A stretch of 64,000 bases of DNA from Deroplatys truncata. Its lineage: Eukaryota; Arthropoda; Insecta; Mantodea; Mantidae. The notes beneath the pieces were generated by a model. It did not search any database, was not told the origin of the DNA, and saw nothing but the letters and a program-made list of their open reading frames with translations. Made by a program: the position numbers and the translations under genes. The stretch's first letter is position 1; each line of letters begins with the position of its first letter. Shown here piece after piece: positions 1 to 64,000 of this stretch. The stretch is taken from NCBI GenBank assembly GCA_030765065.1, contig CM060977.1, positions 161,085,052 to 161,149,051 of the forward strand, read 5' to 3'.

Positions 1-1256
1 GATAAGTCCATGACTTTGACGAAAGATAGCGTCCTAATCACAGGTTTCTTGTTTGCACCCAAGTCTTACATCTATTCTGGGTATAATTGCAGAAATTCAT
101 GGTCCTTAGTTTCTTAGAACATTGTTGAGCGCGTCTAAAATAAGCAGATATGTGTTGCTCCGTAGAAAATGCAGAAAAGTGAATTTCGTGTTTTGATAAA
201 GCACTATTTTTTGTGTGGTAAGACGGTGAAGGAAACGGAAGAAAAGCTGAACAAGTATTATGGAGACTCTGCTCCATCTCATGGCATGGTTCACAAGTGG
301 TTCACAGTATTTCGATGTGGCCGTTCGAGTACTAGAGATGCCATGCACACAGGACGGGTGGTTGAGGTCACAACAGAAGAAATGGTGAACAAGCTTCAGG
401 TTATTGTGTTGGAAGACCGCCAACAGATAGCCAAGACCGTAAACATCTCGAGTAAACGGGTGCATAACATTCTGCACGAAGTTTTGGGTATGAGAAAGCT
501 GTCGGCAAGATGGGTGCCGTGACTGCTCACAGTTGAGAACAAGAGGAATCGTGTGACCATTTCACAGGGATGTTTGAACGTGTTCCAGCGCAACCCAAAT
601 GAGTTTTTGCGGCGATATATCACGGTTAAAGAAACTTGGATCCATTACCGTCAACATAAAACAAAAAACCAATCAAAGCAGTGGATTTTCTTCGGCAAAT
701 CTACTCCAAAGAAAGCCAAACCATTCCGTCGGTAGGAAAAATCATGGCAGCTGACTTTTGGGATTCACAAGGGTACCTGGAAAAGGGTAAAACGATCACC
801 GGTTCGTATTATGCCGCAATGCTGGATCAGTTTCACAGAGAATTGTTAAAGAAACGAACCCCATTTTGTAAGGAAAAGGTTCTCTTTCACCAGGACAATG
901 CATCAGCACACAGGTCAGCCATTGCCATTGCAAAATTTGTAGAATTGGGTTACTATCTGCTACCTCACCCTCCGTATTCTCCAGATTTGACTCCGAGCGA
1001 CTTCTTTCTCTTCGCAAACCTGAAAAATTCGCTCGCTGGGAAGAAATTCACGTCCAGTGAACACATCATGACAGAAACAACCTCACATTTTAAGGACTTT
1101 GAAAAATTATATTTTTTGGAAGGGTTAAAAAAATTGGAAAAACGTTGGACAACATGTATTGAATTGAAAGGAGACTATGTTGAGAAATAAAATGGATTTT
1201 TTTGGAAAAAATTGTTATTTTCTTTAAAAAGTCACTGACTTATCAATCCGCCCTCG
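1..1256 (+). mobile_element. mariner-like transposon, left end cut by window
   Basis: The first ~20 bases (GATAAGTCCATGACTTTGAC) match, inverted, the sequence at 1229-1244 (AAAAGTCACTGACTTATC). These are the two inner terminal inverted repeats of a mariner element. The right end runs to GCCCTCG at 1256, followed by TA, the usual mariner target dinucleotide. The outermost few bases of the left repeat lie outside the window. A broken transposase fills the interior. The family assignment rests on the transposase. Confidence 0.85.
169..1190 (+). pseudogene. mariner transposase, broken
   Basis: A D,D34D mariner transposase would cut and paste its element at TA. The start at 169 opens the N-terminal helix-turn-helix part (KSEFRVLIKHYFL...; SHGMVHKWFTVF). 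An in-frame TGA at 520-522 stops it. The same frame resumes through KETWIHYR to 735, and the C-terminal half is in another frame from about 681 (FHQDNASAH, then PHPPYSPDLTPSDFF with the last catalytic Asp). The first catalytic position, normally Asp in VDETW, reads Lys (codon 628-630). Stop, frameshift and lost catalytic residue make it dead. The family call is firm; the subfamily is not assigned. Confidence 0.88.
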
Positions 1257-1258
1257 TA

Positions 1259-2211
1259 TGTGCGCCATCCGCTAGCAAGAGGTTGCTAAATGTGGGACTC
1301 CCAAAAAATATACGAATACCCACTAAAAACCACTCCAAATCTTGCAACATTGCGATATTACTTCGCAATGCAATATTCGCGTTTATCCTCGTTTCTCCTC
1401 TTTTTGTTTTTCTTTCATGATATTTGTTAACATATCTTATGGGTATCATATTTCTCTTATGATACTTTCTGATTTTATAATTTGTCCAATTTCCTTGGTT
1501 ACCTTTGGTTCTTATATCTTCCCATTTGTCACGTTTCAGCACAGTATGAGCAATTTTCATTATTTACTATTTTCATTTTAAATAGATATGATTTGAAAAC
1601 ATCCAAGTTGTGTCGTTTTTCTCTTCGACTAAGGTGAAGTGAGTTTATTACCTGTGATGATGTTATCGTTGTGCCCGGTCCAGCAGAGTCGTCGCTGTTG
1701 TAGGGTCCAGGTTCAATCTCACAGTCGATCCTTCTCTCCTCGGCTATGGTGAGCTGTAATTTTGAATGGTATTGTCCAGGGATAGGGATGTAGGTTGATG
1801 GTGCACCAACAAGAACAATGGCTCACTTTCCTTAAGTCATTAGCATCACCGTGTTACTTGTTGTGTTACATGCAATGTTTTATGTTGCCTAAATTATTTT
1901 CCTGTGCTGCACTGCCATTCTTTTGTTCTCCCAACCACTCGCGCACCTATATCTCGCGCAGGATCTATTGTTTATCACTCACTGTACTTAGGTTTACCTT
2001 GATAAAAGCTCACACGCTTAGTACTTCCCTAGTTAATTATGCACCATTTGTTACACTCCACTGCACATAACTACTCAACTACGAGAGAACCAGAATCTCC
2101 TCCCGCGAAAATTGACGGTTACATATTTCTTAGGCGTCGGCTTAAAAACTGCCACTTACACTGAACTAAACTGAAGTTACTGACTGCTTCATCCCCTCAA
2201 TAATCTTTATA
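1259..2211. other. no recognisable gene
   Basis: AT-rich sequence between the mariner and the Tc1 relic. Short open frames on both strands have no recognisable motif. I see no terminal repeats. It may be old repeat or intergenic DNA. Confidence 0.4.
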
Positions 2212-3060
2212 TACACTACGTGATCAAAAGTATCCGGACACCTGGCTGAAAATGACGTACAAGTTCGTGGCGCCCTCCCTCGGTAATGCTGGAAGTCAAT
2301 ATGGTGATGGTTCAGCCTTAGCCTTGATGACAGCGTTCACTCTCGCAGGCATACTTTCAATCAGGTGCTGGAAGGTTTCTTGGGGAATGGCAGCCCATTC
2401 TTCACGGAGTGCGGAACTGAGGAGAGGTATCGATGTAGGTCGGTGAGGCCTGGCACGAAGTCGGCGTTTCAAAACATCCCAAAGGTGTTCTATAGGATTT
2501 AAGTCAGGACTCTGTGCAGGCCAGTCCATTACAGGGATGTTATTGTCGTATAACCACTCCGCCACAGCCCGTCCAGTATGAACAGGTGCTCGATCGTGTT
2601 GAAAGATGCAATCGCGATCCGCGAATTGCTCTTCAACAGTGGGAAGCAAGAAGGTGCTTAAAATATCAACGTAGGTCTGCTCTGTGATCGTGCCACGCAA
2701 AACAACAAGGGGTGCAAGCCATCTACAGAAAAAATACGATCACACCATAACACCACCACCTCCGAATTTCACTGTTGTCACTACACAAGCTGGCAGATGA
2801 CATTCACAATACCCACACCCTGCCATCGGATCGCCATATATGTACCGTCACTCCTCACTCCACACAACGTTTTTCCACTGTTCAACCGTATAATGTTGAC
2901 GCTCCTTACACCAAGCGAGGCGTCGTTTGGCATTTTCCTGCGTGATGTGTGGCTTATGAGCAGCCGCTCGGCCATGGAATCCAAGGTTTCTCACATCACG
3001 CCTGTCATAATACTTGTAGTGGATCCTGATGCAGTTTGGAATTCCTGTGTGATGCTCTGG
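2212..3060 (-). mobile_element. Tc1-like transposon, 5' part deleted
   Basis: The left edge TACACTACGTGATCAAAAG with TCCGGACACC is the terminal repeat also found on the complete copies at 28147-29369 and 36374-37559. The matching far end is missing: similarity stops near 3060 inside the transposase gene. Orientation is minus. The loss of one terminus shows an immobile deletion relic. Confidence 0.85.
2296..2984 (-). pseudogene. Tc1 transposase fragment (DD34E)
   Basis: The minus-strand C-terminal 134 codons (2700-2296) contain [26 protein letters not shown] and [11 protein letters not shown]. The Asp of QHD and the Glu of IEHLWD are separated by 34 residues, which defines the Tc1 catalytic pair. 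A more N-terminal piece (MDSMAERLLISHTSRRKMPNDASLG) is in a different frame at 2984-2781, with the middle region shifted. The DNA-binding domain is deleted. The function was element transposition; this copy cannot act. Confidence 0.88.
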
Positions 3061-3307
3061 ACTTTTATTTTTGGACTTTATTTATCTTATTGCCATGTGT
3101 GCGTCCTTTTATCGACAAATGTATGGGTATGTTCCCGCTATCACCTGTACTGCCCTGGTGGAGATCGTTCTGTGCGCGTTAGCTATTTTTATTGCTATTG
3201 TTCGTTGTACCCTTTAATAATTCTCCGGTATGTTTTTCTATCCAAGTTTTCCAGATGGGGGCATCATATAAAATTATCGAATTTACTACGCAGCTGAGTA
3301 CTTTATT

Positions 3308-4155
3308 ACTTTATCTACTACGTATAATAAGTAGGGGAAGTATCGTATTCCACCCAAAATTTAGATACCTTGAATTCATCGGAAATATATGTTTTGAGAC
3401 CCCCTGAATCCAAAAAAACACATTTTTGGAAACATGTCCATGTGTGTGTCTGTGTGTGTGTGTCTGTGAACAGCATAACTCAGAAACGAACAGTCGGATA
3501 AACACCAAACTTGGTATTTAGGTTCAGTATCTTCCAGAGATGCGACACGAAGGTTTTCAAGAAAATCCCCCATCCCAGATTACACATTACATGGATCATT
3601 TTTCGAAAATGTTAATTTTCTCAAAAATGGCTGTAACGATTTTGATTAAAATACCATATGTTTAGGATATTTTCATGACAAATGAAACGTATATATCGAA
3701 TTTTCTGGGAATGTCTCCAAAAGAATTCTTCATTAAAAACGACTTTTGCATAAGTGGTAAACCATAAGATATTGACAAAATTTTACTACACAAAAAATGT
3801 AGATCGCGTTAAAATACACAATTTATGTCGTATATATTTTTTTGTTGTTGACTGAACCATTTTCGAGATACTGCTTGTTATTCCCATAAATTTTCCAATA
3901 CTTATACTTTTTTCTCAAATGGGAATTCGTTATTCATTTTTTGGTAATGAAAAGAGAATGGAATACTCCACATAGCAACCAGCTCTTAAAATATTTGACT
4001 ATCGCTTAAAGCCTTGCATCTACAAGAAAATTAGCAATAAGATTAACATCTCCATATCTCGATTAACACGAAGCATATACGGAATAAGCGTTTGTAAAAA
4101 TAGTTTGTACAAGAGTAGAGAAAGTCATGTGAGTGTAACATATAAGTTATTTTTA
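3308..4155 (-). repeat. family A interspersed repeat, copy 1
   Basis: This is the most abundant repeat in the window, here in reverse. In forward orientation a copy starts TCTGATGTGTTACACTCAC, has ACTTTCTCTACT about 25 bases in, then an A-rich site before TGAATAACG, a CA microsatellite about three quarters along, and ends AGTAGAGAAAGT. The two underlined-type motifs, ACTTTCTCTACT and AGTAGAGAAAGT, are exact inverted repeats. Just before the right one lies CTACTTACTATACGTAGTAG, able to form a 5-bp stem. It has no conserved protein. It is a non-autonomous element, either Helitron/DINE-like or TIR-type. It joins copy 2 head to tail. Confidence 0.85.
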
Positions 4156-5026
4156 ACTTTCTCTACTATCTAGAGTAAGTAGGGGAAGTATTGTATTCAA
4201 CCCATAAATTCGATACCGAGATTTCACCGGAAATATATGTTTTGAGACCCCCTGAATCCAAAAAAAGCATTTTCGGAAACATGTCCGTGTGTGTTTCTGT
4301 TTGTGTGTCTTTGTGTGTGTCTGTCTGTGAACAGCATAACTCAGAAACAAACAGTCGGATAAACACCAAATTTGGTATTTATATTCAGTATCTTCCAGAG
4401 ATGCGACACGAAGGTTTTCAAGAAAATCCCCCCACCCCAGATTACCCTTTATATGGAACATTTTTCGAAAATTTTAATTTTCCCAAAAATGGCTCTAAGG
4501 ATTTTGATTAAAATATCATGTTTTAATCAAATACTTTCATCACAAATAAAATGCAGAACTTGAATTTTCCGAGAATGTCTCCAAAAGTATTGTGCATTGT
4601 GAACGACTTTTGCATAACCGGTATACCATAAGAGATAGACAAAAGTTTACTACACAAAAAATGTAGATCGTGTTAAAATACACTATTTATGTCACATACA
4701 TTCTTTTTTGTTGAGTGAACCATTTTCGAGGTATTGCATGTTATTCCCTTAAATTTTCCAATACTTATACTTTTTCTCAAATGGAAATTCGTTATTCATT
4801 TTTTTTGTCCTGGTAATGCAAAGAGAATGGAATACTCCACATAGCAACCAGCTCCTAAAATATTTGACTATGGTTTAAAGCCTACCAATTCCCTTGCATC
4901 TACAAGAAAACCAGCAATAAATTAACATCTCGATATCTCGATTAACATGAAGCACATGGAGAACAAGCGTTTGTAAAAATAGTTTGTACAATAGTACAGA
5001 AAGTTATGTGAGTGTTAGACATCAGA
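4156..5026 (-). repeat. family A repeat, copy 2 (tandem with copy 1)
   Basis: Near full-length reverse copy. It begins ACTTTCTCTACT inverted end at 4156 and ends at the ATCAGA start motif near 5021-5026. The GT/CA microsatellite lies around 4285-4330. It abuts copy 1 in the same orientation, so the pair is a head-to-tail tandem. Confidence 0.85.
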
Positions 5027-5951
5027 TTTTTTTCCTGCTTTGTATCCTCCTAATGCTTGGCATTAATCATCCAATTGCTGCTATGGTTTTTTCCGCTTTC
5101 CGAGCCACATACTTTATGTGTGTCTACATATTCATGTGATGTCCATTTTGTATACACAAGTATTTTAAATGTTCTTTGGACCTTATCTCCCAAAACTAAC
5201 ATTTATTTCCGTTAATGTTCGTTTTCCGTCCAAAATAACTATTTCTGTCTTCCCAGGAGATAATTGTAGTCCCTATTGGTTTCAGATATATGAAAATGCC
5301 AACATTGAAGTACTGCATTTCGATGCAAACTTAAAGATTCTATTTAATGGCGAATTCTTATAAAATCACTACTTGTTCTGGAGGTGAAGGAAACCGTTTT
5401 TGGATCTGCTTGCTCTATTTTGTACATAAAAGGCAATATTTTAAATAATATAGATATCATGGACAAACAAATTATTTGCACAAAAATATTATTTTTTCCG
5501 TACTATCTCTTCTAGAACGTAATAATTTAAACTTTTAAGCATATTTTAAAAATAATTTCGTAACTTAAATACTTAGGGTAACATACAATTCTTTTAAAAA
5601 TTAACATAAAATTCAACAAATCATCTACTGTTTGCATTACATGTGTATGCCTTTGGTCATACAATTCCAAATGATAGATGCACCTTGAATATTGTCTATT
5701 CATGTTCAGTGGATAAGAATTTCTAATTACAAAGTTTACTTTAGCGATAGAGGGTAGGGAAAGTTGTGTGAATTTAACAGTTTTTTTATTTTCTTTGTTG
5801 TGCCATACAAATTAATTCCTTTTAACATGGTCATTACTTAAATATATTCAAGGAGAATTATCAAATTTACATTTATATAACCACATGAAATAAATATATT
5901 ACATAACTATTTTAATCAAAATCGTACATACTATTCCTACTAAAGCTTACT
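5027..5951. other. no recognisable gene
   Basis: Very AT-rich stretch with only short open frames (the longest, 64 codons at 5169-5363, has no motif). No terminal repeats are visible. Confidence 0.4.
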
Positions 5952-6771
5952 ACTTTCTCTACTACGTATAGTAAGTAGAGGAAGTATTGTATTCCACGCA
6001 AAAAGTTGATACCGAGGTTACACCGGAAATATATGTTTTGAGACCCCCTGAATCCAAAAAAAGAATTGTTGGAAACATCCGTGTGTGTGTCTGTGTATGT
6101 CTGTCTGTGTTTCTGTGAAAAGCATAACTCGGAAACGAATAATCGGATAAACACCAAACTTGGTATCTAGGTTCAGTATCCTCCAGAAATGCGACATGAA
6201 GGTTTTCAAGAAAATCCCCCCCATATTACCCTTTACATGGAACATTCTTCGAAATTTTTAGTTTTCTCAGAAATGGCTCTAAGGATTTTGATTAAAATAT
6301 CATATGTTTAAGATATTTTCATGACAAATGAAATGTATATCTCGAATTTTCTGGGAATGTCTCCAAAAGCATTCTTCATTGTGAACGACTTTTGCATAAC
6401 TGGTAAACCCTAAGAGATAGACAAAAGTTTACTACACAAAAATGTAGATCGCGTTAAAATACATAATTTATGTCATATACACTTTTTATTGAGTGAACCA
6501 TTTTCGAGAAATTGCTTGTTATTCCCTTAAATTTTCCAATACTTATACTTTTTCTCAAATGGGAATTCGTTATTCATTTTTTTGTCCTGGTAATGCAACC
6601 AGCTCTTAATATATTTGATTATCGCTTAAAGCCTACCAATTCCCCTTGCATCTACAAGAAAATCAGCAATAAGATTAACATCTCGATTAACATGAAGCAT
6701 ATGGAGAATAAGCGTTTGTAAAAATAGTTTGTACAAGAGTAGAGAAAGTCATGTGAGTGTAACACATCAGA
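5952..6771 (-). repeat. family A repeat, copy 3
   Basis: Reverse copy from TACTTTCTCTACTACG to ACACATCAGA. It contains the uninterrupted sequence ATATCATATGTTTAAG (around 6296-6311). That is the intact target of the giant palindrome's insertion site and so serves as an empty-site reference. Confidence 0.88.
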
Positions 6772-6796
6772 TTTTTTTTAAAGTGCTTCTTTTTTA

Positions 6797-6897
6797 TTCA
6801 GGTGGCCTCAAAATATGTATTTCCGTTGGAATTTCGGTATCGAATGTTTGGGTGAAATGCAATACCTTCGCTACGCTATGTACGTTGTGGGGAAAGC
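6797..6897 (+). repeat. family A 3' fragment
   Basis: Forward 3' end only, degenerate: TTCAGGTGGCCTCAAAATAT, the FP-rich 'ATTTCCG...TTTCGGTATCGAAT' block and TACGTTGTGGGGAAAG. It lies just beyond copy 3. Confidence 0.6.
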
Positions 6898-7228
6898 AAA
6901 AATTAATACAGCATCTGCTTTCATCTTCATTTCTACTTTTTCAATTATTTTATATATAATTTCATAGATCTATTTCCGCGCGATTTTACCAGAGCAAGTC
7001 CCATAGTAATAACTTTATGTCGTGCTCTATTTTTATGATTAAGATTTATACCTTTTTGGTTAAATTAACAATACTGTGGATACGTTTGCTCACAACAGCA
7101 GCCACTGAGAGGTGATTAGTGACAGGAACACTTAGAGATACGTAGCAAATTTATATGGAACAGAGTTTAGTGCTTCGTAAGTAAATGCTTCTATAAATGC
7201 AGTCCTATCCTGTAATAACCAGATTTAG
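6898..7228. other. no recognisable gene
   Basis: AT-rich sequence between a family A fragment and the reverse transcriptase relic. It may be upstream sequence of that old retrotransposon but shows no motif. Confidence 0.3.
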
Positions 7229-7463
7229 GAAGAGTACGTTGAAGTTACTCCGATAATATATTTATAATTAAACAAATAACAGAAAAGAGGAGAGCGTTTA
7301 ACTGCCCAACGTATATGATATTTATAGCTTTTATACAGGCATTTGACAGAGTGAAAAAAAGAAAATTATGGGAGATAATGACTAATAGAGGAATACCAAA
7401 TCATTTTGTGGAGATATTTAAAGAAATGTATAGGGGTCCAAAGATATGTATTAAACAAACAAA
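7229..7463 (+). pseudogene. non-LTR reverse transcriptase, piece 1 of 4
   Basis: The reading frame encodes FIAFIQAFDRVKKRKLWEIM and NHFVEIFKEMY. This is the palm region around the first catalytic aspartate of a LINE-type reverse transcriptase (AFDRV). The gene would copy element RNA into DNA at a nicked target. It is interrupted directly after ICIK by a family A copy, and piece 2 picks the frame up in phase on the other side. No start or endonuclease domain is recognised upstream. The family resembles the endonuclease-reverse transcriptase copies common in insect genomes; the clade is not assigned. Confidence 0.8.
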
Positions 7464-8352
7464 TCTGATGTGTTACACTCACATGACTTTCTCTACTCTT
7501 GTACAAACTATTTTTACAAACGCTTATTCTCCATCTACTTCACGTTAATCGAGATAAACATTTGCAGACTCTATCTTATTGCTAATTTTCTTGTAGATGT
7601 AAGGGGAAAATATATTTACAAGGGCAATATAGAAATACAGTAGCCTTTAAGCACATACATATCTCTTAATATCTGGTTGCTAGGTGCAGCACCATTCTCT
7701 TCCCCACAGAATAATACTCTTTGCATATCCAAGACAAAAACAATGAATAACGAATTCCAATTTGGGAAAATTATCGTAACATTAAAGAGAATAACAAGCA
7801 ATATCTCGAAAATGGTTCACTCAACAAAAACAATGTATATGACATAAATTGTGTATTTTAACGCGATCTACAGTTTTTCTGTAGTAACATTTTGTCTATC
7901 TCTTATGGTTTACCAGTTATGCAAAAGTCGTTCACAATGAAGAACACTTTTGGAGACATTCCCAGAAAATTCAACATATACATTTTATTTGTCATGAAAA
8001 TATCTTAAACATATGATATTTTAATCAAAATCATTAGAGCAGTTTTTGAGAAAATTAAAATTTTCGAAAAATGTTCCATGTAAAGGGTATCCTGGGGTGC
8101 GGGGATTTACTTGAAAACCTTCGTGTCGCATCCCTGGAAGATACTGAACCTAAATACCAAGTTTGGTGTTTATCCGACTGTTGGTTTCTGAGTTATGCTG
8201 TTCACAGACACACACAGACACACACACGGAAATGTTTCCAAAAATGCTTTTTCTGCAATCAGGGGTCTCAAAACATATATTTCCGGTGAAATCTCGGTAT
8301 TGGACTTTTGGATGGAATACTTCCCCTACTTACTATACGTAGCAGAGAAAGT
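7464..8352 (+). repeat. family A repeat inserted in reverse transcriptase (insertion 1)
   Basis: Forward copy from TCTGATGTGTTACACTCAC to GCAGAGAAAG. The flanking RT sequence is ATTAAA on the left and AAATGG on the right. Removing the insert restores an open frame across the junction. The 5' third (about 7570-7740) carries a variant segment with duplicated phrases that is also seen in the copy at 17636-18568. The exact target duplication is blurred by A-runs. Confidence 0.88.
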
Positions 8353-8503
8353 AAAAATGGAAATTTTAACACAGCAGGTATTAATATCGGAGTAAGACAA
8401 GAGTGTAGTACTTCACCCCCTTTATTTAATTTAGACAACGCAATCCGTGAATGAAAATGCGGCTAAATATTTTAAATATAACCTATGATTATAATAGAAA
8501 AAA
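8353..8503 (+). pseudogene. reverse transcriptase, piece 2 of 4
   Basis: This piece encodes an equivalent of the conserved RT block GVRQGxxxSPLLFNL, reading GVRQECSTSPPLFNL at about 8388-8432. The strictly conserved Gly after Gln is Glu here. Stops follow, so the copy is decayed. It ends in an A-run where insertion 2 begins. Confidence 0.78.
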
Positions 8504-11037
8504 TCTGATGTGTTACACTCACATGACTTTCCCTACTCTTGTACAAATTATTTTTACAAACGCTAATTCTCCATATGCTTCATGTTAATCTGGATATCGA
8601 GATGTCAATCTTATTGCTAATTTTCTTGTAGATGCAATGGGAATTGGTAGGTTATAAGCAATAGTCAAAATTTTAAGCGCTGGTTGCTATGTGGCGCATT
8701 CAATTCTCTTTGCATGTCCATGACAAACAAATCTGATGTGTTACACTCACATGACTTTCTCTACTCTTGTACAACCTAATTTTACAAACGCCTATTCTCC
8801 ATATGCTTCATGTTAATCGAGATATCGAGATGTCAATCTTATTGGTAATTTTCTTGTAGATGCAAGGAAAATATGGTAGCTTTTAAGCGATAGTCAAATA
8901 TTTTAACGCTGGTTGCTATGTGATACATTCCATTCTCTTTGCAAGTCCAGGACATAAAAAAATCTGATGTGTTACACTCACATGACTTTCTCTACTCTTG
9001 TACAACCTAATTTTACAAACGCCTATTCTCCATATGCTTCATGTTAATCGAGATATCGAGATGTCAATCTTATTGGTAATTTTCTTGTAGATGCAAGGAA
9101 AATATGGTAGCTTTTAAGCGATAGTCAAATATTTTAACGCTGGTTGCTATGTGACGCATTCCATTCTCTTTGCATGTCCAGGACAAAAAAAATGAATAAC
9201 GCATTTGAGAAAAAGTACAAGTATTGGAAAATTTAAGGAAATAACAAGCAATATCTCGAAAACGGTTCACTCAACAAAAGAAATGTATATGACATAAGTT
9301 GTGTATTGTAACGCGATTTACATTTTTTGTGTAGTAAAATTTTGTCTATCTCTTATGGTTTACCAGTTATGCAAAAGTCGTTCACAATGAAGAATACTTT
9401 TGGAGACATTCCCAGAAAATTCGAGATATACATTTCATTTCTCATGACACTACCCTAAACATATGATATTTTCATCAAAATCGTTAGAGCCATTTTTGAG
9501 AAAATTAAAATTTTCGAAAAATCTTCCATGTAAAGGGTAGTCTGGGGTGGGGAGATTTTCTTGAAAACCTTCGTGTCGCATCTCTGGAAGATACTGAGCC
9601 TAAATACCAAGTTTGGTGCTTATCCGATTGTTCGTTTCTGAGTTATGCTGTTCACAGGCACACACACACACAGACACACACACAGACACACACACGGACA
9701 TGTTTCCAAAAATGCTTTTTTTGGATTCAGGAGGTCTCAAAACGTGTATTTCCGGTGAAATCTCGGTATCAAATTTTTGGGTGGAATGTAATACTTCCCC
9801 TACTTACTATACGTAGTAGAGAAAGTAAAAAATGAATAAGGAATTTGAGAAAAAGTATAAGTATTGGAAAATTTAAGGAAATAACAAGCAATATCTCGAA
9901 AACGGTTCACTCAACAAAAGAAATGTATATGACATAAGTTGTGTATTGTAACGCGATTTACATTTTTTGTGTAGTAAAATTTTGTCTATCTCTTATGGTT
10001 TACCAGTTATGCAAAAGTCGTTCACAATGAAGAATACGTTTGGAGACATTCCCAGAAAATTCGAGATATACATTTCATTTGTCATGACATTACCCTAAAC
10101 ATACGATATTTTCATCAAAATCGTTAGAGCCATTTTTGAGAAAATTAAAATTTTCGAAAAAACTTCCATGTAAAGGGTAGTCTGGGGTGGGGAGATTTTC
10201 TTGAAAACCTTCGTGTCGCATCTCTGGAAGATACTGAACCTAAATACCAAGTTTGGTGCTTATCCGATTGTTCGTTTTTGAGTTATGCTGTTCACAGACA
10301 CACACACACACAGACACACACACGGACATGTTTCCAAAAATGCTTTTTTTTGGATTCAGGAGGTCTCAAAACGTGTATTTCCGGTGAAATCTCGGTATCG
10401 AATTTTTGGGTGGAATGCAATACTTCTCCTACTTACTATACGTAGTAGAGAAAGTAAAAATGAATGACGAATTTGAGAAAAAGTATAAGTATTGGAAAAT
10501 GTAAGGGAACAACAAGCAATATCTCGAAAATGGTTCACTCAACAACAAAAATGTATATGACATAAATTGTGTATTTTAACGCGATCTACATTTCTTGTGT
10601 AGTAAAATTTTGTCTATCTCTTATGGTTTACCAGTTATGCAAAAGTCGTTCACATTTCATTTCCTCATGAGAATATCTTAAACATGTGATATTTTAATCA
10701 AAATCGTTAGACATTTTTGAGAAAACTAAAATTTTCGAAAAATGTTCTATGCAAAGGGTAGTCTGTGGTGGGGGTATTTTCTTGAAAACCTTCGTGTCGC
10801 ATATCTGGAAGATACTGAACCTAAATACCAAGTTTGGTGTTTATCCGAGTGTTCGTTTCTGAGTTATGCTGTTCACAGACACAGACACACACACACACAC
10901 ACACAAGGACATGTTCCCAAAAATGCTTTTTTTGGATTCAGGGGATCTCAAAACATATATTTCTGGTGAAATCTCGTAATCGAATTTTTGGGTGGAATAC
11001 AATACTTCCCCTACTTACTATACGTAGTAGAGAAAGT
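8504..11037 (+). repeat. three family A copies nested inside one another (insertion 2)
   Basis: The order of parts is 5'-part (8504-8731), 5'-part (8732-8962), complete copy (8963-9827), 3'-part (9828-10456), 3'-part (10457-11037), all forward. Both broken copies are split at the same A-rich site, GGACATAAAA / AATGAATAA. The simplest reading is copy A invaded by B, and B by C, at the same internal position. B and C are almost identical (shared CCTAATTTTACAAACGCC and AACGCGATTTACATTTT variants), so the last step is recent. Confidence 0.82.
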
Positions 11038-11552
11038 AAGAATTTTGTAATGACATTCGTATATGCTGATGAACAAGTAATGATTTCTGATAACGAAGAT
11101 ACGCTACAAAGATAACTATATGAACTACATAAAATAACTTTTAATTACAATAGATATATGAAAAATTAAAACTATATCCATGGATTTTCAGGAACCCATC
11201 CGTTGAGATGTAAACTTGTATTACATAATAATATAATTGAACAAGTAAAGAAATTGAAAAGATTTGGATCTTCAGTATCATATATTAAAGAAGCATATAC
11301 TGGAATTAAAATACAACATTTTTCAAAAATTTGTGATACAATTAAAAGAACTCTAAGAAATAAAGTGAGAAAAGATACGACGATGAAGTTTTGTAATACC
11401 ATAGCAGGTCCAGTTGCTCTATATAGTAGTGAAACCTGGACAATGGCAAATAGAGATAAAAGCAGATTACAGGCAGCGGAAATGATATTTTTAAGAACAG
11501 TATTAGGAGTCACTAGAAGAGATAGAATAAAGAATGATGACATAAGAAAAAA
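11038..11552 (+). pseudogene. reverse transcriptase, piece 3 of 4
   Basis: It opens with FVMTFVYADEQVMIS, the catalytic YADD block with its second Asp changed to Glu. A few stops later comes the thumb/connection region typical of insect LINE copies: RCKLVLHNNIIEQV, KFCNTIAGPVALYSSETWTM, RLQAAEMIFLRTVLGVTRRDRI. In-frame stops (after NEDTLQR and again near 11170) and the YADE change show a dead gene. It ends at DDIRK in an A-run where insertion 3 starts. Confidence 0.82.
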
Positions 11553-12072
11553 TCTGATGTGTTACACTCACTTGACTTTTTCTACTCTTGTACAAACTAT
11601 TTTTACAAACCTTATTCTCCATATGCTTCATGTTAATCGAGATATCGAGATGTTAATCTTAATGCTAATTTTCTTGTAGATGCAAGGGAATATGGTAAAT
11701 TTTAAGCGATAGTCAAATATTTTAAGAGCTGGTTGCTATGTGGAGTATTCCATTCTCTTGGCATTACCAGCACAAAAAATGAATAACGAATATGAGAAAA
11801 AGTATAAGTATTGTAAAATTTAAAGGAATAACAAGCAATATCTCCAAAATGGTACACTCAACAAAATAAATGTATATGACATAAATTAGATAGATAGATA
11901 AGGTATCTTTATTGGTTTCAAATTATTGAAGTTATTACACAAGTATTTAGTGCATGGGTCATTGACCGTACATGCATATTTAAGATACAATAGGGTGACA
12001 AAATAAACAACAGATAAAGAAAACACAACAAAAGGAACAAGAAAAAGGGAAATAGAAATAAATTACCTTTGT

Positions 12073-15000
12073 CTAACTGGACAAATTTGACCTAGCTTCG
12101 CGCACTTTAGCCAGAAAATTGCCCATGTTTTGCCAGTTCCTCTGGTCAGCCAGTAGATCCCAACATGCCAATCTCTTTCTTAAGGGACTTAAGAATTTTT
12201 CTTTGAGTTTAATCGTTCGCTGGTTCTCCCACTGTGCACATTCCGCCAAAATATGTACCCAGTCCTCATCCAATTCACAGAATGGGCAGATTCTCCTGCC
12301 AGAATCGTCGGTCATTTTCTGTGCTCTCCAGCCCCCCAGTCTAAACCATGCCATTCCTGATCTTTCCTTTCTTCCTAAATTAAGTATATATGCCTCTTTA
12401 CCCCAGTTCAATTTTATTTCATTTGCTAGACTTAGAGAAGGTTTAATTTTACAGTCCGATTCTATTTCCTGTTGGTTGATGTCTCTTAGTCTTCTTTTAA
12501 CACCTTTCCATATGTTTTTGTCATTTGTTTCAGCTCTTAGCCATACTGATCCCATTCCTATTCTCCTCAAACCCCTTTCCAAATCAGCTGCCCAAAACTT
12601 AGGAGACAGGTTTTCTCGCTGGTATTTATAACATTTGGATCGTAGTGTGGAGTTATCCCCATGCATCAGCCTTAGCCAGTACTTCACTGCTCTTATTTTG
12701 CAGTGTATTGTGTCTTCATAGCATCCTACCTCCCTCAATACCCCCGAATTTGATGTGCCTTGTGAAACTCCAAGAACTCTTTTCCAAAATGCTACCTGTG
12801 TTTTATTTACATGCTCTGCTCTTTCCCATCCCCAGATTTCACTGCCGTATAACAGAACAGGCCTTATCATGGAGTTATACATCTTTTCTAATGTATCTAC
12901 AGGTACATCCGGTATCCGCGAGAGGGTGCGTAATAATTCATTTAACTGCCCTCGTGCTTTGTAGTTAGTTACAGATAGATGTTTGTTCCATTTTCCTCTC
13001 ATATTAAACATTACTCCTAAATAGGAGAAATGTTTAACGTTTTGTAGTTCTAGCCCCTTGTAATACCATTTCTCACCCCTGCCATACACATAGCCATTTT
13101 TGAAAGCCATTGTTTTTGTTTTGTTAATGTTTACCACCAGACCCCATTGTTTACAATATTGTTCCAACCTATTAATACCTTTCTGTAGGCCTTCTGTCGT
13201 CACTGACAAAATTGTCATGTCATCCGCGTATAAAAGTACAGGAATGCAGACATCGTCTACTTTTGGGCCATTCATTTCCTCTGCTATTAACACGTCAGTT
13301 ATATCGTCTATGAATAAATTGAACAATAGGGGCGATAAAATACATCCTTGACGAACTCCTCTACTGGCCGATTTAGATTCAGTTGTTGTGTTTTGGTCTA
13401 TTTTGATGCTGAAATTCACACCGTTGTAAATTTGCATTAGAGCTTTCATCATTTTACCAGAGAGTCCTTTGTGGTGAAGTTTCGCCCAAAGGGCATTCCT
13501 CTGCACACTATCAAAAGCCATTTTAAAATCAACAAAAGCACAATAAAGTTTCCCCCTCTTTCTATTCAAATTTGAATCAATTAATGTTTTTAATATGAAA
13601 ATATTATCTGCAGTAGAGAACCCTTCCCTGAAACCCGCCTGAAATTTAGAAATCATATCAAACTCTTTTACCCAACCCCTTAACCGGTCATAGATAATTT
13701 TGCAATATACCTTACCCAGTATAGATAACAACGCAATTCCTCTATAATTTTCTGGTTGCTGACTGCTGCCCTTACCCTTAAATATTGGCTGAATAATTGC
13801 TGTTGTCCAAGCTTCAGGATACTTCTCTCCGTTAAATAATTTGTTAAATGCCACCCGCAGAAGGTATAATATTTTAGGGACTTCTATGGAGCATTTAACA
13901 AATTCACTCGGAATTCCTTCTATTCCCGGTGCTTTGTGATTCTTTAGGCTTTTTATTGCCCGAACAATTTCCCCGTCAGTTATTTCCCCATCTAGAATTG
14001 GTACTGTAGAATTTAAGCATAGTTCAGCGAAAGACATCCGGGGTCCCTCCCACTCATCCCCACCAACTTCAGCGTACACACTATTAAAATACGCTAACCA
14101 TGTTCCTGGTTTGATGCTAACGTTATCCCGTCTTCGCACTTTAATTTTCTTAATTACCTTCCACATGTATATCGAATCTCTCCGTTCTGTCGCTATTCTT
14201 AAATCTGTCGCCATTTTGTTTTGCCATTCCGTCTTTACACTTACTAATACATCTTTATACTGCTTTCTAATTTGGGTATACGAAAGACGCTTTTCCTCGG
14301 AACCTTCTCTTCTATACACCTTAAGGGCTGTTTCAGCTTTTTTCTTCGCTTCTTTACATCTACCGTTGTACCAGCCTGTAGCTTTCGAGATTCTTTTGTT
14401 ATTTCGTATTCTCATGCTTCTACCAGCTATTTGTAAATTATTTGTTATTGTTTTAATAACATATTCCCCGCTTCTTTCCCCCACTTCAGTTTTACCTGTC
14501 CGATCACGCAAAACGGCAAGAAATTCCTCGCTTCCCCCTGGGGTCCATCGATATCTCACCATAGATGACAAAGCAATTTTTTTTTCATGTGTTTCCCCGA
14601 CGTTGTTTGAGTGTCTTTTTAGAGTGAGTAAGATGGGTGAGTGGTGTGATTCAACTCTATTTAAAATTTGAAAGTCCTCTATTAATGGTATTATTTCCTG
14701 TGAACAAATTACATAATCTATAACACTTCCTCCATTACTATTGATAAATGTTAATTCCCCTTCCTTATCTGATCCATACTTGCCGTTTAGGATTTCCAAT
14801 TTAAACGCGTCACAAAAGGCTAGCAATTCTTTTCCATCTGAATTTATCACTGTATCCTTACTTCGCCGCACTTCTCTCCTACAATCTGCTTCCCCCCTTT
14901 CTACCGTAATATTTTCGCTTCCGATTCTGGCATTAAAATCTCCCATTATGATTAAGTTTGCTTTTGGGTGTATTTCCTGAATTTCTACAATCATGTCGGC

Positions 15001-15375
15001 CAAATTGATAAATAAGTTGGGGTTGGTATATCGGGATGCTGCTGGTTGTCGATATACTACAATAATACACAACTCAAGTGAAGTTAATTTACAGTATACA
15101 CATAATGTTCCAAATACCTTAATATTTATGTGTTGAAAAGTCATATCATGCTGGTCTTTAGTGTAAACGGCAACACCCCCGGGATATCTGCCTCTCAGGC
15201 CCCTGGTTTCACTACCCGTGAATACACCATTAAAACCACCAATATTTACATTTTCCCCAGCTTTAAGCCATGTCTCTGTGAAGCCCAATATATCTACACT
15301 GTGTACAAAGTCAATGAACCTATCATTAGCCAATTTCTTCTTTAGACCTTCAACATTCCAAAGGCCGACTGTCAC
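12073..15375 (-). CDS. LINE ORF2: endonuclease-reverse transcriptase (~1,100 aa)
   Basis: This enzyme nicks target DNA and reverse-transcribes the element RNA there. An AP-type endonuclease fills about residues 1-240 (TETWL; GDFNARIG near 143; VIDYVICS; ESHHSPILL). The reverse transcriptase spans about 440-780 (HKAPGIEGIPSEF near 480; FVDFKMAFDSV near 612; GVRQGCILSPLLFNLFIDD; LLYADDMTIL with YADD at about 716-719). A C-terminal CCHC motif, CPFCELDEDWVHILAEC, lies near 1027-1043. All catalytic blocks look intact. There is no ATG near the N-terminus: the frame is continuous with ORF1 across one TAG, and the listed start is a GTG. The clade (CR1/L2/I-like) is not settled. Confidence 0.92.
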   Translation of the reverse strand: MTVGLWNVEGLKKKLANDRFIDFVHSVDILGFTETWLKAGENVNIGGFNGVFTGSETRGLRGRYPGGVAVYTKDQHDMTFQHINIKVFGTLCVYCKLTSLELCIIVVYRQPAASRYTNPNLFINLADMIVEIQEIHPKANLIIMGDFNARIGSENITVERGEADCRREVRRSKDTVINSDGKELLAFCDAFKLEILNGKYGSDKEGELTFINSNGGSVIDYVICSQEIIPLIEDFQILNRVESHHSPILLTLKRHSNNVGETHEKKIALSSMVRYRWTPGGSEEFLAVLRDRTGKTEVGERSGEYVIKTITNNLQIAGRSMRIRNNKRISKATGWYNGRCKEAKKKAETALKVYRREGSEEKRLSYTQIRKQYKDVLVSVKTEWQNKMATDLRIATERRDSIYMWKVIKKIKVRRRDNVSIKPGTWLAYFNSVYAEVGGDEWEGPRMSFAELCLNSTVPILDGEITDGEIVRAIKSLKNHKAPGIEGIPSEFVKCSIEVPKILYLLRVAFNKLFNGEKYPEAWTTAIIQPIFKGKGSSQQPENYRGIALLSILGKVYCKIIYDRLRGWVKEFDMISKFQAGFREGFSTADNIFILKTLIDSNLNRKRGKLYCAFVDFKMAFDSVQRNALWAKLHHKGLSGKMMKALMQIYNGVNFSIKIDQNTTTESKSASRGVRQGCILSPLLFNLFIDDITDVLIAEEMNGPKVDDVCIPVLLYADDMTILSVTTEGLQKGINRLEQYCKQWGLVVNINKTKTMAFKNGYVYGRGEKWYYKGLELQNVKHFSYLGVMFNMRGKWNKHLSVTNYKARGQLNELLRTLSRIPDVPVDTLEKMYNSMIRPVLLYGSEIWGWERAEHVNKTQVAFWKRVLGVSQGTSNSGVLREVGCYEDTIHCKIRAVKYWLRLMHGDNSTLRSKCYKYQRENLSPKFWAADLERGLRRIGMGSVWLRAETNDKNIWKGVKRRLRDINQQEIESDCKIKPSLSLANEIKLNWGKEAYILNLGRKERSGMAWFRLGGWRAQKMTDDSGRRICPFCELDEDWVHILAECAQWENQRTIKLKEKFLSPLRKRLACWDLLADQRNWQNMGNFLAKVREARSNLSS

Positions 15376-15390
15376 ATGGGCGGCTACTTC

Positions 15391-15858
15391 CTAGTTCCTT
15401 CTCCTACCTGCTCTGGTGTTCTCTGCTGGTGAATCCCTTACCCCCGTTGCCTTTGTCGTCCCTCTGGTTGCAGTTGCTGGTGGTCGCTTGAATTCCTTTG
15501 AGACGCTCCCCCTGCCCCTCTGTGGTATTTCTCGCATCGCTGTAGGGAGGGCTTCATTAAGGGGTGGCTTCGGGCTGTCCCTTCCTGGTCGTTGAACCTG
15601 TTGCTGCTTTTCTGCTCCCTCCGCCACCTCCACTTGTTCTTTCCGGTGGTCACTTCCTGTCGCTGGTTCTTCTGCCTGCACTGCTCTCTGTTCAGGGTTG
15701 TCCCTGCCGCACAACTCCAGTTCCTCCAGCTCGTGCCTCGACCACACTTTGCCATTAATTATAAGTTTATCAAATTGGAGGACAGCGTGGCAACCCTGCC
15801 TCCTTGCTTCGGCCAAGTGGCGCTTTAGAAAGCTTCTTTCTTGCCTCACTCTGTCACT
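15391..15858 (-). pseudogene. LINE ORF1, C-terminal part
   Basis: The last ~152 residues of an ORF1 protein, the RNA-binding partner of ORF2 in LINE ribonucleoprotein. It reads SFLKRHLAEARRQG, HAVLQFDKLIINGKVW, then a Gln/Glu-rich and a basic, Pro-rich tail ending AGRRRN and TAG at 15393-15391. The upstream part of ORF1 is missing because the element is 5' truncated. ORF2 follows in the same frame after the TAG and six sense codons. The identification as ORF1 rests on position and on the KRHLAEAR...LQFDKLIINGK block. Confidence 0.75.
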
Positions 15859-16353
15859 GTGTATTTTAACGCGATCTACATTTTTTGTATAGTAAAATTT
15901 TTGGCTATCTCTTATGGTTTACCAGTTATGCAAAAGTCGTTGACAATAAAGAATACTTTTGGAGACATTCCCAGAAAATTCAAGATATACATTTCATTTG
16001 TCATGAAAATATCTTAAACCTATGATATTTTAATCAAAATCGTTAGAGCCATTTTTGTAAAAATTAAAATTTTCGAAAAATGTTCCATGTAAAGGGTAAT
16101 CTGTGGTGGGGGGATTTTCTTGAAAACCTTCGTGTCGCATTTCTGGAAGATACTGAACCTAAATACCAAGTTTGGTGTTTATCCGTCTGTTCGTTTCTGA
16201 GTTATGGTGTTCACACACACACGGACATGTTTCCAAAAATGTTTTTTTTGGATTCAGGGGGTCTCAACACATATTTTTCCGGTGAAATCTCGGTATCATA
16301 TTTTTGATTGGAATGCAATACTTCCCCTACTTACTATACGTAGTAGAGAAAGT

Positions 16354-16600
16354 AAAAAAATAAGGATCTTTAACCTAAATGATCAAATAGTGCAGAACAG
16401 ACAAAAGTGGCTAGAACACGTAGAGAGAAGGAATGAGGAACGCTACCCAAGGAAAATAATCTATTACATACCTAAAGGAAAACGAAATGTCGGACCCAGG
16501 AAACGATAGATAAACTAATAAATTAAACAATTGGAGCACGCAACAAGCCTTGGAGAGATTTAATACTTTGTGCAGAAGAAGAAGACGTTTAAGTTTCATC
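16354..16600 (+). pseudogene. reverse transcriptase, piece 4 of 4
   Basis: This is the C-terminal tail of the old LINE protein: IFNLNDQIVQNRQKWLEHVER and PRKIIYYIPKGKRNVGPRKR, ending at a stop near 16507, then a short degenerate remainder. It follows insertion 3 and continues piece 3 after DDIRK. Together the four pieces cover much of a reverse transcriptase C-terminal half in the right order. Confidence 0.8.
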
Positions 16601-16970
16601 TCGTGCTTGTACCTGAGAGAGTATTAGCTCATTAACTATAGAATATGATTTCACCTAATTGCTATTATTTGAAGAGGTACGGGAAATAAACCAAGTACTG
16701 ATGTTAGTCAGGAAAATACTGAGTGACAGGCTTTCATTTTCATTTCTGAGAAATCATTATCCTCTCCGATTTCTTGAAGTGACTGTAAACGTCATAAATG
16801 CCGGGAGAAAGTTACACTCCTAGCTTTTGTTTATAATGAAACACAAGCAATAGGCAGAGCTTTTATATGCCAATTATAACCTCTTAAGAGTTGCAGAGAG
16901 GAATGAATTCACAATGTTCTATATCTAAGATAACGAAAACAATCACAAGAAGGAGGATAAGGAGAAAGAC
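16601..16970. other. no recognisable gene
   Basis: AT-rich, possibly the 3' UTR or flank of the old LINE copy. No motif is seen. Confidence 0.3.
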
Positions 16971-16974
16971 ATCG

Positions 16975-17530
16975 AGCGGGATAGTTCAGATTTTAACGTC
17001 TGTGGCCCTCATCCGATAGGTCCCGATAGGTTCAAACCACGGCGACCGCCCATTTTGACCCATGGGTTTTTTCAGGGGTTTTCTTGGGTCGTCAGGCGAA
17101 TGCTGGAGTGAGTTCTTTCATTCCGAGAATTTCCTGTCCTCGATTTCGTTCTACTTATCATTTCATTTATCCTTCACCCCGTTTGGTCTATTTCAGGGTT
17201 GGAAGTGTCGGTGATGGTATTTCAGTGCAGCGTTGCAGGGAAAAGGGATGCTCTCTCCGTCCCTCACCCATCGACTGGTTGGCGGGGTGTAAGGATCATC
17301 CTTGGGGGCGTTGGATACTGTGTGGGGCGGGATCCCCGGTCGGTCTGTCCGATTGCCAGGGCATCTATATTAGGGACCCTGCCAGTGCTGTGCCGTCACT
17401 CTTGGTTACACCTCTTCTCTCCCTTCCGGGTGGCCCCTCGTGGGGAATCGGTACAATTTCCTCATTTCTGGATCGGTGCCGAATCCCCTCCCCTTCACAT
17501 TCCAATCCAAGGAAAAAGAGAGTCCTGATG
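16975..17530 (+). mobile_element. tRNA-derived SINE, degenerate (SINE-2)
   Basis: The head reads CGAGCGGGATAGTTCAG (degenerate A box) followed by GATAGGTTCAAACCACGG (B box). The body shares GGGTTGGAAGTGTCGGTG, TTTCAGGG and GGGAAAAGGGATGCTCTCT with the copy at 27708-28057. Pol III-type SINE copies have no protein; open frames here are accidental. Ends and target duplications are unclear. Confidence 0.65.
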
Positions 17531-17635
17531 CTCTAATTGGATCAAATACACGTTCAAAAGCTGATGTTTTGGCTCGTTCTTGTTTTAATAACAAATTAAT
17601 GTTTTAATTAAGAATATTAACGCAAACAAAAAAAA

Positions 17636-18568
17636 TCTGATGTAGTAAACTCACATGACTTTCTCTACTCTTGTACAAACTATTTTTACAAACTCTTATT
17701 CTCCATCTATTTCATATTAATCGAGATAAACTTTTGCAGAAAAGATCTTTTGACGTGCAAAGAGAATTACGTTTTACACATAGCGACCAGTTCTAAAAAT
17801 ATTTGACTATCGCTTAAGGCGTACTACGTTCCCCTTGTTTTGTATTTGCAAGGGCAATATAGAAATACAGTAGCCTGTAAGCATCGACATATCTCTTAAT
17901 AGCTGGTTGCTATGTGCATTCTCTTTGCCACAGATTAATACTCTTTGCATATCCAAGACAAAAAAATGAATAATGAATTCCCATTTGAGAAAATAAGTAT
18001 TGATAAATTTAAGGGAATAACAAGCAATATCTCGAAAATGGTTCCCTCAATAAAACAAATGTATATGACATAAATTGTGTATTTTAACGCTATCTACATT
18101 TTTTGTGTAGTAAAATTTTGTCTATCTCTTATGGTTTACCAGTTATGCAATGAAGAATACTTTTGGAGACTTTCCCAGAAAATTCAAGATATACATTTTA
18201 TTTATCATAAAAATATCTTAAACGTATGATATTTTAATCAACATCGTTAGAGCCTGTTTTGAGAAAATTAAAATTTTCGAAAAATGTTCCATGTAAAGGC
18301 TAATCTGGGGTGGGGGGATTTTCTTGAAAACCTTCGTGTCGCATCCCTGGAAGATATTGAACCTAAATACCAAGTTTGGTGTTTATCCGACTGTTCGTTT
18401 CTGAGTTATGCTGTTCACAGATAGACACACACACACGGACATGTTTCCAAAAATGATTTTTTGGGGGGTTCAGGGGGTCTCAAAACATATATTTCCGGTG
18501 AAATCTCGGTATCGAATTTTTGGGTGGAATACAATACTTCCCCTACTTACTATACGTAGTGGAGAAAG
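17636..18568 (+). repeat. family A repeat, variant subfamily
   Basis: Forward copy preceded by an A-run, ending GTGGAGAAAG. Like the copy at 7464 it contains the extra 'AGGGCAATATAGAAATACAG' segment in its 5' third, so these two define a subfamily. Confidence 0.85.
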
Positions 18569-18575
18569 CAAAAAT

Positions 18576-19401
18576 CTGTGTTACATTCACACGCTCCTCT
18601 ATCATTTATTAGTGTTTTAACAAACTATTCTTACGAAACTTTGTTTTTCCATCTACTTCATTTTAATTGAGAAAAACCTTTGCAGAACCAAACAGGCTTT
18701 GCTTCATTAGGGAACAGCGATAGTCAAATGTTTAAGAACTGGATGCTATATGCTGACCTTAAAATTCCACGCTGTTTCCATGTGTTCGCGAGAAACAACG
18801 AAATAATTGAACAATTCTAACCATCAATAACGGATATCCTGAAAATAACCTATGCCACAAAAAAGATATTTCAAATAAATGGTGTGCTTTAAAGAGATAT
18901 ACAGTTTTTGTTGAACATGTTTTTATCTATCGCTTTACATTTACCAGTTATCCAAGATTAATCAGAATTCCTTCGAATGAACAGAACTTCACAGGCTATG
19001 CCCAGAAAATTAAAGATATACATTGCATTTTTAATGTACGCATCTTTAATATATTGTGTTTGAATAAAAATTGTATCAGCCTTTTTTAGAAAATCGAAAA
19101 TTAAGAAAATTTTTCCATGTAAAGGGTATTTGGGTGGTGGAGCGTTCACTTGAAAAGCTTGTATTGTACTTTGAAATATACTGAAACTAAAGTACTAAGT
19201 TTAGTATTTATTAGAGTTTTCGTTTTTTAGTTACGCTGCTCATACACACACACGCAATACGGGCCTTTTTTCTAAACATACTTTCTTTTGTTAAGGGACC
19301 TCAAAACAATTTTACGCTGCACTTACGGTGAAATCTCTACATCGAATTTCTGGGTGGAACACAACTTCTACTTCCAGTAAGTACATAATACTAAAAGTAA
19401 A
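18576..19401 (+). repeat. family A-related repeat, old and diverged
   Basis: Every block of family A is present in order (TGTTACATTCACACG; CAAACTATTCTTACGAAACT; TTTACCAGTTATCC; TTCCATGTAAAGGGTATTTGG; GTGAAATCTCTACATCGAAT) but heavily diverged. It directly follows a young copy. It represents an older subfamily also visible at 20690-21140 and 33951-34205. Confidence 0.7.
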
Positions 19402-19737
19402 AAAGCAGATCAGTTTTATAGACGCGTAAAACTAGCATTTTCCTTCTTGATGAGTAAACTTTCTAAAACTTAATGGTTATGTTCTGTTTAATAATTAAAA
19501 TGCAATGCTTGAGATATCAGGATTTATAAAGTACAAAGCGCTGTCGTTACGTAAGGGCAGCTTGTAAATACAGAAAGCTGCAGCGCTATTGCCGCTGGCT
19601 GTCTTGCGCTTCCCACGCCATCTGAGTAGTCTTCACTGAATCTAGAGTAGAATCTTCTCTGCATATTTAGAGACAAATTCTAGTCATGAATTTTGATCGA
19701 TTCTGCATTGTTGCAAAAGTATACTTAATGATAAAAA
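19402..19737. other. no recognisable gene
   Basis: Short AT-rich interval between family A copies, with no visible motif. Confidence 0.3.
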
Positions 19738-20587
19738 TCTGATGTGTTACACTCATATGACTTTCCCTACTCTTGTACAAACTATTTTTACAAAGGCTTA
19801 TTCTCCATATGCTTCATGTTAATCGAGATATCGAGATGTTAATCTTATTGCTAAATTTCTTGTAGATCCAAGGACAATTGGCAGGCTTTAAGCGATATTC
19901 AAATATTTTAAGAGCTTGTTGCTATTTGGTGTATTCAATTCTCATTGCATTACCAGTACAAAAAAAATGAATAACGAATTCCCATTTGAGAAAAAGTATA
20001 AGTATTGGAACATTTAAGGGAATAACAATATCTCGAATGGTTCACTCAACAAAAAAAAAGGTATATGACATAAATTGTGTATTTTAACGCGATCTACAGT
20101 TTTTGTATAGTAAAAGTTTGTCTATCTCTTATGGTTTACCAGTTATGCAAAAGTCGTTCACAATGAACAATACTTTTGGAGACATTCCCAGAAAATTCGA
20201 GATATACCTTTCATTTGTCATGAAAATATCTTAAATTTATGATATTTTAATCAAAATCGTTAGAGCCATTTTGAGAAAATTAAAATTTTCGAAAAATGTT
20301 CCATGTAAAGGGTAATTTGGGGTGGGGAGATTTTCTTAAAAACCTTCGTGTCGCATCTCTGGAAGATACTAAACTTAAATACCAAGTTTGGTGTTTATCC
20401 GACTGTTCGTTTCTGAGTTATGCTGTTCACAGACAGAAACAAAGACACACCTACACGTCATGTTTCCAAAAATGCTTTATATGCATTCAGTGCACCTCAA
20501 AACATGTATTTCCGGTGAAATCTCGGTATCGAATGTTTTAGTGGAACGCAAGACTTCCCCTAGTTACTATACGTAGTAGAGAAAGTA
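19738..20587 (+). repeat. family A repeat
   Basis: Forward copy, TCTGATGTG to GTAGAGAAAGTAA, with the A-rich internal site and a decayed microsatellite (ACAGAAACAAAGACACACC). Confidence 0.87.
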
Positions 20588-20629
20588 ATAAGCTTTAGTA
20601 AGAATAAATTGTATACAAACGTATAAAGC

Positions 20630-21140
20630 TAGAGGTAGAGAAAGTCATGGGAGTGTACCACATCATAATTTTTATTTATTTTTTTGTGTAGCAAGTTTTG
20701 TCTATCTGTTATGGTTTACGGTTATTTTATATTATACCAAACTCCTTTTTAATGAAGGGGATTTTATTTCGTTTAGTAATATGTTGTTCACAGACACGCA
20801 CGCACCCACCTTTACATTCACATGACTTTCTCTACTCTCTATCGATTATTAGTGGGTATACATTGTATTCTTAAAAAAGTTTACTTTCCTATCTACTTCA
20901 TTTTAAGCAAGATAAACCTTTTAAGAAATAGCTGTATTACACATTTCGTTATAGATACAAAGGGAATAGTGATAGTCAAATGTTTTAGAAGTGGACGTTA
21001 TATGCTGGGCTTAAAATTACACACTCTTTCCATGACTTCGCGAGAAACAATTGAAAATCGACAGGAGTTTAGAACAATGGCCAAATACTGAACAATTCGA
21101 ACCATTAATAACGCATATCTCGGAAATGGCTAATGCCACA
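20630..21140. repeat. mosaic of family A fragments, old
   Basis: A reversed 5' end (GAGAAAGTCATGGGAGTGTA near 20640) is followed by forward degenerate pieces (AGCAAGTTTTGTCTATCTG; TTACATTCACATGACTTTCTC; TAGTCAAATGTTTTAGAAG). The order is scrambled, as expected of several old nested insertions. Confidence 0.55.
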
Positions 21141-21146
21141 AAAAAG

Positions 21147-21929
21147 TTCCCCATATGATTCATGTTAATCGAGATATCGGGATGTTAATCTTATTGCTAA
21201 GTTCCTTGTAGATGCAATGGGAATTAGTAGGCTTTAAGTTATAGTCAAATTTTTAAGAGCTAGTTGCTATGTGGAGTATTCCATTCTCTTTGCATTACCA
21301 GGACAAAAAAATGAATAACGAATTCCCATTTGAGAAAAAGTGTAAGCATTCGAAAATTTAAGGGAATAACAAGCAATATCTCAAAAATGGTTCACTCAAC
21401 AACAAAAATGTACATGACATAAATTGTGTATTTTAACGTGCTCTACATTTTGTGTGTAGTAACATTTTGTCTATGTCTTATGGTTTACCAGTTATGCGAA
21501 AGTCGTTCAGAATGAAGTGTACTTTTGGATACATTCCCTGAAAATTCGAGATATACATTTCATTTGTCATGAAAATATCTTAAACATATGATATTTTAAT
21601 GAAAATCGTTAGAACCATTTTTGAGAAAATTAACATTTTCAAAAAATGTTCCATGTAAAGGGTAGTCTGGGGTGGGGGGATTTTCTTGAAAACCTTCGTG
21701 TCGCATCTCTGGAAGGTACTGAACCTAAATACCAAGTTTGGTGTTTATCCGACTGTTCGTTTCTGAATTATGCTGTTCACAGACACACATACAGACACAC
21801 ACACACATGTTTCATAAAAATGATTTTTTGGTTTCAGGGGGTCTCAAAACATATATTTCCGGTGAAATCTCGGTATCGAATTTTTGGGTGGAATACAATA
21901 CTTCCCCTCACTATACGTAGTAGAGAAAG
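21147..21929 (+). repeat. family A repeat, 5' truncated
   Basis: Starts inside the family at CCCCATATGATTCATG, follows through all later blocks, and ends TAGTAGAGAAAGTAAAA. Confidence 0.85.
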
Positions 21930-22450
21930 TAAAAAACTGACGTGATAGATTCAGATGGCTTTCTCTACCCTTTTCGTTTATTATTCCGGTCTTTCACACC
22001 CCAAAATACAAAGGGACGCTAAGAACCATAGCAGTTAAAGAGCGTCCATAAATAATACTCAATTTATTTTTAGTATTAGATAAAACGCAGAATCCGTTGT
22101 CGCTTTTTAAACTCTGTCTTCTGTGCAGTGTTACATCATGGCCATCTATGTATATCCTGGCAATAAAATACAACCGGCTTTTGTTTTTATACTGTGCGGT
22201 GTGTAGCAACTTTCTAAGTTTATTTCATATTTATAGCCCCCTTTAACTTCCAGTGGTCTTATTGAGGGCTCCGACTTGAGAAGCGGCTGATGACTACTTG
22301 TATTTATTATGAGGCACTCTCACATTCACACTTGTGTACTTTGCAGAAAGTAAGGAATGACTCTTGTAAGAAATAACTTCATCCCAGCTGGAAATCGAGC
22401 CCGGCACCTCTAGGTTCAGAAGCCATAACTGTGTCTATTGGACTAATAAA
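21930..22450 (-). repeat. SINE-like repeat fragments
   Basis: The stretch CGCTAAGAACCATAGCAGTT...AGAGCGTCCATAAATAA is the reverse complement of sequence near 31375-31415, so it belongs to an interspersed family. Near 22390-22440 a reversed B-box-like GAAATCGAGCCCGGCACC suggests a tRNA-derived head. Borders are not resolved. Confidence 0.45.
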
Positions 22451-22689
22451 CCATTAAAATCTAGCATTATTTGTTGTTTAGGGTCCTATGATGTACAATA
22501 GAATTCTGTTGTAATGATAGACATTACTGCCGTTGTCTAGAGGGTTTAGAATTTGAAGTAGTTGTTTATATTGTTGTATTATTATCTGCCCCACGCTTTG
22601 GGAGCCAATTTGAAGAAATTGTTTTGTTATAGGAGTTATATTGTAGTTCAACTGTTGGGGAGTCGAACTTGAAGTAGTTGCAACGGCAC

Positions 22690-23505
22690 GTATGGTAAAA
22701 AGTTTCCGGTAGCGTATGCCCCAAATGTTTAAAAAATATTAACTTTGTAATTTTTGACTGTTTCTTTAAATATTGTATATTTATGTTTGCCTTGGCTGCG
22801 TCAGTATTTATTTTTTAAGATATGAATGCCTTAGCAGGGAGTGATGCGACTGAGGAATGTAAGCTTACACAGATTATTATTTTACTTCACTCCTTTTATT
22901 AATGTTTGACACGATTTAAATAACACTTTCTGATATAGAGAGCTGTAAAATTCTTTTATTAAATACCTGCACTTTTTTAACACGTAAACTATTTTCTCAC
23001 ACAAAATACGTATTAAATTTCTCGAAGACACATCTCGCATCCGGTTAGGAACACTGTCAACAAGCAACGCGTCCAGTTATGAGCGCTATCTACAAGCAAC
23101 TGACTTAATTTCTAGCGCCTAAATTTGTAAATTTCTGAATTTTATGTCTCTCATTAGCTAATCCTAGTCCAATAAAATACCTTCATTTACCTAAACTTTT
23201 TTCTGGTTGTTGATTGGCTATTTTATAAACTGTCACAAAATTTACATTATCGTCGCCCCAATAATGACTAGTAGCATTATTAACTTTCTTACTCTTTATT
23301 GCCTCAAGGTTACCTCATTGTTAGCAACATTTAACCTATTATTCTCACAGCTCCTACATTATTAAATTACGTAAAACATTCACATAACATTATTGAACAG
23401 GTATACAATAATATAAACATATAATGGCGTAATATACCTTTTTATATATTGTTACATACACATATTGCTTTAAGGCGGGCTGTTATTATATTTTTTGACT
23501 AAAAT
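22690..23505 (-). repeat. LTR-like interspersed repeat, copy 1
   Basis: This is an inverted match of 38840-39640, recognisable by AAAGTTTCCGGT, CTTACACAGATTATTATTTTACTTCACTCC, the AATAAAA block, GTCCAGTTATGAGCGCTATC and CACATATTGCTTTAAGG (each given in part). Read in reverse it has a TATA-like TTTATAAA (its 38.8-kb partner reads TTTATAAATAG) and an AATAAA-like signal in the order expected of an LTR. No internal retrotransposon genes are adjacent, so it may be a solo LTR. Divergence between copies is high. Confidence 0.5.
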
Positions 23506-24359
23506 CATTTAAGTGTTAAAAATACTGCCTCAAATTTGATGCAACAGGATATTTAGTTTATGCGTGAAGACAGTGAAGTTATTACTCAGTAACTAAAGTG
23601 ACAATATTGATAAGTTTTCCTTAGGAGCGAGATCAATATGGTACTCTATTCAACAGCAAAGCCCTGACAGTGTGTGTTTGAAGAATCTTGCTACTCAAGC
23701 AGAGACCGTGTCGCATTCCAGATTTATTGGGAGCAAAAGTGCTACGAAAATAAAACAAGGCAGTAAATGTAAGCATAACGTGAGATTTTAGATGCTTTGG
23801 TTTTGTGGTGGAAATAATACGGAAAAATTGGTCAAGCTTATTGTTATTATCAATCATCATTATGCCCTTATTGTTTTTCTGGTATTGTTATTATGATAAT
23901 CATCACCACTGTTATGGGAAATTATCCTAGAAACAGTAAATGTTTAGGAGGTTCTCCATATAAGATTTTCTTAAACTCAAGCATACAATATTTCAACTTG
24001 TAAGTATTAGAGCTTTTATGCATAAACCATTTTAAAAACATAATTTTTTGTTTCCAAAGTTTGTGTACAAAATATCAACTCCATGCATGCAACAACTCGC
24101 CCAGAAGTATTAGAATTTTAGGGGCTTTCCCTATAAATTTGTTCTTCATTTTTTACCGAATTCGACCAAATCTGAAATGTGTACCCAAATTTTACTCAGG
24201 CTCGTGACTTGTTTCATGAGTTGTGCACACATGTTAACGGTATTTCGGAAACGGCTAATGCTGAAAAGAAATCTTTCGACTGAGGTTCATTGTATATTTA
24301 AACGACCTCTAGTTATTTCCTGCATCATATTTTCGGGTATGGAGCGGCTGTGTAGCTCA
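23506..24359. other. no recognisable gene
   Basis: AT-rich; short open frames only (75 codons at 23633-23860 and 63 codons at 24177-24368, with no motif). Part of 24170-24340 resembles degenerate family A blocks. Confidence 0.35.
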
Positions 24360-25970
24360 TATGAATAAAAAGCAAGTACTTACTCAAAGTTTATACTCAC
24401 TTTCTGTGATTATATAGTCAGCTCAATGAGAACATACTCGTTTTCATAAGAATAAAAGCCTACTACCTCACACGAGTATATACTCATCCCCACAGCCATC
24501 TTGTTCACTTGAACGTAAGTATATACTCATGTCACCTACACTCTTTGACCATATACTAGCTTCGTTGAGTGTGTGGTGTTATGTTGGCATTCTGAATTGG
24601 AGTAGATTTTGTTGTATTTGGTTCTGTCCCATCTAAACTGCTCAGGAATTATCCTGTGATTTATTGCAGTTTCAGCATAAATGTTTGAGAAATATTTTCA
24701 AGAAATGAAAAATTAATTGAAGCAATGCACACAAAAGCATAGCTGTAAATGAAATTAGCAAAGCAACAAATAAAGTTAAATAGGCGAAATTCTATTATCA
24801 ATAAATCAGACAAAAAGAAAATATTTACGGATTCTTAAGTCATAATTATAAGGTGCCAGATGCAAATTCAAATCAGCCTTTTTCTAGAATCCGGGATGTT
24901 TACACTGTTTTTCTACGAAAAAGTTTTCTTATAAGTAACCTAAATTCTTAAGTAACTGAATTTTGGTGTTAGGATTTTACATAGTACGCTTAATTAATAA
25001 ATCTGACTTTCAACAATACTTCTAGGCTATGTTTTCATGCAGCAATACAGGATTTTTAAGCTCCTTGAATGTTCACGGATTCTAAAGTCATAATTATAAG
25101 GTGCCAAATGCAAATTCAAATCAGTCTGTTTCTAGAATCCTGGGATATTTACACTATTTTTCTATGAAACAGTTCTGTTATAGGTAACCTAAGCAACTGA
25201 ATTTTGAGGTTAGGATTTTACATAGTAAACTTAATTAATAAATCTAACTTTCATTAATACATCTAGGTTATGTTCTCGTGCAGCAATACAGGATTTTGAA
25301 CCTCCTTGAATGTTCATGGCAAAGTTTAAAATCCAATAAATAAAATGGCTATAAGCATAATTAAAGGAATAATTGTGCATTGGAAAGTCATAACGCATGA
25401 GCTGTTGGATGAACTCATCCGACTGTTTTTAAAAACCCAGGATATTTACACTATTTAGGTATACTATGAAACAGTTTTCTTATAAACTTATGAGTCGGTT
25501 TCTGGATTTTGAAATTAACACTTTACATAGAAAGGTTAATTAACAAAGTTGACTTTCAATGTTATTTCTAGGTTATGTTTTTCTGAAACAATGCAGGATT
25601 TTGAAATTACTTTAATACATATGGCTATGTTTGTAAGTTTCCCATGAGTACTATAGAGTTCATAAACTGTGCCATTCTCTTCATATTTAGTTTTAAGTAA
25701 AAAAAATCAATATACACTCAGAAGTGAGCATGCATCTAACTATGCTCAGCATGAGAGGAGAATGAACCCATAACACTGAGAATGTACTAGCTTTTGTTCA
25801 TACCAAATAAGAGTACATACTCTTGTAAGATGAATGCCAGAGTATCTTCTACTCTGCTTCTATTATTTGAGCATGTTCTCAAAATGAAGTAGATACTCGG
25901 ATGGTTTTATTCTTACCAAACATAGTATTTACTTGAAAAGGTGAAGCATGTACTATATACTCATTTTTAC
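24360..25970. repeat. element-like block with inverted flanks and ~247-bp tandem core
   Basis: Two flanks (24360-24560 and about 25730-25970) are rich in AGTATATACTC-type palindromic motifs. They are partly inverted repeats of each other: GAGAACATACTCG and AAGAATAAAA on the left, against reversed TTGAGCATGTTCTC and TTTTATTCTTACC on the right. Between them a ~247-bp unit is repeated: TCATAATTATAAGGTGCC begins at 24841 and 25088, with a third diverged copy from about 25388. No protein is visible. The right edge meets a family A end at 25969. It may be a non-autonomous fold-back element. Confidence 0.5.
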
Positions 25971-26145
25971 TTTCTCTACTACGTATAGTAAGTAGGGGAA
26001 GCATTCTTTCCACCCAAAAATTCGATACCGAAATTTCACCGGAAATATATGTTTTGAGACCCCTTGAATCCAAAAAAAAAAGGATTTTTGGAAACATGTC
26101 CGTGTGTGTGTGTCTCGTGTGTGTCTGTGAACAGCATAACTCAGA
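25969..26145 (-). repeat. family A 3' end, reversed
   Basis: Reverse end starting ACTTTCTCTACTACGTATAG and running through the CA microsatellite to CAGAAACGAAC. It is then joined to a forward copy at 26149, so the two are head to head after a truncation. Confidence 0.75.
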
Positions 26146-26148
26146 AAC

Positions 26149-27284
26149 GAACTATTTTTACAAACGCTTATTCTCCATATGCTTCATGTTAATCGAGATG
26201 TTAATCTTATTGCTAATTTTCTTGTAGATGCAAGGGGAATTGGTAGCCTTTAAGCGATAGTCAAATATTTTAAGAGCTGGTTGCTATGTGGTGCATTCCA
26301 TTCTCTTTGTATATCCAGGACATAAAAAATGAATAACGAATTCCCATTTCAAATAAAGTTAAGTATTGGAAAATTTAAGGGAATAACATGCAATATCTCG
26401 AAAAGGGTCCACTCAACAAAAAAAATGTATATGACATAAATTTTGTATTTTAACGCGATCTACATTTTTTGTGGCGGCGCCGTGGCCGAGTGGTTAGACC
26501 GCTCGCCTCTCACCGAGGCGGCCCGGGTTCAATCCCAGGGACCTGCATGTGGGATTTGTGGTGGACGAAGCGGCGTCTGGGCGGGTTTTCTCCGGGTTCT
26601 CCGGTTTCCCCCGCTCCATCATCACCTTTCCTTTCATCCATTTCACCAACATTTCGTTTCATCTACTTCCTTCATCCCATACCAGGCATCGGGCTGATCA
26701 CCCATCCTGGATGCTCTGTCTGATCCATGAGTGTCTGCTCCTCGACGGGCCTCTGACCCCAGGCACTCGCTTGTAAGTCCTGGGGTGTAAGTCCTACATA
26801 AGAGGAGGGTAAACAGATAATGAATGAATACATTTTTGTGTAGTAAGATGTGTCTATCTCTTATGGTTTACCAGTTATGCAAAAGTCGTTCACAATGAAG
26901 AATACTTTTGGAGACATTCCCAGAAAATTCAAAATATACATTTCATTTGTCATGAAAATATCTTAAACATATGATATGTTAATCAAAATCTTTAGAGCCA
27001 TTTTTGGGAAAATTAAAATGTTCGAAAAATGTTCCATTTAAAGGGTAATCTGGGGTGGGGGGATTTTCTTGAAAACCTTCGTGTCGTATCTCTGGAAGAT
27101 ACTGAATTTGGTGTTTATCCGACTGTTCGTTTCTGAGTTATGCTGCTCACTGACACACACACGGACATGTTTCCAAAAATGCTTTTTTGGGATTCAAGGG
27201 GCCTCAAAACATTTATTTCCTGTGAAATCTCGTAATCGATGTTTTGGGTGGAATACAATACTTCCCCTACTTACTATACTTTGC
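26149..27284 (+). repeat. family A repeat carrying a SINE, both ends truncated
   Basis: Forward copy from ATTTTTACAAACGCTTATTC to TACTTACTATAC. The SINE at 26474-26828 interrupts the GATCTACATTTTTTGTG block. Sequence after 27284 is not repeat, so the terminal AGAGAAAG is lost. Confidence 0.82.
26474..26828 (+). mobile_element. tRNA-derived SINE (SINE-1) with target duplication
   Basis: The 355-bp insert has a pol III A box TGGCCGAGTGG (26483-26493) and B box GGTTCAATCC (26526-26535), so its head derives from a tRNA. The body is GC-rich and C-rich, and the tail is TAATGAATGAA. It is flanked by TACATTTTTTGTG (26461-26473) and TACATTTTTGTG (26829-26840), one T different. These are duplicated target bases of family A, so the insertion is precise and LINE-mediated in type. 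Which LINE supplied the machinery is unknown. Confidence 0.85.
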
Positions 27285-27707
27285 TCTTCATGCATGACAT
27301 CAAATCGTTTGTTTAGTCAATATACACTATTCAGTGATCCAGTTGGCATGCCCCTCACTTCAATAAACCTCTACAAATGACCACGGCGTAAAGGTATTAC
27401 TGACTTTGTGAGTTTCAGCTGTTCCTGTTTCAACCCCCGTCCAAATGCTCCTGCTCTTCTCAATAAATACATATTTTATCTGCTAATATCTCAGAGAAAA
27501 AATTCTATAGGAAAAATTCCATTACGAAGGTTGTCCATTTTTTGGTTCTAAATTATACTGAGCCCCACCGCTCGGCCCAGAAATACACACTTGGCAACCG
27601 CAGTGAAAATGATCCCTATATCTCCTCGCTTATCACTCTACAGGCCCGTCAAGTTGCGTCAAACTGCCTTGCTGAGACTTTTATTCGGTGTTTTCCCCTC
27701 GGGAACC
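27285..27707. other. no recognisable gene
   Basis: Unassigned sequence between a truncated family A copy and a SINE. Short open frames show no motif. Confidence 0.3.
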
Positions 27708-28057
27708 GAGCGGGATGGCTCAGGCGGTAACGTCTGTGGTCCGAATTCTGGAGGTCGTGGGTTCGACTTCCACAGCCGCCCGGGTACCTTGGCGATTGCT
27801 GGGAAGGTTGATTACATTCCCCGAATTTCCTTTCCTTCCATTTCATCTACATTGCCCTGGCACTTCACCTTTCATCTCCTTGGTCTATTTCTGGCTCGAA
27901 GGTTTCGGTGGGAGCCTCGGCATTGCATGGCAGGGGAAAGGATGCTCTCTGTAACCCTTCTTCCGAGTCCCAGGACCCCTAAGGGATGCGTAAGCCCGCA
28001 GGGGAAGGCAAGCTGGTTGCACCAACTTCATCCGGGGAGTTCAATATGTAAAATGTA
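27708..28057 (+). mobile_element. tRNA-derived SINE (SINE-2)
   Basis: The head is CGAGCGGGATGGCTCAGGCG with A-box-like GGATGGCTCAGG and B box GTGGGTTCGACTTCC. The body has GGCGATTGCTGGGAAGG, TCGAAGGTTTCGGTGGGAGC and GGGGAAAGGATGCTCTC, followed by AAGCCCGCAGGGGAAGGC. The same family occurs degenerately at 16975-17530 and in part at 37797-37935. It is non-coding. Confidence 0.75.
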
Positions 28058-28146
28058 GGGACCCTGCCCTCTGCTCTGTCGTGCCTCGTCCAGTCGCCTG
28101 GTCCTAGTCCTAGTCCTTTCCCCTCGGTCTTCGATATGAATATAGG

Positions 28147-29369
28147 TACACTATGTGATCAAACGAATCCGGACACCTGGCTGAAAAAGACGTACAAGTT
28201 TGTGGCGCCCTCCATCGGTAATGCTGGAAGTCAATATGGTGTTGCCCACCCTTAGCCTTGATGACAACGTTCACTCTCGCAGTCATAGTTTCAATCAGGT
28301 GCTGGAAGGTTTCTCGGGGAAAGCGGAATGAGGAGAGGTATCGATGTAGGTCGTTGAGGCCTGGCACAAAGTCGGCGTTCCAAAACATCCCAAAGGTGTT
28401 CTATAGTATTCAAGTCAGGACTCTATGCAGGCCAGTCCATTACAAGGATGTTATTGTTGTGTAACCACTCCACCACAGCCCGTGCAGTATGAACAGGTGC
28501 TCGATCGTGTTGAAATATGCAATCGCCATCCCCGAATTGCTCTTCAACAGTGGGAAGCAAGAAGGTGCTTAAAATATCAATGTAGGTCTGCGCTGTGATC
28601 GTGCCACGCAAAACAACAAGGGTTGCAAGCCCCCTCCAGGAAAAAATACGACCAGAACATAACACCACCACCTCCGAATTTCACTGTTGGCACTACACAC
28701 GCTGGCACGTGACGTTCACCGGGCTTTCGCCATACACACACCCTGCCATCGGATCGCCATTGTGTACCGTGATTCGTCACTCCACACAACGTTTTGCCAC
28801 TGTTCAATCGTGTGATGTTGACGCTCTTTACATCAAGCGAGGCGTCTTTTGGCATTTTCTTGCATGATTTTTGGCTTATGAGCAGCCGCTCGACCATGGA
28901 ATCCAAGGTTTCTCACCCCACGCCTGTCATAGTACTTGGAGTGGATCCTGATGCTGTTCGGAATTCCTGTGTGATGGTCTGGATAGATGTCTGCCTATTA
29001 CTCTTTACGAACCTCTTCAAATTTCGGCGGTCTCTGTCAGTCAACAGACGAGGTCGGCCTGTACGCATTTGTGCTGTACATGTCCGTTCAAGTTTCCACT
29101 TCACTATTACATCAGAAACAGTGGACGTGGGAATGTTTTGGAGTGTGGAAATCTCATGTACAGACTTCTGGCAGAAGTGACATCCAATCACCTGACCACG
29201 TTCGAAGTCCGTGAGTTCCACGGAGCGTCCCATTCTGCTGCTTGACGATGTCTAATGACTACTGAGGTCGCGGATAGTGAGTGTCAGGCAGTAGGTGGCA
29301 GCACAATGCACCTAAGATGAAAAACGTATGTTAATGGGAGTGTCCGGATACTTTTGATCACATAGTGTA
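28147..29369 (-). mobile_element. Tc1-like transposon, both ends present
   Basis: Terminal inverted repeats TACACTATGTGATCAAA...TCCGGACACC (28147) and GTGTCCGGATACTTTTGATC...ATAGTGTA (to 29369) bound about 1.22 kb. The ends include the TA target. The interior is a decayed transposase on the minus strand. The copy at 36374-37559 is the same family in the other orientation and 2212-3060 is a truncated one. Confidence 0.92.
28200..29233 (-). pseudogene. Tc1 transposase, frameshifted
   Basis: Starts MGRSVELTDFERGQVIG at 29233, with a paired-type helix-turn-helix (KSVHEISTLQNIPTSTVSDV) and GRPRLLTDRDRR. Later parts lie in shifted frames: LLISQKSCKKMPKDASL, then [35 protein letters not shown] and [11 protein letters not shown]. 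The [10 protein letters not shown] block is disrupted, with a stop soon after MDWPA. Normally ~340 aa. The enzyme is dead, though the termini could still be mobilised by another copy. Confidence 0.87.
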
Positions 29370-29380
29370 TCTCTGAGTGT

Positions 29381-30110
29381 CTGCTTGTTTGCGTAGCAAT
29401 TTCATTCATCCATTTATCCTTCGGTGTGTTCTTTCGATTAAAAGACTTTTAGCATATAAAAGAAAAAGAAAGGGAGAAAAAGAAGTAAAATAAAAGCAAT
29501 TGATTTTTCGTTAATGCAAATCAGAACATGTTGCATATAACAACCTATTCAAGTTAAGATAAAGCATTTGACCTTCTATGCGAATAAAGAGTTGTGTTAA
29601 TGTAGAGGACTAGATAGCGCTATTGTGAGTAAAACACTGAACGACTTTCATTAAAGAAAGGGTTAGCATTAAGTCTATTGTATCAAGCATTTGTTTTACT
29701 CCCGCACAAAATACTGTCACAACAACGTCTAAATAACGATAAAAGCCGTCTGTCTTGAACACATCGGGCGTTAAATGTCGAAAAATATTATGGAAGTGCA
29801 TATTAAGCAAACAAAGTAGGCAAGAACCAGGTATTATGCTGCATGACCCCTCAAAGTCATCTGTTCAAGTTGTGACATATTCTACCTGCCACCAACGTGC
29901 TTTTTCTCAGACTATTACAAACATTTTGTTGCAGCTATGCTTTTACCGGAGTAAAACACAACACTGCTACAATGTATTTATGTACTCGCGCAAAAAAGGT
30001 GAATCGCTCAATTTAAGACTTGCATAAATGCCACTCGTAGGAAATTTCATAGAATATTTCGGAATAGTGATCGCATCGCCACGAAATAGTTATTTGAAAA
30101 TAACTATACA
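29381..30110. other. no recognisable gene
   Basis: Unassigned, AT-rich; short open frames of up to 90 codons have no motif. Confidence 0.35.
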
Positions 30111-30112
30111 TA

Positions 30113-30908
30113 CGAGGTGTGAATGACGTCATAAATACTACACAACAGTTTGTTTTGTCTAATCTGCACTATCACCCTCGAAGTAGTCTCCTTAGGAGTT
30201 CATACACTTGTCCCAACGCTTCTACCACTGCTGGAAGCACCTCTGGAAGTCCTCTTCTTTCAACATGTTCAGAGCCTTCTGCGATTCGCGATGGATGACA
30301 TCAATGTCCTCAAAACGGTGTCCTCGGAGCCGCATTTTAAGTCGCGGGAAACGAGAGTCTGCTGGTGCCAAATCTGGAGAATAGGCGGGATGGGGAACAG
30401 TATTCATCCTATTTTATCCAAAAATTGGCGAACAGAAAATACCTTTGGGCGCGGGCGCATTTTCATGATGTAGGAACCAGTCACCACTCCTACATTTCTC
30501 CGGCCGTTTGCGTCGCGCCTTCTCCCTTAATCTTTGCAGCACTTGTTTGTAGAACACTTGATTTACTGTTTTATCCTGTTGAGTTTTGCCCATAACTTCC
30601 TCCCCGTAAGCTGTTCCTAACATTTCATAGACTTCTGTTGCAGTTTTACCGAGTTTAAAGCAAAATTTTATGTTTGTTCTTTGTTCTTCGTAATCTGACA
30701 TTTTTGCTACGCGGAAAAATCGCAGCACAGGCAAAACACGTGTTCACTTCACAGCGTCTAACTTGTCACTGCATGGTCACAGGAATTTACGTGACCTCTC
30801 ATTTTTATCGGGAAGGAACGCTGCATGTACAATTTGGGTAAGAATTAAAGAAATCTCAGCGTCAGCATTGTTGTGAAGCCATTCCGGAAACTTTTTGATC
30901 ACACCTCG
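30113..30908 (-). mobile_element. internally deleted mariner-like element
   Basis: Bounded by CGAGGTGTGA (30113) and TCACACCTCG (to 30908), exact inverted termini, each next to TA. Its 796 bp is short of a ~1.3-kb mariner. The minus strand encodes fragments: MSDYEEQRTNIKFCFKLGK and TATEVYEMLGTAYGEE, then a jump to FYKQVLQRLREKARRKRPEK, WFLHHENAPAP (Asp to Glu in the catalytic HDN), and PHPAYSPDLAPADSRF. The deletion removes the middle of the transposase. Confidence 0.88.
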
Positions 30909-31152
30909 TATGAATGCGTTTGAAGTATTTTCTGCAGTAAAGGTTTGTCTAACTTTTATGCAACGGTTTTATGCAATACTCTTTTTGAGTTACGCTATAT
31001 ATACCAGGTGGTTCATACAAGTCGTCCTTGGTTGAAGTTTCCCGGATGCAAAACATTTGCCTAAGCAGAACTCCAAAAGGGACTCCATACTGACAGAGAG
31101 GAGAGCGCTAAATGAGAGACCAATGCTTGAAAACGAACACTTTAACTGCTAT
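30909..31152. other. no recognisable gene
   Basis: Unassigned spacer between mariner and SINE-like sequences. Confidence 0.25.
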
Positions 31153-31302
31153 TACTGGCCCCAGAGCTCATTCGGTAGAGAAAACTGCCTGCTATATGAG
31201 GTGTTCTGATTTCGATTCCCGGGTTGGCTCCAGAAAGTTGTCTTTAAACAAAAATATTTCATGGTATGCCCAGAGTCTGGTGTTTGAATGTGAGAATGGC
31301 TA

Positions 31303-31350
<48 letters not shown>

Positions 31351-31620
31351 GGGTGGGGAATTAAACTCAGTTTTATTTATGGACACTCTTTAACTGCTGT
31401 GGTCCTTAGCGTCCCATTCTACATTGGAACGGTAATTTTGCTCAGTGGCCTCTTTATCAGACTTGAGGTTCTGTTACGTACCGTAAATCTACGACACGGG
31501 ACCACCGGCTTTATTTACCTTCCGAAGGAAGCCATGCTAAGCTCTTTGCCGGGTTTGAACCCGCGACCTCGGGAACCACAGGCTAAGAGGCTAGCATGGT
31601 AGCCACTACATCACGGAGAA
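31153..31620. repeat. SINE-like sequences with tRNA-type boxes and TG microsatellite
   Basis: Near 31160-31235 a tRNA-like head is visible (GAGCTCATTCGGTAGAG and TTCGATTCCCGGG). A (TG)n run occupies 31305-31346. Near 31545-31610 a reversed tRNA-like head appears (GGGTTTGAACCCGCGACC; AAGAGGCTAGCATGGTAGCC). The stretch at 31375-31415 matches 22010-22060 reversed. At least two SINE-type pieces are combined; borders are not resolved. Confidence 0.55.
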
Positions 31621-32270
31621 CGACTGTATGGGGGGATGTTATGGGTTATTTAATAAGCCATTTGCTCATTAACAAGAATTCAGGATTGTCGCTCGACGCA
31701 AACCTGAGAAAACGTCTTAAAGTCATTTAATTCCATGACGGTTAATTTACAATCAGTTATTTTCTATTAGTGCATTATTCACAATAAGCATGTCCAAAAA
31801 CATCTCCGCCTTGTTGAACGAATTGATGTAAGGGCCTCTCAGGCCCACGTTCTACCTGAATGGTCCATCATTTTTTTATATTATTTCTGTACGAAAAAAG
31901 AAAGAAAGAAAGATAAACGTGCGCAGAAGACAGATGCCGCATCTGAAAATGTACAGGACACAGCCTTTGAGCCTCACTTGCATTTTAGTGTCTCCAGATC
32001 GTAACCCTCTATATGTTCGTTATTGGTGAACGTTACCTTTTTGTCTGAATGACCTGGCTCGAACTGCATGCAGACGACCACGCGGCGCTTGTCAGTACAA
32101 AACTACTGCGTTAACACCTGCAGACAGCAGCACTACCTCAGTGGCCTTTTGCTTTGTACCTGCACTGTCACTTTGAACAGCAATAATGCGGCAACTTCTT
32201 TTGCATCTATGTAAGCGGGAAACATAATACTGCAAAGGACGGCTTGTTTGGACCACCTGGTATATCATAT
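31621..32270. other. no recognisable gene
   Basis: Unassigned. Contains a short AAAG-rich run near 31895. The end leads into the fold-back at 32274. Confidence 0.3.
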
Positions 32271-32273
32271 ATA

Positions 32274-33210
32274 CAGGATGGACATTTAAGTTGAGACTAT
32301 ACCATATCTCAAAACTAAAAATTAAGTTAACTAAGGGTCTTCTGAATATATATAAAAAACACAATTTTTGTATAACTTATACCCAACAGGCAGTTTTAGA
32401 AAAACTTCCCCCCCTCTCTCTCTCTCTCTCTTATATATATATATATATACATACATACATATCGTATACATACACAGGATGGTCCATTTAAGTTGAGACT
32501 GTACAATGTCTACAAAACTAAGAGTTGTAGGAAGAAATGTTTTGAATAAAAGTTACTTGATATTATAGGGGAAAGTAAATACCATAGTCGTATTTATTTT
32601 GGAGCACATTGTGATGCTAATTTTAGGGTCAATTTAATTTTATTAAATAGGAACTACATTTTATATGTTGTTTGCTCATTAGAAAATGGTTTATAAAAAA
32701 CTGTTTATTTTGTAATGACGAATAAGGAAACAAAATAAAAAATGTTGGTTCCATTACGGAACGTAACCTGACGTTCAAATGAACATCCATGGTTTCATTG
32801 CACTCTTCGTACACAGCTATTCAAAATTTTCGTTGCTATTTACGTTGGTGTAACAACAATTGCGAGGTGCTTTATGCAGGTGTTGTTTGGTTTTTTATGA
32901 GGAGTGAGAAAACAACCTAAAAAGGTAGGTTCCCATTTTAAAAAATTAAATTGGACCTAAAATGACCATCACAACGTCCTCCAAACAAAACACGACTAAT
33001 GGCATTTACTTTCCCCCACAATATTAAGTAACTTTTATTCAAAACATTTCTTTCTACAACGCTTAGTTTTGGAGATATTGTACAGTCTCAACTTAAATGG
33101 TCCACCCTGTATATATATGTGTGTGTGGAGGGAGAGAGGGGGGAAGTTTTTCTAAAACTGACTTTTGGGTATAAGTTATAGAAACTTGTGTTTTTTATTT
33201 ATTCAGAAGA
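32274..33210. repeat. fold-back structure: element nested in its own kind
   Basis: The inner unit 32474-33110 starts ACAGGATGGTCCATTTAAG and ends with the inverse CTTAAATGGTCCACCCTGT. Most of its length folds on itself with mismatches (left GGAAGAAATGTTTTGAATAAAAGT; right, reversed, the same phrase). Outside it, the 32340-32430 stretch (CTTCTGAATATATATAAAA; TTTTAGAAAAACTTCCCCCC) recurs inverted at 33125-33210. A further left terminus, ACAGGATGGACATTTAAG, lies at 32274. It is a non-coding fold-back/MITE inserted in a relative or in a palindromic site. Confidence 0.7.
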
Positions 33211-33308
33211 TCTCAAAACATGTATTTCCGGTAAAATCTTGGGATCGAATTTTTGGGTGGAATACAATACTTGTCTTATCTACTATGGGAAGGTGGAAGG
33301 TAAAGTAA
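33196..33308 (+). repeat. family A 3' fragment
   Basis: TCTCAAAACATGTATTTCCG, TCGAATTTTTGGGTGGAATA and a decayed end (GGAAGGTAAAGTAAAA). It overlaps the right arm of the fold-back. Confidence 0.6.
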
Positions 33309-33950
33309 AATTGTGTACAATTCTTCCCTATCAGTAGTTCTTTAGCACGTTTTCGAATTTTCGTTTTGGTTGCTGTGCGTAAAAAAATCAAACAAGTAAC
33401 TAAATAAAAAGAAAATAAACGGTTAAAGATGCGAGGAGTTTAGTTTTTGCCTGAAATGCTACTTCTCAGCTTTTAATATCATCAAGATATCTGCTTTACA
33501 TATTTTTCACATTCCGCGCAGAAACAAGACATTGCACTTTAAAATCGTATCTGAAAGTTAGATTCGCGTTTGTCGTGCGCAGTAGTTCCAGATGGTGCCG
33601 CGATTGCTCAAGAGGGTACGTGACCCACATAGTTGGCGGTGTCACGGTCACTCAGGTATCTCTAACCCTTGCGCCACAGTGAGTCATGCCTGGACCATCT
33701 GTGTGAGAGACAACAGACGCCTTTCGGTCTATGGCAGCGGATTAATGGCTTTAATAACACGCTGTTAAAGTAAAAAGCCTGTCGCGTTGTCGCTGTGATA
33801 ACTGGAGAGATCGTCTGGCATTATTCCAGCATTCTTGATGAATCACAGTTTTGGGGAAACTTTTCAAACTCGCTTTGTTCGTGATCGATAAATATGTGAT
33901 TTCCTTAGAAGTTAATCCACTCTTACAGAACTTGACTTGTTATGTGATGA
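33309..33950. other. no recognisable gene
   Basis: Unassigned. A tRNA-box-like phrase (GCGATTGCTCAAGAGGGTA) near 33600 may be SINE debris; nothing firm. Confidence 0.3.
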
Positions 33951-36125
33951 TCTAACACTACCGTTTATTTTATATAGCTTCTGCAAGCTATTCTTACGAA
34001 AGTTTACTTTTATATATACCTCATATTAATCAAGATAAACGTTTACAGAAATAATCTGATGGCACACTTCGTTGTATATGTAAGAGGTATAGAGTAAACC
34101 GAATCGATATTCATATGTTTAAAAGCATGTCGCTATAAACTAGCCTTTTAATTGCATATTGTTCCCATGATATCACGAAAAGCAACTAAATAGCAACGGT
34201 ACTTCAAAAAATCTAATATACAAACAGTTTTTACAAACGCTTATTCCCCATGTGCTTCATGTTAATCTTATTGCTAATTTTCTTGTAGATGCAAGGGGAA
34301 TTGGTAGGCTTTAAGCGATAGTCAAATATATTAAGAGCTGCTTGCTATGTGGAATATTCCATTCTCTATGCATTACCAGGACAAAAAAAATGAATAACGA
34401 ATTCCAATTTGAGAAAAAGTATAAGTATTGGAAAATTTAAAGGAATAACAAGCAATAACTCGAAAATGGTTCACTCGACAAAAAAATGTATATGATATAA
34501 ATTCTGTAACGCGATCTAAATTTTTTGTGTAGTAAAATTTTGTCCTTCTCTTATGGTTTACCAGTTATGGAAAAGTCGTTCACAATGAAGAATACTTTTG
34601 CAAACATTCCCAGAAAATTCGAAATATAAGTTTTATTTGTAATGAAAGCATCTTAAATATATGATATTTTAATCAGAATCGCTAGAGCAATTTTTGAGAA
34701 AATTAAAATTTTCGAAAAATGTTCCATGTAAAGGGAAATCTGGGAGGGGGATTTTCTTGAAAACCTTCGTGTCGCATCTCTGGAAGATACTGAACCTAAA
34801 TACCAAGGTTGGTGTTTATCCGACTGTTCGTTTCTGAGTTATGCTATTCACAGCAACACACGCAGACACACACACACGGGCGTGTTTCCAAAAATACTTT
34901 TTTTGGATTCAGGGGGCCTCAAAACATGTATTTCTGGTGAAATCTCGGTATCGAATTTTTGAATGGAATACAATACTTCCCCTACTTACTATACGTAGTA
35001 GAGAAAGTAAAAATGATAAAGTTTTGAAAAATTAAAATCGATAATGATGGATATCTCGGAAAGGACAGTTGGCACAAAACGTTTTTTCAAATAATCTGCG
35101 TCTGAAAGAGATCTACATTTATTGTGCAGTGCATTTTCGTCAATCTTAAGGTTTACCAGTTGTACAAGATTATACAACATTCCTTCTGAATGAAGAGTAT
35201 TTCACAAATTATTCCCTGGGAATTCAAAATATATATTCTACTTGTCATGTAAATAATATCTTAAACAAAGATCAAATACTTAGAACAATTTTTCAGAAAA
35301 AATTTTGATGTGTTACACTCACATGACTTTTCCTACTCGTGTACAAACTATTTTTACAAACGCTTATTCTCCATATGCTTCATGTTAATCGAGATGTTAA
35401 TCTTATTGCTAATTTTCTTGTAGCTGCAAGGGGAATTGGTAGGCTTTACGCGATAGTCAAATATTTTAAGAGCTGGTTGCTATGTGGAGCATTCCATTTT
35501 CTTTGTATGTCCAGGACATAAAAAAAATGAATACGGAATTCACATTTGAGAAAAAGTATTAGAGAATTTAAGGGAATAAAAAGCAATATCTCGAAAATGG
35601 TTCACTCAACAACAAAAAATTGTATATGACATAAATTGTGTATTTTAACGCCATCTACATTTTTTGTGTAGTAAAATTTTGTCTATCTCTTATGGTTTAT
35701 CAGTTATGCAAAAGTCGTTCACAATGAAGAATACTTTTGGAGACATTCCCGAAAATTCGAGATATACATTTTATTTGTCATGAAAATATCTTAAATATAT
35801 GATATTTTAATCAAAATCGTTAGAGTCATTTTTGAAAAAATTAACATTTTAGAAAAATGTTTCATGTAAAGGTTAATCTATGGTGGGGAGATTTTCTTGA
35901 AAATTTTCGTGTAGCATTCTTGGAACGTAATTATCAAGTTTAATAGTTATAACATTTCGTTTTTGAGTTAATTATTCACAGATCCACGCTCGCGCGCAAA
36001 CCTTTCTCTAAGTCAGCTTTTTGGATTCCGGGGGTCTCAAAACATGTATTTCCGGTAAAATATCGATATAGATTTTTTTGGTGCAATGCGATATTTTCTT
36101 TTCTCACTGCACAGTAAGTAAAAAG
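33951..36125 (+). repeat. cluster of nested family A copies, one old
   Basis: An old diverged copy (33951-34205 and about 35012-35300) is interrupted at an A-run by a young forward copy (about 34211-35009; ends GTAGTAGAGAAAGTAAAA). It is interrupted again by a second young forward copy from 35304 (TTTTGATGTGTTACACTC) to about 35930. A diverged 3' end follows to 36125. This repeats the A-site nesting seen at 8504-11037. Confidence 0.7.
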
Positions 36126-36373
36126 AAGAAGGAAGGCAAAAAAAAAAAAAATAAAACTATAATACAAATCTCGAATCACGATAATTATTTAAATTTACTC
36201 TCTGTACTCTGTATAAAATAATTGTGCATTGACTTAGAAGATTTTGTATGCTGATTCTCCCCATTATCTCTTAGAGACGTGGTTTCATAAAACTCATATA
36301 TTCCTTTTGGGCAGAATAAATGTTCAAAATCATAATCTCATAAACACTCTGTAAAATATTTGTTCTATCATTA

Positions 36374-37559
36374 TAGACTATGTGATCAAAAGTATCCGAA
36401 CACCCATACAAACATAGGTGCATTGTGCTGCCACCTACGGCCTGGTAATCATGATCCGCGACCTCAGTAGTCATTAGACATCGTGAAACAGCAGAATGGG
36501 ACGCTCCGTGGAACTCACGGACTTCGAACGTGGTCAGGTGATTGGGTGCCACTTGTGTCAGAAGTCTGTACGCGAGATTTCCACACTCCTAAACATCCCT
36601 AGGTCCGCTGTTTCTGATGTGATAGTGAAGCGGAAACGTGAAGGGACATGTACAGCACAAACGCGTACAGGCCGACCTCGTCTGTTGACTGACAGAGACC
36701 GCCGACATTTGAAGAGGGGCGTAAAGAGTAATAGGCGACATCTATCCAGACCATTACACAGGAATTCCAAACTGCATCAGGATCCACTTCAAGTACTATA
36801 AAAGTTAGGCGTGAGGTGAGAAACCTTGGATTCCATGGTCGAGCGGCTGCTCATAAGCCACACATCACGCAGGAAAATGCCAAACGACGCCTCGCTTGGT
36901 GTAAGGAGCGTCAACATTACACGATTGAACAGTGACAAAACGTTGTGTGGAGTGACGAATCACGGTATACAATGTGGCGATCCGATGGCAGGGCGTGGGT
37001 ATGGCGAATGCCTGGTGAACGTCATCTGCCAGCGTGTGTAGTGCCAACACTCAAATTCGGAGGTGGTGGTGGTGTTATGGTCTGGTCGTGTTTTTCCTGG
37101 AGGGGGCTTGCACCGCTTGTTGTTTCGCGAGGCACGATCACAGCGCAGACCTACATTGATATTTTAAGCACCTTCTTTGCTTCCCACTGTTGAAGAGCAA
37201 TTCGGGGATAGCGATTGCATCTTTCAACACGATCGAGCACCTGTTCATACTGCACGGGCTGTGGCGGAGTGGTTACACGACAATAGCAGCCCTGTAATGG
37301 ACTGGCCTGCACAGAGTCCTGACTTGAATCCCATAGAACACCTTTGGGATGTTTTGGAACGCCGACTTCGTGCCAGGCCTCACCGACCTACATCGATACC
37401 TCTCCTCAGTTCCGCACAACTGAAGAATGGGCTACCATTCCCCAAGAAACCTTCCAGCACCTGATTGAAAGCATGCCTGCGAGAGTGAACGCTATCGGAG
37501 CCACGAACTTGTACGTCATTTTCAATCAGGTGTCCGGATACTTTTGATCACGTAGTTTA
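36374..37559 (+). mobile_element. Tc1-like transposon, both ends present
   Basis: Begins GACTATGTGATCAAAAGTAT with CCGAACACCC and ends GTGTCCGGATACTTTTGATC, then ACGTAG. It is the plus-strand relative of 28147-29369. The interior has a nearly complete but frameshifted transposase. Confidence 0.9.
36496..37500 (+). pseudogene. Tc1 transposase, frameshifted but with all catalytic residues
   Basis: Starts MGRSVELTDFERGQVIG. The N-terminal HTH is complete (KSVREISTLLNIPRSAVSDV). Frame changes occur near 36750-36830, 36950-37040 and 37180. The catalytic positions remain: Asp in WSDESRY, Asp in [10 protein letters not shown] and Glu in [10 protein letters not shown], with 34 residues between the last two. 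FGGGGGVMVWSCFSW lies between. Three or more frameshifts prevent a full protein. Confidence 0.88.
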
Positions 37560-37639
37560 CTATACATGAGGGTAACTCATACACACACATTCATACTATT
37601 TTTCATTCTTCCAGACTCTATGGAGTATTGGTAATAATC

Positions 37640-37940
37640 ATGACAAAGGAAAAATTTCTACCTCCAAGGGGATTGAACCCGGGATCTCTGGATTTGCAGG
37701 CTAGCATGCTTTCCAGCTTAAGTCTAACACAACAGTAAATCATGAAAAATAGGTGGTAAAACGAATGCTCTGCTATCTATCCACAGAGTGAAAGCTGGTA
37801 GACTGGGTAGCATCTTCCCGTCATGCATGCCGAATTTCCTGACCCAATATTTCATCCCCATTCTCGGGGAGAGATCTCGGCGTGTTCATGACAGGGGAAA
37901 AGGATGCTTGGAACCTACCATGTACGAGGTAAAGAAATTA
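37640..37940. repeat. SINE fragments
   Basis: A reversed B-box-like GGATTGAACCCGGGATC at 37671 with GCAGGCTAGCATGC resembles the reversed tRNA-like head at 31545-31600. At 37797-37935 the SINE-2 body is recognisable (GAATTTCCTGACCC; ACAGGGGAAAAGGATGC). No intact copy. Confidence 0.5.
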
Positions 37941-37999
37941 AAAATTAATCTGGTTAATTGAACAATTCACAACCTGTATCTCAACAATTTGTGACGTTT

Positions 38000-38820
38000 T
38001 ACACAATAATATTGTAAGTGAAAGGGCACCAGGTTTCCAGAACACCATCTGTATTATACGCGATTGGTCACAATCCTGCCGCTAACACAGGCTCCGAACA
38101 CAAGCCAGTCAAGTTTTTTTAGAGTTGTACATGAACAATTGCATCCGTATCATCCACAGAAAGTGCAGTCACTGCAATTAGGGGACTTCTCATTTCTAGT
38201 GGAGCTTGCAAACTGGTTCGTACAGTAATGTGATGAAAACCACAATTTTCCTGCTTTGGAGTTGTTTACAGATGAGGCCAAGTTTACCGGAGAGGGCATG
38301 TTCAACAGTAGTCATAGCCATATATGGAATTACGAAAATCCACACGCATGATGTGTCGATCCTGTTAACAGTGGCATTGTGAACGATTTTGTGATTGGAC
38401 CTTGCGTACTTCCTGATACACTGAACGGAGTCGTGTACAAAGTGTTCCTTCAACATGTCCTCCCACTGCTCCTAGAAGATGTGCTGTTGATAACTCGTCA
38501 GCTTATGTGGTTTCAACATGACGGGGCCCCGGCACACTATGCACTCCAGGTCAGAAACCACATTAATGTACAGTTTGGACGACAATGGATTGGTCGCGGT
38601 GTCCTGTTTCATGGCCAGCTCCATCACCAGACATGACGCCAATGGACTTCTTCTTCTTCTTCTGTGGACATGTGAAGATCCTAGTTTATGAGACTCCGGT
38701 CAATACTGGCATGGACCTAGTTGCTAGGATTATCGCATCCGCGGAAGTAGTACACCAAACTCCTGGAATGCTTGAGCATGTTGAGGCAGTATTTTTAACA
38801 CTTAAATGATTTCAGTCTAA
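38000..38820 (+). pseudogene. mariner-superfamily transposase with DUF4817-type relatives
   Basis: The C-terminal two thirds of a transposase in at least three frames: FTDEAKFT near 38272 (first Asp region), then IVNDFVIGPCVLPDTLNGVVY, MWFQHDGAPAHY, GRQWIGRG, SPDMTPMDFF, and VYETPVNTGMDLVARI. Stops and frameshifts break it between the blocks. Plus strand. I could not locate termini. In full-length relatives the N-terminus is a DUF4817 helix-turn-helix, and a fragment of exactly that type sits at 40146. Confidence 0.8.
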
Positions 38821-38839
38821 TTATTTAATATAAAATTCA

Positions 38840-39640
38840 ATAACAGCCCACTTTGAAGCAATATGTGTATAATATAATATCAAAATGTATGTAACAGTCA
38901 TTGTATAAGGTTTATATAACGCGAATGTATTGGATAATTTAATAATATAGGAGCTGTGATAAAGAGGCCGAAAGTTGCTAACAATGAGGTAACCATGAGA
39001 TATTGAGGCAGTAATGAATTAGAAAGTTTAATAATGCTACAAGTAATTCTTGGAGCAACAATAATGTAAATTTTGAGACAGTTTATAAATAGCCAATCAA
39101 CAACCAGAAAACCTGAAAGTTAAATAAAAGTATTCTATTGGAGTAGAATTAGCCAATCAGACACTTGGAATAGATGAAATTTGCAAATTCAGGCGATAGA
39201 AGTCAGTTGCTTGTAGACAGCGTTCCTAACTGGACGCGAGACGCGTCCTCAAGAAGTTTAATACGTATCCAGTGTGAGACGAGAATATTATAAAGTTTAC
39301 GTGTTAAAAAGGTGCAAGTAATTAATAAATAATGCCACAGCTCTCTATATATCAGTGAAGTGTTATTTAATCGTTTGAAGGATTAATAAAAGGAGTGAAG
39401 TAAAAATTATAATTTGAGTAAGCCTACATTCTTTAGCCGCATCACCCCCTGTTAAGAAATACATGTTTCTACAAATTTAATACTGACGCAGTAGAGGCAA
39501 ACATAAATAAATATATATAATATTTAAAGAAATATTCAAATTACAAAGTTAATGTTTTAACTTGGGGCGAAGGCCACCGGAAAGTAAATATTGAAGCGAA
39601 GCCCACCGGAAACTTTGTACCATACGTGTGGCAGCAATAA
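38840..39640 (+). repeat. LTR-like interspersed repeat, copy 2
   Basis: Inverted partner of 22690-23505. It contains TTTATAAATAGCC (TATA-like, near 39083) and ATTAATAAAAGG (polyadenylation-like, near 39383), in LTR order. A possible start is TGTAACAGTC near 38889. No gag-pol is adjacent, so solo LTR is the best guess. Confidence 0.5.
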
Positions 39641-39938
39641 ACCTATCACAATATAAGACAGACGATGGTGTGTCGCTCTACGCTCTGCCGTGATCATGGT
39701 TGTCGACATTTTGAACAATACCTGTAAGGAAACAGTTTCTGCATTTTTATGAACTGTACCTTACACTGACAGATCACTGTGATAAATTTACTGTGATAAA
39801 AGTGTACCTGTTCCGTCTGCGGGTTGTTGGATTACTCTGTGTTGTGGGGTACGTTTTGATTATTGCATACAGGCTTCTCCATCATTGTGAAGTTATTTTC
39901 ATAGAAACAAGGGTGATTAGGGTAACAAACCAAATATA

Positions 39939-40664
39939 CAGGGTTATTCTAAATTAGTTACCTGAAAGTATGAATGAATTATTTCGAAACTGTTGATGGA
40001 AATTTATTCCGATGTTCATCAAACCTTATGTCATATCATCAAGTTTTAAACATGGTCGGCAGACTTCGCTACATGCACTCGCTTGCTCATCTGGCGGGGA
40101 AAATGTGAAGCACTCGTAACACCTTGAGCCTAGTAAGCAGTTGCCATGGAGTCTTACAGCGGTGCGGAGCGCACGCAGTGTTGTCTGTGGTTTTTTCATG
40201 AAACTAAATCACAAATTACCACACAAAGACGTTTTTGTACAAAGTATCAAAAAACTCCCCCGAAGGTGAAAACTATCAAAACATGGTATGATCGATTCGT
40301 GGAAACAGGTTGTGTGGGACCGAGAGAAAGGACAGGGATGCCCTGAAGCCGTGAGAAGAACTTATGCACGAAGTCCAAAAAAGTCTACAACTAGAGCAAG
40401 TTTGGAGCTGACCATTCCACAACCTGTGCCGAGTGACAAAAGGGAGTCACATTGAATATTTCTAAACATTGCAAATAAAACTTAATGTTAATGTCAATGT
40501 ATGTAATGGAAATGGCAAAAGGGAGTCACATTGAACATTTGTAAACATTGCAAATAAAACTTAATGTTAATGTCAATGTATGTAATGGAAATGGAAATAA
40601 ACTACGTAACATAACTATGTATAATTTAGCTTTATTATCAGGTAACTAATTTAGAATAACCCTG
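39939..40664 (+). mobile_element. internally deleted mariner-superfamily element with N-terminal DUF4817 piece
   Basis: Inverted termini CAGGGTTATTCTAAATTAG (39939) and CTAATTTAGAATAACCCTG (to 40664) are exact over at least 19 bases. Each is flanked by TA. The 726-bp interior keeps only the N-terminal part of a transposase. A ~79-bp segment is tandemly duplicated near 40440-40600 (AAAGGGAGTCACATTGAA occurs twice). Confidence 0.9.
40146..40436 (+). pseudogene. transposase N-terminal HTH fragment (DUF4817-like)
   Basis: MESYSGAERTQCCLWFFHETKS...TTQRRFCTKY, KTWYDRFVETGCVGP: the N-terminal DNA-binding domain of an insect mariner-superfamily transposase. The frame closes after 66 codons and the catalytic domain is deleted. 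Its natural partner resembles the transposase at 38000-38820. Confidence 0.78.
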
Positions 40665-41042
40665 TATTATAATTACATTATTACTCTGTACCGAGCCGCC
40701 GGTAACCATGGGTCCCTTGTACCAAAATACTCAGAAGGTATCCCTGGACAATCTCTGAAAGTTTGTCGGCGAATTTCGGGTTCATCCTGTATACCCTAGA
40801 CTAGAGTACAACATATATAGGTTTGTTTTTCGCATCTGCAAAAAGTACTGTCTGTAAATCTATGAGATAGTAAAATGAGAACTATATTTACACCGTTTTA
40901 TATATTTATACCCTTTTAGTAATATTTTATACCATTCACCATCAAGGGGAGTTTAAGAGCCTTCTCCCGCCAATGTTAAATAATCCTAAATTCATTACTA
41001 ATTATCTCAGAAGCTATTTAAGATATCAGACTCAAATTTTTA
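40665..41042. other. no recognisable gene
   Basis: Unassigned AT-rich sequence between two mobile elements. Confidence 0.3.
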
Positions 41043-41148
41043 TTACGTACTACTACGTATAGTAAGTAGGGGAAGTATTGAATTTCACCCAAAAATTCGA
41101 TACCGAGATTTCACCGGAAATATATGTTTTCAGACCCCCTGAATAAAA

Positions 41149-41992
41149 AAATTCTGATGTGTTACACTCAATGACTTTCTCTACTCTTGTACAAACTATT
41201 TTTACAAACGCTTATTCTCCATATGCTTCATGTTAATCGAGATATCGAGATGTCAATCTTATTGCTAATGTTCTTGTAGATGCAAGGGGAATGTGGTAGG
41301 TTTTAAGCGATAGTGAAATATTTTAACGCTGGTTGCTATGTGGCGCATTCCAATCTCTTTGCATGTCCAGGACATAAAAATGAATAACGAATTTGAGAAA
41401 AAGTATAAGTATTGGAAAATTTAAGGGAATAACAACCAATATCTCGAAAACGGTTCACTCAACAAAAGAAATGTATATATGACATAAATTGTGTATTTTA
41501 ACGCGATCTACATGTTTTGTGTAGTAAAATTTTGTCTATCTCTTATGGCTTACCAGTTATGCAAAAGTCGTTCACAATGAAGAATACTTTTGGAGACACT
41601 CCCAGAAAATTCGAGATATACATTTCATTTCTCATGACAATATCTTAAATATACGATATTTTAATCAAAATCGTTAGAGCTATTTTTGAGAAAATTAAAA
41701 TTTTCGAAAAATGTTCCATGTAAAGGGTAGTCTGGGGTGGAGGGATTTTCTTGAAAACCTTCGTGTCGCATCTCTGGAAGATGCTGAACCTAAATACCAT
41801 GTTTGGTGTTTATCCGACAGTTCGTTTCTGAGTTATGCTGTTCACAGACACACACACGGACATGTTTCCAAAAATGCTTTTTTTTTGGATTCAGGGGGTC
41901 TCAAAACAGGTATTTCCGGTGAAATCTCGGTATCAATTTTTGGGTGGAATACAATACTTCCCCTATTTACTATACATAGTAGAGAAAGTAAA
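41149..41992 (+). repeat. family A copy inserted in a reversed family A copy
   Basis: Forward copy from TCTGATGTGTTACACTC to TAGAGAAAGTAAAA. It is bounded on both sides by reversed family A sequence. The target is the A-run after CCCCTGAA in the host copy. Confidence 0.87.
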
Positions 41993-42234
41993 AAACATTT
42001 TTGGAAACATGTCTGTGTGTGTGTGTGTCTGTATGTGTGTGTCTGTTAACAGCATAACTCAGAAACGAACAGTCGGATAAACACCAAACTTGGTATTTAG
42101 GTTCAGTATCTTCCAGAGGTGCGACACGAAGGTTTTCAAGAAAATCCCCCCACCCCAGATTACCCTTGGCATGGAAAATGTTTCGAAAATTTTAAGTTTC
42201 TCAAAAATGGCTGTAATGAATTTGATTAAAATAT

Positions 42235-42240
42235 CATATG
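42235..42240. repeat. target-site duplication, left (CATATG)
   Basis: CATATG immediately before the palindrome's left end, repeated at 58923-58928. Other family A copies have a single CATATG here (ATATCATATGTTTAAG). Confidence 0.9.
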
Positions 42241-42575
42241 AGTAGTTGTATATTGTATTTTCTGGATCAAATTTATGGCTTTTTAATTGGCTTAATTGAT
42301 TTAAATTGGCTGTAATTGGTCTTTCATGTAAAGCCGACCCAAGTAGCATGTATGTTCTGGATCAATTTATGGCTTTTTAATTGGTTCACTTGGTTCAATT
42401 GGTCTTTCATGTAAAGCCGACCCAAGTAGCGTGTATTTTCTGGATCAATTTATGGCTTTTTAATTGGTTCACTTGGTTCAATTGGTCTTTCATGTAAAGC
42501 CGACCCAAGTAGCGTGTATTTTCTGGATCAATTTATGGCTTTTTAATTGGTTCACTTGGTTCAATTGGTCTTTCA
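42241..42575. repeat. subterminal 83-bp tandem repeats, left arm
   Basis: The unit ATCAATTTATGGCTTTTTAA...AAGCCGACCCAAGTAGCGTG recurs at 42361, 42444 and 42527 (83-bp spacing), with a diverged first unit from about 42264. Mirrored at the right end. Each unit has TTAATTGGTTCACTTGG and TTCAATTGG. Such subterminal arrays often bind transposition proteins; here that is a guess. Confidence 0.85.
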
Positions 42576-43585
42576 GGCAAAGGGGACCTATAGTGCATGA
42601 GTCTTCTGGATATATTAATGGTTACTGCTGGAGTTGGTAATTGCGAGGGTCGCTTACATGTCCACGTGTTGAAGAAGAAGCATTTAAAGGTCCCCATCCT
42701 CCTCGGCTTTGGGTGGGAGGAGGTAATCAAAATAATGTCTGCATTTCCAGTCAGCTATGAGACATGATTCACCCGCTATAAAGTACACAGTGTTAATTCT
42801 AATCATATACATCAAATAAAAAAATACAAGTTTCAATTTTTGTGGCGAACGCTCCTAACGAGTCAAAAGGTTAATTTTCACCATCCTACCGAGATTTGTT
42901 GCTTTCTACGACATGAATAACATGCTACTTAAAACCGTGTATGTATACAGGGAGGTCTCCCTCCACGTCAGTTTAAAAGACGATCGCCTGACTATTCTGT
43001 CTGGAGATTCAATTATTGAGGTATAGTGTATCCCGAAAGAACGTTCACCCTACTATGGATAAAGAGTACAGGGTTATCAAAAATATGTATGTATTGAGTA
43101 TCTGTTGCAAGCACCTCTACCTCCCATGAGTTAGCGTTTAAAGGTTACGATAATATATCGCACCTCTCTCTCTCATGCACACACATACACACACACATAT
43201 CCACTCATAATCAGGCTTAACACGCTACAGTATAGCAATTTTTGAGACAGACAGTCATCTATAATGGCCGGGTAATTAAGGCTATTGACTCACCCTTCGC
43301 ATAAGCGGGGGGATCTATTCACGGTATTGATTTTTTCCCCTCTCATATAAGGACTCCCACACCATTGTAAAAGTTCGCTTTATCTACGCTAGATGCCATA
43401 AGGTTACAGAACTAACATTTGTAATTCATATCTGGCAGTATCCAGCCGGCTATTGATTTTTCATTAAAACTGCATGAGAGTCAAACACACATTAAATTAT
43501 AATGAAAAAAGTTTCATTATAGAGATAGCTAATTACACTGTTACAAGGTGTATGTACAGTGACATAAAAACGAATCACATTTTAA
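42576..43585. other. left-arm region without firm gene
   Basis: A TATAAA at about 42776 precedes a frame (42839-43024) that is shifted here by a missing T but open for 61 codons in the right arm (58321-58136, GTG-led). A CA-rich run lies near 43175. No motif is recognised. Confidence 0.45.
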
Positions 43586-43589
43586 AAAA

Positions 43590-43964
43590 ATTCTCATATG
43601 TTACACTCACATGACTTTCTCTACTCTTGTACAAACTTTTTTCTACAAACGCTTATTCTGCTTTGCTTCTACTAGGTGCAAGAGGAAAATGGTAGGCTTT
43701 AAGCATTAGTCAAATCGTTTAAGAGCTGGTTGCTATGTGACGCATTCCATTCTCTTTACATGTCTAGGACATAAAAAGATGAATAACGAATTCGAGAAAA
43801 AATATAATTATTGGGAAATTTAAGGGAATAACAAGCAATATCTCGAAAATAGGACTCAATAAAACAGGGGGCTCAAAACATAAATATCCGGTGAAATCTC
43901 GGTATCGAATTTTCGCGTGGAATACAATACTTCCCTTACTTACTCTACATAGTAGAGAAATTTA
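43590..43964 (+). repeat. family A copy, internally deleted, left arm
   Basis: Has the family's 5' end (TGTTACACTCACATGACTTT) and 3' end (GGTGAAATCTCGGTATCGAA; AGTAGAGAAATTT) but lacks the middle ~480 bp. The same deletion copy lies in the right arm, so it was acquired before the arms were duplicated. Confidence 0.85.
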
Positions 43965-44347
43965 AAATACTTAGTTATAACAGCGGGAAAGATGGCTTAT
44001 ATCTTTTTTCCCACGAGGTGTATGATTCATACAATAAACAGTAATTGAACAATGTCTTTATTACTTAATTAACAGCACACCCAAAGGCAGCTGCACCATC
44101 AATAAATTCCCTCCCTTAAGTTACTTAAGTTCATGAAGATTTACAATTTCCTGTCTAAGGGCAATTTATCTTAACAGTTCTCACGAAAAATAGAAGTCCC
44201 ACCCGTATACATGCTCACACCGTAAAATAATACATGTTAACTTTTGACATTTATCATTCATTTAAAGCCTCCCTCTCAGATGCACGTGGGATATGGATCT
44301 CATCCCTATGCTGGCGGCAAGAGTTTCATACTCATTTAGACGGTCTA

Positions 44348-44348
<1 letters not shown>

Positions 44349-44397
<49 letters not shown>

Positions 44398-44400
44398 TAA
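44349..44400. repeat. (AAT)n microsatellite, left arm
   Basis: About 14 AAT units. The right arm has about 11 more units (56732-56811), one of the few arm-to-arm differences. Confidence 0.9.
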
Positions 44401-44537
44401 TTGCATACATTCCCAGATTGTCAAGGGCATGTGACATTCATCCCTCCCTGTTTCTCACCAATGAACTGCCAGAAGCTACTAAAATGATTTTTCTTTCCTT
44501 AGCCAATGCGGAGGGGGCGTAATATTGAAAGACGCAC

Positions 44538-44545
44538 TATATAAA
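44538..44545 (+). promoter_or_regulatory. TATA box TATATAAA, left arm
   Basis: TATATAAA is followed 30 bases downstream by TTCACAGT, initiator-like, with the predicted start at about 44568. It precedes a leader exon ending in a strong splice donor. This is an RNA polymerase II arrangement. Confidence 0.6.
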
Positions 44546-44567
44546 CCCTCTACATTGCCCGCATTTC

Positions 44568-44709
44568 ACAGTTTTCATAAAGGGGCTCTATACTTGCGAC
44601 AGTTTCTGGACAGAAACCACAGAGTTTAAAAACCTTTTGAAGTGATTCAATACTATTTTTGGAAAAGAGTTCTTCATTTTTATCATCAATTGGATATACA
44701 CTTTGCAAG
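44568..44709 (+). other. predicted 5' leader exon, left arm
   Basis: From the predicted start to CTTTGCAAG, then GTAAGAAATTG (donor at 44710). The intron would run to TTCTTTTACGCATACTCTAG (acceptor AG at 45148-45149), three bases before the ATG at 45152. Splice sites are inferred from sequence only. An open 62-codon frame on the opposite strand here (44738-44550) is the alternative. Confidence 0.5.
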
Positions 44710-45151
44710 GTAAGAAATTGCTTATGTTGCCTTATCATTTAGCCATTCATTTGTAATCATCCTTCATTGCATGACATTAAATATTTCTCTTTAAGCAACA
44801 CATTTACAACTACTTAACTACACCAAGTGATACGTTTCATATATATATAGGCAGGCTAAATGCATACACTGAGCGAGCTATATATTAATCATAAATCATC
44901 ACATCGATTTCAGCAATCAATAATATCACGATAGAGATAATCGAGACTGTAATACTCATGATGCTTCTAGAATTGATTTTTTACTTCCTCTATTTTTAAT
45001 TAGCACCTGTAATGAAATTAAATTCAATTTTTAGATTCTTACACATCTTCTGACTTTAATTTTTAAGCAAGTACATGCATTATTACATGAATAAGCTATC
45101 AAATCTGAAAGATTCCCTAATTTGAATGTTTCTTTTACGCATACTCTAGAA

Positions 45152-46084
45152 ATGGAGAATACAGTGACAAGGAAACCCTACAGTGCAGCAGTCGCTTGCG
45201 ACATCTCCATCATGGAGAAATTTCTAAAGGATTTAGTCCACTTAGATCAACACTCATCACACTATCATAATCATCAGGAATTTAACCAATACACAGACAC
45301 TGCACCAATTCTTTTCACCCGAAGGCATTGCCCACCCTCTGAACCAAATCTTTTCACCCGAAGACATTCCCCACCCTCTGAACTAAATCTTTTCACCCGA
45401 AGACATTCCCCACCCTGTGAACTAAATCTTTTCACCCGAAGACATTCCCCACCCTCTGAACCAAATCTTTTCACCAGAAGACATTGCCCACCCTCTGAAC
45501 CAAATCTTTTCACCAGAAGACATTCCCCACCCTCTGAACCAAATCTTTTCACCCGAAGACATTCCCCACCCTCTGAACCAAATCTTTTCACCCGAAGACA
45601 TCAGCATTTCACAAACATCCGACACCAAAACATAAATCCATACGATTTGAATTCACAAACCACCACCAACACCACCACCACCACCACCACCGCTGCCACC
45701 ACCGCCACCACCACCCCCACTACCATCACCATTACTACACGTCCTAGATCAATATCATCCCAAACCACAATTCATATCATTGAGATTTCACCACCCCGCA
45801 TTAATCACAATAACATAGAGATCATTGATCTCACTCACCCGACGCCGAAAAAAACAAAACACACCCATGCATTATCACCACAGTCACAGCATATTTCACC
45901 GCTATCAGGCATTATACCATTGCAAGCATCACCACCCCATTTCAGAAATGTACACGCGATTCGAAGGCGTGTCACACGGAGAAGGCTAAATTTTGATCAT
46001 ATGCAACCTCTCCTACCTCCATTACCCCCATTAGTCCGCATCCCCTCCTACGGTAGAAGAAAACACCTCAACAATCCACAATAA
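45152..46084 (+). CDS. repeat-rich basic nuclear-type protein, 310 aa (left arm)
   Basis: Unrecognised protein. I chose the ATG at 45152 because it directly follows a good splice acceptor; an upstream in-frame ATG at 45122 lies in the predicted intron. Residues 1-50 are mixed, followed by seven 13-residue repeats (FTRRHSPPSEPNL and variants, about 53-145). A Thr-rich ACC-coded run is near 180. An acidic-flanked hydrophobic EIIDLTHP near 232 fits the SUMO-interaction motif (V/I-V/I-D-L-T), and a basic RRRVTRRR segment lies near 282. It ends LNNPQ and TAA. Likely nuclear and regulatory by motif only. The same gene lies in the right arm at 55033-55977 with four extra residues. It points toward the zinc-finger gene. 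Confidence 0.6.
   Translation: MENTVTRKPYSAAVACDISIMEKFLKDLVHLDQHSSHYHNHQEFNQYTDTAPILFTRRHCPPSEPNLFTRRHSPPSELNLFTRRHSPPCELNLFTRRHSPPSEPNLFTRRHCPPSEPNLFTRRHSPPSEPNLFTRRHSPPSEPNLFTRRHQHFTNIRHQNINPYDLNSQTTTNTTTTTTTAATTATTTPTTITITTRPRSISSQTTIHIIEISPPRINHNNIEIIDLTHPTPKKTKHTHALSPQSQHISPLSGIIPLQASPPHFRNVHAIRRRVTRRRLNFDHMQPLLPPLPPLVRIPSYGRRKHLNNPQ
45310..45605. repeat. 39-bp coding tandem repeats
   Basis: Seven units of 39 bp encode the 13-residue FTRRHSPPSEPNL-type repeat. Units differ by a few substitutions (Cys for Ser, Leu for Pro). The multiple-of-three length keeps the frame, which favours a real protein. Confidence 0.9.
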
Positions 46085-46085
46085 A

Positions 46086-46190
46086 AACAAACAAACAAAC
46101 AAACAAACAAAAAAAACACAATCACTCTAAATACAGCATACATACATACATACATAAATACATACATACATACATACATACACGAAATAC
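46086..46190. repeat. (AAAC)n and (CATA)n runs
   Basis: Simple repeats directly after the stop codon: ACAAACAAACAAAC, then CATACATACATACAT. Confidence 0.9.
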
Positions 46191-46299
46191 ACAGCCAGCA
46201 ATGTTCACACTCACATTCATACATTCACAGTTTCATTAATATCTAACCTGGACTGGACCAAACTAAGGAAAGAAACAAGGTAACATTCATCAAGGCTAT

Positions 46300-46980
46300 T
46301 ATTTTTTTAAATATTAGAATCATAGAACAATATAAAAACATTACTGATAATGGCCAATATGAGGTCCATCACATCTATTTCTCTACAGGAGAACACTTAT
46401 TACAACAATAAATGCAATTCTTTCAACACAATGTGTAATGTTTCAGGACTGCCAGCAACGATTCATCTTTACCACAGCAAGCAAAGCACTGTTGCAGACC
46501 TTAAGCTGTGTCTCCACAGCATCGTTCAATGTCTGCAATGAATAATACATCAATCATCAATTGTCTCAACCGATTTAAAATACAAAAGGTGAGAATTACT
46601 CTTACATTATTTGAACATTGCTCTAGTTACTGTTTCTCCTAATAGCGACATTCCCATTAAAGATCATTCACGCATAAAAGACATCGCCTTATTATCTTTA
46701 ATCCTATAACGATGTATTTCTTTCAGGACACCTGGCATTTATCTTTCAAATCATGACAACTAATGGTTCATTTGTTATGTTTCAGACTCCTAGGAAAAGC
46801 AACAAATAAGAAGAACGCCAAGAATACCATAATGATGCCCACTGAGTTCGCTTCTGAAAGAGCGAAATATCCGCGTCTTCACACGTCGACAGATGAAAAC
46901 GTCACCAATGCTCCAAGATCAGCGAATCACAATGCAGCAGTGACAAATGGGATTATTCAGTGAATACTACGTTGTGACTG
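46300..46980 (+). other. possible further exons, left arm (weak)
   Basis: Splice-like sites are dense: acceptors TTTCTCTACAG (46388), AATGTTTCAG (46447), TTCTTTCAG (46726) and TTATGTTTCAG (46784), and a donor ACAAAAGGTGAGAATT (46587). Two short open frames lie here (ending 46541 and 46963), the second with KATNKKNAKNTI and SERAKYPRLHTSTDE. I could not join them into one frame. They may be untranslated exons or nothing. Confidence 0.3.
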
Positions 46981-47578
46981 ATAAAAAATGTAATAATGAA
47001 ATCATATACGCCTCATTATTTGTGTGGGGGAAAGGCTCATACTATTCGAAGAATATGTGATTATGAAACAGCAAGGGGACAGTTAATTCACTTAACTTAT
47101 TGTATTATCATATAATTTCATTGATTCTGGAAATGAAACAAATAGACTTTTATCATATTGAACAAATGAATGCAGTAAAAAATAAAAACTTTATTTAATA
47201 AAAATAACAGTGACATTTATTGACGACATTGTATTTATTCACTCATATTGTATAAAGACATGCTAAATAGTTATTTTGCTGTAATGATTGACATGTATCA
47301 ATGTAAAATCAATAAAGTGAAAAATAATAGATTTCACATCATTTCCAGGCATTATCATCCGCTTCAATACTTAGAGTACATTGGAAAATTTTATAAAGTG
47401 ATGGATCCCAAACACAGCCTACAAATATAACATAACGCTAGGATAGTCTGCGAACAGGTAGAGTTAGGCTCGCACGATTGACCGAGTTTGAAGAACAGTC
47501 TACCATAGAATGTCTTAGGAATGGATTCGTCATGATTGTCATGGTTGGCTGCGTTTCACGGTTAAGTTATTTACGTTA
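46981..47578. other. left-arm region without firm gene
   Basis: AT-rich, with AATAAA-type signals around 47180-47205 that could end the upstream gene. No coding motif is seen. Confidence 0.35.
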
Positions 47579-48290
47579 GTGGTTACGTTTTGTGGTTACG
47601 TTGGTTACGTGGTTAGTGGTTACGTTGGTTACGTGGTTAGTGGTTACGTTGGTTACGTGGTTAGTGGTTACGTTGGTTACATGGTTAGTGGTTACGTTGG
47701 TTACGTGGTTAGTGGTTACGTTGGTTACGTGGTTAGTGGTTACGTTGGTTACGTGGTTAGTGGTTACGTTGGTTACGTGGTTAGTGGTTACGTTGGTTAC
47801 GTGGTTAGTGGTTACGTTGGTTACGTGGTTACGTTGGTTACGTGGTTAGTGGTTACGTTGGTTACGTGGTTAGTGGTTACGTTGGTTACATGGTTAGTGG
47901 TTACGTTGGTTACGTGGTTAGTGGTTACGTTGGTTACGTGGTTAGTGGTTACGTTGGTTACGTGGTTAGTGGTTACGTTGGTTACGTGGTTAGTGGTTAC
48001 GTTGGTTACGTGGTTAGTGGTTACGTTGGTTACGTGGTTAGTGGTTACGTTGGTTAGTGGTTACGTTGGTTACGTGGTTACGTTGGTTACGTGGTTACAT
48101 TGGTTACGTGGTTAGTGGTTACGCTGGTTACGTGGTTAGTGGTTACGTTGGTTACGTGGTTAGTGGTTACCTTGGTTACGTGGTTAGTGGTTACGTTGGT
48201 TACGTGGTTAGTGGTTACGTTGGTTACGTGGTTACGTTGGTTACGTGGTTAGTGGTTACGTTGGTTACGTGGTTACGTTGGTTAAGTTTA
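47579..48290. repeat. 24-bp GGTTA minisatellite, left arm
   Basis: Roughly 29 units of GGTTAGTGGTTACGTTGGTT+ACGT (24 bp), with some shortened units near 47830 and 48050-48110. Each unit holds three GGTTA motifs. GGTTA is the insect telomere pentamer TTAGG in another register. The array happens to be open in several frames, which explains long apparent frames here. The right arm has one unit fewer. Confidence 0.92.
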
Positions 48291-49256
48291 GTGATCTTTC
48301 AGAGCAGGTAAGGCAGGGATAGATTGGCTTAGGATGGTCGCTTGTGGCTAGGTTAGACTACTCCCTAAATACCTAAAACTAACCAATTCAGGGATTGTGC
48401 CTATCGGTCTCACATGTTAATTACTTAACATATAGAAGCTTACAAAATCTAGAAAAAAAAGGACTGAAAGTATATATATTTATTCTAATAATGGATAAGA
48501 AATGCTCATAAAGTATCAAAATCAGTGGAAAATACATTAACTCTTGAAATTAGAATAAATACTTGCTTTAATGTACTGACTTACAAATGAAATTCCACTC
48601 TCCATATTACAATAGCATCCTAAAAGCATGTCACAATTCCTCATTCACATCTTAAAATACACTGAAAGAGGCTCAAATTCTCTTACCAGAAACTTTGAAA
48701 ATAGCTGCAACGCGCCTAAAGAACCATCAGAATACTGTAAAGATCTGAGGCAATATCATGAACATAACAGCTCCTGCTTATAAAACCAATCATAATTTTC
48801 CAAAAACCTGTGTCTAATAGCTCATAAACGCCAGCTAAATGCTCTACAGTTCCTATTCCAGTGGCTAAAATGCAAGCAAACATTTCTAAAAATACAATAC
48901 ATTGCCTGTTACAGGATGAAAAATATATTCGAAATACCTACATCAATCCCTCCGTCTGTATTTTGAAGGATACTTTAAAAAAACATCATAAAGCATATTC
49001 AAAATGTTCTGAAAATCTTAAAAAGAAATATATGTATTAAACCTAAAATACACAAAGGATAAAATCTAAACATCAGGCTTTATTATGAATAGGGACAGAG
49101 GCTAGAAAGGCAAATCAAAAGAAACACTTAAGTAAATGGTGAAAATATCTTTATTGAGAATTATTATTATTTGATTTTACATTAAGCAAACACTAGAGCA
49201 TTGAACAGAAGCAAACAAAATTTTAACACACTCATTTCATTCAAATGTGAAAGCTC
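48291..49256. other. left-arm region without firm gene
   Basis: AT-rich, no recognisable gene; the 3' flank of the zinc-finger gene on the minus strand. Confidence 0.4.
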
Positions 49257-49281
49257 TTTATTATACAGAGTTCAGTCTCAA

Positions 49282-49848
49282 TCATGCTATAATCCCAATG
49301 CTCTTCAATACTAGGATGATCTTATTAATCTCAATAGAAAAGTCGTTTTTACCAGCTTCATGCGACATCATTAACAGTCTTAGTTGGTGTACTAAGTCAT
49401 TAGGATCTGTACAGGGATATAAAATCTCAATATTCGCCTTGGATACATCACCCACACTGGACGAGTTAACACTAAAATGTTTATTTTCACTCAGGTGATT
49501 ATTCAGAGTTTCATCATCCAAAGACACTGCTCTTCTTACATCTAACATCCCTGGTCTTGAAGAGATTTCAGTAGCACTCAGGGGTGATCCAAGCGCTTCA
49601 CAGCTTAACTCTAACATCCCTGGTCTTGAATAGATTTCACCATCACTTACGGGAGTTCTAAGCACTGCACACTTCAATGATTCATTACTACATCTTTGCC
49701 GGTGTTGTTTAAGTCTTGAAATAGATCTGTTTTTTAAAATCCTACTGCACATACGACACTTGACAGAACGATTCTTCTCATGGGTAATATAGGAAAAATG
49801 AAGCTTTTCGTAAGCTGGCTGTATTTGAATGTCAATAAGGGAATCCAT
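49282..49848 (-). CDS. BED-like CCHC zinc-finger protein, 188 aa (left arm)
   Basis: Unrecognised beyond the finger. Cys31, Cys34, His49 and Cys53 (CRMC...LKQHRQRC) form a CX2C-X14-HX3C BED/C2H2-like finger, usual in DNA-binding transposon proteins. Residues ~70-105 have two related segments (EIYSRPGMLEL and EISSRPGMLDV). The C-terminus (~148-188: DLVHQLRLLMMSHEAG...INKIILVLKSIGII) looks helical. It starts MDSLIDIQIQ. It is transcribed away from the palindrome centre. A TATA-like TTATATAAG is at 49991-49999 reversed, and an AATAAA is just past the stop. Identical in the right arm. It could bind the element's ends; that is inference. Confidence 0.7.
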   Translation of the reverse strand: MDSLIDIQIQPAYEKLHFSYITHEKNRSVKCRMCSRILKNRSISRLKQHRQRCSNESLKCAVLRTPVSDGEIYSRPGMLELSCEALGSPLSATEISSRPGMLDVRRAVSLDDETLNNHLSENKHFSVNSSSVGDVSKANIEILYPCTDPNDLVHQLRLLMMSHEAGKNDFSIEINKIILVLKSIGIIA

Positions 49849-49990
49849 GATTGTTCTAGAATATCATATACTGTATATGATTTCGAAGCTGCACCCACAT
49901 ATGTCATCAGGAGACTGTAGAATTATTTGCTTATTTCCTAATTTTATCGGTAATCTCACATCATTGATAACCATAAACCTTGCAGTCAAG

Positions 49991-49997
49991 TTATATA
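49991..49997 (-). promoter_or_regulatory. possible TATA box for zinc-finger gene, left arm
   Basis: TTATATA (reverse TATATAA) lies ~143 bases upstream of the ATG at 49848 on the minus strand. Mirrored at 51145-51151. Weak by itself. Confidence 0.35.
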
Positions 49998-50360
49998 AGA
50001 AATGGGGCTATGACAGAATTCCACATTAATTGCAGCTACTCCATTAATTACATAAGCTCACCATGCATTAAATGAAGTCTACCCTTACTTGTAATATTGG
50101 AGGATATATGACGCAACCTCATTGAATATGTTAGCACTTGAATATGCAATGTTTCAAGACTAGAAGGTCACCCATACAGATCTTCCTATGAAGAACCATA
50201 CTACAGGGAAAGTGAGCAGTACACAAGTTGAAGATTTCGAGACATGCTGAGGTCCCTAACGTTTCCAGGTTATAACACCTCACTTTACAAGTCCCCCCTG
50301 TAACGACTCATTCCACATAGCAAGAGGAGAGGAGAGTCAACGAGGATCAACCGAGCATTT

Positions 50361-50781
50361 TGTGAAGTCCTTAAATGTAATAAGATAATACCATATACCT
50401 ACCAAAGTAACCAAAATATTCCCATACCTTGTAAATGTAACCAATATATTTCCATACCTTCTAATGTAGTCAAAGTATTTCCATACCTTCTAATGTAACC
50501 AATATATTTCCATACCTTCTAATGTAGTCAAAGTATTTCCATACCTTCTAATGTAGTCAAAGTATTTCCATACCTTCTAATGTAACCAATATATTTCCAT
50601 ACCTTCTAATGTAGTCAAAGTATTTCCATACCTTCTAATGTAGTCAAAGTATTTCCATACCTTCTAATGTAGTCAAAGTATTTCCATACCTTCTAATGTA
50701 ACCAATATATTTCCATACCTTCTAATGTAGTCAAAGTATTTCCATACCTTCTAATGTAGTCAAAGTATTTCCATACCTTCT
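50361..50781. repeat. palindrome spacer: 29-bp minisatellite
   Basis: The unit TTTCCATACCTTCTAATGTA plus GTCAAAGTA (type a) or ACCAATATA (type b), 29 bp. The order of types is irregular but patterned (b between runs of one, two, two, then three a units). It is the only part of the element that is not inverted-repeated. It may mark the junction where the arms were joined, or a hairpin end. Confidence 0.88.
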
Positions 50782-51293
50782 AAATGCTTGGTTGATCCTC
50801 GTTGACTCTCCTCTCCTCTTGCTATGTGGAATGAGTCGTTACAGGGGGGACTTGTAAAGTGAGGTGTTATAACCTGGAAACGTTAGGGACCTCAGCATGT
50901 CTCGAAATCTTCAACTTGTGTACTGCTCACTTTCCCTGTAGTATGGTTCTTCATAGGAAGATCTGTATGGGTGACCTTCTAGTCTTGAAACATTGCATAT
51001 TCAAGTGCTAACATATTCAATGAGGTTGCGTCATATATCCTCCAATATTACAAGTAAGGGTAGACTTCATTTAATGCATGGTGAGCTTATGTAATTAATG
51101 GAGTAGCTGCAATTAATGTGGAATTCTGTCATAGCCCCATTTCTTATATAACTTGACTGCAAGGTTTATGGTTATCAATGATGTGAGATTACCGATAAAA
51201 TTAGGAAATAAGCAAATAATTCTACAGTCTCCTGATGACATATGTGGGTGCAGCTTCGAAATCATATACAGTATATGATATTCTAGAACAATC
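50782..51293. other. right-arm inner region, upstream of zinc-finger gene
   Basis: Mirror of 49849-50360. It contains the TATA-like TATATAA at 51145-51151 and the region just upstream of the ATG (ATATTCTAGAACAATC), which resembles a splice acceptor. Confidence 0.4.
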
Positions 51294-51860
51294 ATGGATT
51301 CCCTTATTGACATTCAAATACAGCCAGCTTACGAAAAGCTTCATTTTTCCTATATTACCCATGAGAAGAATCGTTCTGTCAAGTGTCGTATGTGCAGTAG
51401 GATTTTAAAAAACAGATCTATTTCAAGACTTAAACAACACCGGCAAAGATGTAGTAATGAATCATTGAAGTGTGCAGTGCTTAGAACTCCCGTAAGTGAT
51501 GGTGAAATCTATTCAAGACCAGGGATGTTAGAGTTAAGCTGTGAAGCGCTTGGATCACCCCTGAGTGCTACTGAAATCTCTTCAAGACCAGGGATGTTAG
51601 ATGTAAGAAGAGCAGTGTCTTTGGATGATGAAACTCTGAATAATCACCTGAGTGAAAATAAACATTTTAGTGTTAACTCGTCCAGTGTGGGTGATGTATC
51701 CAAGGCGAATATTGAGATTTTATATCCCTGTACAGATCCTAATGACTTAGTACACCAACTAAGACTGTTAATGATGTCGCATGAAGCTGGTAAAAACGAC
51801 TTTTCTATTGAGATTAATAAGATCATCCTAGTATTGAAGAGCATTGGGATTATAGCATGA
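51294..51860 (+). CDS. BED-like CCHC zinc-finger protein, 188 aa (right arm)
   Basis: Identical protein to the left-arm copy at 49282-49848: BED-like finger at residues 31-53, duplicated SRPGML segment, helical C-terminus. Start ATG at 51294 follows AACAATC. It is transcribed outward from the spacer, toward the 24-bp minisatellite. An AATAAA at 51880-51885 is 20 bases after the stop, and a second lies at 51987-51992. Complete identity between copies implies recent arm duplication or ongoing gene conversion. Confidence 0.7.
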   Translation: MDSLIDIQIQPAYEKLHFSYITHEKNRSVKCRMCSRILKNRSISRLKQHRQRCSNESLKCAVLRTPVSDGEIYSRPGMLELSCEALGSPLSATEISSRPGMLDVRRAVSLDDETLNNHLSENKHFSVNSSSVGDVSKANIEILYPCTDPNDLVHQLRLLMMSHEAGKNDFSIEINKIILVLKSIGIIA

Positions 51861-51879
51861 TTGAGACTGAACTCTGTAT

Positions 51880-51885
51880 AATAAA
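51880..51885 (+). promoter_or_regulatory. polyadenylation signal AATAAA
   Basis: AATAAA 20 bases past the zinc-finger stop codon, with another at 51987-51992. Mirrored in the left arm near 49257-49262. It supports a eukaryotic transcription unit ending here. Confidence 0.6.
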
Positions 51886-51892
51886 GAGCTTT

Positions 51893-52850
51893 CACATTTG
51901 AATGAAATGAGTGTGTTAAAATTTTGTTTGCTTCTGTTCAATGCTCTAGTGTTTGCTTAATGTAAAATCAAATAATAATAATTCTCAATAAAGATATTTT
52001 CACCATTTACTTAAGTGTTTCTTTTGATTTGCCTTTCTAGCCTCTGTCCCTATTCATAATAAAGCCTGATGTTTAGATTTTATCCTTTGTGTATTTTAGG
52101 TTTAATACATATATTTCTTTTTAAGATTTTCAGAACATTTTGAATATGCTTTATGATGTTTTTTTAAAGTATCCTTCAAAATACAGACGGAGGGATTGAT
52201 GTAGGTATTTCGAATATATTTTTCATCCTGTAACAGGCAATGTATTGTATTTTTAGAAATGTTTGCTTGCATTTTAGCCACTGGAATAGGAACTGTAGAG
52301 CATTTAGCTGGCGTTTATGAGCTATTAGACACAGGTTTTTGGAAAATTATGATTGGTTTTATAAGCAGGAGCTGTTATGTTCATGATATTGCCTCAGATC
52401 TTTACAGTATTCTGATGGTTCTTTAGGCGCGTTGCAGCTATTTTCAAAGTTTCTGGTAAGAGAATTTGAGCCTCTTTCAGTGTATTTTAAGATGTGAATG
52501 AGGAATTGTGACATGCTTTTAGGATGCTATTGTAATATGGAGAGTGGAATTTCATTTGTAAGTCAGTACATTAAAGCAAGTATTTATTCTAATTTCAAGA
52601 GTTAATGTATTTTCCACTGATTTTGATACTTTATGAGCATTTCTTATCCATTATTAGAATAAATATATATACTTTCAGTCCTTTTTTTTCTAGATTTTGT
52701 AAGCTTCTATATGTTAAGTAATTAACATGTGAGACCGATAGGCACAATCCCTGAATTGGTTAGTTTTAGGTATTTAGGGAGTAGTCTAACCTAGCCACAA
52801 GCGACCATCCTAAGCCAATCTATCCCTGCCTTACCTGCTCTGAAAGATCA
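51893..52850. other. right-arm region without firm gene
   Basis: Mirror of 48291-49256; AT-rich, no motif. Confidence 0.4.
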
Positions 52851-52856
52851 CTAAAC

Positions 52857-53541
52857 TTAACCAACGTAACCACGTAACCAACGTAACCACTAACCACGTA
52901 ACCAACGTAACCACGTAACCAACGTAACCACTAACCACGTAACCAACGTAACCACTAACCACGTAACCAAGGTAACCACTAACCACGTAACCAACGTAAC
53001 CACTAACCACGTAACCAGCGTAACCACTAACCACGTAACCAATGTAACCACGTAACCAACGTAACCACGTAACCAACGTAACCACTAACCAACGTAACCA
53101 CTAACCACGTAACCAACGTAACCACTAACCACGTAACCAACGTAACCACTAACCACGTAACCAACGTAACCACTAACCACGTAACCAACGTAACCACTAA
53201 CCACGTAACCAACGTAACCACTAACCATGTAACCAACGTAACCACTAACCACGTAACCAACGTAACCACTAACCACGTAACCAACGTAACCACGTAACCA
53301 ACGTAACCACTAACCACGTAACCAACGTAACCACTAACCACGTAACCAACGTAACCACTAACCACGTAACCAACGTAACCACTAACCACGTAACCAACGT
53401 AACCACTAACCACGTAACCAACGTAACCACTAACCATGTAACCAACGTAACCACTAACCACGTAACCAACGTAACCACTAACCACGTAACCAACGTAACC
53501 ACTAACCACGTAACCAACGTAACCACAAAACGTAACCACTA
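52857..53541. repeat. 24-bp GGTTA minisatellite, right arm
   Basis: Mirror of 47579-48290, with the C-rich strand (TAACC) on plus. One 24-bp unit shorter than the left array. Rare variants (CCATGTAACC; AAGGTAACC; CCAGCGTAACC) occur in matching positions in both arms. Confidence 0.92.
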
Positions 53542-54136
53542 ACGTAAATAACTTAACCGTGAAACGCAGCCAACCATGACAATCATGACGAATCCATTCC
53601 TAAGACATTCTATGGTAGACTGTTCTTCAAACTCGGTCAATCGTGCGAGCCTAACTCTACCTGTTCGCAGACTATCCTAGCGTTATGTTATATTTGTAGG
53701 CTGTGTTTGGGATCCATCACTTTATAAAATTTTCCAATGTACTCTAAGTATTGAAGCGGATGATAATGCCTGGAAATGATGTGAAATCTATTATTTTTCA
53801 CTTTATTGATTTTACATTGATACATGTCAATCATTACAGCAAAATAACTATTTAGCATGTCTTTATACAATATGAGTGAATAAATACAATGTCGTCAATA
53901 AATGTCACTGTTATTTTTATTAAATAAAGTTTTTATTTTTTACTGCATTCATTTGTTCAATATGATAAAAGTCTATTTGTTTCATTTCCAGAATCAATGA
54001 AATTATATGATAATACAATAAGTTAAGTGAATTAACTGTCCCCTTGCTGTTTCATAATCACATATTCTTCGAATAGTATGAGCCTTTCCCCCACACAAAT
54101 AATGAGGCGTATATGATTTCATTATTACATTTTTTA
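53542..54136. other. right-arm region without firm gene
   Basis: Mirror of 46981-47578. Confidence 0.35.
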
Positions 54137-54815
54137 TCAGTCACAACGTAGTATTCACTGAATAATCCCATTTGTCACTGCTGCATTGTGATTCGCTGAT
54201 CTTGGAGCATTGGTGACGTTTTCATCTGTCGACGTGTGAAGACGCGGATATTTCGCTCTTTCAGAAGCGAACTCAGTGGGCATCATTATGGTATTCTTGG
54301 CGTTCTTCTTATTTGTTGCTTTTCCTAGGAGTCTGAAACATAACAAATGAACCATTAGTTGTCATGATTTGAAAGATAAATGCCAGGTGTCCTGAAAGAA
54401 ATACATCGTTATAGGATTAAAGATAATAAGGCGATGTCTTTTATGCGTGAATGATCTTTAATGGGAATGTCGCTATTAGGAGAAACAGTAACTAGAGCAA
54501 TGTTCAAATAATGTAAGAGTAATTCTCACCTTTTGTATTTTAAATCGGTTGAGACAATTGATGATTGATGTATTATTCATTGCAGACATTGAACGATGCT
54601 GTGGAGACACAGCTTAAGGTCTGCAACAGTGCTTTGCTTGCTGTGGTAAAGATGAATCGTTGCTGGCAGTCCTGAAACATTACACATTGTGTTGAAAGAA
54701 TTGCATTTATTGTTGTAATAAGTGTTCTCCTGTAGAGAAATAGATGTGATGGACCTCATATTGGCCATTATCAGTAATGTTTTTATATTGTTCTATGATT
54801 CTAATATTTAAAAAA
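54137..54815 (-). other. possible further exons, right arm (weak)
   Basis: Mirror of 46300-46980 with the same splice-like sites and the same two short frames, unchanged. Confidence 0.3.
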
Positions 54816-55032
54816 ATAATAGCCTTGATGAATGTTACCTTGTTTCTTTCCTTAGTTTGGTCCAGTCCAGGTTAGATATTAATGAAACTGTGAATGTATG
54901 AATGTGAGTGTGAACATTGCTGGCTGTGTATTTCGTGTATGTATGTATGTATGTATGTATTTATGTATGTATGTATGTATGCTGTATTTAGAGTGATTGT
55001 GTTTTTTTGTTTGTTTGTTTGTTTGTTTGTTT

Positions 55033-55977
55033 TTATTGTGGATTGTTGAGGTGTTTTCTTCTACCGTAGGAGGGGATGCGGACTAATGGGGGTAATGGAG
55101 GTAGGAGAGGTTGCATATGATCAAAATTTAGCCTTCTCCGTGTGACACGCCTTCGAATCGCGTGTACATTTCTGAAATGGGGTGGTGATGCTTGCAATGG
55201 TATAATGCCTGATAGCGGTGAAATATGCTGTGACTGTGGTGATAATGCATGGGTGTGTTTTGTTTTTTTCGGCGTCGGGTGAGTGAGATCAATGATCTCT
55301 ATGTTATTGTGATTAATGCGGGGTGGTGAAATCTCAATGATATGAATTGTGGTTTGGGATGATATTGATCTAGGACGTGTAGTAATGGTGATGGTAGTGG
55401 GGGTGGTGGTGGCGGTGGTGGCAGCGGTGGTGGCAGCGGTGGTGGTGGTGGTGGTGGTGTTGGTGGTGGTTTGTGAATTCAAATCGTATGGATTTATGTT
55501 TTGGTGTCGGATGTTTGTGAAATGCTGATGTCTTCGGGTGAAAAGATTTGGTTCAGAGGGTGGGGAATGTCTTCGGGTGAAAAGATTTGGTTCAGAGGGT
55601 GGGGAATGTCTTCTGGTGAAAAGATTTGGTTCAGAGGGTGGGCAATGTCTTCTGGTGAAAAGATTTGGTTCAGAGGGTGGGGAATGTCTTCGGGTGAAAA
55701 GATTTAGTTCACAGGGTGGGGAATGTCTTCGGGTGAAAAGATTTAGTTCAGAGGGTGGGGAATGTCTTCGGGTGAAAAGATTTGGTTCAGAGGGTGGGCA
55801 ATGCCTTCGGGTGAAAAGAATTGGTGCAGTGTCTGTGTATTGGTTAAATTCCTGATGATTATGATAGTGTGATGAGTGTTGATCTAAGTGGACTAAATCC
55901 TTTAGAAATTTCTCCATGATGGAGATGTCGCAAGCGACTGCTGCACTGTAGGGTTTCCTTGTCACTGTATTCTCCAT
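55033..55977 (-). CDS. repeat-rich basic nuclear-type protein, 314 aa (right arm)
   Basis: Copy of the left-arm 310-aa protein. The 13-residue FTRRHSPPSEPNL repeats, EIIDLTHP motif and RRRVTRRR segment are unchanged. The only difference seen is four extra residues (AATT-type) in the ACC/GCC-coded Thr/Ala run, a 12-bp gain that keeps the frame. The ATG at 55977 follows the mirrored splice acceptor. Unknown function. Frame-preserving length change in both repeat tracts argues for selection on the frame, but two copies are too few to be sure. Confidence 0.6.
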   Translation of the reverse strand: MENTVTRKPYSAAVACDISIMEKFLKDLVHLDQHSSHYHNHQEFNQYTDTAPILFTRRHCPPSEPNLFTRRHSPPSELNLFTRRHSPPCELNLFTRRHSPPSEPNLFTRRHCPPSEPNLFTRRHSPPSEPNLFTRRHSPPSEPNLFTRRHQHFTNIRHQNINPYDLNSQTTTNTTTTTTTAATTAATTATTTPTTITITTRPRSISSQTTIHIIEISPPRINHNNIEIIDLTHPTPKKTKHTHALSPQSQHISPLSGIIPLQASPPHFRNVHAIRRRVTRRRLNFDHMQPLLPPLPPLVRIPSYGRRKHLNNPQ

Positions 55978-56583
55978 TTCTAGAGTATGCGTAAAAGAAA
56001 CATTCAAATTAGGGAATCTTTCAGATTTGATAGCTTATTCATGTAATAATGCATGTACTTGCTTAAAAATTAAAGTCAGAAGATGTGTAAGAATCTAAAA
56101 ATTGAATTTAATTTCATTACAGGTGCTAATTAAAAATAGAGGAAGTAAAAAATCAATTCTAGAAACATCATGAGTATTACAGTCTCGATTATCTCTATCG
56201 TGATATTATTGATTGCTGAAATCGATGTGATGATTTATGATTAATATATAGCTCGCTCAGTGTATGCATTTAGCCTGCCTATATATATATGAAACGTATC
56301 ACTTGGTGTAGTTAAGTAGTTGTAAATGTGTTGCTTAAAGAGAAATATTTAATGTCATGCAATGAAGGATGATTACAAATGAATGGCTAAATGATAAGGC
56401 AACATAAGCAATTTCTTACCTTGCAAAGTGTATATCCAATTGATGATAAAAATGAAGAACTCTTTTCCAAAAATAGTATTGAATCACTTCAAAAGGTTTT
56501 TAAACTCTGTGGTTTCTGTCCAGAAACTGTCGCAAGTATAGAGCCCCTTTATGAAAACTGTGAAATGCGGGCAATGTAGAGGG

Positions 56584-56591
56584 TTTATATA
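56584..56591 (-). promoter_or_regulatory. TATA box, right arm
   Basis: Mirror of 44538-44545 (reads TTTATATA on plus). The predicted leader exon runs to a donor at about 56419. Confidence 0.6.
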
Positions 56592-56731
56592 GTGCGTCTT
56601 TCAATATTACGCCCCCTCCGCATTGGTTAAGGAAAGAAAAATCATTTTAGTAGCTTCTGGCAGTTCATTGGTGAGAAACAGGGAGGGATGAATGTCACAT
56701 GCCCTTGACAATCTGGGAATGTATGCAATTA

Positions 56732-56811
<80 letters not shown>
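56732..56811. repeat. (ATT)n microsatellite, right arm
   Basis: About 25 units, versus about 14 in the left arm. Confidence 0.9.
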
Positions 56812-56814
<3 letters not shown>

Positions 56815-57196
56815 TAGACCGTCTAAATGAGTATGAAACTCTTGCCGCCAGCATAGGGATGAGATCCATATCCCACGTGCATCTGAGAGGGAGGCTTTAA
56901 ATGAATGATAAATGTCAAAAGTTAACATGTATTATTTTACGGTGTGAGCATGTATACGGGTGGGACTTCTATTTTTCGTGAGAACTGTTAAGATAAATTG
57001 CCCTTAGACAGGAAATTGTAAATCTTCATGAACTTAAGTAACTTAAGGGAGGGAATTTATTGATGGTGCAGCTGCCTTTGGGTGTGCTGTTAATTAAGTA
57101 ATAAAGACATTGTTCAATTACTGTTTATTGTATGAATCATACACCTCGTGGGAAAAAAGATATAAGCCATCTTTCCCGCTGTTATAACTAAGTATT

Positions 57197-57575
57197 TTAA
57201 ATTTCTCTACTATGTAGAGTAAGTAAGGGAAGTATTGTATTCCACGCGAAAATTCGATACCGAGATTTCACCGGATATTTATGTTTTGAGCCCCCTGTTT
57301 TATTGAGTCCTATTTTCGAGATATTGCTTGTTATTCCCTTAAATTTCCCAATAATTATATTTTTTCTCGAATTCGTTATTCATCTTTTTATGTCCTAGAC
57401 ATGTAAAGAGAATGGAATGCGTCACATAGCAACCAGCTCTTAAACGATTTGACTAATGCTTAAAGCCTACCATTTTCCTCTTGCACCTAGTAGAAGCAAA
57501 GCAGAATAAGCGTTTGTAGAAAAAAGTTTGTACAAGAGTAGAGAAAGTCATGTGAGTGTAACATATGAGAATTTT
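57197..57575 (-). repeat. family A copy, internally deleted, right arm
   Basis: Mirror of 43590-43964 with the same internal deletion. Confidence 0.85.
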
Positions 57576-58585
57576 TTTAAAATGTGATTCGTTTTTATGT
57601 CACTGTACATACACCTTGTAACAGTGTAATTAGCTATCTCTATAATGAAACTTTTTTCATTATAATTTAATGTGTGTTTGACTCTCATGCAGTTTTAATG
57701 AAAAATCAATAGCCGGCTGGATACTGCCAGATATGAATTACAAATGTTAGTTCTGTAACCTTATGGCATCTAGCGTAGATAAAGCGAACTTTTACAATGG
57801 TGTGGGAGTCCTTATATGAGAGGGAAAAAAATCAATACCGTGAATAGATCCCCCCGCTTATGCGAAGGGTGAGTCAATAGCCTTAATTACCCGGCCATTA
57901 TAGATGACTGTCTGTCTCAAAAATTGCTATACTGTAGCGTGTTAAGCCTGATTATGAGTGGATATGTGTGTGTGTATGTGTGTGCATGAGAGAGAGAGGT
58001 GCGATATATTATCGTAACCTTTAAACGCTAACTCATGGGAGGTAGAGGTGCTTGCAACAGATACTCAATACATACATATTTTTGATAACCCTGTACTCTT
58101 TATCCATAGTAGGGTGAACGTTCTTTCGGGATACACTATACCTCAATAATTGAATCTCCAGACAGAATAGTCAGGCGATCGTCTTTTAAACTGACGTGGA
58201 GGGAGACCTCCCTGTATACATACACGGTTTTAAGTAGCATGTTATTCATGTCGTAGAAAGCAACAAATCTCGGTAGGATGGTGAAAATTAAACCTTTTGA
58301 CTCGTTAGGAGCGTTCGCCACAAAAATTGAAACTTGTATTTTTTTATTTGATGTATATGATTAGAATTAACACTGTGTACTTTATAGCGGGTGAATCATG
58401 TCTCATAGCTGACTGGAAATGCAGACATTATTTTGATTACCTCCTCCCACCCAAAGCCGAGGAGGATGGGGACCTTTAAATGCTTCTTCTTCAACACGTG
58501 GACATGTAAGCGACCCTCGCAATTACCAACTCCAGCAGTAACCATTAATATATCCAGAAGACTCATGCACTATAGGTCCCCTTTG
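57576..58585. other. right-arm region, possible 61-codon frame
   Basis: Mirror of 42576-43585. A minus-strand frame at 58321-58136 begins at GTG and reads LIFTILPRFVAFYDMNNML...VSLHVSLKDDRLTILSGDSI, without ATG. It might be an exon of a protein. In the left arm a missing T shifts it. No family recognised. Confidence 0.35.
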
Positions 58586-58922
58586 CCTGAAAGACCAATT
58601 GAACCAAGTGAACCAATTAAAAAGCCATAAATTGATCCAGAAAATACACGCTACTTGGGTCGGCTTTACATGAAAGACCAATTGAACCAAGTGAACCAAT
58701 TAAAAAGCCATAAATTGATCCAGAAAATACACGCTACTTGGGTCGGCTTTACATGAAAGACCAATTGAACCAAGTGAACCAATTAAAAAGCCATAAATTG
58801 ATCCAGAACATACATGCTACTTGGGTCGGCTTTACATGAAAGACCAATTACAGCCAATTTAAATCAATTAAGCCAATTAAAAAGCCATAAATTTGATCCA
58901 GAAAATACAATATACAACTACT
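58586..58922. repeat. subterminal 83-bp tandem repeats, right arm
   Basis: Mirror of 42241-42575, ending CAATATACAACTACT at the element's right edge. Confidence 0.85.
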
Positions 58923-58928
58923 CATATG
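58923..58928. repeat. target-site duplication, right (CATATG)
   Basis: CATATG followed by TTTAAGATATTTTTATGAC, the normal continuation of family A from the left side. Confidence 0.9.
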
Positions 58929-59418
58929 TTTAAGATATTTTTATGACAAATGAAATGTATATCTCGAGTTTTGTGGGATGCCTCCAAAAGTATTCTTCAT
59001 TGAACGACTTTTGCATACTGGTAAACCATAAGAGATGCACAAAAGTTTACTACACAAAAATGTAGATCGCGTTAAAATACAAAATTTATGCCATATACAT
59101 TTTTTATTGAGTGTACCATTTTCGAGATATTGCTTGTTATTCCCTTAAATTTTCCAATACTTATATTTTTTCTCAAATAGGAATTCGTTATTTTTTTGTC
59201 CTGGTAATGGAAAAAGAATGGAATACTCCACATGACAACTAGCTCTTAAAATATTTGACTATCGCTTAAAGCCTACCAATTCCCCTTGCATCTACAAGGA
59301 AAATAGCAAGAAGAATAACTTCTCGATATCTCGATTAACATGAAGCATGTGGAGAATAAGCGTTTGTAAAAATAGTTTGTACAAGAGTAGAGAAAGTCAT
59401 GTGAGTGTAACACAGAGA
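58923..59418 (-). repeat. family A copy (reversed), part beyond the palindrome
   Basis: Continues the copy interrupted at 42240 and ends GAGAAAGTCATGTGAGTG with TAACACAGA. The two halves plus one CATATG make a continuous copy. Confidence 0.87.
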
Positions 59419-59640
59419 TTTTTACGATTAAGATGCATGTCTTCTAAGTTCACTGATCTGCTTTTATATAATAGGTTTATATATTAACCAAGATAGGCGT
59501 ATTTTATTAATTATTTCATATTTTTATTAAACTTTATCAACAATTATTGATTTGAAAAGTAACCAACAATGTTATTAATGTCAAAATAGATTCACAACAT
59601 TTAGAGATTTTTTATCATCCTAACACTTATCTACAATAGT
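59419..59640. other. no recognisable gene
   Basis: Short AT-rich spacer. Confidence 0.25.
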
Positions 59641-60115
59641 GCCTAAAAAAACGGGTCATTTGCGAGGGGCGTAAGTGCTTACCTTTGAGTTGGAGGAACA
59701 TGTGAAAATCACTTGGGGCAAGCTCCGGTGAATACGGAGGATACGAGAAAACTTCCAAGTTGAATCTTGACCCAGGCGGAGCTCAGAAGATTCAACTGGG
59801 AAGTTTGTTCGCATCCTCCATATTCACCAGTTGTTTTTCCAAGTGATTTTCAGATCATCATGGAGGTAAGCACTTTAACACCGTGACGAAGATCAATCAG
59901 AAGTGAACAGCTGGTTGCGAGCAAAGGACCCGACCTGGTAAAACAATGGCTTGGAAAAACTTGTGTCATTTCCCCAAAAATGCTTGGAAAAACATTTTGA
60001 CTATGTAAAAAAGTAACAGAAGGATTATACAATATAAATAAAATTAATTCAACATGATCAATTGTGTGTAATGTTTTTTATAAAATAGGGAAACCTACTT
60101 ATTGGACAACCCTCG
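59641..60115. pseudogene. mariner transposase fragments, tail to tail
   Basis: At 59670-59873 two inverted ~85-bp arms (GTGCTTACCT...AAATCACTTGG and its inverse) both match the mariner block EVFSYPPYSPELAPSDF: reversed in the left arm, forward in the right (EVCSHPPYSPVVFPSDF). The right piece continues to a decayed C-terminus and ACAACCCTCGTATA near 60100-60114, a mariner-type terminus. Stops throughout. An inverted duplication arose within an old mariner copy. Confidence 0.65.
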
Positions 60116-61302
60116 TATATAAGCAAATGTAATTCATCGTATATAAGCCCTTCAAAGCAAAAATGGAGAAAACAAACTCGCATATGTTTGCAAAGAAAGA
60201 AAACACATAAATTTGAGAGCACGAAGCTGCTATACTTAACAGAAGAACCAATTTGTAGAGCAAAATGTCCCCTAAAAGGTGGGCTAAAGCTTATCTTTCT
60301 ATACTAAAGTGTATAGGAGTTGTTTGTGTAAAATGATGCAGAGTTTACAGTACAAAATAGCATTGCGGTAACATATTTAAAAATAAAAGTATGTTGCCTA
60401 CAATAGTAAAACATATATCAATTAAAGAGGAAATTTCAATTTATAAGTCTGCACACAACTACTAAAAATGTCATTTGTTTGGCAATTTTCGCTATTTACT
60501 CTCGCCTTAAATCAGCATAAAAGGCATTTCTAATGTTTTACAAACTTAAATTTTCTTTATTGTCTCCTTATTATTGTTTATGTGAATGTTATAGTTTTTG
60601 TTATTCTTGTTGTTGATAATCTAGTGAATGGGATCATTTCAAACGGCATGTGCGTCTCAAAGTATTAAATACTAGCAACACAAAAATGTCCCTGTGTCAT
60701 ATAAGTTGTTTCGTGTTAAAGAAGGTATTGCCAAATGCGGTATATTTAGCCATAACGCGGATACATTTGAAACGCTGGTTACGACCTTCACTAGCATGAA
60801 GGAACGCCTTTGGAGAAAGAAACGATGGCCCATAGATTAGATCGGCACGGAGTAAACAGGTTGGCTGCAGTGAGTATGTAGTAACATTTATCACAAGCAT
60901 TGGTTATCCTTAAATGGGTGTTATTGCCGACATTAGCTAGAGGAAAGAAAAAAAATTGTCAGCTGTGTTAATTACGCTGTTATGCAAAATGAGTCAGCGA
61001 ATTTGCATTTCACCACCAGCATCACATCAAGTTGTAGGCCAAGGGTCGCCTTCAGATTTCTAATAAGAGCAATACAAAGTTATAAACTTCAAACTTCATT
61101 TGTTTTGCTTAAGTGATTCCAGTTTTGAAGCGAAAGCTTGTTGCTATGCTAATACTTCTGGAACTCTAAATTGATATCAGAAGATGCAGATGTTGGTTTT
61201 GCCTTTAATTGGAGAACATCACACTACTACATGCTACTAATGAAAACGGAGAGGAAGTAAGTAAACGACCCATATTTGGTGTCATGATGACAAAAAAGAA
61301 AA
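60116..61302. other. no recognisable gene
   Basis: About 1.2 kb of AT-rich sequence. Short frames only (67 codons at 60900-60697, no motif). No repeat structure seen. Confidence 0.4.
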
Positions 61303-62139
61303 TCTTATGTGTTACACTCACATGCCTTTCTCTACTCTTGTACTAGCTATTTTTACAAACGCTTATTCTCCATATGCTTCATGTTAATCGAGATACGAAG
61401 ATGTTAATCTTATTGCTAATTTTCTTGTAGATTCAAGGGGAATTGGGAGGTTTAAGCGATAGTCAAATATTTTAAGAGCTGGTTGCTATGTGGAGTATTC
61501 TATACTCTTTGCATTACCAGGACAAAAAAAAAAATAACAAATTCCCATTTGAGAAAAAGTATAAGTATTGGAAAATTTAAGGGAATAACAAGCAATATCT
61601 CGAAAATGGTTCACTCCACAAAAGAAATGTATATGACATAAATTGTGTATTTTAACGCCATCTACATTTTTGTATAGCAAAATTTTGTCTATCTCTTATG
61701 GTTTACCAGTTATGCAAAAGTTCTTCACAATGAAGAATACTTTTGGAGACATTCCCAGAAAATTCAAGATATACATTTTATTTGTCATGAAAGTATCATA
61801 AATATATATTTTAATCAAAATCGTTATATCCATTTTCGAGAAAATTAAAATTTTCGAAAAATGTTCCATGTAAAGGGTAATCTGGGGTGGGGGATTTTCT
61901 TGAAAACCTTCGTGTCGCATCTCTGGAAGATACTGAACCTAAATACCAAGTTTGGTGTTTATCCGACTTCGTTTCTGAGTTACGCTGTTCACAGACAGAC
62001 ACACAACGCACATGTTTCCAAAAATCCTTTTTTTGGACTCAGGGGGTCTTAAAACATGTATTTCCGGTGAAATCTCGGTATCGAATTTTTGAGCGGAATG
62101 CAATACTTGCCCTACATACTATACGTAGTAGAGAAAGTA
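61303..62139 (+). repeat. family A repeat
   Basis: Forward copy preceded by AAAAAAGAAAA, running from TCTTATGTGTTACACTC to TAGTAGAGAAAGTAA. It has a shortened CA tract and a small deletion in the CATATG region (AAATATATATTTTAATC). Confidence 0.87.
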
Positions 62140-62564
62140 ATAAGGGCAGGCGACTTATTATTATTCACTGACCTACGTAAATGAAAAATGTATATCAAGA
62201 ACACTGATAACTCACTGGAGCTTATACATTTAGCTGCCATATGTTACGTTGCCAACGTTACATAACTGAAGGGGAAATATTATATAAATGAAAATTCTGC
62301 AAAGCATACTCATTAAAAGCTGATATTAATAAATTACAAAGCGGTTTTATAAAATAATTACATGTGTTTCCAAAACTTTAACGAACATAAACACATTCTC
62401 ATCAGCACAACAATTTCAACAATACAACAGCTGATTTAAGCGGAGATTAAAAGTCCAATCCTACCAATGTTATATCTGTAAATTCATAGCCCTCTGTCTC
62501 ATGAACTGCTTAAGATATCAGATTGAACTTTTAACACGATGTAGTTGTATCGATTTTCTTTTAT
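62140..62564. other. no recognisable gene
   Basis: Unassigned AT-rich spacer. Confidence 0.3.
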
Positions 62565-63831
62565 AAAGATTGTTTCAACATGGGTGTCCTATCTTTATTG
62601 TGGCCGTTGTTATTGAGTTACAGCAGTCATTTTTTTCATGTGGTTACAGCTGTTATTGACAAATAGCCATGGAACGTTACAGCATTCAGAAACACGTAGA
62701 AATTGTGAAAATTTATTATCAAAATGGATAATCTGTTCGACAAACCTTCCGTGTATTGCGTGTAGTTTACGGTGTGCATAATCGTCCCTGCGAGAGAACG
62801 ACTCCACGTTTGATCGATAAATTTGAAAGAAGTGGTTCTGTCAGCGATCACAGAACGCCTGTACGTAATCGACGTAAGCGCTCCAACGAAAACATAGGCG
62901 AGAGTGTACGCGAACGGAAACAAATCAATTGCTCGTCGAGCGCAAGAATTGAGGCTTTCGCCGACCACAACTTGAATTCTGCATCTGGACTTGAAGTTTC
63001 ATGCATAAAAAATGGTGCTAACTCAAGAACTAAAGCCCAACGACCATAGGTTGCGCCGCATATTCGCTGACTGGGCTATGGCGCAATTGGAAGCTGACCC
63101 GGATTTTTGTCGAAAAATCATCTTCAGCGACGAAGCCCACTTTTGTGTGGATGGTTGTATTAACAAACAAAATTGCCGCTATTGGAGCAATGCAGATTCA
63201 AGAACGACCACTTCATCCCCATAAGGTTACTGTGTGGTGTGGATTTTGGTATGGTGGCATGATTGGTCCATATTTTTTTCCAAGATGAAGATGGAGAAGC
63301 TCTAACTGTCAATGGAGAAAGATACCGGGCTCTTATAAGGGACTATTTTTGGTCTCAATTGGATGGTATGTATCTCAGAAACATCTGGTCCCAGCAAGAT
63401 GGTGCCACGTCATACTGTACTCGAAACAATCGATCTTTTGAAGGTGAAGTTCATAGGTTTCATCATTTCCAGTGGTGGTGATGTTAACTGGCCCCCGAGG
63501 TCATGTGATTTAACGCCGTTGGATTACTTCTTGTGGGTTATGTTAAATCTCGAGTTTATGTCAACAAGTCAGAAACAGTAAATGATCTTCTGAATAACAT
63601 CACGCGTGTTATTCGTGAAGTTGGACCTAATTTACGTTCTTCTGTCATTGAAAATTGGGTCAACCGTATACGCGCAATCCATTGAAGTCGCGGCGGTCAC
63701 TTAACTGATGTTCTCTTCCACACGTAATGATATTAATTATGTTCCAAAATGAAAAAGAAATAAACCTCTATCATTTATAGAACCTGTTTTATTTAAGTTC
63801 AAAGATAGGACACTCTTGTTGAAAGACCCTA
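62565..63831 (+). mobile_element. mariner-superfamily transposon, decayed
   Basis: Left end AAGATTGTTTCAACA with GGGTGTCCTATCTTT; right end AAAGATAGGACACTCTTG with TTGAAAGACCCT. These are inverted with a few differences. About 1.27 kb, so near full length, with a broken transposase inside. Confidence 0.85.
62670..63684 (+). pseudogene. mariner-superfamily transposase, frameshifted
   Basis: Starts MERYSIQKHVEIVKIYYQNG and soon meets a stop. Then in several frames: FERSGSVSDHRTPVRNRR, IIFSDEAHFCVDG (first Asp), VWCGFWYGGMIGPYFF, IWSQQDGATSYCT (second Asp), NWPPRSCDLTPLDYFLW (third Asp), and INHV-type tail SSVIENWVNRIRAIH. All three catalytic Asp remain but the frame is lost many times. Resembles the QQDGAT/NWPPRSCDLTPLDYFLWG group abundant in insects. 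Confidence 0.85.
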
Positions 63832-64000
63832 TACAATACGTTTATTAAGGAAGGTATGGCTTTATTCTTAATTATACCATCTTACGATTTAAATTATCAG
63901 CAGTAGTTTTTTTTAAAAAATAACATCTTTATTAACACCAAAGTAGGTCCACAATACGACTTAGGAGTTGCTTTTATCGCCCTAAAATTTCATTGGGCTA
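63832..64000. other. no recognisable gene
   Basis: Edge of the window; nothing seen. Confidence 0.3.

What the first reader, a model, noticed from the sequence alone, without database searches (positions are those of the whole stretch)
42241..58922. A 16.7-kb transposon that is one giant palindrome
The sequence shows two arms of about 8.1 kb in inverted orientation, nearly identical, around a 421-bp non-palindromic spacer. The whole unit ends exactly at a duplicated target site. Known fold-back elements and MITEs are far shorter and normally non-coding, while this one carries two gene models per arm. No known transposase, polymerase or integrase is visible. One possible origin is an inverted dimer formed by replication through a hairpin end (inference).
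Basis: partly seen in the sequence, partly recalled or inferred. Interest (0 to 1): 0.9.

Follow-up and report, generated by a model that had tools for sequence, protein, structure and literature searches.

The report
Giant palindromic satellite of Polinton transposons
This 16.7-kb insertion is a mobile element whose two halves mirror each other; it is one of a family in its 4.3-Gb genome that shares its ends with virus-like Polinton transposons, and one half of each copy examined appears to have been made from the other.

Summary
Confirmed and extended. 42241-58922 is a 16,682-bp insertion with 8.1-kb arms (4 mismatches) around a 421-bp spacer; other copies of the host repeat it sits in show the empty site with one CATATG, so the 6-bp target duplication is real. 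In the 4.29-Gb source genome it is one of a family: all 11 copies whose arms I read are giant palindromes with their own 6-bp duplications, and 23 of 28 places found by one arm query show a second inverted arm or end (5 undetermined). The same genome holds asymmetric 16.3-17.2-kb Polintons (family-B polymerase, integrase, double-jelly-roll capsid, packaging ATPase) with the same kind of ends, sharing the outer 1.9 kb of the arm. I read the palindrome as a non-autonomous Polinton satellite carrying 6.2 kb of other DNA per arm. In a tree the two arms of each copy are sisters in 11 of 11. In about 5 kb compared in 7 main-type copies no arm difference was inherited, while one base 8 bp from the loop is (8 of 9 copies). 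That fits self-templating: one arm is re-copied from the other through a hairpin. Mobilisation in trans and the hairpin step are inferred. My searches of an open-access library found no palindromic or non-autonomous Polinton.

The parts
42235..42240 (.). left 6-bp target-site duplication CATATG (itself palindromic)
58923..58928 (.). right 6-bp target-site duplication CATATG
42241..50360 (+). left arm of the palindrome, begins AGTAGT
50782..58922 (-). right arm, inverted copy, ends ACTACT
42241..44174 (+). outer 1.93 kb of the arm, shared with the X end of asymmetric Polintons (96.2% over arm positions 109-1934 against L049)
56989..58922 (-). mirror copy of the Polinton-shared end (inner limit approximate)
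42314..42582 (.). 83-bp subterminal tandem repeat, 3.2 units (mirror 58581-58849)
44175..50360 (+). 6.2 kb of other DNA (cargo) per arm; no blastn match at E 1e-10 to the two Polinton halves examined
44538..44545 (+). TATATAAA, possible promoter of the next gene (read by eye)
   Evidence: inspection
45152..46084 (+). ORF B, 310 aa with a 39-bp (13-residue) repeat; no homologue found (mirror on - strand within 55033-56034)
47571..48288 (.). 24/48-bp tandem array (mirror about 52858-53543)
49282..49848 (-). ORF A, 188 aa: weak BED-type zinc finger (E 0.0048, below cut-off) plus a C-terminal domain shared with a Polinton-encoded 275-aa frame (26 of 48 aa); broken in several other copies
51294..51860 (+). 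mirror copy of ORF A
50361..50781 (.). central non-palindromic spacer (proposed hairpin loop), 29-bp minisatellite; same junction in the 9 main-type centres read
50353..50353 (+). loop-proximal base that differs between arms (G on this side, A on the other) in 8 of 9 main-type centres: the only inherited arm asymmetry found

Best explanation
A non-autonomous, palindromic satellite of Polinton/Maverick elements. Shown: it has Polinton-type ends and 6-bp target duplications, shares the outer 1.9 kb of each arm with Polintons of the same genome that carry polymerase, integrase and capsid genes, and exists as a dispersed family in which the palindrome with its loop is inherited. Inferred: Polinton protein-primed polymerase starts at either end (both ends are the same end), the displaced strand folds on itself into an ~8-kb hairpin closed by the minisatellite loop, and the second arm is re-made on the first, either by snap-back self-priming just past the loop or by mismatch repair of the hairpin stem. 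The full-length palindrome is then integrated by Polinton integrase, possibly after packaging, since satellite and helper are similar in size.
For: Ends AGTAGT..ACTACT match the Maverick end motif (AGT)2//(ACT)2 (section 7 of PMC8097293). 6-bp duplications, different at each site: 12 palindromic copies with both ends read, 11 perfect and one (E03) 5 of 6; asymmetric copies 4 of 4 perfect. Helper: L049 PF03175 polymerase 1.1e-22, rve integrase 2.8e-12; L048 capsid PF21738 7.6e-108, Pox_A32 ATPase 4.4e-6, PLA2 domain 2e-11. Shared outer end 96.2%; the C6 copy L033/L034 has the same terminal 30 bp as asymmetric copies. Arms of one copy are sisters in 11 of 11. In five older copies the arm differences are nearly all private to one arm and fall on both arms (E05 12+11 of 23, E11 13+13 of 26, E12 4+4 of 8, E09 6+7 of 14, E07 8+17 of 25). 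Among 7 main-type copies, 59 arm differences at 58 sites, none shared by two copies in the same orientation, against one loop-proximal base kept in 8 of 9 centres. Sizes: the 11 copies read and the C6 copy 14.8-16.7 kb, asymmetric copies 16.3-17.2 kb. Polinton-type polymerase is abundant: 11,882 first-look candidates, 76 scored.
Against: No extrachromosomal DNA, particle or transposition event was seen, and this is one genome. E03 has a cluster of arm differences (15, only 7 private) and an apparent indel near its centre, so some exchange between copies happens. In E07 the arms differ (0.77%) slightly more than one arm differs from its nearest other copy (0.73%), though the tree pairs them. 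E04 has G on both sides of the loop. Five of 28 places showed no second arm at the spot probed. A twelfth pair (C14, 35.5 Mb, about 22 kb by coordinates) is outside the size range and was not read. E11/E12 share the outer 5.2 kb but have another core, and E07/E09 another centre, so palindromes may have formed, or been changed, more than once. ORF A is free of indels and stops only in E01, E02 and E04; in E05, E06 and E10 both arms are broken, so its product is not needed in cis. The tree segments cover about 5 of 8.1 kb, less in E07, E09, E11, E12.
Confidence: 0.8

Rival explanations
1. Arms are kept alike by ordinary gene conversion between the two arms after insertion (as in Y-chromosome palindromes; recalled), not by the replication cycle.
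For: Would also make arms sisters; E03 shows a clustered tract of differences.
Against: In the five older copies nearly all arm differences are private and on both arms; they are not clustered in 6 of 7 testable copies, E10 borderline at p 0.06. E11 has 26 arm differences and only 3 private changes shared by both arms, so little homogenisation happened after insertion.
Confidence: 0.15
2. Each palindrome is formed anew by fold-back of a single-arm or asymmetric progenitor.
For: Two core types and different centres exist (E07, E09, E11, E12).
Against: The 9 main-type centres, of 13 copies whose centre was informative, have the same junction to the base, with the same spacer unit at 6 to 15 copies, and 8 of 9 carry the same G/A asymmetry. 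E07 and E09 can be read as asymmetric central deletions of the main type (inference).
Confidence: 0.1
3. A fold-back or MITE-like element of another 6-bp-duplication superfamily (for example IS3EU/GingerRoot) unrelated in mechanism to Polintons.
For: 6-bp duplications are not unique to Polintons: IS3EU usually and GingerRoot also make them (passages of PMC10045372).
Against: IS3EU ends are TA..TA and GingerRoot ends TA..TA or TG..CA per that paper; here AGTAG..CTACT, and 1.9 kb is shared with polymerase- and integrase-bearing Polintons.
Confidence: 0.03
4. Assembly artefact (chimeric inverted read or mis-join).
For: Near-identical arms in one copy taken alone.
Against: Correct target duplication and empty site; 10 further palindromes at other loci with other duplications and up to 0.91% arm mismatch.
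Confidence: 0.02

Closest known systems
Polinton/Maverick (polintovirus, adintovirus-type) elements
   Same: end motif, 6-bp target duplications, size near 16-17 kb, outer 1.9 kb of sequence
   Different: no polymerase, integrase or capsid gene found in the arm; both ends are the same end; terminal repeats are 8.1 kb instead of about 250 bp in the asymmetric relatives of this genome
Defective adenovirus genomes that are inverted duplications of one end (recalled; a search, listed no paper on them)
   Same: protein-primed linear DNA in which one end is duplicated as a palindrome
   Different: those arise in passaged stocks; here the palindrome is an integrated, cargo-bearing family
Fold-back elements and MITEs (recalled)
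   Same: non-autonomous, long inverted repeats with subterminal tandem repeats
   Different: far larger, with open frames, and with a Polinton as the likely helper
Parvovirus-type hairpin self-priming (recalled)
   Same: second strand made by a folded 3' end
   Different: there the hairpin is terminal and short; here the whole genome would be the hairpin

Membership tests
Polinton/Maverick (autonomous) | family-B DNA polymerase and retroviral-type integrase | tested here: not met
   Pfam six-frame scan of one arm plus spacer finds none, and the longest frame in the arm is 329 aa stop to stop; both are present in the asymmetric relative
Polinton/Maverick (autonomous) | jelly-roll capsid, packaging ATPase, adenovirus-type protease | tested here: not met
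   none found in the arm; in L048 capsid and ATPase are over the cut-off, the protease is only a weak hit (PF00770 E 0.0029, below cut-off)
Polinton, non-autonomous derivative | 6-bp target-site duplication | tested here: met
   11 of 12 palindromic copies perfect, one 5 of 6; 4 of 4 asymmetric copies
Polinton, non-autonomous derivative | end motif (AGT)2//(ACT)2 | tested here: met
   this copy AGTAGT..ACTACT; of the 12 palindromic copies 6 have AGTAGT, the others AGTAGG (4) or AGTAGC (2); motif from PMC8097293 section 7
Polinton, non-autonomous derivative | terminal sequence shared with a polymerase- and integrase-bearing element of the same genome | tested here: met
   1.93 kb, 96.2%; the same terminal 30-mer in the C6 palindromic copy and in asymmetric copies
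Polinton, non-autonomous derivative | mobilised in trans by Polinton enzymes | not testable with these tools
Fold-back/MITE | short, non-coding (recalled definition) | tested here: inconclusive
   16.7 kb, so not short. Coding is open: ORF B has no internal stop in 19 of 22 arms (several only partly aligned), but ORF A is unbroken only in E01, E02 and E04; pN/pS 0.57 (A) and 0.60 (B) rest on few changes
IS3EU/GingerRoot | TA..TA (or TG..CA) termini | tested here: not met
   AGTAG..CTACT; termini from passages of PMC10045372

The most novel reading that the evidence does not exclude
A hyperparasite of virus-like Polintons whose genome is in effect an 8-kb hairpin: every generation keeps only one arm and re-copies it, so the two halves are identical at birth, arm mutations are fixed or purged in one step, each molecule carries two identical replication/integration ends, and total length is held near the helper's packaging size.
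Probability: 0.45. Interest if true: 0.92.

Novelty: new variant of a known kind. Interest (0 to 1): 0.86.

Why it matters
Non-autonomous relatives of Polintons did not turn up in my literature searches, and a dispersed family that is one near-perfect 16-kb palindrome is unexpected because long palindromes are thought to be unstable in chromosomes (recalled). The copies are a natural record of how such a genome copies itself: arm differences separate what happens in the chromosome from what happens in the replication cycle. The size match to the helper bears on whether these elements are packaged; Maverick particles have not been observed according to the abstract of PMC8097293 (listing).

Tried and rejected
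Homologues of the cargo proteins: none at E 0.001 for ORF A (searched from residue 2) or ORF B (only the 7991 candidates sharing most words were scored), none for ORF B in viral contigs; no convincing solved-structure hit for ORF A, the polymerase or the protease-like frame. Rfam on the window: 0 matches at gathering cut-offs. Pfam on the alternative core of E11: 0 families. The ten literature searches listed nothing on palindromic or non-autonomous Polintons in the titles and abstract openings shown (one search listed 20 of 41 papers); the library is open-access only, and the Kapitonov and Jurka 2006 paper is not held. My first idea that the palindrome is simply half a Polinton duplicated was dropped: only the outer 1.9 kb is shared, the inner 6.2 kb is other DNA. 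The six-frame Pfam scan with stops as X missed the polymerase that the frame alone gave, so absence is less certain than it looks. I first counted probe L052 as a second arm (note); one search shows it is host repeat, and the count was lowered from 24 to 23 of 28. Planned but unanswered: a count of all centres and of single-arm forms.
Full report
What is there. The window element is an insertion of 16,682 bp (42241-58922). Its arms match over 8172 columns with 4 mismatches and 5 gap openings, around a 421-bp spacer that is mostly a 29-bp minisatellite. The flanking CATATG is a target duplication: when the flanks are joined with one CATATG, they align without a break to other copies of the ~870-bp repeat in which the element sits, for example 9721-8958, which has one CATATG. 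One arm plus spacer gives no Pfam family over its cut-off in six frames. It holds two open frames: 310 aa (ORF B) and 188 aa (ORF A). ORF A ends in a domain shared with a Polinton-encoded frame (26 of 48 aa) and has a weak BED finger.

It is one of a family. The source genome is 4.29 Gb in 818 contigs. A 2-kb arm query gave 883 first-look candidates, of which 40 were scored. They fall into 28 places: 12 inverted pairs and 16 unpaired. Probing the 16 unpaired ones with 601 bp where the partner should be gave a clear inverted match beyond the first 250 bp of the element, on the expected strand, in 10, and an inverted end that fits X better than Y in one more (L056); L051, L058, L061 and L063 had no arm match and L052 is host repeat, so these 5 stay undetermined. 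L055, L056 and L065 match only the outer, Polinton-shared part. So 23 of 28 places show two arms or ends; two of these (C16, 353.9 and 354.0 Mb) gave identical probe results and look like a duplicated segment. I fetched 10 of the other 11 pairs; all 10 are palindromes. The eleventh (C14, 35.5 Mb, about 22 kb) was not fetched. A terminal 30-mer with up to 3 mismatches found 19 ends and 0 in the control: 7 pairs and 5 single ends.

Target duplications. With both ends read, 12 palindromic copies (E01-E07, E09-E12 and the C6 copy L033/L034, of which only ends and centre were read) have 6-bp duplications of different sequence, 11 perfect and one (E03) with one mismatch.

The helper. Of the 7 end pairs, 3 are symmetric and 4 are not: beyond the first 250 bp their two ends differ. 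Call these ends X and Y. X is the palindrome arm's end (23-27 mismatches in 1445 against this copy); no Y-Y pair was among the 7. The Y half of one copy (L048) encodes a double-jelly-roll capsid protein (7.6e-108), a Pox_A32-type ATPase (4.4e-6) and a PLA2-like domain (2e-11), with a weak protease hit. The X half of another copy (L049) encodes a family-B polymerase (1.1e-22) and an integrase (2.8e-12). These are Polintons of 16.3-17.2 kb with perfect 6-bp duplications in 4 of 4; the gene content was read in one half of each of two copies. The palindrome shares 1.93 kb with their X end (96.2%), and its inner 6.2 kb has no blastn match to either half. Published vertebrate Mavericks have (AGT)2//(ACT)2 or (AG)3//(CT)3 ends as common types, 6-bp duplications, and a mean size of 16,862 bp (PMC8097293, passages and section 7 seen). 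The genome has 11,882 first-look polymerase candidates, 76 scored; each row shown is over the cut-off, and the list was cut.

How the halves stay equal. In a tree of five arm segments (about 5 kb of each arm where present, less in E07, E09, E11, E12), the two arms of each copy are sisters in 11 of 11, support 0.917-1.000 (E02's arms are identical). Within-copy divergence is 0-0.91%; the nearest other copy is at 0.51-1.14%; E07 is the one copy where the within value (0.77%) is not the smaller (0.73%). In the five older copies (E05, E07, E09, E11, E12) 95 of 96 arm differences are private to one arm, and both arms carry them; differences are not clustered in 6 of 7 testable copies (E10 borderline, p 0.06), with E03 the clear exception: 15 differences, clustered, only 7 private. 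Among the 7 main-type copies in the tree, 59 arm differences lie at 58 sites, and the one site hit twice has the alleles in opposite orientation. So in what was compared, asymmetries that arise in a chromosome are not passed on. The one inherited asymmetry is a G/A difference 8 bp from the loop, always in the same phase with the spacer, in 8 of 9 main-type centres (E04 has G/G). This is what self-priming just past the loop predicts, since only the primer comes from the old second arm. Mismatch repair of a hairpin stem that spares the loop-proximal bases would also explain it. That step is inference.

Origin of the palindrome. Of 13 copies with an informative centre, nine (E01-E06, E10, L066, L067) share the same junction and spacer unit; a further probed stretch (L068) fell inside an arm and is uninformative. 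E07 and E09 look like asymmetric central deletions of the main type (inference). E11 and E12 keep most of the outer 5.2 kb but have another core of about 2.8 kb, which had no Pfam match. The simplest history is one palindrome-forming event for the main type, then spread as a palindrome.

Known or new. It works like a Polinton satellite and is not an autonomous Polinton. Phrase searches for non-autonomous, defective, deleted, satellite or MITE forms of Polinton/Maverick found 0 papers in an open-access library; broader searches listed nothing of the kind in the titles and abstract openings shown. That does not cover subscription journals.

Limits. Whether the cargo codes for protein is open: ORF A is free of indels and internal stops only in E01, E02 and E04, and is broken in both arms of E05, E06 and E10; ORF B has no internal stop in 19 of 22 arms, several only partly aligned. 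pN/pS of 0.57 (ORF A, 8 sequences) and 0.60 (ORF B, 11 sequences) rest on few changes and include changes after insertion.

Noticed in passing
window 3302-62140, many copies: An ~870-bp dispersed repeat is very dense in the window; diverged fragments of it (about 43583-43970) also lie in the Polinton-shared arm end, so the Polinton lineage carries host-repeat DNA or the reverse.
   Followed up: partly
terminal positions 6-19 of the copies (L009-L047): Just inside the constant AGTAG the next ~14 bp vary between copies but are the same or nearly the same at both ends of a copy, also in asymmetric Polintons: possibly a matching key between satellite and helper.
   Followed up: partly
L035, L038, L040: Three element ends have nearly the same sequence outside the terminus, unlike the other copies; L038 and L040 flanks are 87% alike. 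Perhaps a shared target repeat or a longer element form.
   Followed up: no
window 12073-15390 (-): An open frame of 1105 aa that looks like a non-LTR retrotransposon (endonuclease and reverse transcriptase), by eye.
   Followed up: no
window 166-1190 (+): A mariner-like transposase in two frames, by eye.
   Followed up: no
G000:C16:353923663 and 354000050: Two copies 76 kb apart with identical probe results: probably a segmental duplication.
   Followed up: no
L019/L020 (E07), L021/L022 (E09): Centres with asymmetric 1.3-1.7-kb single-copy stretches, as expected if palindromes are stabilised by central deletions.
   Followed up: partly
ORF A in E05, E06, E10: The frame is broken in both arms of a copy, which suggests that the break was there before insertion and was copied to both arms.
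   Followed up: no
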